A stretch of 31,643 nucleotides of DNA from a virus, in IMG/VR virus record IMGVR_UViG_3300047478_000160, positions 1 to 31,643 of that record. One strand, 5' to 3'. A model generated the notes under the pieces. It did no database searches. It had not been told where the DNA came from and was given only the letters and a program-made list of their open reading frames with translations. The position numbers were made by a program, and so were the translations under genes. Below are positions 1-31,643 of the stretch, in pieces (position 1 is the stretch's first letter; each line of letters opens with the position of its first letter).

Positions 1-2
1 GC

Positions 3-602
3 CGCCTGGTGCTGGATACCATGTATCGAGGAGCCGGCATCGCCTACAAGATGCAGAACCTCATGATGAGGATGACCTCGTGCTCGGTGATCGAGTTCCA
101 GTCATCCATGTCTAAGTTCAATCCGTTCGCAGCCAAGGCTGGGATCAGGTTTACAAAGCCCAAGCGGTCAGCAAACTACACCAAAGGCATGGAGTTCTTC
201 CGCCGCTGGTTCGAATGCAACCCATCCGACTTTGTGGGTGTGATGAGTGAGATCGCCGCGATGAAGCCGGCCGTGCGTGAGAAGTGTGTGGCTGAGATGC
301 GGAAGTTCTACTACGCATGCTCGGCACTGGAGAAAACAGGAAACGCCCGCTTCAAGGGTGTGGAACGTTCGGAGACGATGGACGTGGGCTATCTGCTGAA
401 GTCGCTCCAACAACTTACATTAGCCAGCCCGCTCTATGGGGTTTATCTGAATCCAGATGCAACGGGCAAGAACGAGAAATCGAAGTTACCCGCAAGGCTG
501 CCGATTTTGGCATTTGATTACCAACCTATCGACGAGCCGCTCGACATATCCAAGCTGCCTGACGAATACAAGATGAGCGTGAATGATGCACCTAACGACT
601 AA
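3..602 (+). CDS. C-terminal part of a GNAT-type acetyltransferase domain, possibly of an ABC-ATPase/acetyltransferase fusion (5' end outside window)
   Basis: The frame is open to the left edge, and the first in-frame start (GTG at 9) falls inside what looks like a conserved domain, so the gene almost certainly begins upstream. The first visible residues read RLVLDTMYRGAGIAYKM, matching the GNAT acetyl-CoA-binding strand and the R-G-x-G loop. About 30 residues on comes SSMSKFNPFAAKAGIRF, like the 'AKYNPFFEKAGM' stretch I recall from COG2401-type proteins, where an ABC ATPase is fused to an acetyltransferase. The C-terminal 110 residues are not recognised. The substrate is unknown. The stop overlaps the next gene by 20 bases, which suggests co-translation. 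The GNAT reading is fairly good; the ATPase fusion is inference because that half is not in the window. Confidence 0.55.
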   Translation, partial: RLVLDTMYRGAGIAYKMQNLMMRMTSCSVIEFQSSMSKFNPFAAKAGIRFTKPKRSANYTKGMEFFRRWFECNPSDFVGVMSEIAAMKPAVREKCVAEMRKFYYACSALEKTGNARFKGVERSETMDVGYLLKSLQQLTLASPLYGVYLNPDATGKNEKSKLPARLPILAFDYQPIDEPLDISKLPDEYKMSVNDAPND

Positions 603-912
603 ACAACTCGAACTTCTAAAAGTCATTGGCGACGCTAACGAAGATGGCTCCCCAACCGACCTCGACCAGTTACTCGAGAGGCTGACTTACAAGCCTTCGA
701 AACAGTCGATTCAGTTCTCAATCCGCGCACTGGTGAATCATGGCTTGATTAAAAAAGGCGATTCCGAGAAGCGTCGGAGCCGCGTGAGAGCCATCATTGA
801 ACTCACCGAGATGGGTCGTTCCGTAACAGGTAAGAAGAAAACGTCTTACTTAGAGCCGGAATCCGAAGAAATCATGGATGAACTCACCGAGATTTTCGAA
901 GATTTAACCTGA
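583..912 (+). CDS. Small winged-helix DNA-binding protein
   Basis: This 109-residue protein begins LTTKQLELLKVIGD, then has the helix pair around DLDQLLERL and SKQSIQFSIRALVNHGLI, then a basic wing-like segment (KKGDSEKRRSRVRAIIELT). That order fits a MarR/LexA-like winged helix, with the recognition helix at about residues 38-54. The C-terminus is acidic. ATG ATG at 583/586 gives two possible starts one codon apart. It overlaps the preceding gene by 20 bases. It is the only obvious stand-alone transcription-factor-like protein in the window, so it is a candidate partner for the palindromic sites ahead of the late genes; that link is inference. It could equally act on early genes outside the window. 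Confidence 0.6.
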   Translation: MMHLTTKQLELLKVIGDANEDGSPTDLDQLLERLTYKPSKQSIQFSIRALVNHGLIKKGDSEKRRSRVRAIIELTEMGRSVTGKKKTSYLEPESEEIMDELTEIFEDLT

Positions 913-967
913 TTGGGAGTTTTGGGAAAGTCTCGGGGATTTTTCTCTCAACGTATATTAAATATAT

Positions 968-1234
968 ATGAAAACTACTAATAACTTAAATACTGTATAT
1001 GCGGAAGCGAGTTCTGGGGATTCGGGAGAAACCTATGCGGAAATCTCAGTCGACGAGTTGGCAATCGACCTCGGCAAAAAGCTAGGCAAGCGAGTTGAGA
1101 TTCAAGACGGCTTGGTAAAGGTATGGGAAAACGATTGCATTCCCGATGAGACAAATTGGAAATCATTGAGCGATGAAGAACTATTGCGATTAGTCGGATT
1201 AGTGAATGTGGAGGAGTTAGAAACAAATGAGTAG
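968..1234 (+). CDS. Small acidic hypothetical protein
   Basis: An 88-residue protein I do not recognise. It is acidic, especially toward the C-terminus (SDEELLRLVGLVNVEELETNE), and probably helical from about residue 28. There is no Shine-Dalgarno sequence before the ATG: the preceding bases are a run of A and T (about 954-967) that itself looks like a -10 element (TATATT at 954-959). Either the transcript is leaderless or nearly so, or translation depends on the unstructured AT-rich leader. It is the last gene before the terminator at 1284-1312 and therefore probably the end of the upstream transcription unit. Confidence 0.6.
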   Translation: MKTTNNLNTVYAEASSGDSGETYAEISVDELAIDLGKKLGKRVEIQDGLVKVWENDCIPDETNWKSLSDEELLRLVGLVNVEELETNE

Positions 1235-1283
1235 ACTTTTAGGCGTATTTCTGTTAGATTCCGACGCTACAGTCTTCTCCTAT

Positions 1284-1312
1284 GGGCGTCTTCTCCAGCG
1301 CCCTTTTTTTTT
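1284..1312 (+). terminator. Rho-independent terminator before the packaging genes
   Basis: GGGCGT (1284-1289) pairs with GCGCCC (1298-1303), with one T-G wobble. The loop is 8 bases and the stem is followed by nine T residues. It separates the upstream unit from the terminase genes. Confidence 0.8.
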
Positions 1313-1333
1313 GACAAGCAAGGTTGAACAAAA

Positions 1334-1963
1334 TTGACTGATAAGAAAAAACCAGTCGCAACGAAAGCGAAATCGAAGCGAATGACCCCACGTCAATGGG
1401 CTGAAGCTGAAGCGCTATGGGAAAGTGGCGAGATCACTCTGCCTCAGCTCATGAAGCGGTTTGGTAAAACCTCGAAAACATTCACCGATCACTTTGAAAA
1501 GCGTGGCATCAAGAAAGGTGCTGGCGCCAAAGAGCACGCCGAGAAAGTCAAAGAGGAAGTTACCAAGGCATCAGTCGAGGACGCAACCATCATCGCCGCT
1601 CGAATCAAAGAGACCAAGGAAGAGCACTACAAGATGGCGAGTGGTCTGGCCAAGCTCACCTGGACGGAGATTCTCAAAGCCAAACAAGACGGTGTACCAG
1701 TCGGTGTCGCACTGACCAACCTCAAAGCCTTAGATACCGCCATGACGGTGCTCAAGAAGGCTCGAGAAGAGCGTTACGCTGTTCTCGGTCTGGATCGTAC
1801 CGATTCAGTGGATGAAAACGAAGTTCCAGAGTTAGTCATTAGTGAGCTAACTGCGGAGCAGATTGAGTCACTTCAGGCTCGCAGTTTCAACGAGATCGAC
1901 GAGCTGGACGACATGCAAGTCGTTGACGCAACCGTTGAAGACGATGTGGTGGTGGAGGGCTAG
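1334..1963 (+). CDS. terS: Terminase small subunit (putative)
   Basis: This 209-residue protein sits directly before the large terminase subunit and shares one base with it, the classic small-subunit position. The N-terminus is lysine-rich, followed by a helix-turn-helix-like segment (MTPRQWAEAEALWESGEITLPQLMKRFGKTSKTF, about residues 17-50) that would bind the packaging site. A helical middle (about 65-150) suits oligomerisation, and an acidic tail follows. The start is TTG at 1334: a stop lies just upstream in frame (TGA at 1325), AAGG lies ten bases before it, and the first ATG (1382, residue 17) would cut into the basic N-terminus. The role is inferred from position and architecture, because small subunits are poorly conserved. 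Confidence 0.75.
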   Translation: MTDKKKPVATKAKSKRMTPRQWAEAEALWESGEITLPQLMKRFGKTSKTFTDHFEKRGIKKGAGAKEHAEKVKEEVTKASVEDATIIAARIKETKEEHYKMASGLAKLTWTEILKAKQDGVPVGVALTNLKALDTAMTVLKKAREERYAVLGLDRTDSVDENEVPELVISELTAEQIESLQARSFNEIDELDDMQVVDATVEDDVVVEG

Positions 1964-3207
1964 TGGCGCTTAAAGCCCACATCAGTCTCCACGCCAAGCA
2001 GATGGAGGTCTACCGATCATCAGCCCGTTATCGGGTGGTGGTTGCCGGCCGACGCTGGGGTAAAACCGCCTTATCTCGCGTTTTAATGATTAAGAACGCC
2101 CAGAAAGCCAAGCAGAAGATTTGGTATATCGCGCCGACATACCGCATGGCGAAACAGATTATGTGGGTCGACTTGATGGATGCAATCCCGAGAAAGTGGA
2201 TTCGCAAGATCAACGAGACGAGCATGGTGATTACGCTCATCAACGGCTCTCGCATCGAGCTGAAGGGCGCCGACAAGCCAGACTCACTTCGCGGTGTCGG
2301 TATCCACTTTCTTGTTCTGGACGAGTTTCAGGACATGACCGAAGAAACCTGGACGCTAGTTTTGCGCCCAACCCTGGCAGACACCCAAGGTAGCGCCTTA
2401 TTCATTGGCACACCAAAGGCATACAACTACCTATACGAGCTGTACAAGAAGGGTCAGATCGCCCGCAAGATGGGTCGCAACGAGTGGGAGTCATGGCAGT
2501 TCCCGACGATCACGTCACCATTCATTCCCGCCAGCGAGATCGAAGCCGCCAAGCAAGACATGGACGAAAAGTCGTTCCGTCAGGAGTTCGAAGCCAGCTT
2601 TGAAACCATGTCTGGACGGGTCTACTACCCATTTGACCGTACACAGCACGTTGGCAAGCTCGCTTTCAATCCCAAGTTACCTATCTGGGTCGGTATGGAC
2701 TTCAACATCGACCCAATGTCGACAGTGGTCTACCAGCCTCAAGAAAATGGCGAGCTGTGGGCAATCGACGAGATCGTGCTGTTCGGCTCCAATACCGAAG
2801 AAGTGTGTGAAGAGCTGGAGAAGCGGTTTTGGCGCAATCAGAAACAAATCGTCATGTACCCCGACCCCGCAGGCGGTCAAAGACAGCACGCTCGAGGCGA
2901 GACCGATATGGACATTCTTCGTGAGAAGGGGTTCGAACGCATCAAATACCGTCGAAAACACCCGCTGGTCGCTGATCGCGTGAACGCTGTCAACCGCATG
3001 CTTAAAGACGCAAATGGCAAGGTCAGGCTACGTATTGACGAGAAATGTAAGCATTTTATCAATGCTTTAGAACAAACTATTTACAAAAAAGGTACAAGAG
3101 AAGTAGATAAGACCGCAGGCGTCGAACACTCAGCAGACGCGGGCGGATATTGCATCGAATTGGAATTCCCAGTTCGTAAAATTGAAATTGGTGGCTTGTC
3201 AAGATAA
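1963..3207 (+). CDS. terL: Terminase large subunit (DNA-packaging ATPase and nuclease)
   Basis: This motor protein cuts concatemeric DNA and pumps it into the prohead through the portal. At 414 residues it is close to the usual size. The Walker A motif is GRRWGKT (residues 29-35), with a glutamine at 13 in the expected Q-motif area. Walker B is FLVLDE (116-121), with E121 as the likely catalytic glutamate. The C-terminal RNase H-like nuclease shows three acidic residues in the right order: D246 in WVGMDFN, D301 in YPDPAG and D392 in HSADAGGY. The GTG start overlaps the TAG of the small subunit, with GGAGG just upstream, indicating coupled translation. Nothing appears truncated. Confidence 0.95.
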   Translation: MALKAHISLHAKQMEVYRSSARYRVVVAGRRWGKTALSRVLMIKNAQKAKQKIWYIAPTYRMAKQIMWVDLMDAIPRKWIRKINETSMVITLINGSRIELKGADKPDSLRGVGIHFLVLDEFQDMTEETWTLVLRPTLADTQGSALFIGTPKAYNYLYELYKKGQIARKMGRNEWESWQFPTITSPFIPASEIEAAKQDMDEKSFRQEFEASFETMSGRVYYPFDRTQHVGKLAFNPKLPIWVGMDFNIDPMSTVVYQPQENGELWAIDEIVLFGSNTEEVCEELEKRFWRNQKQIVMYPDPAGGQRQHARGETDMDILREKGFERIKYRRKHPLVADRVNAVNRMLKDANGKVRLRIDEKCKHFINALEQTIYKKGTREVDKTAGVEHSADAGGYCIELEFPVRKIEIGGLSR

Positions 3208-3211
3208 TCGC

Positions 3212-3238
3212 TTGACTAAGTCACTACTGACGTATAAG
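3212..3238 (+). promoter_or_regulatory. Palindromic promoter-operator ahead of the portal gene (site a)
   Basis: TTGACT (3212-3217) is a -35-like hexamer. TATAAG (3233-3238, 15-base spacer) or TAAGAT (3235-3240, 17-base spacer) is a -10-like hexamer. The spacer holds TAAGTCA-CTAC-TGAC (3217-3231), one of nine related intergenic copies. The portal ribosome binding site AGGAG follows at 3241. Confidence 0.65.
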
Positions 3239-3249
3239 ATAGGAGCCCT

Positions 3250-4866
3250 ATGTCGAACTTCCAAATTAAACCAGGCGAATCATTCTCCGTTGACCCGGCA
3301 AGTCCGATGGCCGGCTCTTCTGTCATGCCTACGACAGACGATCAAAAGCGCCTTCGCGCACTGATTGACCGTCGCCATCCCGAATATGCTGAAAACGTTG
3401 AGCATTGGGACTTCTTGGAAGATACCTACGAAGGTGGGCGCGAGTGGTTCGATGAGAACACATTCCGCTACATCAAAGAGGGCGATCAGGAATATGCGGA
3501 TCGACTCGCACGAGCTTATCGTTTCAACCATTCACGCGAAGTCGTGGATCTGTTGAACAAATACTTATTCAAGCAAAATATTCAACGCAACACCGATGAC
3601 GCTCCAGATGCCGTCAAGCGGTTTTGGGACAAATCGACTCGCAACGGCCTTGGCATCAAGGATTTCGTTCGTCAGGTGTCCAAGAAAGCATCCATCTACG
3701 GTCGTATCGGCATCGTGGTCGACACAAGCTCTCGAGGTGGCCCAGTCATCTCAAAGGCTGATGAGCGCAATGCTGGCTTCAGAACCTACGCCTACATCGT
3801 TACGCCAGAGCAATTGCTCGACTACGCCTTCGACGACGAGGGTGAGCTGATCTGGGTATTGGTGGAAGAGTGCGTTCGTGATGACGCAGATCCATTGACC
3901 TCGAGCGGCGAAGAGCAAGAGCGCTTCCGTCTGTGGACAAAAGACGGTTGGCAGCTCTACCAGGAGTTCAAAGAAGGCCGTCGCAAGGTGGTTAAGCTGA
4001 TCGACTCAGGAATTCACGACCTCGGTGTAGTGCCAGTCATCCTTGCCGACAACATCATTACGGACGAAGATTACTGTGCTCCTTCACTCATTGGTGACAT
4101 AGCGTACCTCGACCGAGCAGTAGCAAACTACCTCTCCAACCTGGATGCAATCATTCAGGATCAGACGTTCTCACAGTTGGCTATGCCAGCTCAGAACATT
4201 CTGCCAGGCGAGGACAATTACACGAAGTTAACGGAGATGGGCACTAAGCGCATCTTCTTGTACGACGGCGAGTCAAACACTCAGCCGTTTTACTTATCAC
4301 CCGACGTTAAACAGGTAGAGATCATCTTGGCGGTCGTTAACAAGATCATCGGTGAAATCTACCACACTGTCGGATTAGCTGGCGAGCGTACTAAGCAGGA
4401 CAACGCTGTCGGCATCGATAACTCAAGCGGTGTAGCTAAGGCTTACGACTTTGAGCGAGTGAATGCTCTGTTGGCGGCTAAAGCAGACAGCCTTGAAGTT
4501 ATCGAAAACAAACTTGTTCGTCTTGTAGCCTTGTGGAACAGCGAAGAGTCAAAAGTAGAAACAAACCTTGTTTCCTACCCAGACGACTTCGATACACGCG
4601 GCTTGTACGACGAATTTGACATCGCGGCCCGCCTCATGCTGATTGATGCACCAGAGACAGTGCGTCAGGAACAGATGAAGTCGGTACTCGATAAACTCTT
4701 CCCTCAGATTGGTTCAGCTAAACGAGCCGAGATGGAGAAAGAGCTGAAAGACTGGCCAGGTACGCCTGAGCAGTCAGTAACGGGCGATCCATTAGCAAAG
4801 AAACCCGCAACTGGCAGCGCTGAGAGCAAGCAAGGTCAAAACAACAAAGACGCCACAACAGCTTAA
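3250..4866 (+). CDS. Portal protein
   Basis: The portal forms the dodecameric ring at one capsid vertex through which DNA passes and onto which the terminase and neck dock. This 538-residue protein follows terL and precedes a scaffold gene, as expected. Its middle contains long helical and beta segments typical of siphovirus portals, for example the helix-rich start RRHPEYAENVEHWDFLEDTYEGG and the stretch KLTEMGTKRIFLYDGESNTQPFYLSPDVKQVEIILAVVNKI split across residues 325-365. The tail is low-complexity and polar. AGGAG lies five bases before the ATG. I assign it from position, size and overall resemblance to the DUF4055-like portal group rather than one signature motif. Confidence 0.85.
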   Translation: MSNFQIKPGESFSVDPASPMAGSSVMPTTDDQKRLRALIDRRHPEYAENVEHWDFLEDTYEGGREWFDENTFRYIKEGDQEYADRLARAYRFNHSREVVDLLNKYLFKQNIQRNTDDAPDAVKRFWDKSTRNGLGIKDFVRQVSKKASIYGRIGIVVDTSSRGGPVISKADERNAGFRTYAYIVTPEQLLDYAFDDEGELIWVLVEECVRDDADPLTSSGEEQERFRLWTKDGWQLYQEFKEGRRKVVKLIDSGIHDLGVVPVILADNIITDEDYCAPSLIGDIAYLDRAVANYLSNLDAIIQDQTFSQLAMPAQNILPGEDNYTKLTEMGTKRIFLYDGESNTQPFYLSPDVKQVEIILAVVNKIIGEIYHTVGLAGERTKQDNAVGIDNSSGVAKAYDFERVNALLAAKADSLEVIENKLVRLVALWNSEESKVETNLVSYPDDFDTRGLYDEFDIAARLMLIDAPETVRQEQMKSVLDKLFPQIGSAKRAEMEKELKDWPGTPEQSVTGDPLAKKPATGSAESKQGQNNKDATTA

Positions 4867-4896
4867 GGCAGATTTGTTGTTGTAACAAAGTAGTAA

Positions 4897-4929
4897 CCGA
4901 TTGGCAAAGAGAATTGCCGACGGCTTTTT
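4897..4929 (+). terminator. Terminator after the portal gene
   Basis: An imperfect stem, CCG-A-TTGGCAA pairing with TTGCCGACGG (4914-4923), has one bulged A and one wobble pair. The loop is AGAGAA, and CTTTTT follows. It probably reduces transcription from portal into scaffold, or marks the end of a unit. Confidence 0.65.
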
Positions 4930-4967
4930 AAACTTAAGGCCAAGAGACTGGCTCGAAAGGAAACAAT

Positions 4968-5864
4968 ATGTTAATCAAACGACAATTCGCAATGCGCGGC
5001 TATCATGAACAACAAAACGGTGATGGTGGTGACGGCGGTGGTTCAGGCAGTGGAGATGACGAGGCTGCAAAAGCGGCAGCGGCAAAAGCAGTAGCAGACG
5101 CAGAGGCGGCAGCCAAGAAAGCGGCAGATGACGCTGAAGCGGCCAAGAAAGCGGCAGGCGACGGTGGTGGCGGTGCGCCCAAAAAGATGACGGACGAAGA
5201 AGCACGTCTTCTAAAAGAGAACATGAAGAAGAAGGAAGCATTGGACAAAGCCAGTGCAGAGTTGATTAAAGCGAAGGAAGCACTCAAGGCATTCGAGGGT
5301 GTAGACGCTGAAGAAGTCAGACGCCTTCTTTCAGAGAAGAAAACAGCCGAAGAGAAACAGCTCGAAGCCAAAGGTGAGTGGGATCGCTTAAAGACCCGCA
5401 TGGCCGAAGAACACGGCAAAGAAGTCAAGTCGCTTCAAGAGCAGTTAGAAGCTCTTCAGGGTCAACTGGGTCAAACCAAAGGCCAGATGAATGAGCTGAC
5501 GATCGGAAGCCAATTCTCTCAATCCAAGTTCATTTCAGAAGAGCTGACTTTGACGCCGGCCAAGGCTCGCGTCATCTATGGCGATCACTTCGACTACGAA
5601 GACGGCAAAGTTGTGGGCTACGACAAGCCTCGCGGCAGTGCCAACCGTACCGCAATGATTGACCAGTACGGAAATAACATTGCATTCGAGGATGCACTTC
5701 GCAAGATTGTTGACGCTGACCCTGAGAAGGATCATCTGCTCAAGAGCAAGGTAAAGCCTGGCGCTGGATCAGCATCTACAAAGCCAACTGGTACATCAAA
5801 ACCAGAAGGCCCTGCTGATGGATTGTCCAAGATTGCAGGTGGATTAAAGGGTTTGAAGTTCTAA
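4968..5864 (+). CDS. Capsid scaffolding protein
   Basis: Scaffolds guide assembly of the procapsid and then leave. This 298-residue protein lies between portal and major capsid protein and has the usual composition. A Gly/Asp-rich N-terminus (residues 18-33) leads into an Ala/Lys/Asp repeat (about 34-65), a second Gly run, and a long charged coiled coil (about 75-180; LLKENMKKKEALDKASAELI and onward). A more ordered segment ends around DHFDYEDGKVVGYDK, and the tail is basic and hydrophobic (GLSKIAGGLKGLKF), plausible for contacting the shell. AAGGAAA precedes the ATG. The low-complexity DNA at 5060-5180 also yields open frames on the other strand, which I take as artefacts. No protease is visible nearby. 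Confidence 0.82.
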   Translation: MLIKRQFAMRGYHEQQNGDGGDGGGSGSGDDEAAKAAAAKAVADAEAAAKKAADDAEAAKKAAGDGGGGAPKKMTDEEARLLKENMKKKEALDKASAELIKAKEALKAFEGVDAEEVRRLLSEKKTAEEKQLEAKGEWDRLKTRMAEEHGKEVKSLQEQLEALQGQLGQTKGQMNELTIGSQFSQSKFISEELTLTPAKARVIYGDHFDYEDGKVVGYDKPRGSANRTAMIDQYGNNIAFEDALRKIVDADPEKDHLLKSKVKPGAGSASTKPTGTSKPEGPADGLSKIAGGLKGLKF

Positions 5865-5883
5865 CACGGTTTTATTGTTAAAA

Positions 5884-5922
5884 TAAGTCACTGATGACTT
5901 GCGTTTTATGCCATTATATGAT
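5884..5922 (+). promoter_or_regulatory. Palindromic site ahead of the major capsid gene (site b)
   Basis: AAGTCA-CTGA-TGACTT (5885-5900) is a perfect inverted repeat with 6-base arms. Unlike sites a, c and g, it has no good -10 one base after the right arm. A plausible promoter uses the right arm as -35 (ATGACT, 5894-5899) with TATGAT at 5917-5922 (17-base spacer). A second half-site, TGACTTAGA, lies at 5943-5951. Confidence 0.55.
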
Positions 5923-6003
5923 AAAGTGCGGGCTTAAATCGGTGACTTAGAGCGACGTAAGAGCCGAACTGCGTTGTTTTCAATCATTCGAAAGGATTAA
6001 AAA

Positions 6004-6915
6004 ATGGCTCTTCTTAAGACCGAAGCCGAGAAGCTAAGTAACAACCAATTAGTTTCAGGCGTAATTGACCAAATCATCGAGCGTGATGACTTGTTTTCCG
6101 TTTTGCCTTTCGTAGGCGTTAACGGCAAGGCTTACGTTTACAACCGCGAAAACGCTTTAGGCGGTGCGGCTTTCCTCGACCCTAACGATTCAGTTAGCGA
6201 GAGCGCGGCTACATTCACTGAAGTTGTTGCCAAGCTCCGTATTTTAGCTGGTGACGTTGACGTGGATAAATTCCTCCAAACAACAATGGGCGACACAAAT
6301 GACCAGATGGCCATTCAAATCGCTAAGAAAGCCAAAGCTGTTGCTCGTGCTTTCCATCAAACATTGGCTACTGGCGACACAGGCACAAACGCTAAAGCGT
6401 TCGATGGCTTGCCAACTTTAGCCGCCGCCGCTCCTAGCACACAGAACTTGTCTGCTGGCGCAAACGGTAATGCATTGACATTGTCCATGCTCGACGAGTT
6501 ATGCGACGCTGTTCCTAACGGTGCTGACGTAATCGTTATGCGTCGTGGCACAATCCGCGCTTTCCGTGGCTTGCTCCGCGCTACATACGGTACAGACGCC
6601 GTAATGCAACAGTTAGAGAACTTCGGTCGTCCAATGCTCACACATAATGGCATTCCTGTCATCATGAACGAGTTCTTGGCCGCTGACGAAGATCAAGGCA
6701 CAGCACTCGATACAACTTCTGTTTACGCTTTACGCTTGAACGAGTTGGATGGCTTGCATGGCTTGTACGGTGGCGACAATGCCGGTATCGTTGTTGAAAA
6801 CATCGGTACAGTGCAGAACAAGGATGCAACACGTATCCGTTTGAAGTGGTATACAGGTTTGGCACTCAAATCTAGCCGCTCAATCGCACGCTTAAAGGGT
6901 GTTACAAACGTATAA
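6004..6915 (+). CDS. Major capsid protein (HK97 fold)
   Basis: This protein forms the icosahedral shell. At 303 residues it is compact but within the HK97-fold range. It follows the scaffold and a 139-base leader with a strong ribosome binding site (AAGGA). Sequence features fit the family: an N-terminal helix (LSNNQLVSGVIDQIIERDDLF), a strand reading GKAYVYNREN as in the E-loop region, a long spine-like helix around DQMAIQIAKKAKAVARAFHQTL, and a basic segment near the C-terminus (RIRLKWYTGLALKSSRSIARLKGV). Codon choice is strongly biased (Thr mostly ACA, Ala often GCT, Arg CGT), more so than in its neighbours, as expected for the most abundant virion protein. A promoter and terminator follow immediately. 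Confidence 0.9.
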   Translation: MALLKTEAEKLSNNQLVSGVIDQIIERDDLFSVLPFVGVNGKAYVYNRENALGGAAFLDPNDSVSESAATFTEVVAKLRILAGDVDVDKFLQTTMGDTNDQMAIQIAKKAKAVARAFHQTLATGDTGTNAKAFDGLPTLAAAAPSTQNLSAGANGNALTLSMLDELCDAVPNGADVIVMRRGTIRAFRGLLRATYGTDAVMQQLENFGRPMLTHNGIPVIMNEFLAADEDQGTALDTTSVYALRLNELDGLHGLYGGDNAGIVVENIGTVQNKDATRIRLKWYTGLALKSSRSIARLKGVTNV

Positions 6916-6916
6916 G

Positions 6917-6945
6917 TTGCATTTAAGTCAGGACTGACTTAGAAT
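6917..6945 (+). promoter_or_regulatory. Palindromic promoter-operator after the major capsid gene (site c)
   Basis: TTGCAT (6917-6922), a 17-base spacer and TAGAAT (6940-6945) make a good sigma70-type promoter. The spacer holds the perfect repeat AAGTCA-GGAC-TGACTT (6925-6940), which shares its last T with the -10. The -10 touches the first base of the following terminator stem. Confidence 0.72.
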
Positions 6946-6973
6946 GGGCGGGTTCACAAGACCCGCCCTTTTT
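6946..6973 (+). terminator. Strong terminator after the major capsid gene
   Basis: GGGCGGGT (6946-6953) pairs perfectly with ACCCGCCC (6961-6968) around the loop TCACAAG, followed by five T residues. Transcripts from the promoter at 6917-6945 would start at about 6952, inside the left arm, so they would not form this hairpin. Confidence 0.9.
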
Positions 6974-6992
6974 CTATTGAAGGAAAGCATTT

Positions 6993-7175
6993 ATGAAGAT
7001 CAAGATCGTACAAGAAGGCTATGAGAGCTTTACAGGCAATCTTGGGGATATTCAGTTTGCAGGCGGATTTTCCGTAACGAACGTAGATGCTGACACTGCC
7101 GCTGGTATTGCCGCGATCTATGAAGTGGAGTTGGTTGGTGCTGATGCGCCAGTCATTGAATCAACAGGAGAATAG
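6993..7175 (+). CDS. Small head-region protein, first of two tandem paralogues
   Basis: A 60-residue protein starting MKIKIVQEGYESFTGNLGDIQFAGGFS. The same N-terminal pattern opens the next gene (MKLRLTQSGFEKYTGQMGVVMFKDGLS), so the two are tandem paralogues. The recurring shape is a beta strand, Gx(F/Y), TG, a second strand, a turn, then an acidic or Ala-Ile segment (VDADTAAGIAAIYEV). I recall proteins of this type just after major capsid genes in several phages, without a firm function. A decoration or head-accessory role is possible but inferred only from position. AAGGAAAG precedes the ATG, and only two bases separate the stop from the next start. Confidence 0.7.
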   Translation: MKIKIVQEGYESFTGNLGDIQFAGGFSVTNVDADTAAGIAAIYEVELVGADAPVIESTGE

Positions 7176-7177
7176 AA

Positions 7178-7627
7178 ATGAAGCTACGACTTACACAATC
7201 AGGTTTTGAAAAGTACACAGGCCAAATGGGTGTGGTGATGTTCAAGGATGGGCTCAGTGAAACTGAAGTTCTACCCATTGACGGTATCCGCATCGCCGCC
7301 GCTATCGGTGCGACCTGGGAAGACGGCTCTGCCGCCAACGTAGGCCAAATGTACTTGAACAACATGGACGCGCCGGCCTTTGTAGGCACGGGCGGTGAAG
7401 GCATCAATGCGATGTCGATGCCAATCGAGGGGGCAGAACAACAAGGAGGCGACAAGCCCTCCGCAGGAAACACACGATACACACGCAAGCAACTCGAGGC
7501 GGTCGCTGATAAGTCAGGGATCGTGGGATTACGAGAGATTGCGGAGACATTGAAGGTAAAGGGCACTTCGATTGTCGGTTTGATTGAAACGATTTTAAAG
7601 GCCCAAGATAACCAGAAAGCGGAATAG
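7178..7627 (+). CDS. Head-region protein, second tandem paralogue with C-terminal helical domain
   Basis: This 149-residue protein has the N-terminal module of its upstream neighbour (residues 1-45), a linker with many Gly and Met residues (about 50-95), and a C-terminal helical domain (YTRKQLEAVADKSGIVGLREIAETL followed by KGTSIVGLIETILKAQ). That last part resembles the SAP/Rho-N-like or HeH folds phages often attach to structural proteins. The linker and extra domain distinguish it from the 60-residue version. AGGAG precedes the ATG. The function is unknown; position after the major capsid protein suggests a head accessory or attachment protein. Confidence 0.68.
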   Translation: MKLRLTQSGFEKYTGQMGVVMFKDGLSETEVLPIDGIRIAAAIGATWEDGSAANVGQMYLNNMDAPAFVGTGGEGINAMSMPIEGAEQQGGDKPSAGNTRYTRKQLEAVADKSGIVGLREIAETLKVKGTSIVGLIETILKAQDNQKAE

Positions 7628-7629
7628 TT

Positions 7630-8481
7630 ATGTCACTGCCTGTCTACCTCACCTCAACGGAAGTCAAGCTCACAGTCGACCTGACTGATGGAGCAGGCAA
7701 CGCCATCAACGCTAACACAGCTCAGTACAGAGTCCGAGATCAGGATGACGTGGAGCTTGTAGCGCTGACAGCCGTTCCCGATTTCATTGCGGGAGATCCA
7801 CAGGCGGTCATCACCATTCCAGCGATCAAGAACGTCGTGGGTAGCGCCAACACCCGCGAGATCCGCTCAGTCGAGCTGATTTGCGTGACCGATGACTTCA
7901 CTGTCTCGATCAATAAAAGCTACGCCATTGAGCTGAGTACGCCACTTGTGACTGGGGTGAACTCGTTCCAGTCATACGACCAGGCGCTCCTGACCGCTCT
8001 GGACATGCCAAAGACCGACGCATGGGACTCAGCATCGGAAGATGAGAAGGTGGCCGCATTGATCGATGCACGCCGTCACATCATCCAGTTGAACTTCAAC
8101 CTGCTGAACTCCAACGTGAACTTCGGCCAAGACTCCTTGCAGTACGTTCCAGAAGGCTCTTACGAGTCCAGCTACGTAGCTCGCAACAGCCTGTTCATCT
8201 TCAACGGCAACCTCGAGATCCTCAAGGCAGACCAGTTCGTGAAGTTGCCCGATCGCTTCAAGAAGTCGTTACGCCTGGCTCAAGTCGCTGAGGCCGATCA
8301 CATCTTGGGCGGTAACACAATGGACAGCAAACGCCAGGGTGGAATCATCGAAGAGCGTATCGGCGAGTCCGCACAGAAATACCGCGATACCAAGCCAATC
8401 GAGTTGCCAGTCTGCCGCAGGGCTTTGAGCTACCTGAGTTACTACGTTTCATTCGCCAAGCGCGTTGGAAGAGCAGGGTAA
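7630..8481 (+). CDS. Probable head-completion or connector protein with N-terminal beta domain
   Basis: A 283-residue protein in the head-to-tail connector cluster. The first 115 residues look like an immunoglobulin-like beta domain (VYLTSTEVKLTVDLTDGAGN, then ITIPAIKNVV, then INKSYAIEL). The rest is helical and begins SYDQALLTALDMPKTDAWDSASEDEKVAALIDARRHI split over residues 117-155, which is like the adaptor proteins that attach to the portal. The C-terminus (RRALSYLSYYVSFAKRVGRAG) is basic. The stop overlaps the next start (TAATG). The assignment rests on position and helical layout; I do not recognise a named family with confidence. Confidence 0.6.
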   Translation: MSLPVYLTSTEVKLTVDLTDGAGNAINANTAQYRVRDQDDVELVALTAVPDFIAGDPQAVITIPAIKNVVGSANTREIRSVELICVTDDFTVSINKSYAIELSTPLVTGVNSFQSYDQALLTALDMPKTDAWDSASEDEKVAALIDARRHIIQLNFNLLNSNVNFGQDSLQYVPEGSYESSYVARNSLFIFNGNLEILKADQFVKLPDRFKKSLRLAQVAEADHILGGNTMDSKRQGGIIEERIGESAQKYRDTKPIELPVCRRALSYLSYYVSFAKRVGRAG

Positions 8482-9146
8482 TGGTCAACGAGTTTGCTGA
8501 CCGCCTCAAGAGCGAGTACGAGCTGTACTTGTTCGCCTTGACGGGTCGTTACCTGTCAACGATGGCGCCTGGCATCGAAGTGACCCCATCGGTCGTCTCA
8601 GACTTCAAACGAGCCGCCGCACCCCTTCGATTGAGCTTTCTCGCAACTGCAAAGCAGACAATTGACGAATACACCAGCAAGAACCCATCAGAAACGGCCC
8701 AGACACGCGCCGCGACGCTCGAAGCTGACCTAGCTCGTATTTCGCTGGAAAACGTCTCTACGCTCGTTCTGGCGATGAAGGGCTTACAGCAAGTCATGTT
8801 CGCCAGCATCAAGGATGCGGGTGGTGCAATGGGCCTTGCACTGCAAAAGAAACTCAGCAACCCCGAGTTCAAGGTGACGAGCATGGGCGGTCGCAAGTAC
8901 GCCGCACTCAGATACCTCTACACACAAGCCCGTCATTTCGCTTATTTGACTCAGATCGAGGCAAGACTGGCTCAAATGGCCGCTGACTCTGACCTGGCTC
9001 AAGTGGCTTACTCAGACCCAGCTCATGCCGGTAACGGCACCCAATTCTCCATTTCAGGGACTACCAAGGGCTACCCAAGCTATGCGTCGCTGATCGATAC
9101 CGTCTTTCATTACAACTCTTCAGCGATGGTGGCTTCTCATGTTTAA
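8481..9146 (+). CDS. Head-neck region protein of unknown function
   Basis: A 221-residue, mostly helical protein (LKSEYELYLFALTGRYLSTM; AATLEADLARISLENVSTLV; GGRKYAALRYLYTQARHFAY). The C-terminal segment GYPSYASLIDTVFHYNSSAMVASHV faintly recalls the end of minor head proteins, but the Cys/His pattern of the Mu F/SPP1 gp7 family is absent. It overlaps its neighbours at both ends (TAATG with the previous gene, 8 bases with the next), so it is translated within the connector operon. It is most likely a minor head or connector component; the role is unresolved. Confidence 0.5.
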   Translation: MVNEFADRLKSEYELYLFALTGRYLSTMAPGIEVTPSVVSDFKRAAAPLRLSFLATAKQTIDEYTSKNPSETAQTRAATLEADLARISLENVSTLVLAMKGLQQVMFASIKDAGGAMGLALQKKLSNPEFKVTSMGGRKYAALRYLYTQARHFAYLTQIEARLAQMAADSDLAQVAYSDPAHAGNGTQFSISGTTKGYPSYASLIDTVFHYNSSAMVASHV

Positions 9147-9483
9147 ACCAAACCTCAACTGCACGATTCAGACCTCATCGGGCAAGACGGATGTTTATGG
9201 TCAGCCGACATTGGGCGCCCGATACAACGAGCGCTGTGCCGTCGTGACACTCAATATCACTTCAGTTAAATCATCGGTTAGAGCAGATACCGCCGCATCC
9301 AACGGGAATGCGCGAGAGCTTCAATCAGATGCCAATATCCTTCTTACAGCGTCTACAAGGGCTGAAATTGATGATGTGATCGAACTTCAGGGTTTGAAGC
9401 TACTGATTATGTCCAAACTTCCTCGATTTAGCGTTGAAGGCGTTTTAGACCATTACGAAATCACCGCAAACGTTCGGAAATAA
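9139..9483 (+). CDS. Probable head-closure (stopper) protein
   Basis: A 114-residue, beta-rich protein in the slot where siphoviruses encode the head-closure protein, which seals the portal and receives the tail. The sequence MFKPNLNCTIQTSSGKTDVYGQPTLG resembles the first strands of that fold ('...R.tg.D.yGqp'), and the last strands are IELQGLKLLIMSKLPRFSVEG followed by LDHYEITANVRK. It overlaps the preceding gene by 8 bases, and three bases separate it from the next. The assignment comes from position, size and general pattern. Confidence 0.6.
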   Translation: MFKPNLNCTIQTSSGKTDVYGQPTLGARYNERCAVVTLNITSVKSSVRADTAASNGNARELQSDANILLTASTRAEIDDVIELQGLKLLIMSKLPRFSVEGVLDHYEITANVRK

Positions 9484-9485
9484 TC

Positions 9486-9869
9486 ATGGACTTGATACCT
9501 GTAGCTAACCGACTGGAATCCGCCGCATTGGGCGAGATGGGTAAGACGATCTTCGTTCATTTCATGCCGATCGATGTCACCGAAGGCATCCTTTTACGCA
9601 ACCCGTTCAGCGGAACCCAGATCGACTATGAGCTACCTGGCTATTTCAAGACCCAGTTCACCGTGATCGTTCGAGTGCCAAGCTCCAAGATCGAGAATGG
9701 AATCGCTCTCATGAACGATGTAATGGCCGCATTGACCTTCTATGACGAGCAAGTCGAGGGTATGACGGTCAAGTACTTTCGCCCTTGCCATAAGCCGCTG
9801 ACCTATCAGGTATCAGACGGTGGCTACGTTGAAATGATGGTTCGCATCGACGCTGTATTCACGGAGTAA
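9486..9869 (+). CDS. Probable tail terminator protein
   Basis: A 127-residue protein that probably caps the finished tail tube so it can join the head. It has an N-terminal helix (LIPVANRLESAALGEMGKTIF), a central strand set (ELPGYFKTQFTVIVRVPSSK), a second helix (IENGIALMNDVMAALTF) and C-terminal strands ending YVEMMVRIDAVFTE. This alternating layout is that of the lambda gpU-like/minor capsid terminator families. It follows the probable stopper and precedes an HK97-gp10-like gene; those three often lie together, though the order varies. Confidence 0.65.
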   Translation: MDLIPVANRLESAALGEMGKTIFVHFMPIDVTEGILLRNPFSGTQIDYELPGYFKTQFTVIVRVPSSKIENGIALMNDVMAALTFYDEQVEGMTVKYFRPCHKPLTYQVSDGGYVEMMVRIDAVFTE

Positions 9870-9871
9870 TC

Positions 9872-10342
9872 GTGGGACTCTCAGTCAGCGGAGTCGAGGA
9901 GCTGAAGTTCATCCTTCAGAAAGCCTCATCGGAAGCCCCAAAGCACATCTTTGAGCAAATGAAGCGCGAGGGCAAGAAGATGCAACAGCTCGCCAGAATG
10001 ATGGCTCCCGTCGACATGGGCAACCTCGAGGACGCGATCACGCTGTCTACCGAAGGCGGTGGCCGTGACATGCGAGGCCGTTTCATGTCCAAAGTGGTGG
10101 CAGTCTTCATCGACATGAACCAGCCCGTACCAGAACGACCAGGCCATGTAGTTGGCGAATACGCCTACGAAATGCACGAACACCTCACCCCAATGGGGCC
10201 AAAAAAGCTGGGCAAAAAATCCGTAGCCAAGCAATCTGGACAGAGCGAACAGGTCGGGGGTGGTTTCATGGAACGTGCCGCAGAGCAAATAGAGGCAGGT
10301 TTAATGTCAAGACTCATCGATATAGCCAGAACATACCTATAA
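9872..10342 (+). CDS. HK97 gp10-like neck/tail-completion protein
   Basis: A 156-residue protein starting at GTG, two bases after the preceding stop. The N-terminus SGVEELKFILQKASSEAPKH followed by MKREGKKMQQLARMMAPVDMGNLEDAI is the hallmark of HK97-gp10-like proteins: an N-terminal helix, then 'APvdtG.L...i' before the beta sheet. The segment GEYAYEMHEHL matches the family's 'YA.yvEfGt' strand region. These proteins take part in joining head and tail, though the exact contact varies. Alternative starts are unlikely, because this GTG preserves the full N-terminal helix. Confidence 0.75.
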   Translation: MGLSVSGVEELKFILQKASSEAPKHIFEQMKREGKKMQQLARMMAPVDMGNLEDAITLSTEGGGRDMRGRFMSKVVAVFIDMNQPVPERPGHVVGEYAYEMHEHLTPMGPKKLGKKSVAKQSGQSEQVGGGFMERAAEQIEAGLMSRLIDIARTYL

Positions 10343-10386
10343 ACCTAGACTTTTGCTTGGTTTTGTGTTACAGTCCTGCCACCGGA

Positions 10387-10409
10387 ACAGTCATTAATGA
10401 CACAATAAT
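10387..10409 (+). promoter_or_regulatory. Palindromic operator ahead of the major tail protein (site d)
   Basis: GTCA-TTAA-TGAC (10390-10401) is a perfect 12-base palindrome, followed by CAATAA/AATAAT (10403-10409) as a possible -10. No convincing -35 lies at 17 bases. Downstream, CTTTGCAAAG (10415-10424) is a second short palindrome that includes part of the ribosome binding site AAAGGAG. Confidence 0.55.
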
Positions 10410-10433
10410 CACCTCTTTGCAAAGGAGTTTCAC

Positions 10434-11300
10434 ATGGCTTCAGATACACGTAACGTCAAACTAGGCGTTTGTAAGGTTTTATTCGACGGCGTAGACTTGG
10501 GATACACCCAGGGCGGCGTTGAAGTTACAGTTAAGACAGATACCCGTAAAGTAAACGTCGATCAGTTCGGCAAGACAACAATCAACGAATACATCCTCGG
10601 TCGTGACGTTATGGCTAAAGTACCTTTGGCTGAGACAACTTTGGACAACTTGGTTGCGATCATGCCTGGCGCATCGCTCGTAAGCACTGGTGGTACTGCC
10701 GCTACTGGTACTATCACAATTGCCACATTACCTACGACTGGTGACACAATCACAGTTAACGGTAAGACAATCACTTTCAAGACAACTGCCGCCGCCGCTG
10801 ATGAAGTAACGATTGGTGCTACACCAGCCGCTACAGCGACAAACTTGGCAGCTGTATTGAATGCATCTACAGACGCTAAGATCGCCGCCGCCCAGTACGT
10901 TGCCGCAGCCGCAGTAGTAACAGTGACTTATGGCAATAGCATCAGCGATGGTAGTGGTAAAGGCGTTGAAGGTAATTCATTCACATTAGCTACCGGCACT
11001 GCTGGCGTTAAAGTGACTGTATCTGGCGCAACCTTGTCTGGCGGTGCAGAGCCTACAGCCGAGTCCGTTTCTGTTATTACAGCGATTGGTACTGACCTCT
11101 TGGCAACAGCGAAAGAATTGCGCTTGCATCCTTCAGCTAAGGCTGATGATGACAAGTCTGAGGACTTCGTTATTCCTTTGGCCGCTACATCAGGTGCCTT
11201 GAATTTCGCTTACAAGCTGGAAAGCGAGCGTATCTACAACGTTGAGTTCAATGGCTACCCAAATGCCGCAACAGGACAGTTATTCACAGTGGGCGCATAA
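10434..11300 (+). CDS. Major tail (tube) protein with an inserted domain
   Basis: This protein polymerises into the tail tube. The outer parts (residues 1-87 and 207-288) read as one tube-protein fold: NVKLGVCKVLFDGVDLGYTQ, VTVKTDTRKVNVDQFGKTTI and EYILGRDVMAKVPLAETTLD at the front, then FVIPLAATSGALNFAYKLES and YNVEFNGYPN at the back. Between them, about residues 88-206 form a separate Ala/Thr/Gly-rich domain (TGDTITVNGKTITFKT, then AATATNLAAVLNAS) of a kind I have seen inserted in phage surface proteins; it probably projects from the tube. Like the major capsid gene it has biased codons and a strong ribosome binding site. It is followed by a terminator and the tail chaperone genes, the standard order. 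Confidence 0.88.
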   Translation: MASDTRNVKLGVCKVLFDGVDLGYTQGGVEVTVKTDTRKVNVDQFGKTTINEYILGRDVMAKVPLAETTLDNLVAIMPGASLVSTGGTAATGTITIATLPTTGDTITVNGKTITFKTTAAAADEVTIGATPAATATNLAAVLNASTDAKIAAAQYVAAAAVVTVTYGNSISDGSGKGVEGNSFTLATGTAGVKVTVSGATLSGGAEPTAESVSVITAIGTDLLATAKELRLHPSAKADDDKSEDFVIPLAATSGALNFAYKLESERIYNVEFNGYPNAATGQLFTVGA

Positions 11301-11303
11301 AAT

Positions 11304-11335
11304 AGTTCACTACTGAGTAAAGTTGTAGTAGAATA
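11304..11335 (+). promoter_or_regulatory. Degenerate palindromic promoter-operator after the major tail gene (site e)
   Basis: TAGTTCA-CTAC-TGAG (11304-11318) is a diverged copy of the repeat, with mismatches in both arms. TTCACT (11307-11312) and TAGAAT (11330-11335) are spaced by 17 bases. As at site c, TAGAAT directly touches the stem of a terminator. Confidence 0.5.
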
Positions 11336-11360
11336 GCCTCGCCTAGTGCGAGGCTTTTTC
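11336..11360 (+). terminator. Terminator after the major tail protein gene
   Basis: AGCCTCGC (11336-11343) pairs perfectly with GCGAGGCT (11349-11356) around the loop CTAGT, followed by a T-rich tail (TTTTTCTTTT from 11356). It limits readthrough from the highly expressed tube gene into the chaperone genes. Confidence 0.9.
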
Positions 11361-11383
11361 TTTTATAGATAACAGGAGCAGAA

Positions 11384-11725
11384 ATGACGAAATTATTGAA
11401 TCTCAATCAATTGAGTGCCAAGGAGACGCGACAAGTTCAGATCGGTGAGTCCAACTACACGATCAAGGAAATGTCGGTAGAAGACTTTATCGAAACAACC
11501 CGTGTAGCGGAATCGCTCGAAAACGAGATGAGCTATGCGAAGCAGTTACAGGCAACGGTACAGCTTATCAAGCGTGCCATTCCCAAGATTGAAGAGAGCG
11601 TTCTGTTGAACTTGTCTCTCGATCAGTTGAAAGCGCTGACAGGATTCATTCGCGGGGAAGATCCCGCAACATTGATGGGTGATAAACCCGAAGAGCAGAA
11701 GGTAGACGAGCAGGGAAACGCTTAG
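11384..11725 (+). CDS. Tail assembly chaperone, short form (lambda gpG analogue)
   Basis: This 113-residue protein lies between the major tail protein and the tape measure, the invariant place for the first tail chaperone. It is helical and acidic (SVEDFIETTRVAESLENEMS; LQATVQLIKRAIPKIEES). The family coats the tape measure and recruits tube subunits. Its last codons run over GGGAAAC (11713-11719), in the phase needed for -1 slippage, after which the ribosome would read the next open frame. Both a short form and a longer fusion should be made, as in lambda G and GT. AGGAG lies before the ATG. Confidence 0.85.
   Translation: MTKLLNLNQLSAKETRQVQIGESNYTIKEMSVEDFIETTRVAESLENEMSYAKQLQATVQLIKRAIPKIEESVLLNLSLDQLKALTGFIRGEDPATLMGDKPEEQKVDEQGNA
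11713..11719 (+). promoter_or_regulatory. Programmed -1 ribosomal frameshift site GGGAAAC
   Basis: In the chaperone frame the codons are CAG GGA AAC GCT TAG, so the heptamer reads G GGA AAC: the canonical X-XXY-YYZ form, one base different from lambda's GGGAAAG. The -1 frame is open from 11686 through 12048, so slippage here joins the two halves. The zero-frame stop follows one codon later. Confidence 0.85.
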
Positions 11726-12048
11726 AGGGCTTGCCGGACAGGGAGATCGACTTTGGTTTCCTGTTCAGCCAGCTCTGCCACTTCTACTCGATGTCGTTCC
11801 AGGAAGTCTTGAACATGCCCGTCAAGACATTCTGGCTGATGAGCGCCAATATACGCCGTATTAGAGCGGAGTCGGATTTACGTAGTTTAATGATTGCGGG
11901 AATCTCACAAAGTTCTGAAGGCATGAAAGATTATCAAGAGAAACTTATACTCGAAATGGGAGTAATTGTTAAAGCCCCAATCGGCGCCGATATTGAGCGA
12001 GACGAGGCTGGGTTCGCAGATTTGAAAGCTATGGCGCAAGCCATGTAA
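11719..12048 (+). CDS. Tail assembly chaperone, frameshift extension (lambda gpT analogue; expressed as G-T fusion)
   Basis: This frame is -1 relative to the first chaperone. Reading through the slippery site gives residues 1-112 of the short form followed by RLEGLPDREIDFGFLFSQLC and onward, a fusion of about 221 residues. The extension contains FYSMSFQEVLNMPVKTFWLM, the pattern of the second chaperone segment in many siphoviruses that binds the tape measure. An independent start would have to be TTG at 11731, with no ribosome binding site at proper distance, so frameshifting is the better explanation. It ends 11 bases before the tape measure gene. Confidence 0.85.
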   Translation, partial: RLEGLPDREIDFGFLFSQLCHFYSMSFQEVLNMPVKTFWLMSANIRRIRAESDLRSLMIAGISQSSEGMKDYQEKLILEMGVIVKAPIGADIERDEAGFADLKAMAQAM

Positions 12049-12059
12049 AGGACAAGGTT

Positions 12060-15000
12060 ATGGTAGGCGGCGAAATCAAAGTTGTAATGACGCTTGATGA
12101 TGGCGACTTTTCAGTAAAGACCATCAAAAACGGCAACATCATCAACGAGATGAAGCGTTCGCTCGACCAGACCGCGACCTCTACAAAGAACCTAGAAAAC
12201 CACTTCACAGGACTAGGCAAGACATTCCAAAGCACAGTGTTCACGCTGTCGCTTGTTCGCTTCGCCCTCACTGACATTCACGACATCTTCTTAGCATTGC
12301 CTTCAGCCATTCTGAAGAGCGCGGGTGAGATGGAGCGTATGACAAAGCTCATGGAAGGCATGAGTAAAGCGACCGACGATTACTCACGGAAAGCGGAAGC
12401 TGCATCTAGCGTCAAGTACATATTCAACCTGGCGCAGAACGCTCCATTCGAAGTTAAAGCCTTAACTGACGCCTTCGTGAAGATGAAGTCTGGCGGCATT
12501 GATCCATTAGCGATTGGTATGCAAGCCTTGACCGACTCTGTAGCTAAATTTGGTGGGACAAGCGACACCTTGCACCGAGCCTCTATTGCGATTCAGCAGA
12601 TGGCGGGCAAGGGCGTGATCTCGATGGAAGAGTTACGTCAGCAGTTAGGTGAGGCAGTTCCAAACGCTATCAACCTGATGGCAGAGGGAGCTGGCATGTC
12701 TACTGCCAAGTTCGCCAAACTGGTAAGCACAGGTGTGGTAGAGGCCACAGGCGCCTTGAATAACATGTTTGCCGCAATGATCGTAGAAAACTATGGTGCC
12801 GCATCATCAATGATGGACACCTGGACTGGCATGCTGGCTCTATTGAAGACAAAGTTCGAGCTGTTCAAGATCAACATCGCGGGAGATGAAAAGACAGACT
12901 TCTTTGCAGAAGCAAAAGCCAGCCTAAAAGAATTGATCGAAGCGTTTGACGGCATGACATCGAAGTCTCTAGCATACGACATGGGGCAGGCGCTCGCAAG
13001 CATTGTTAGAGCCTTGAGAGAGGTAATCAACTTCACGAGAGAGTGGTGGGACAGTATCAAGCTGGCGGGTGAAGCATTCCTTGTTTACTTTGCGGTAGAC
13101 AAGATCATGGTATTCACGGAGGCGTTCCGTAAATTCACAATGGATCGCATCGCTCTGTACAAGAAGGAAATTGCCGATCAAGAGTCTGCGAAAACCGACA
13201 AGCTACGACTCATCATGGCGGAGATCGCGGCCGAGGAAGGGGCTTTTGTAAGAAACCAAGCCATCATCGCTAAAGAAGCTGATGCACAAGCCGCCGCTGC
13301 CGCAAAAGAGGCAGCCGCTTCCGCTACCAAGCTAGAAAAGCAACGGGCCGCCTTGGCCAAAGAGCTGGCAGATCGTGTAGCGCACTACCAAGAGTTAAAC
13401 ACTATTCAGCAACAATTCCTGGCACAGCAAATGGCTGCCGAGTTGCAAGCTGAAGCACAGTTACGCCGTAAGAAAGCTGGCTCCGCAGCCGCAGCCGCAG
13501 CCGCAAATGCAGAAGCAATGCGGATTGCAAATAACTCTGCCATATTAGCCACAACAGTAAACTCTACGAAGGCTGAAATTGAGGCACTAAAAGCAAAAGA
13601 AACTGCATTATTGGCCGCAATCGCCGCGACTCGCAATCACACGGTTGCAAACACGGCTGACGCCGCCGTAAGCGCTCTAACGGCAGAACACTTTAAGAAG
13701 ACGACAATCTTACTAGACCAAAAAGCAGCCGCTTCCACCGCCGCCGCATTGTCAGTCGGCATGCTCACTCGCGCGATGACGGCTGCCAATCTGGTATTTC
13801 AAGCGTTTGGTGGCTGGGTTGGAGTAGCTATTGCCGCATTGACATATCTCGGACAGAAACTCTACGACTTCTTAAAGAGCTGGGAAAAAGCCGAAGAGGT
13901 ATCGAAGAAGATCAGAAAGGGAATTGCAGCCTCAACGGATGAAGAAACGCTAAAGCCGAAGGTAGCGGCGTTGGATACAAGAATAGCTAGAGATGAGAAG
14001 TTCTTTGCCAAGACCGCACGACCACAGGATGTACCAGAGGGTACTGACCCAGCTACGAAACGAATATTTCAACAGGCTCAAAAAGAATACGACGACCGCA
14101 AGAAGCAGTATGAGGCGGATATTGCTCTACGCAAAAAATACGTTGACGACATTTCAGAGTCAAAGCGCCTTCTGCAAAAAGAAGACGACGACTCAGACGC
14201 TAGAGCATATAGAGCCAGAACAGTAGATGCCATCAAAGCAAGCGTGCAAGAGCAAAATGCTCAGCTAGATGCGCTACGCAAGCAAAAGCAAGACATAGAA
14301 GATGAGTTGAAAGGGCGTGGAGCTACCGGCGATCAGGTAGAGAAAGCGACAAAAGACCTTAAAGACAAAATATCAGCAAAGACTAAAGAATCTATCCTGA
14401 TTCAATCAAATATGCTCAAGGCAGAGCAGGACAGATTAAATGCATTGCTGAAGACAGCGGCAGACGGTGAGAAAGGCAAAATCTCAGCGATGCTGGAGGA
14501 GATAACCAATGAACGCACTGGTTTAGCTAGTCAGTGGAATAACTACAAAGAGGCCGCTAAAGACTTTGGCACCTTAAAGGTAGCGAAGAAAGATAAGAAC
14601 GAGACCGCAGAAGACCCGCTGATTCGCGCAATTCAGGATATTGCGGGACAAGTTCAGTCAGCCAAGCTGAAGCTCCAGTCCACCATTCAGGAAGTTCGCG
14701 GCTTTGACCAGATGAAGAACGAGGCGTTCGCAAGTGTCTTGGGTGACATGGCCAGCGGAAGGTTCGACTCGAGCGCTGGTAAAGACGGCGATGGCACAGT
14801 ACGCCGCAACTACATGGGTGGCTTGCAAGAGCGTAAGAAGTACGTAGAGGAGTTTGCGGCTTACTTGAAGTCAGGCGGGACAGATATTGACACTTTCGCA
14901 AGGTCGCTTAAAGGCTTGTCCGACACTGAGCGTGAGCGTTTGGTTATGTTGGCTTCTCAGAAAGCCTTCATTGCTGACCTGACTCAAAACCAGAAGGCGC

Positions 15001-16427
15001 TGACAGACGCACAGCAACGCGCCGTTCAGTCCCAGACTGATCTGACAGTTGCACAAGACAGGTTCAACAACCAAGGCTTGAGCACTACCGATACCGCCTT
15101 CCGAAACATGATTAAGCATTTCGATGCTTTAGGCGCTCGTCTCAAGTCAGCAAGTGCCGACTTTGAAGAGTTCAGGAAGAAACGCGCTGAAGCGCTTGGT
15201 AACGTCGCTATCGCCTCATCGCTGAACTTCGCTTCAGACGAGATGGAGAAGATGCGTACAGCTCAGGCTGAGTACATCAAGGCCACAGCGACAGTCAGTC
15301 AATACAAAGAATACGCTCACCGCGAGGAGTTACGTCGTATCAACCTCGAGGCCGACACTCAACTCGACCGGTTGGAAGAGTTAGCGGCAAAAGAACAAGA
15401 AGGAACAAAGGAAAAGATACGTTTAGAGAATGCAATTCTGAGTGTTCAAGCTACTCGTAGCGACGCTCAGGATCGCGCACAAGTTCAGTACACCATTGCC
15501 ACAATGACCGAGCTACAGAAGCTCAAGCGAGTTTGGCAAGACACCACAGAGCAGATGAATCGTGTTACAGCTCAATGGGGTCAGAACATCATCGACAATA
15601 TTGCTCAGGCCACTACGGGCGGAACAGCCGACTTCAAGCAGATGGCTCGTAATATGGCGATGGATATGTACAAGATTTCATTGCAGAAAACCCTTGCAGT
15701 TCCAATCACAGGCGCTCTTGACGGTATCAGCTCGATGATGGGCGGATTAATGGGTGGCGGTGGTGCCACAACTGGCGAAAAAGGAACTTTGACCAACCCG
15801 ATGATTACGAAGGATGTTGGGGCGGCTGGTGAGGACATCAAGACTAAGAGCAAAGAAATGTTCGAAGAGGTTAAAGAAAAGCTCTCAACCGTTTGGGACG
15901 ATCTGAAATCTGGGCTTCAAGGAATGTGGGACTCATTGGGCGAGTTCGGCACGAGCATGTTAGAGGGCTTAGGCGAAGGTCTCAGCGGAATGCTGGACAG
16001 TGTAATGGGTATGTTTAGTGGTGGCGGTGGTGGCGGTGGTGATTACACCTCATTGATCGCTTCATTCTTCGCTGACGGCGGAATAATGACAGGCAGTGGC
16101 TCATTGGATCTCGTGAAGTACGCAGGCGGTGGTGTAGCTACTCGTCCGCAACTTGCTATGTTCGGTGAAGGCTCGATGCCAGAAGCGTATGTACCGTTGC
16201 CTGATGGTCGCTCAATCCCCGTATCGTTTACTGGCAATACAAACACTACGAACTCTGGCGGTAACGTTGTTTCAATCAGCATCAACATTGCACAAGACGG
16301 CTCGTCTTCTTCGAAAGATGCGGGAAGCGGCGAAGCAGAATGGTACGACTTGGCTAACCGAGTTAAGGGTGTGGTTATGGAGCAGTTGGTTACTCAGCAA
16401 CGCCCTGGCGGTGTGCTGTATAAATAA
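12060..16427 (+). CDS. H: Tail tape measure protein
   Basis: The length of this 1455-residue protein sets the tail length. The N-terminal domain (about residues 60-260) is the conserved tape-measure domain: FNLAQNAPFEVKALTDAFVK, then ISMEELRQQLGEAVPNAINL. Long Ala/Lys/Glu coiled coils follow (about 370-560 and 650-880), broken by a hydrophobic stretch near 575-610 (FGGWVGVAIAALTYLGQKLY) that may act in membrane passage of DNA. The C-terminus contains WGQNIIDNIAQATTGGTADF and a Gly-rich end with FADGG and EAYVPLPDG, as in lambda gpH. No lysozyme-like or peptidase domain is evident. Translation starts 11 bases after the chaperone stop with AAGGACAAGG upstream. Confidence 0.93.
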   Translation: MVGGEIKVVMTLDDGDFSVKTIKNGNIINEMKRSLDQTATSTKNLENHFTGLGKTFQSTVFTLSLVRFALTDIHDIFLALPSAILKSAGEMERMTKLMEGMSKATDDYSRKAEAASSVKYIFNLAQNAPFEVKALTDAFVKMKSGGIDPLAIGMQALTDSVAKFGGTSDTLHRASIAIQQMAGKGVISMEELRQQLGEAVPNAINLMAEGAGMSTAKFAKLVSTGVVEATGALNNMFAAMIVENYGAASSMMDTWTGMLALLKTKFELFKINIAGDEKTDFFAEAKASLKELIEAFDGMTSKSLAYDMGQALASIVRALREVINFTREWWDSIKLAGEAFLVYFAVDKIMVFTEAFRKFTMDRIALYKKEIADQESAKTDKLRLIMAEIAAEEGAFVRNQAIIAKEADAQAAAAAKEAAASATKLEKQRAALAKELADRVAHYQELNTIQQQFLAQQMAAELQAEAQLRRKKAGSAAAAAAANAEAMRIANNSAILATTVNSTKAEIEALKAKETALLAAIAATRNHTVANTADAAVSALTAEHFKKTTILLDQKAAASTAAALSVGMLTRAMTAANLVFQAFGGWVGVAIAALTYLGQKLYDFLKSWEKAEEVSKKIRKGIAASTDEETLKPKVAALDTRIARDEKFFAKTARPQDVPEGTDPATKRIFQQAQKEYDDRKKQYEADIALRKKYVDDISESKRLLQKEDDDSDARAYRARTVDAIKASVQEQNAQLDALRKQKQDIEDELKGRGATGDQVEKATKDLKDKISAKTKESILIQSNMLKAEQDRLNALLKTAADGEKGKISAMLEEITNERTGLASQWNNYKEAAKDFGTLKVAKKDKNETAEDPLIRAIQDIAGQVQSAKLKLQSTIQEVRGFDQMKNEAFASVLGDMASGRFDSSAGKDGDGTVRRNYMGGLQERKKYVEEFAAYLKSGGTDIDTFARSLKGLSDTERERLVMLASQKAFIADLTQNQKALTDAQQRAVQSQTDLTVAQDRFNNQGLSTTDTAFRNMIKHFDALGARLKSASADFEEFRKKRAEALGNVAIASSLNFASDEMEKMRTAQAEYIKATATVSQYKEYAHREELRRINLEADTQLDRLEELAAKEQEGTKEKIRLENAILSVQATRSDAQDRAQVQYTIATMTELQKLKRVWQDTTEQMNRVTAQWGQNIIDNIAQATTGGTADFKQMARNMAMDMYKISLQKTLAVPITGALDGISSMMGGLMGGGGATTGEKGTLTNPMITKDVGAAGEDIKTKSKEMFEEVKEKLSTVWDDLKSGLQGMWDSLGEFGTSMLEGLGEGLSGMLDSVMGMFSGGGGGGGDYTSLIASFFADGGIMTGSGSLDLVKYAGGGVATRPQLAMFGEGSMPEAYVPLPDGRSIPVSFTGNTNTTNSGGNVVSISINIAQDGSSSSKDAGSGEAEWYDLANRVKGVVMEQLVTQQRPGGVLYK

Positions 16428-16440
16428 GTCATCAATGAGG
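16425..16440 (+). promoter_or_regulatory. Palindromic site between tape measure and gpM-like genes (site f)
   Basis: TAAGTCA-TCAA-TGAG (16425-16439) is one mismatch from the perfect core and overlaps the tape measure stop codon (TAA) and the ribosome binding site TGAGGA of the next gene. No promoter hexamers are convincing here, so it may be only a binding site or a remnant. Confidence 0.45.
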
Positions 16441-16444
16441 AACT

Positions 16445-16780
16445 ATGACACGCGAAACCTTTAACTACAGACCCGAATGGGATTCAACTCTTTCCGAAGA
16501 GCCAAACGTCACATCGACCAAGTTCGGTGATGGCTACGAGGCACGCACGCCTCGAGGAATCAACAACCGCGCTGAGGTATGGAGCTTGACGTTCTCAGCG
16601 ACGAGTAATGCTGTTCCTGAAATCTTAACCTTTCTCCGTGATAGAGGCGGCGTCACCGCGTTCTATTGGGCTAACCCGTTCGGCATCACGAATCTCTATA
16701 TTTGCCGTAAGTGGAAAATGAGTAGAAAAGCTGGTATGCAAGTACTAACAATGGATTTTGAACAGGTATTCGAAGTCTAA
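16445..16780 (+). CDS. M: Minor tail protein M-like (tail tip)
   Basis: A 111-residue protein that follows the tape measure, as lambda M does. It contains FNYRPEWDSTLSEEPNV and the family's typical 'KFGDGYEARTPRGIN' segment (residues 27-41), then strands ending in LTMDFEQVFEV. In lambda, gpM helps assemble the tail tip between the tube and the J-I-K-L complex. TGAGGA lies just upstream of the ATG, within a copy of the palindrome. Its stop overlaps the start of the L-like gene (TAATG), consistent with tip proteins being made together. Confidence 0.88.
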   Translation: MTRETFNYRPEWDSTLSEEPNVTSTKFGDGYEARTPRGINNRAEVWSLTFSATSNAVPEILTFLRDRGGVTAFYWANPFGITNLYICRKWKMSRKAGMQVLTMDFEQVFEV

Positions 16781-17475
16781 TGACGATCAAAGCCGAAATA
16801 CAACTTCTTGAACAGTCAGCTCTGATAGAGCTGTTCATCCTAGACAGCACCAATCTGCCAGGCGGCGGCATCACGCGCTTTCACGCAGGCACGAACAAGC
16901 TGTTACAGCCCGTTGTTTGGCAAGGTCAGACATACGAGCCTTTGCCCATCGAGGCAAGCGGCTTCGATATGACAACGCAAGGGGCGACACCGAGGCCAAA
17001 GGTGAAGATCGTCAACATCAACGGTCTTTTATCAGCTCAGGTTAAGCAGTTTGATGACTTCGTAGGGTGCAAACTGACCCGCAAGCGCACGTTTGCAAAG
17101 TATCTCGACGCGGTCAACTTTCCTAGCTCCACCAATCCCACCGCAGATCCCAACCAATTCATTGCTGACGACATTTGGTACGTGGAGCGGAAGGTCTCGG
17201 AGAATCGACACATCATCGAGTTCGAGCTTTCATCGGCATTCGACCTGATGGGTGTTTTGTTGCCAAATCGGCAGATCATTCAGAACTCTTGTCCTTGGAA
17301 GTACAGGGGAGCCGAATGTGGATATGCAGGCGGGTATTACAACGTCAACAACGCCACGACATCGGTACAGGCTGACGATATATGTGCAAAGACCCTTACA
17401 GCATGCAAGGTTCGGTTCGGCACAAGTGCTGTTCGCTTTGGCGGATTCCCAGGAGCAGTAAGGAATGCACGATAG
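16780..17475 (+). CDS. L: Minor tail protein L-like, probable iron-sulfur tail-tip protein
   Basis: A 231-residue tail-tip protein with the lambda gpL layout. The N-terminal domain (about residues 1-165) is beta-rich (LIELFILDSTNLPGGGITRF; WQGQTYEPLPIEASGF). The C-terminal domain carries four cysteines at 171, 180, 202 and 209 (NSCPWKYRGAECGY, then DDICAKTLTAC). In lambda-type gpL proteins four such cysteines hold an iron-sulfur cluster, so this protein probably binds one too. A fifth Cys (97) is outside that pattern. The 3' end overlaps the K-like gene by 11 bases. Confidence 0.88.
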   Translation: MTIKAEIQLLEQSALIELFILDSTNLPGGGITRFHAGTNKLLQPVVWQGQTYEPLPIEASGFDMTTQGATPRPKVKIVNINGLLSAQVKQFDDFVGCKLTRKRTFAKYLDAVNFPSSTNPTADPNQFIADDIWYVERKVSENRHIIEFELSSAFDLMGVLLPNRQIIQNSCPWKYRGAECGYAGGYYNVNNATTSVQADDICAKTLTACKVRFGTSAVRFGGFPGAVRNAR

Positions 17476-18214
17476 CGTCCTGACGGCGCAGATGCGGGAG
17501 CTGGCTACCAAGAGCTACCCGAACGAAGCGTGCGGGCTGATCGTCTCTACAGGCCGCTTTGCGAGTCTGTCTGAGTGCAAGAACATCTCTCCAGAGCCAA
17601 GAACCCAATTCATCATCGACCCCAAAGACTACGCCGCCGCAGAAGACGCGGGCGATGTGATCGGGGTGTGGCATTCTCATGTGGACGAGCCTGGAACCCC
17701 TTCAGAGGCAGATAAGGCCAGTTGCGAGGCTACCGAGCTGCCTTGGTTCATCACCGAGATCAGGAAGACCGACGCAGGCTTCACAACCGAACAGCCAGTC
17801 CTGCTGGAGCCAAGCGGATACCAGGCCGAGTACCTTGGCAGACCCTACGTTTTCGGCAGTTTTGACTGTTGGTCGCTCTGCGTGGACTACTACCACAGAG
17901 AGTACAACATCAAACTCCCGCTCCTGATGCATCAAAGAATCGATACTTGGTGGGACAAGGGGTTGGACTTCTTCGATGAAGCAATAAATTCAGAATTGGG
18001 CAGTCAGTTCGTAAAAATACAGAATAACGACTATCTGCCAGGGGACTTGATTCTGTTCTCAATCAATGCAAACGTCACTAATCACATTGCTATTTATCTC
18101 GGGGATGATATAATTTTGCATCATGTCCTCAATAGACTGTCTCGCAGGGACACTTATGGGGTTTTTTGGGGAAAGTTCAAGACGCACCATTTCAGACACA
18201 GGTCAAAATGCTAA
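17465..18214 (+). CDS. K: Tail-tip protein K-like: JAMM metallopeptidase plus NlpC/P60 peptidase
   Basis: A 249-residue protein with two intact hydrolase domains. The N-terminal JAMM (Mov34/MPN) domain shows E21 in NEACGL and the full metal motif HSHVDEPGTPSEAD, with H70, H72, S80 and D83 exactly spaced. The C-terminal NlpC/P60-type cysteine peptidase has C135 in GSFDCWSLC and H207 in NHIAIYLG, in the expected order. In lambda, gpK is needed for tail tip assembly, and such domains are thought to cut peptidoglycan peptides during entry. It overlaps L by 11 bases and I by 7, matching the lambda L-K-I arrangement. Confidence 0.92.
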   Translation: MHDSVLTAQMRELATKSYPNEACGLIVSTGRFASLSECKNISPEPRTQFIIDPKDYAAAEDAGDVIGVWHSHVDEPGTPSEADKASCEATELPWFITEIRKTDAGFTTEQPVLLEPSGYQAEYLGRPYVFGSFDCWSLCVDYYHREYNIKLPLLMHQRIDTWWDKGLDFFDEAINSELGSQFVKIQNNDYLPGDLILFSINANVTNHIAIYLGDDIILHHVLNRLSRRDTYGVFWGKFKTHHFRHRSKC

Positions 18215-18819
18215 CAACGATTCAACTCGATGGCGTCATGGGGCGCAAGTTTGGCAAAAGCTGGGAGCTGGACATCAATTCCCCAGCGGAAGCCCTGCGT
18301 CTAATCGAGGCGAATCAGCCAGGCTTGAAGTCCTGGATCATCCAAAACATCGACACCTATAAAGCGTATCAAGTCACTTGCGTGTACGAGAACGGAACCG
18401 AGGGCGTTCTGTCAGAAGAAGAGTACGGAATGCATCGACAGGTGAAATCCATTCGCTTTACCCCAATCGTATCAGGCTCAGGTGGTGGAGGTGGAGGTGG
18501 CGTTATGCAGGTCGTCATAGGCGCGGCGTTGATCGTGGCCGCGTTTGTCGCACCATTCACACCATTTGCCGCCGCGTCTCCATACTTGTACGCGATGGGC
18601 GCGACCATGATCTTGGGCGGTATTGTCCAAATGCTCAGTCCAAGACCTAGTAAGGCGAACACACAGTCATCCTCAGATGGTAGTGTGAACTCCAACTACT
18701 TTGACGGCCCCGTTAACACCGAGATGCAAGGCAATCCTGTGCCATTGATCTACGGACGAGTGCTCACAGGATCACACCCGATTTCAGCATCCATAACTAT
18801 TGACGAGGCGACCGCTTAA
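18208..18819 (+). CDS. I: Tail assembly protein I-like
   Basis: I place the start at ATG 18208, giving 203 residues, because the protein then opens MLTTIQLDGVMGRKFGKSW, matching the lambda gpI opening ('...i.L.G.lg..FG'), and ACAGG lies just before. An upstream TTG at 18166 would add 14 residues lying entirely in the K gene. The N-terminal half is the ubiquitin-like gpI domain. A Gly run (about 96-102) leads to a hydrophobic stretch (VMQVVIGAALIVAAFVAPFT, then YLYAMGATMILGGIVQML) and a C-terminal GNPVPLIYGRV segment, also seen in gpI proteins. In lambda, gpI is required for tail tip assembly but absent from the mature virion. The stop overlaps the J start (TAATG). Confidence 0.85.
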   Translation: MLTTIQLDGVMGRKFGKSWELDINSPAEALRLIEANQPGLKSWIIQNIDTYKAYQVTCVYENGTEGVLSEEEYGMHRQVKSIRFTPIVSGSGGGGGGGVMQVVIGAALIVAAFVAPFTPFAAASPYLYAMGATMILGGIVQMLSPRPSKANTQSSSDGSVNSNYFDGPVNTEMQGNPVPLIYGRVLTGSHPISASITIDEATA

Positions 18820-21800
18820 TGTCTACTGAAGAACGCGACTCGTTACGCTCGAAAGCCGTACTAAACATTGTCGACTTGATCGGTGAAGGTCAGATCGGCG
18901 GTTTAGTCAACGGCAATCAATCGGTTTTCTTGAACGATACACCGCTCCAGAACCCAGACGGAACATTCAACTTTCAAGGTATCAAGACGGACTTTCGAAA
19001 TGGAACAAACACCCAATCCCCGCTGTCTATTGGCAACACATACGTAGAAGCGCCCTTTAGCGCAGGGGTCAAGGTCACAAAGGGTACGCCATACACACTC
19101 ACGGTAAACAGCCCAGAGGCGGACTCTATCCGCATGATTGTGAACATTCCTTCACTAATGTACACCAACTCCACAAATGGAGACATGAGCGGAACAACTG
19201 TTCAGTACAAGTTTGCAATCTCGGTCAATGGCGGAGCGTTCAACGATGTCACATCGGGAAACGAATGGGTAGCAAGCTCAAACTGGACAACCGAATCAGG
19301 AATGCTGGTAGCAGTTCGAAACAATGGCGGTTTGGGAATCAAAGCAACAGCCAAGGGCAATTCCATCGACGGCGGAGCAGGCTCGATGATTGTTCAGCCT
19401 CAAGACTTCAGCGGAGGAGCATGGCGTAACGTCGGCCCACAAAAGCGTATCTCTGTTGACATCGTGACTGACTGGGACTACTACCACTCCTTCCCTCAGA
19501 GAGTGGTAGCTGACGAGGTAAGCATCGTGTCTTACGAGACAAAGGTTCGCTTCTTGGTGATTTCAAAGAGCAATACTTCTGGCACTGGCGATATTGGCAT
19601 GGTGCCATTGAGCCAAGAGTCCTACATGGGCACAAGCGTGATTACCGTAAGTGGCAAGAGTCGCTCGAAATATCAACGCAACCACATATTGAAACTGCCT
19701 CGTCCAGCAAACTCTATTAGAGTTCGCATGACTAGACTCACCGACGATACAACGTCTGCCTATTTGAGCAACGACACCTATCTGGATTCATATTCGGAAA
19801 TCGTTTCGCTCAACATGGCGTATCCGAACTCGGCAGTTGCGGCGCTTACTGTAGATTCTGAGCAATTCGCACAGGTTCCTAACAGAGCGTTCTTGGTTGA
19901 TGGGCTGTACATCAACGTTCCAACTAACTACAACCCTGTAAGCAGAACGTATAGCGGTGTTTGGAATGGCACATTCAAGCTGGCTGTAAGTAACAATCCA
20001 GCGTGGATTCTCTATGACTTGCTAACGAACAATCGGTACGGGATCGGCAACTACGTAACTGCGGCACAAGTCGATAAGGCAATGCTTTACTCGATCGGTA
20101 AGTACTGCGATGAAATAGTACCAGACGGCTTTGGCGGCACAGAACCACGCTTTACTCTAAATACTGTCATCTCTAGTGCTGGCGAGGCGTATAAAGTCAT
20201 TACTGACATCACTTCAGCTTTCCGAGGAATGGCGTTCTGGGACGGTGGCATGGTTAACTTCACCCAGGACTCACCTAACGACCCAGTTCAGATATTCAGC
20301 GCAAGTAACGTGGTAGATGGCGAATTCACATATACTGGAAGCGCAAGAAAAGATCGCCACAGCGTTGTAAACGTAACTTGGAATGATCCAAGCGATTACT
20401 ATCGCCAAAAAGTAGAGTACGTTGAAGATCGAGCATTGATCGAGAAGTACGGTATCCGCAAGATGGATACCTTAGCTTTCGGTTGCACCTCACGAGGTCA
20501 GGCCGCTCGAGTAGGTAAATGGATTCTGTACACCGAGCGCTATGAATCGGACATGATTCAGTTCAAGGTCGGCGCCGACGCTCTCTTCGTAGTGCCAGGT
20601 AACATCATCAAGATTCACGACTCTAGTAGAGCCGGCAAGCGACTGGCTGGCCGTGTTGTAGAGAAGACCAGCGTCTATGGAGTAACCCTCGACAGCAACG
20701 TAACGCTAGGAACAGGCACGCATACGATCTCCATCATGTGTGCAGACGGCACGTTCGTCGATAGAACACTTGTGGAAACGAACGGAACGTTCGACCGCGT
20801 GAGCTGGGCTACAGCGTTAAATTCAGACTTGGTGGACAACGCCATGTGGATCATTACGGAGCCAAACTTGGTTCCGATGTACGCCCGTGTAGTTGGCGTA
20901 ACTCAAGGCGCGACACCCACAGAGCTACAGATTTCAGCAATCGAACACAATCCATCAAAGTTCGACGCAATCGAAGATGGGTTAACTCTAGTAGATCGCC
21001 AAACATCCATCATCGACGCCTCTTTTGTTGAAGTGCCGACGCAGGTTGACATCACAGAATCCATCTATCTCGTTGCGCCTGGCACTATCGGCAACAGAAT
21101 CAGTATCACTTGGTATGGCAATTGCACTCAGTATGAACTGAGCTATCGAGGCGTATCAAGCACTAACAACACAAACTGGATTAGGGCTCGAGTGACCGAT
21201 TCTCTATCGTATGAGATTCCTAACGCAAACTTAGGGCTGTACGAGATTCAGTTAACAGGGATAAACCCACTCGGAAAGCGCTCTGCAACTATCTACAAGA
21301 CGTATACCGCCGTCGGCAAGGTTAACCCGCCTAGCAATATCGCAGATGCAACAGCTTCAACGAATGATTCAGGAGTCCTCGTCATTTGGTCAAAGATCAA
21401 TGACATTGATCTGAAGAACTATGAAGTCAGGATGGCATCCTCGATTGGCGGTTCATGGAATAGCGCAACGCTGATTGCCGAGACAACCAATACATACCTT
21501 CAGCTGGATATGTCCGCCGCTGGTGCAAAGCAATTCTTAATTAAGGCACTAGACACAACCGGCCATTACAGCGCAGTTGCCAAGACAGCCGACGTAACAG
21601 TATTGGGGCCTACAGCGGTTACTGTCTCCTCCGAGTTCGAGAAGAGCAATGTCAAGCTAGTATGGCCTACTGCTAAAGGCTCCTTCCTCATTCGTAACTA
21701 TGAAGTGCGTGTCGGGGCTACATTTGCCACAGCCGCCAGCATTGCATTCACCAGTGCTCAGACATTCACAACGCCTGCAAACTGGCTAGGCTCGCAAACT

Positions 21801-23747
21801 TTCTGGGTGCGAGCTACCGATACTTTCGGAAATATTGGCACTGCAAGCTCGATTACGGTAAGCATTTCTGAACCACAAGCGCCTCTCCTGAATGCGACTG
21901 TCGCGGGCGATCAATACCTGCTTTCTTGGAACACGCCGATCTCAACATTGCCTATCGAAGGTTATGAGATTCGCACAGGAAGTAGCTTTGCGGCTGGAAC
22001 ACGAGTGGCTGTAGTTTCTGGAAGCACTTTCAGTGGAAAAGTGGATTGGTCTGGAAACAAGACATTCTGGATCGCGGCACTAGACACGGGTGATAACGTC
22101 GGTACGTCAGCCTCAGCAACCATTGGTATTTCGGCACCATCGTCATCCACACTTTCCAGTGTAGTTTCAGGAACAAACCTTATCCTTTCATGGTCAGCGG
22201 CTACGCCTGGAACTTTGGCCGTTCAAGATTATGACATTCGCTATGGTTCAGGATCGTTTAGCTCGGCAACACCTATCAGTCTGGTGAAAGGCAACACACT
22301 CACAATACCTATCGACTGGGTTGGCGCAAGAACATTCCAGGAGGTAGCCAGAGACGTTGCGGGCAATGTAAGCGTGGTATCAACGCATACCGTCAATATT
22401 CAAGTGCCGTCCGCACCCGATGGTGGCTCTTCATTCTTAGCAGATCAATTTGCCTTAACCTGGGTCGCGCCCTCGGCAACGCTTCCAATCACTGAGTACG
22501 AAGTTCGATACGGTACTACCTGGGCTGGATCGGCGTCGACAGCCGTTCGAATCAAGGGCACAGAGTTTAGAACGACAGCCCAGTGGGGCGGAACACGCCG
22601 CTGGTGGGTAGCCGCAATTGATGCGAATGGCAACGTGGGAGATCAGGACGCTACCGATGTACTGATTACACCTCCATCAGCTCCATCAGTGACCCAACAA
22701 GTCGTCGATAACAACGTTCTGCTCTATTGGTCAGATGCGCCAGGAACTTTACCTATTTTGACGTATGAGCTACGCAAAGGCGCAACTTGGGAAACCGCCA
22801 TCACGATTGGTAAGAAGTCAGGTGGATTTACAACTGTTTTTGAAACCGTCGCTGGGAACTATACGTATTGGGTCGCTGGTATCGATACGGCGAACAACTA
22901 TGGAACCCCGGCGGCATTAACGGCGCGAGTAGACCAACCACCAGATTATTTGCTGAAGGATGATTACGACAGCACATTTAGTGGAACGCAGTCCAATATG
23001 TTCTTGGATGTAGATGGCGGCTTCATCATGCCTGTCAATACGACCGAGACGTTTGCAGAGCACTTCTCGACTAGGTCATGGACATCTCCAGACAGTCAGG
23101 TTGCGGCGGGTTATCCTGTATTCATTCAGCCAGCAAACAGCCCTGGATACTACGAGGAAATCATCGACTATGAAGCGCCGTTGGCCTCGACAAAAGTTAC
23201 CGTTACGCCGACTGGGGCGATCATTTCTGGAACACCCACAGTCAGAACGGACATCAGTGTTCGAACTCTATCGTCAGACCCTTGGACAGACTACCTAGAT
23301 GTATCCTCGATCTACGTGAGCGGCTTTAGATACGTGAAGGTCAGGCTAACAGTAACGGGATCAGACACAACTCTTTATAAGCTCAGTCGATTGAATATTC
23401 GCCTCGACTCTAAGGTCAAATCAGATACTGGGCGAGGCATTGCGGGGGCTACAGATGCCGTTTCTGGAACAAACGCAATTGTTAATGGCGTCTCAGGCAC
23501 AGGGAACAACCCTCTCAACAGCAATGGAAACCGAGTGCCTGATGGCGCAGGTACGTTAGTGCTACTCAATACTCCTCTTGTGGATATTAGCTCTCTGGAG
23601 GTGTCGGTAGGGGCGGGCTCAACAGCCAAGTATGCAATTTATGACTATGTAGACACACCGTACCCGTCTGGATTCAAGGTTTTACTATACGACGCAACAG
23701 GTACTCGAGTGGGTGGAAACTTCTCTTGGGGTGTTAGAGGCTACTAA
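18819..23747 (+). CDS. J: Central tail tip / host specificity protein J-like
   Basis: A 1642-residue tip protein, longer than lambda J (about 1130). The N-terminus SLRSKAVLNIVDLIGEGQIG, then VFLNDTPLQNPDG, is diagnostic. Residues to about 830 form the conserved hub, including the segment around YLSNDTYLDSYSEIVSLNMA and the phage-tail_3 region near NPAWILYDLLTNNRYGIGN. From about 835 to 1372 follow six fibronectin-III-like modules of roughly 90 residues, each with a 'YE(I/V)R.G' strand and a 'F.(V/A)(A/R)..D..GN.G' strand. The C-terminus (about 1372-1642) is a beta-rich tip ending FSWGVRGY, likely receptor-contacting. It begins within the stop of the I gene and ends the tail-tip operon. Confidence 0.93.
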   Translation: MSTEERDSLRSKAVLNIVDLIGEGQIGGLVNGNQSVFLNDTPLQNPDGTFNFQGIKTDFRNGTNTQSPLSIGNTYVEAPFSAGVKVTKGTPYTLTVNSPEADSIRMIVNIPSLMYTNSTNGDMSGTTVQYKFAISVNGGAFNDVTSGNEWVASSNWTTESGMLVAVRNNGGLGIKATAKGNSIDGGAGSMIVQPQDFSGGAWRNVGPQKRISVDIVTDWDYYHSFPQRVVADEVSIVSYETKVRFLVISKSNTSGTGDIGMVPLSQESYMGTSVITVSGKSRSKYQRNHILKLPRPANSIRVRMTRLTDDTTSAYLSNDTYLDSYSEIVSLNMAYPNSAVAALTVDSEQFAQVPNRAFLVDGLYINVPTNYNPVSRTYSGVWNGTFKLAVSNNPAWILYDLLTNNRYGIGNYVTAAQVDKAMLYSIGKYCDEIVPDGFGGTEPRFTLNTVISSAGEAYKVITDITSAFRGMAFWDGGMVNFTQDSPNDPVQIFSASNVVDGEFTYTGSARKDRHSVVNVTWNDPSDYYRQKVEYVEDRALIEKYGIRKMDTLAFGCTSRGQAARVGKWILYTERYESDMIQFKVGADALFVVPGNIIKIHDSSRAGKRLAGRVVEKTSVYGVTLDSNVTLGTGTHTISIMCADGTFVDRTLVETNGTFDRVSWATALNSDLVDNAMWIITEPNLVPMYARVVGVTQGATPTELQISAIEHNPSKFDAIEDGLTLVDRQTSIIDASFVEVPTQVDITESIYLVAPGTIGNRISITWYGNCTQYELSYRGVSSTNNTNWIRARVTDSLSYEIPNANLGLYEIQLTGINPLGKRSATIYKTYTAVGKVNPPSNIADATASTNDSGVLVIWSKINDIDLKNYEVRMASSIGGSWNSATLIAETTNTYLQLDMSAAGAKQFLIKALDTTGHYSAVAKTADVTVLGPTAVTVSSEFEKSNVKLVWPTAKGSFLIRNYEVRVGATFATAASIAFTSAQTFTTPANWLGSQTFWVRATDTFGNIGTASSITVSISEPQAPLLNATVAGDQYLLSWNTPISTLPIEGYEIRTGSSFAAGTRVAVVSGSTFSGKVDWSGNKTFWIAALDTGDNVGTSASATIGISAPSSSTLSSVVSGTNLILSWSAATPGTLAVQDYDIRYGSGSFSSATPISLVKGNTLTIPIDWVGARTFQEVARDVAGNVSVVSTHTVNIQVPSAPDGGSSFLADQFALTWVAPSATLPITEYEVRYGTTWAGSASTAVRIKGTEFRTTAQWGGTRRWWVAAIDANGNVGDQDATDVLITPPSAPSVTQQVVDNNVLLYWSDAPGTLPILTYELRKGATWETAITIGKKSGGFTTVFETVAGNYTYWVAGIDTANNYGTPAALTARVDQPPDYLLKDDYDSTFSGTQSNMFLDVDGGFIMPVNTTETFAEHFSTRSWTSPDSQVAAGYPVFIQPANSPGYYEEIIDYEAPLASTKVTVTPTGAIISGTPTVRTDISVRTLSSDPWTDYLDVSSIYVSGFRYVKVRLTVTGSDTTLYKLSRLNIRLDSKVKSDTGRGIAGATDAVSGTNAIVNGVSGTGNNPLNSNGNRVPDGAGTLVLLNTPLVDISSLEVSVGAGSTAKYAIYDYVDTPYPSGFKVLLYDATGTRVGGNFSWGVRGY
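21321..22934 (+). repeat. Six fibronectin-III-like modules inside the J-like gene
   Basis: Protein-level repeats of about 90 residues start near J residues 835, 930, 1018, 1106, 1196 and 1285. Each opens with a Pro-containing linker and has similar strands: YEVRMA, YEVRVG, YEIRTG, YDIRYG, YEVRYG and YELRKG. DNA similarity between copies is low, so they are old duplications or separately acquired modules. Confidence 0.75.
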
Positions 23748-23756
23748 AACAAGCAC

Positions 23757-23784
23757 TTGCAGTAAGTCACAACTGACGTATAAT
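23757..23784 (+). promoter_or_regulatory. Palindromic promoter-operator ahead of the first tail fibre gene (site g)
   Basis: TTGCAG (23757-23762), a 16-base spacer and a perfect TATAAT (23779-23784) form the best promoter in the window. TAAGTCA-CAAC-TGAC (23763-23777) fills the spacer, leaving one base before the -10. Confidence 0.8.
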
Positions 23785-23810
23785 ACGAAACATTAGAGAA
23801 TAGGCACTAA

Positions 23811-24938
23811 ATGGCAAATTGGTCACTACCTACCACCGGCTCCACCTACGTCAACTACACGACGGAGTTGGACGCCCGTCTGAAAGACCTGGCGTATGGG
23901 CTTGACCCAGCCACTAGCACGCCTACAAACGTACCTACCAATGCGATCCGTTGGAACTCTGCATCGTTCCGCTGGGAGAAGTTCAACGGAACGGCCTGGA
24001 ATGCACTAGCGGCCAGCTACGCAATCACGATCACGGGTAGCGCGGCAACCCTCACAACCGCAAGAGCGATTGCTCTTTCTGGCGACGCATCAGGGACAGC
24101 AAACTTTAACGGTTCGGCTGGAATCACGATCTCTACAACACTAGCGAACACCGCCGTAACAGCGGCCAGTTACGGCAGTGCTACACAGACCCCGACATTC
24201 ACAGTTGATTCCAAAGGAAGACTGACTGCGGCTTCCGCCGTAACGGTCACACCAGCCTGGTCAAGCATCACCAGCAAGCCGACGACGGTCTCCGGGTTCG
24301 GCATCACCGATGCGGTATCGAACGCTGGTGGAACACCCTCGATCACCTCTGGGCTATTTAGCGCACGACCAGCGGCAGGAACAGCAGGGCGCTTGTTCAT
24401 CGCTACCGATACGGCTGAAACATACCGAGACACAGGCTCCGCGTGGGTTCTATTGTTACCAGCGTTTATTGGTGATGTTACAAAAGCAGTTAATGGAACA
24501 GTACTGACACTGAGCGCTACTGGAGTTACCGCAGCCGCATACGGTGGGAATAACTCCATTCCGTCAATCACTGTAGACGCGAAAGGTCGCGTAACAGCGG
24601 CATCGACCGTTACGCCAAGCGGAACATGGGCAATCTCAATTATCGGCGATGTCACTGGCGATGTCACTGGTAATTTAACCGGCAATGTCACTGGTAATTT
24701 AACCGGCAATGTCACTGGTAATTTAACCGGCAATGTCACTGGTAATTTAACCGGCAATGTCACTGGAAATGTCACTGGAAACGCAAGTACAGCTACTTCT
24801 TTAGTAACTTCTAACTTTACTGTTGTTGAAGCAGGTGGGGTTCTTCAGTTTAAATACGGATCAACTGTAGTAATGTCAATGTCTTCTACTGGTAATTTAA
24901 CTGCGGCATCAAACATAACTGCTTACGGTACACCATAA
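23811..24938 (+). CDS. Tail fibre protein with collar-type repeats and a VTGN tandem repeat
   Basis: A 375-residue fibre protein. The N-terminal region (MANWSLPTTGSTYVNYTTEL, then RWNSASFRWEKFNGTAWNAL) is like the virion-anchoring domain of many tail fibres. Two copies of a fibre repeat follow: about residues 95-145, ending TVDSKGRLTAAS, and about 220-270, ending TVDAKGRVTAAS. Then a run of [DN]-[VL]-T-G tetrapeptides (about 280-323) leads to a short C-terminal part (FTVVEAGGVLQFKYGS) that resembles the ends of marine myovirus structural proteins. Base composition drops sharply at the tetrapeptide run, so the 3' end may have been exchanged by recombination. It is expressed from promoter g. 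Confidence 0.82.
   Translation: MANWSLPTTGSTYVNYTTELDARLKDLAYGLDPATSTPTNVPTNAIRWNSASFRWEKFNGTAWNALAASYAITITGSAATLTTARAIALSGDASGTANFNGSAGITISTTLANTAVTAASYGSATQTPTFTVDSKGRLTAASAVTVTPAWSSITSKPTTVSGFGITDAVSNAGGTPSITSGLFSARPAAGTAGRLFIATDTAETYRDTGSAWVLLLPAFIGDVTKAVNGTVLTLSATGVTAAAYGGNNSIPSITVDAKGRVTAASTVTPSGTWAISIIGDVTGDVTGNLTGNVTGNLTGNVTGNLTGNVTGNLTGNVTGNVTGNASTATSLVTSNFTVVEAGGVLQFKYGSTVVMSMSSTGNLTAASNITAYGTP
24648..24779 (+). repeat. 12/24-bp tandem repeat in the tail fibre gene
   Basis: Eleven consecutive 12-base units each encode [DN]-[VL]-T-G. Units 3-10 are four copies of a 24-base pair of units, AATTTAACCGGC followed by AATGTCACTGGT (24672-24767), identical except for the last base of the final copy. 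Near-identity at the DNA level indicates recent expansion. The reading frame is kept whatever the copy number. Confidence 0.93.
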
Positions 24939-24980
24939 TGAAAAACGGTAAAGAATATTTTTAAGAAAGATAAAAACTAA

Positions 24981-25430
24981 ATGTCATTACAAGGTTCCGG
25001 TGCGATTAGCCTTGCCAACTTGGCGGCTGAGTTCGGTGATAGTCCTCCATATTCCATGAGTGAATACTATCGTGGTGGAGCTTTAGTACCTGCATCTATT
25101 CCATATACGGCTACTGCAACTGAGGGACCGTATTACACTCAAGGCGCAACTTCCTGGCTCACTTGGTATAACGGCGGCGAAACAGGCAATAGCGCCCAGT
25201 GGGGAGGCGGCAGTGTAGCTGATAATATTCCAGCAGGGACTTACTCGATATCTATCGGGGGATATCTATATTATAGGTCTTATTATGTTGCCCACGATGA
25301 TAAATTGAGTCTCGATGAATATGCAATCGCTCGAAATTCTTACTACACGGCCTATGAAACAGTCAATACGGGAATACCTGGCAGCGGACAAATTAGTCTT
25401 AATCAATTTTACGGAGGAAGAAAAACATGA
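24981..25430 (+). CDS. Small structural protein with paired 'ISL..(Y/F)YGG' motifs
   Basis: A 149-residue protein. It opens GSGAISLANLAAEFGDSPPY and continues SMSEYYRGG, and ends GSGQISLNQFYGGRKT. The motif 'G.ISL...(F/Y)YG' at both ends is common in structural proteins of marine T4-like phages, where I have seen it near tail or fibre genes. The centre is a beta-rich, Tyr-rich domain (AGTYSISIGGYLYYRSYY). It is the first full gene in the AT-rich island, downstream of the fibre gene with only a weak ribosome binding site. It probably belongs to the virion surface; a specific function cannot be given. It overlaps the next gene by four bases (ATGA). Confidence 0.65.
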   Translation: MSLQGSGAISLANLAAEFGDSPPYSMSEYYRGGALVPASIPYTATATEGPYYTQGATSWLTWYNGGETGNSAQWGGGSVADNIPAGTYSISIGGYLYYRSYYVAHDDKLSLDEYAIARNSYYTAYETVNTGIPGSGQISLNQFYGGRKT

Positions 25431-25771
25431 GTGATATTACAATTAAATTAACATCTTTGAAGTTGATAAACAACGATCAACACACCAATGCGATAGCAGA
25501 AGCCTATGTGGAGGTGGAAATATCAGACGAATCAAAAACGACCAAACATATGGTAATTGGTAAATTTGACACATCTAATATTCCTAATTTTACAGACTTT
25601 TCCAATATAACCAATGAACAAATTATCGAATGGGCTTTCTCTCAGTTTAATGGACAAGATAAGTTATTGGAAGGTTTACAAAAAGTTCATGATAATGCTC
25701 CTTCCGATCAGACAACTATCACATCTGCTCCAGGAATTAATGGTTTCAAATTTGGAAAGATTTCTGTATGA
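25427..25771 (+). CDS. Small tail-associated protein, DUF7936-like (divergent copy)
   Basis: A 114-residue protein overlapping the genes on both sides by four bases (ATGA). The pattern of an N-terminal strand pair (ITIKLTSLKLINNDQHTNAIAEAYVEV), a middle strand, then FTDFSNITNEQIIEWAFSQF and a terminal helix GLQKVHDNA matches the intact protein encoded at 27881-28204, which reads FTAFADLTHDQLATWVEEAL at the same place. I associate this pattern with DUF7936-type proteins found beside tail fibre genes in marine phages, some of which may be fibre chaperones. The family name is from memory and the role is inference. This copy has an extra 20-residue tail and AT-rich codons. Confidence 0.55.
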   Translation: MSDITIKLTSLKLINNDQHTNAIAEAYVEVEISDESKTTKHMVIGKFDTSNIPNFTDFSNITNEQIIEWAFSQFNGQDKLLEGLQKVHDNAPSDQTTITSAPGINGFKFGKISV

Positions 25772-26268
25772 GTTTAATGAATATATCCAGCCAAGAAATT
25801 TATGGTGACGTGATAGCGCTTACTTTAATAACTCCACCACATACGATTGTTCCTATTGTTGTGGAATCTCAAGTGACTAGTACAAATTTGGATCATTACG
25901 GCATTATTCTGCGAGGATCTGCAAAATTGTATGATCCGAATGATGCATTAGTTGCTTCTTGGATCGAAGGAACTACAGATGATACTTTTCCAATGACATA
26001 TGAACGGGGTGTGTATACATTTAAGGTCGGTGCTGAAGAAACTGAACATGTTTGTTTTTCTAAAATGAGATCATTGATAATCCGTGAAGAATTAAAAATG
26101 ATTGCAGGAGAATCAGTTACTTTGGAAAACAAAAAATGTATTTTAGTTGCCAAAGGTGAAGCACTACTCAATGGTGTTGCAATTACAGGACCATATATTG
26201 TTGGTGTACATTCACCAACTGTTCAAGTTGTAGCTACTACAGATTGTTTTGTAATAGGAATTAAATAG
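25768..26268 (+). CDS. Cupin-like beta protein of unknown function
   Basis: A 166-residue protein with a run of short beta strands typical of a jelly-roll or cupin: LIIREELKMIAGESVTLENK, then CILVAKGEALLNGVAITGPY, then VQVVATTDCFVIGIK. The ordering (strand, 'aGe.v.l', strand, 'G.....g....gp', strand) is cupin-like, but the metal-binding histidines of enzymatic cupins are not present in the usual positions, so it is more likely structural. AT-rich codons and its place in the island indicate import. ATGA overlap with the preceding gene implies coupled translation. Confidence 0.5.
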   Translation: MSLMNISSQEIYGDVIALTLITPPHTIVPIVVESQVTSTNLDHYGIILRGSAKLYDPNDALVASWIEGTTDDTFPMTYERGVYTFKVGAEETEHVCFSKMRSLIIREELKMIAGESVTLENKKCILVAKGEALLNGVAITGPYIVGVHSPTVQVVATTDCFVIGIK

Positions 26269-26300
26269 TATATAATGATGTTTATATAATGAAAGTGTGA

Positions 26301-26450
26301 ATGTTTAATTTTTGTCCTCCCAAAGTCCTTACTGACCTAAAATCTCAAACCTTTCCTGATGGTAAAAGATATTATACTTTACCTGATGGTACAAAGTTAC
26401 CTTCCGTTACTACCGTTCTTGGTGCTCAAAAGACAAGATACGATCCATAG
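26301..26450 (+). pseudogene. N-terminal remnant of a PD-(D/E)XK exonuclease of T4-like marine phages
   Basis: A 49-codon open frame reads MFNFCPPKVLTDLKSQTFPD, then GKRYYTLPDGTKLPSVTTVL, then GAQKTRYDP and TAG. The stretch 'G(K/R).Y.TPDG..yPSVTTVLG' is the characteristic start of a PD-(D/E)XK-type exonuclease found in T4-like cyanophages, which normally runs on for over 200 residues containing the catalytic core. Here only the N-terminus remains; after the stop, the same frame reads unrelated residues for 23 codons. It is therefore a broken gene or scar. A near-match to the late-gene palindrome overlaps it at 26322-26343. Confidence 0.65.
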
Positions 26451-26550
26451 GTGAGTGGAGATCCATTCTCTATTAACCGAGTAATGGAGAGATCATGGCT
26501 GTCTTTGCAAAAAATCCATTAAGCGCTGCTTGAGTAGAACCATAAGTCTC

Positions 26551-26579
26551 TTGCATAATACCCAAATACCCTATAAAAT
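26551..26579 (+). promoter_or_regulatory. Promoter without the palindrome, upstream of a small gene
   Basis: TTGCAT (26551-26556), a 17-base spacer and TAAAAT (26574-26579) make a good sigma70-type promoter. Only a half-site (AAGTCTC) lies upstream. Between the exonuclease remnant and this promoter (26451-26550) I see no gene I can support. Confidence 0.6.
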
Positions 26580-26599
26580 CAGCACATTAGGAGATACAC

Positions 26600-26785
26600 A
26601 TGTCTGCCCTGTTTAAAAACAATGCCACTGCATTACTTGCAGATATTCTTGAAAAACATCTTGGTATGGTGGAGAAGCTTCGCTATACTGCGGTTGAGAA
26701 GTCCGACACACCTATTCAGAATCTAATTGATACGGCTGTGGAAACTTATTTATCTACGCTTTACAAATTACGTAACCTAAGCTGA
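26600..26785 (+). pseudogene. C-terminal fragment of a DUF5856-like protein
   Basis: A 61-codon frame whose end, DTPIQNLIDTAVETYLSTLY followed by KLRNLS, aligns with the end of the intact protein encoded at 27474-27839 (DTALQNIIDEIVSLHLSTLF, then LLRRLM). The N-terminal half of that family (AHANHLTTSMFSRHDALQKF in the intact copy) is missing, so this is either a truncated copy or a short paralogue. It has its own promoter (26551-26579) and a ribosome binding site (TTAGGAGA) at good spacing, so it may still be expressed. Codon use and composition are intermediate between the island and the backbone. Confidence 0.55.
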
Positions 26786-26795
26786 GAACTTGATT

Positions 26796-26846
26796 ATGGC
26801 CGATAAACCACAACTCCCATTAACAGACGAACAGCTCGGGGTTTAA
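26796..26846 (+). other. 16-codon open frame directly upstream of the holin-like gene
   Basis: ATG at 26796 opens MADKPQLPLTDEQLGV and stops one base before the holin-like start. There is no clear ribosome binding site. It may be a leader that couples translation, or the remaining N-terminus of a deleted gene. Confidence 0.25.
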
Positions 26847-26847
26847 T

Positions 26848-27411
26848 ATGGATTGGAAAGACATAGTAAGAACAGTAGCCCCGACAGTTGCGACAGCGCT
26901 AGGCTCACCACTGGCCGGCACAGCCGTCAGAGTTCTCTCTGAAGTATTCTTAGGTAAAGACGATGGTACTGAGGCCCAGATCGCAGAAGCGGTCAAGAAC
27001 GCCACTCCAGAACAGCTTCTAGCCCTCAAGAAGGCCGATCAGGACTACGCGGTACAGATCAAGCAACTGGACATCAAACTCGAGGAAGCCTATATCAGTG
27101 ACGTGCAGGACGCTCGCCACGCTCACTCGAGCGACGCAAGAGTGTTTTGGCTAGGTATCGCAATTCTTATTACATTCTCACTCATCATGGGTGCAGTCAT
27201 GTGGACGGCTCACTCTATGCTCCTGGGCGGAATGACCATTAAAGACCCATCCATTGTGGCTGTAGTATTCGGCTTGGTAGGAACAGTTCTCGGTTATGTA
27301 GCCTCGAACGCGCAACAGGTGGTCGGTTACTTCTTTGGCTCATCCAAGGGTAGCTCAGACAAAACCGAAGCAATGGCAAAAGCGGTGGCCGGTATTGGGC
27401 AGGGTAAGTAG
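26848..27411 (+). CDS. Holin-like membrane protein (3TM gene-transfer-agent-type holin family)
   Basis: A 187-residue protein probably acting in the host inner membrane at lysis. The N-terminus DWKDIVRTVAPTVATALGSP followed by LAGTAVRVL matches the amphipathic, possibly membrane-associated start of this family. A charged coiled segment (about 40-95, ATPEQLLALKKADQDYAVQI) leads to two clear transmembrane segments (about 99-120 and 134-152), and the end YFFGSSKGSSDKT is a family hallmark ('YyFGSSaGS..Kt'). Known members are proposed holins, mostly by context. No endolysin is recognisable in the window. High G+C returns here after the AT-rich island. Confidence 0.72.
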   Translation: MDWKDIVRTVAPTVATALGSPLAGTAVRVLSEVFLGKDDGTEAQIAEAVKNATPEQLLALKKADQDYAVQIKQLDIKLEEAYISDVQDARHAHSSDARVFWLGIAILITFSLIMGAVMWTAHSMLLGGMTIKDPSIVAVVFGLVGTVLGYVASNAQQVVGYFFGSSKGSSDKTEAMAKAVAGIGQGK

Positions 27412-27418
27412 GTTTTGA

Positions 27419-27447
27419 TTGCCAAATAGAGCAAAATAGAGTAATAT
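27419..27447 (+). promoter_or_regulatory. Promoter ahead of the DUF5856-like gene
   Basis: TTGCCA (27419-27424), a 17-base spacer and TAATAT (27442-27447). The spacer contains two direct copies of AAATAGAG and no palindrome, so this promoter would not be under the same control as sites a-i. Confidence 0.55.
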
Positions 27448-27473
27448 GTCGAACTTCGATAAGGAATAATGAT

Positions 27474-27839
27474 ATGGCTACAGCAGGCGAATTCGTAGGT
27501 TTAATGTTCTTTGAACGTTCAGTGGCTCACGCCAATCACCTGACTACGAGCATGTTCTCACGTCATGATGCTCTTCAGAAGTTCTATGAAGGCATTGTTG
27601 AGCTGGCTGATTCCTTCTCAGAAGCCTATATCGGTCGCTTTGGCGACATCGATGAAATTCAGATGTCTTGGGCAAGCCCTGAAGAAGAAATCATTGACTT
27701 CTTGCAAGGCTCATTAGAGTGGATTGAAGCCAATCGCTACATGGTGGCCCCACAGCGCGATACGGCCCTTCAGAACATCATTGACGAGATCGTTAGCTTG
27801 CACTTGTCGACCCTGTTCTTGCTTAGACGCTTGATGTAA
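27474..27839 (+). CDS. DUF5856-like helical protein
   Basis: A 121-residue, all-helical protein. The N-terminus LMFFERSVAHANHLTTSMFS followed by RHDALQKFYEGIVELADSFSEAY is the pattern I associate with DUF5856 ('lFlsR..AH..HL.T.syakH.AL..FYd.iidL.DsfaEaYqGr'), a conserved protein of unknown function in many T4-like and some other phages. The His/Glu pairs are arranged as in ferritin-like helical bundles, so a metal site is possible; that is inference. The C-terminal helix recurs as a lone fragment at 26600-26785. AAGGA lies upstream, and its stop codon is part of palindrome i. Confidence 0.75.
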   Translation: MATAGEFVGLMFFERSVAHANHLTTSMFSRHDALQKFYEGIVELADSFSEAYIGRFGDIDEIQMSWASPEEEIIDFLQGSLEWIEANRYMVAPQRDTALQNIIDEIVSLHLSTLFLLRRLM

Positions 27840-27858
27840 GCCACAACTGACAAAATCC
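27837..27858 (+). promoter_or_regulatory. Diverged palindromic site (site i)
   Basis: TAAGCCA-CAAC-TGAC (27837-27851) has one mismatch in the left arm and overlaps the stop codon of the DUF5856-like gene. AAATCC one base later is a poor -10. Its placement ahead of 27881 is like the other sites. Confidence 0.45.
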
Positions 27859-27880
27859 CCGTAGTTCTCCCTTTGGAGCG

Positions 27881-28204
27881 ATGACAATGAACACATACAC
27901 TTGGACGTTCTCAGAGCTGGATGTCGACCCGTCATGCCTCGGATTTACGGATGTTGTTCGGCGAGCGGTATGTCAGCTCCACGCAACTGACGGACTAGGT
28001 GGTACAGCAGAACAGGTACATAAAGTCCGATTACAAGACCCTACATCAGAGACATTCACGGCATTTGCTGATCTGACGCATGACCAGCTTGCCACATGGG
28101 TTGAAGAAGCCTTGGGATCTCTGCAACTGGAAGCTATCAAGCAGTGGTTGGATAAAGTTCTTCTCGAACAGAGTTTTGTTAAAACTGTGCCACCTTGGGT
28201 TTAA
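27881..28204 (+). CDS. Small tail-associated protein, DUF7936-like (backbone copy)
   Basis: A 107-residue protein opening MNTYTWTFSELDVDPSCLGF and continuing TDVVRRAVCQLHATDG. Then FTAFADLTHDQLATWVEEAL precedes a terminal helix (AIKQWLDKVLLEQ) and the end VPPWV. It shares this layout with the protein at 25427-25771. I connect the pattern ('W....L........VV..vhw.......G' and 'F..f..lt.eqv..Wv...lg') with DUF7936-type proteins near phage tail fibre genes; function is unproven. ATG at 27881 has GGAG upstream; ATG at 27887 is an alternative two codons later. Confidence 0.62.
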   Translation: MTMNTYTWTFSELDVDPSCLGFTDVVRRAVCQLHATDGLGGTAEQVHKVRLQDPTSETFTAFADLTHDQLATWVEEALGSLQLEAIKQWLDKVLLEQSFVKTVPPWV

Positions 28205-28214
28205 AATGTTATCA

Positions 28215-28243
28215 TTGCAATAAGTCAGTAATGACTTGACAAT
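28215..28243 (+). promoter_or_regulatory. Palindromic promoter-operator (site h)
   Basis: TTGCAA (28215-28220), a 17-base spacer and GACAAT (28238-28243, 4 of 6 matches). The spacer is TAAGTCA-GTAA-TGACTT (28221-28237), a perfect repeat with 6-base arms. Confidence 0.65.
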
Positions 28244-28287
28244 ATAGGAGTATGTACAATAAAATTGCCGATAAATTTGAGGAACCC

Positions 28288-28632
28288 ATGCCCGCCGCAA
28301 AGCTAAATCTCACAGTCGAACAAGAAGCGACGTACAGAAAGCGCCTGATTTGGCGGGATAAGAACCGTCGAGTTATTAACTTAGGCGGTTACACGGGAAA
28401 GATGCAAATCCGCGAAACCTATACAAGCAATACTGTACTGTACGAATTATCTACAGTAAACGGCAGAATGAGCTTATCTACTGCTGGGGTGATCGAGCTG
28501 AATATTTCTTCGAACGACACAGCAAGTTTGAAAGGCGGTGTCTATGACATCGTTTTAACAGCGCCAGACGGCACAGATATTCGCCTGGCACAAGGGAAGT
28601 TAATGGTCTCTCCAGCCGTAACGAAGGATTAA
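28288..28632 (+). CDS. Virion protein of the 'MPAAK' baseplate/tail family
   Basis: I start at ATG 28288 (114 residues), because the family, common among phage tail proteins, opens 'MPAAKi.l.ieQgat...rl.wrd' and GAGGAA lies close upstream. ATG 28252 would add 12 residues, but the AGGAG in front of it is only one base away. The protein reads MPAAKLNLTVEQEATYRKRL, then IWRDKNRRVINLGGYTGKMQ, then IELNISSNDTASLKGGVYDI. Two beta sandwiches are likely. The family is known from sequence context in tail modules; its exact role is not settled. Site h is its promoter. Two bases separate it from the next gene. Confidence 0.68.
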   Translation: MPAAKLNLTVEQEATYRKRLIWRDKNRRVINLGGYTGKMQIRETYTSNTVLYELSTVNGRMSLSTAGVIELNISSNDTASLKGGVYDIVLTAPDGTDIRLAQGKLMVSPAVTKD

Positions 28633-28634
28633 TC

Positions 28635-28844
28635 ATGGCCACGTGCGATACAGAAATCATCCTGGAGGAAGTCGTTGTTACGGAAGTTTTATCCGAATCG
28701 ACGCAGGGGCCACCTGGCCCTAGCACTATTGGAGGTTTCGGCGTAGTTGTCAGCAACATCGGAGACGATGATGTATTGGCGGTTAAGAACGGAACCTGGG
28801 TAAATAAACCGCAAACACAACTGACTGATGGTGGAAATTTCTGA
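28635..28844 (+). CDS. Small tail fibre-associated protein with a collagen-like GPP motif
   Basis: A 69-residue protein. The acidic N-terminus (CDTEIILEEVVVTEVLSEST) is followed by a short collagen-type stretch (QGPPGPS) and a beta-rich end (GDDDVLAVKNGTWVNKPQTQ). Such pieces normally start longer fibre proteins, so this may be the N-terminus of a fibre gene split by the HNH endonuclease gene that begins in its stop codon (ATGA). The alternative is a complete short fibre component. AAGGA precedes the ATG. Confidence 0.55.
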   Translation: MATCDTEIILEEVVVTEVLSESTQGPPGPSTIGGFGVVVSNIGDDDVLAVKNGTWVNKPQTQLTDGGNF

Positions 28845-29269
28845 TGAACAGGAAGCAACGCCTATATTACGAGTTTGGCGCGGAAACAGCAAAGGCGTAT
28901 GAAACATGGGTTGGAATGCGCAGGCGAATTAGAAGTCCCAGACTAGAAAAAGGTGAGGCAAATTACGCTTCTGTGAAAATTTGCAAAAGTTGGGAAAGGT
29001 TTGAAACGTTTTTAAGCGACATGGGTTTGCCAAAGCTAGAGGACTCAATCGATAGAATCGATTCGGCTGGAAATTATGAGCCAAGCAATTGTCGTTGGGC
29101 ATCCGCATTGACGCAATCGAGAAATCGCAAATGCGTAAAGTTAAGTGAAGAAAAAGTAGCAGAAATCAGAAGTTTAGAAAGAACAGCATCACAAGCAGAA
29201 ATTGCAGAAAAATTTAATGTTTCACAAGTAATGATTAGTTCGGTACTTAGAAACAAATCGTGGACATAG
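28844..29269 (+). CDS. Freestanding HNH homing-type endonuclease with C-terminal HTH
   Basis: A 141-residue protein. Residues 18-60 (AYETWVGMRRRI, then KICKSWERFETFLSDMG) and 70-95 (DRIDSAGNYEPSNCRWAS, then TQSRNRK) form the known HNH variant 'LDRIDn.GnYeP.NCRWat...Q..NrR'. A helix-turn-helix follows (about 103-137, VAEIRSLERTASQAEIAEKF, then NVSQVMISSVLRNKSW), as used by homing enzymes for target recognition. The likely job is cutting phage genomes that lack the gene at this locus. Codons are more AT-rich than in flanking fibre genes, which indicates recent entry. It starts inside the stop codon of the preceding short gene, and the next fibre gene begins 16 bases after its end. Confidence 0.82.
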   Translation: MNRKQRLYYEFGAETAKAYETWVGMRRRIRSPRLEKGEANYASVKICKSWERFETFLSDMGLPKLEDSIDRIDSAGNYEPSNCRWASALTQSRNRKCVKLSEEKVAEIRSLERTASQAEIAEKFNVSQVMISSVLRNKSWT

Positions 29270-29285
29270 TTAAAGGAGTTAAAAC

Positions 29286-31154
29286 ATGAGCAATACTTTA
29301 CGAATCAAACGCCGTGCCGCAGGTGGAGCCGCAGGCGCCCCCGCCTCGCTACAGAACGCAGAATTAGCGTACAACGAACAAGACGATACCCTTTACATTG
29401 GTAAAGGAACTGGTGGTGCTGGTGGTTCAGCTACGACTGTCATCGCTATTGCGGGTCCTGGAACATACGCTCCTTTAGCCAGCCCAGCTCTAACTGGCAC
29501 TCCAACAGCGCCAACAGCGTCAGCAGATACCAGTACAACTCAGTTGGCGACAACCGCTTATGTATTAGGTCAGGCTTCCTCAACAACACCTATCGTTAAC
29601 GGCACAGCCGCTATCGGTTCATCTTTGAAGTATGCCCGTGCAGACCACGTTCACGGCACAGATACAAGTCGCGCCGCTGTAGCGTCGCCTACGTTCACTG
29701 GTACACCAGCGGCTCCAACAGCCGCCGCTGATACGGTCACAACACAGCTCGCTACAACTGCCTTCGTAACAGGTCAAGCGTCCGCTACCAACCCGTTAAT
29801 GAACGGTGCTGTAGCTATTGGAACATCGCTCAAGTACGCTCGAGCCGACCACGTTCACGCAACTGATACCACACGCGCTCCTCTGGCTTCTCCTACCTTT
29901 ACAGGTACTCCAGCGGCGCCAACAGCAATCACTACTGATAACAGCACAACAATTGCCACCACAGCGTTTGTTAAGGCCCAAGGATACATTACTCAAAACC
30001 AGAGCATCACTGTTTCTGGTGACGTATCTGGCTCAGGCACAACTGCGATTAGCACCACATTGGCTTCTGTCGGTACTGCCGGCACATACACCAAAGTCAC
30101 TACTGACGCAAAAGGTCGCGTAACTGCTGGAACAACTTTATCTGCATCAGACATCCCAACGCTCACAGCGGCCAAGATTTCTGACTTCGACATACAAGTT
30201 CGCACAAGCCGTTTAGACCAGATGGCCGCGCCTACAGCGTCGGTCAGCATGAACAGCCAAAACCTCACAGGCTTGGCTGATCCAGTCAACGCTCAAGATG
30301 CGGCCACTAAGAACTACGTTGACCTCACAGTTCAAGGTCTCGATCCTAAGCAGTCCGTTAAGGCAGCTACCGTAGCCAACGTCGCCTCTTTGTCAGGAAC
30401 AATGACAATCGACGGCGTTGCACTGGTGGCTGGCGATCGCGTTCTCGTTAAAGACCAAACAACCACAACCGCCAACGGTATCTACGTTGTAGCGGCTGGT
30501 GCATGGTCACGCTCGCTCGACGCGGATAGTTGGGCTGAATTGCCAGGCGCTTACGTATTTGCGGAAGCCGGTACGGTCAACGCCGACATGGGCTTCGTGT
30601 GTACCGTTGAAGCAGGCGGCACATTAGGCACAACACCAATCGCTTTCCAACAATTCTCTGGCGCTGGTCAGATTTCCGCTGGAGCTGGTTTAACAAAGAC
30701 TGGCAACACAATCGATGTAGTTGGAACAGCGGGTCGTATCGTAGCTAACGCTGACAGCATTGACTTGGCATCAGGCATCGTTTCGGCCGGCACATACAAG
30801 TCGGTAACGGTCGATACCTATGGTCGTGTAACGGCTGGTTCAAACCCGACCACATTGTCTGGCTATGGCATCACTGATGCACAGCCTCTTGATGCGACAT
30901 TGACAGCCTTGGCTGGTGTAACAACTGCGGCTGATCGCTTGATCTACGCTACTGGTGCAGACGTATTCGCAGTAGCCACATTCACATCGTTCGCAAGAAC
31001 ATTGTTGGATGACGCAGATGCGGCGACGGCTCGTGCAACATTGGGCTTAGACACAATGGCGACACAAGCGGCAAGTAACGTTGCGGTTACAGGCGGCTCG
31101 ATCACCAACCTCACAACCTTTGATGGAATCACTATCGACGGCGGAACATTCTAA
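29286..31154 (+). CDS. Large tail fibre protein
   Basis: A 622-residue fibre protein with a strong ribosome binding site (AAAGGAGT). The N-terminus LRIKRRAAGGAAGAPASLQN, then AELAYNEQDDTLYIG, is the anchor domain of many phage fibres. Three tandem modules follow (residues 63-131, 132-198, 199-232), each opening 'SP..TGTP.APT' and the first two ending 'YARADHVH.TDT.RA'. A triangular-helix type repeat ends TTDAKGRVTAG (about 240-280). Next come a helical spacer (RTSRLDQMAAPTASVSMNSQ) and the common fibre domain GVALVAGDRVLVKDQTTTTA to IYVVAAGAW, then more stalk. The end (DGITIDGGTF) has no obvious receptor domain; it may pair with the fibre gene that follows. Confidence 0.88.
   Translation: MSNTLRIKRRAAGGAAGAPASLQNAELAYNEQDDTLYIGKGTGGAGGSATTVIAIAGPGTYAPLASPALTGTPTAPTASADTSTTQLATTAYVLGQASSTTPIVNGTAAIGSSLKYARADHVHGTDTSRAAVASPTFTGTPAAPTAAADTVTTQLATTAFVTGQASATNPLMNGAVAIGTSLKYARADHVHATDTTRAPLASPTFTGTPAAPTAITTDNSTTIATTAFVKAQGYITQNQSITVSGDVSGSGTTAISTTLASVGTAGTYTKVTTDAKGRVTAGTTLSASDIPTLTAAKISDFDIQVRTSRLDQMAAPTASVSMNSQNLTGLADPVNAQDAATKNYVDLTVQGLDPKQSVKAATVANVASLSGTMTIDGVALVAGDRVLVKDQTTTTANGIYVVAAGAWSRSLDADSWAELPGAYVFAEAGTVNADMGFVCTVEAGGTLGTTPIAFQQFSGAGQISAGAGLTKTGNTIDVVGTAGRIVANADSIDLASGIVSAGTYKSVTVDTYGRVTAGSNPTTLSGYGITDAQPLDATLTALAGVTTAADRLIYATGADVFAVATFTSFARTLLDDADAATARATLGLDTMATQAASNVAVTGGSITNLTTFDGITIDGGTF
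29472..29980 (+). repeat. Three tandem modules in the large tail fibre gene
   Basis: Modules of 207, 201 and about 100 bases begin at 29472, 29679 and 29880. The protein repeat is clear, but codons differ at most third positions, so the copies are old. A further copy lies in the following fibre gene (31502-31603), with 28 of 32 residues identical to module 2. Confidence 0.8.
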
Positions 31155-31161
31155 TAACTAA

Positions 31162-31181
31162 AGCCCTATACATATAGGGCT
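31162..31181. other. Perfect 9-bp inverted repeat between fibre genes
   Basis: AGCCCTATA (31162-31170) and TATAGGGCT (31173-31181) are exact inverted repeats around CA. There is no T-run on the + strand side, so a rho-independent terminator is not supported; processing of the mRNA is possible. Confidence 0.6.
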
Positions 31182-31198
31182 AAACTGGGTCTATACCT

Positions 31199-31643
31199 AT
31201 GGCAAATAAGATCATTCTCAAGAAGTCGTCAGTTGCGGCTAAAACCCCACTGGCGACCGACTTGGTTGTTGGCGAGTTAGCGGTAAATCTCGCAGACCAG
31301 AAACTCTACACCAAGGACGCTGGTGGAACGGTCATTGTCGTAGGTTCAAGCGCAGCCGGAGCCGTACAAAGTGTCGCTGGTAAGACGGGCGTCGTAACTC
31401 TCGTCAAAGGCGATGTTGGTTTAGGAAACGTCGACAATACATCCGACGCAAGCAAGCCCGTATCAACCGCACAGCAGACCGCACTTAACCTCAAGGCAAA
31501 CTTAGCCTCACCGACCTTTACAGGCACCCCGGCGGCTCCTACAGCGGCAGCGGATACCAACACCACTCAGGTTGCCACAACAGCCTATGTAATCGGGCAA
31601 GGTTATCTCAAAACAACGACTGCGGCTTCGACCTATCAACCCA
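31199..31643 (+). CDS. Tail fibre protein, N-terminal part (3' end outside window)
   Basis: From ATG 31199 the frame is open to the right edge (148 codons). It begins MANKIILKKSSVAAKTPLAT and continues DLVVGELAVNLADQKLYTKD, the anchor domain used by many fibres ('l.vGElavN.adqklY..d'), related in layout to the start of the large fibre gene. Then QSVAGKTGVVTLVKGDVGLG followed by NVDNTSDASKPVSTAQQTAL is a familiar fibre shaft module. From residue 102 comes LASPTFTGTPAAPTAAADTN followed by TTQVATTAYVIGQG, a copy of the modules in the preceding gene. No good ribosome binding site is seen, so translation may follow from upstream readthrough. Confidence 0.82.
   Translation, partial: MANKIILKKSSVAAKTPLATDLVVGELAVNLADQKLYTKDAGGTVIVVGSSAAGAVQSVAGKTGVVTLVKGDVGLGNVDNTSDASKPVSTAQQTALNLKANLASPTFTGTPAAPTAAADTNTTQVATTAYVIGQGYLKTTTAASTYQP

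Follow-up and report, generated by a model that had tools for sequence, protein, structure and literature searches.

A compact, putatively repressible promoter-terminator element conserved behind the major capsid gene in relatives of SSU5-like phages

In phage T7, the stretch from phi10 to T-phi makes the capsid gene a transcription unit of its own, whose promoter is local and whose strong terminator directly follows the gene. The late promoters of the phage-plasmid P1, which depend on the activator Lpa, combine an inverted repeat near -22 with a -10 element and have no -35, the repeat standing at a fixed distance. In phage LUZ100 the capsid gene is reported to be insulated by its own local promoter and a terminator behind it (PMC10134795). 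Control by a single protein acting at many sites is known from large temperate phages: in SPbeta the dispersed element SPBRE, a motif of 15 bp, lies in promoter regions and is served by one repressor, MrpR, which has a tyrosine-recombinase fold (PMC10516654), and Cluster A mycobacteriophages are described as carrying dispersed operators or stoperators for a single repressor (PMC6550527). For Cyrano, a relative of SSU5 from E. coli LF82, expression of a 'putative repressor' during lysogeny and induction of the phage by genotoxic stress are reported (PMC9928086), which fits a temperate phage-plasmid. PMC3890552 describes RNA 3' ends, not starts, in terminator stems. No case of a phage promoter overlapping or lying within a terminator was found among titles and abstract openings, and the open literature searched in the same way yielded neither operators nor capsid-terminator promoters for the SSU5-like group.

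The window, that is, the whole stretch of DNA analysed here, is a virus record of 31.6 kb and belongs to a tailed phage; full relatives of this phage measure about 100-120 kb. Its major capsid protein gene (6004-6915, plus strand; PHROG 212 major head protein, E 1.3e-94) encodes a protein 46-65% identical to those of SSU5-like Salmonella, Escherichia and Klebsiella phages and of some Stenotrophomonas, Pseudomonas and Rhizobium phages. Upstream of the gene lies a probable capsid promoter, ATGACT-17-TATGAT (5894-5922, plus strand), overlapping an operator-like palindrome, TAAGTCACTGATGACTTG (5884-5901, no strand assigned; matrix score 24.1), and a palindrome scoring at least 14 is found upstream of the capsid gene in 19 of the 30 relative clusters assessed, out of the 31 described below. 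As in a T7-type unit, a probable promoter just before the capsid gene (5894-5922) is matched by a predicted terminator just after it (6946-6973); in T7 the promoter is that of the phage RNA polymerase, whereas the terminator here overlaps with a host-type promoter that carries an operator-like palindrome.

The capsid gene ends with a TAA stop codon at 6913-6915 and is followed by a putative sigma70-type promoter (6917-6945, plus strand) composed of a -35-like TTGCAT (6917-6922), a 17-nt spacer (6923-6939) and the -10 hexamer TAGAAT (6940-6945). The hexamer distance lies within the 16-18 nt of sigma70 promoters, and 8 of the 12 bases agree with the consensus. The predicted intrinsic terminator of the capsid gene (6946-6973, plus strand) begins at the very next base; its stem-loop (6946-6968), GGGCGGGTT CACAA GACCCGCCC, comprises nine pairs, seven of them G-C, and is directly followed by TTTTTC. 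A sequence-only reading had pointed out that TAGAAT adjoins this stem and that transcription from it would start near 6952, inside the left arm. Its coordinates are right, the abutment is real and conserved in relatives, and position 6952, 7 nt past the -10, does fall in the left arm (6946-6954). Overlooked in that reading was a palindrome with the core AAGTCA-N4-TGACTT (6925-6940), which fills the spacer; the complete operator-like site, TAAGTCAGGACTGACTTA (6924-6941, no strand assigned; matrix score 24.1), overlaps the first bases of the -10 and belongs to a type dispersed in the genomes of relatives. A restarted transcript would carry two genes, both PHROG 916 of unknown function (6993-7175 and 7178-7627, plus strand). 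These adjacent genes look like a duplication of which one copy is short.

We consider it likely that 6917-6973, standing between the major capsid gene and the head genes that come next, is a compact conserved operator-promoter-terminator element that would end, and thereby insulate, the capsid mRNA and restart transcription, with the palindrome being an operator of a dispersed set, most likely that of a phage repressor.

Judged on the window only, the abutment was not trustworthy, because the promoter lies under the limit of the promoter scan, which gave no match at 6917-6945, and because the totals of both kinds of site are at chance level: 11 promoter-like sites were found against 12.5 expected, and bases 1-16000 contain 17 terminator-like sites against 17.4 in shuffles, the capsid terminator ranking first of the 17. 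It is placed above chance by the positions of TAGAAT, by offset enrichment at terminators and by conservation in relatives. The window has four copies of TAGAAT where 13 would be expected, and two of these stand immediately before the stems of its two strongest terminators (beginning at 6946 and 11335). Among 87 strong terminators from the window and five relatives, eight have a promoter (matrix score of at least 8) whose -10 ends 0-4 nt before the stem; the other offsets within 60 nt, 116 in number, give nine cases together. Of the eight abutting cases, seven lie behind the capsid or the major tail gene, as assigned by sequence comparison with the known capsid and tail sites. A third strong terminator of the window (1284-1303), upstream of a gene for a DNA-binding protein (probably the small terminase), has no promoter-like hexamer abutting its stem, in contrast to the two composites.

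Relatives with the capsid gene comprised 80 viral contigs, two genome contigs and eight named phages (n = 90), and together with the window gave 70 distinct sequences 3' of the capsid stop codon; these relatives are not independent of each other in the counts. In 54 of the 70 there is a -10 hexamer, matching at least four of six bases, whose end lies no more than 3 nt ahead of the stem and no more than 2 nt within it; TTG stands exactly 17 nt upstream of this hexamer in 37 of the 54 and at 16-18 nt in 42. Grouping at less than 85% identity gave 31 clusters, 24 of which have the abutting -10; in these 24, TTG occurs at 17 nt in 14 clusters and at 18 nt in two (16-18 nt in 16), and in at most one at each remaining spacer between 8 and 30 nt. 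Over the 47 sequences with an exact palindrome the -35 TTG is retained as T in 40, T in 35 and G in 39, while the bases directly upstream vary. Conservation of -10 positions 2 and 6 proves nothing, since the search demanded A and T there. This TTG/-10 pattern resembles that of a promoter under selection: a single promoter of this kind is weak evidence, but its conservation convincingly supports a predicted sigma70-type promoter overlapping the capsid terminator.

By the same test 16 of the 70 distinct sequences have no abutting -10, and most of L068-L072, L077 and L079 keep the terminator and its preceding A's and lack the hexamer. The bases AGAA of the -10 are able to pair with the U-run of the terminator, so that part of the -10 conservation could serve termination. 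Such features would be expected if there were no promoter here. TAGAAT would then be no more than A-rich sequence at the foot of a (partly bidirectional) terminator, and at the 3' end of the capsid mRNA the palindrome would form another hairpin or a site for RNA processing. The preference for TTG at exactly 17 nt in clusters with an abutting -10 makes this quite improbable, as does the recurrence of the palindrome across the genomes beside promoters that have no terminator. Because it recurs genome-wide, mostly between genes, and stands at such promoters, the palindrome is best regarded as a DNA site, and a tandem RNA hairpin was rejected for its presence at promoters of this kind.

If the predicted promoter and terminator are both real, as the preferred reading has it, their overlap may still be functionless, a product of mere compaction, with the downstream genes expressed mainly by read-through. 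Intergenic gaps are short throughout, the hairpin is largely retained on the new transcript in many relatives, and at the tail site of farther relatives the promoter-like bases and the hairpin stand apart, all of which would suit this explanation. It is nevertheless doubtful, given that -10 and stem are directly adjacent or 1 nt apart in 18 of the 24 clusters (the test allowed -2 to +3) while the palindrome inside the promoter changes, and that abutment is enriched over other offsets at the 87 terminators, where no such gap restriction applied. The stop/restart arrangement proposed for the element is kept in most relatives, which suggests that it matters for correct amounts of the shell and tail proteins.

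The gene for an Ig-domain protein, probably the major tail protein (10434-11300, plus strand; PHROG 2175 and 1280, with a weak match to PHROG 885 major tail protein), appears to follow the same stop-and-restart plan. It is preceded by a probable promoter, TGTGTTACAGT, with a weak palindrome at 10387-10404 (score 14.3; the whole at 10369-10404, plus strand), a layout matched in G009 at 29162. Behind it stands the second composite, consisting of a putative promoter TTCACT-17-TAGAAT (11306-11334, plus strand) and, set against its TAGAAT, the predicted intrinsic terminator of the tail gene (11335-11360, plus strand; stem 11335-11355). In close relatives an imperfect palindrome overlaps the -35 at this site and TAGAAT or a similar hexamer still adjoins the stem; in farther relatives the hairpin lies apart from the promoter-like bases and most of the U-run is lost. 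Since the plan is the same at both genes, the capsid and tail proteins, which are expected to be the most abundant in the virion, would be made from single-gene units insulated from neighbours in lower demand. The proposal that expression of the capsid mRNA is separated from that of the following genes fits both this recurrence and the capsid gene's own upstream promoter and palindrome (5884-5922).

The same sequence-only reading held that a restarted transcript would escape the terminator. For the window, the whole capsid hairpin folds at -17.0 kcal/mol, and what remains of it has -2.1 kcal/mol when transcription starts 6 nt past the -10 and 0.0 kcal/mol at 7-9 nt (calculated on L002, whose 75 nt past the stop codon are those of the window). 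The folding survey covered 47 of the 70 distinct sequences, namely those with the AGTCA palindrome and a -10 of at least four matches, the other 23 being left out. With a start 7 nt past the -10, the remaining hairpin is weaker than -4 kcal/mol in 13 of the 47 and weaker than -6 kcal/mol in 16, while 31 keep a hairpin of -6 kcal/mol or stronger. Escape is thus supported for the window, with its start at 6952, and for its near clade, and not for those 31 relatives; because they keep the hairpin, loss of the left arm is not the sole reason for the overlap. In these relatives the overlap needs another or an additional reason, such as a hairpin too near the start to terminate, protection of the 5' end or an early stop, and, with its U's, the kept hairpin might halt transcription from the new start at about +20 to +25. 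A more speculative reading, to which we give little credence, is that one hairpin would serve two transcripts: it would end the capsid mRNA and cap its 3' side, and then, in about two thirds of the relatives, form a stem at the extreme 5' end of the next mRNA, too near the promoter to terminate yet protective. A repressor bound within the same 60 bp would act as the switch. Termination, restart, mRNA stability and silencing in lysogeny would then be joined in a single conserved module, and its operator sequence would evolve in the way an immunity specificity does.

The palindrome of the preferred reading is widely dispersed. AGTCA-N4-TGAC has 10-36 forward-strand copies in 16 of the 19 viral-contig records of at least 85 kb, of which G006 and G013 also gave high counts for the reversed-pattern control on the reverse strand (21 against 29 for the pattern, and 16 against 33); the remaining three records have three copies (G019) or none (G020 and G021). 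Sites are intergenic in 110 of 144 cases (76%) in six genomes. The window has, on the plus strand, a promoter TTGACT-17-TAAGAT with an operator palindrome at 3217-3234 before the portal gene (3212-3240), a palindrome with TATAAT before the gene at 23811 (23763-23784), both lacking a terminator, and, close to where the gene at 28252 begins, a palindrome with TTGACA-18-TAAAAT (28221-28265). The gene at 23811-24938 contains a tandem GNLTGNVT peptide repeat (24600-24800).

In a search of 13 genomes over all 5-base half-sites with gaps of 0-8, AGTCA with a gap of 4 was the top gapped palindrome in G002, G003, G004, G007, G009 and G010. Rhizobium phage B1VFA ranked AAGTA/AGTAA first (one palindrome in two registers), TAAGC/AGTAA was jointly first in G020 and G021, and in SSU5 and pJN2-26 TAAGT/GGTAA was among the top palindromes, ranked below AAACA-N3-TGTTT. 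The latter has 14 copies in each of these two genomes (L136-L140, L147-L152), more than the GGTAA type, and is possibly the site of another regulator. The same search gave no comparable top palindrome in nickie and RHph_Y2_11. GTTGCC-GGCAAC of phages nickie and hairong was rejected as a dispersed operator, having one site per genome. Across lineages the geometry of the palindrome is constant, with one or two bases per half-site differing, and in B1VFA and pJN2-26 the capsid site carries the palindrome type of its own lineage.

Strong promoters near palindromes, scored with the same matrix, number 129 against 37 with shuffled flanks, a count that includes G001, the same phage as the window or a near copy, so that several sites are counted twice. 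Relative to these 129 promoters the palindrome centre lies at -42 to -36 in 38, at -24 to -18 in 44 and at -3 to +15 in 41; for the first class the control (about 11) is elevated because the palindrome itself resembles a -35. One motif therefore stands at many phage promoter regions, as in a dispersed operator set. Its placing over the -35, the spacer and the start favours a repressor, and an operator-like palindrome in its spacer makes the promoter at 6917-6945 probably repressible.

An activator of the Lpa kind was initially favoured as the main reading, as the capsid palindrome is centred near -20. The palindrome would then be a late activator site, and the promoter would be off until a lytic activator is made instead of being repressed in lysogeny. 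Centres near -20 in 44 of the 129 promoters and at -42 to -36 in 38 are near classical activator positions, and most named genes behind palindromes in the window are late genes. This was dropped as the main reading and is now considered unlikely: the -35 TTG is conserved at 17 nt, which is unexpected where an activator replaces the -35, and 41 of the 129 centres lie past the -10, at -3 to +15, a placing at which activators are seldom effective. Unlike the P1 late promoters, those considered here keep a -35, and the repeat varies in position.

The repressor reading has parallels elsewhere. The sites share with SPBRE the repetition of one short motif at promoter regions of a large temperate phage genome, and differ in being palindromes of 16-18 bp with a putative helix-turn-helix-like protein in place of MrpR (PMC10516654). 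With Cluster A stoperators they share many dispersed sites whose sequence drifts between relatives, the repressors drifting too in that case; stoperators lack symmetry, have an orientation and mostly stand clear of promoters, whereas the sites here are palindromic and promoter-enriched, and a stoperator interpretation was rejected on these grounds (PMC6550527).

A candidate regulator is a helix-turn-helix-like protein of about 150 aa, conserved in 22 of 29 records (e.g. L101 66679-67137 and L151 90088-90468), which resembles HTH_3/HTH_19 only below the Pfam cut-offs. It is absent from SSU5, although SSU5 has GGTAA-type palindromes, was not found in G005 and G016 (fragments of about 73 kb with AGTCA palindromes), and was likewise not found in G019, W03, W05 and W08. 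In pJN2-26 its gene lies directly behind a perfect palindrome, the only such case among 11 copies inspected upstream; in G007 AGTCA-N4-TGAC sites precede the gene, whose start codon is uncertain, and the other copies inspected have imperfect upstream palindromes or none. The protein is best treated as a lead, a putative repressor acting at the palindromes. The FljA-like 'transcriptional repressor' of pJN2-26 (31722-32252) was rejected as a general candidate; over 11 genomes and the window it has a homologue in SSU5 only, the rest being at chance level.

From the anatomy and folding of the element we infer promoter activity and termination as follows. The capsid mRNA, made from its own upstream promoter, would be ended by the hairpin and U-run, and host sigma70 acting at TTGCAT-17-TAGAAT would start a new transcript in the left arm at about 6952. 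At least in the window this transcript should be unable to form the hairpin and would express the following genes. The spacer palindrome would be one operator of a genome-wide set, most likely serving a phage repressor. Repression and its purpose we infer from how many palindromes there are, from their placing between genes and at varied positions, and from their drift by lineage: the putative repressor would silence 6917-6945 and other lytic promoters while the phage is a plasmid or lysogen.

T7-like phages insulate the capsid gene with their own polymerase at hand; the present phage-plasmid lineage, seemingly using host-type promoters, would insulate its capsid gene by overlapping both signals and adding a palindromic operator. 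The recurrence of the arrangement behind the capsid and tail genes, and its retention despite drift of the operator, offer a testable case for terminator/promoter overlap as a selected design, and the dispersed palindromes open a direct way to study how lysogeny is controlled in SSU5-like phage-plasmids.
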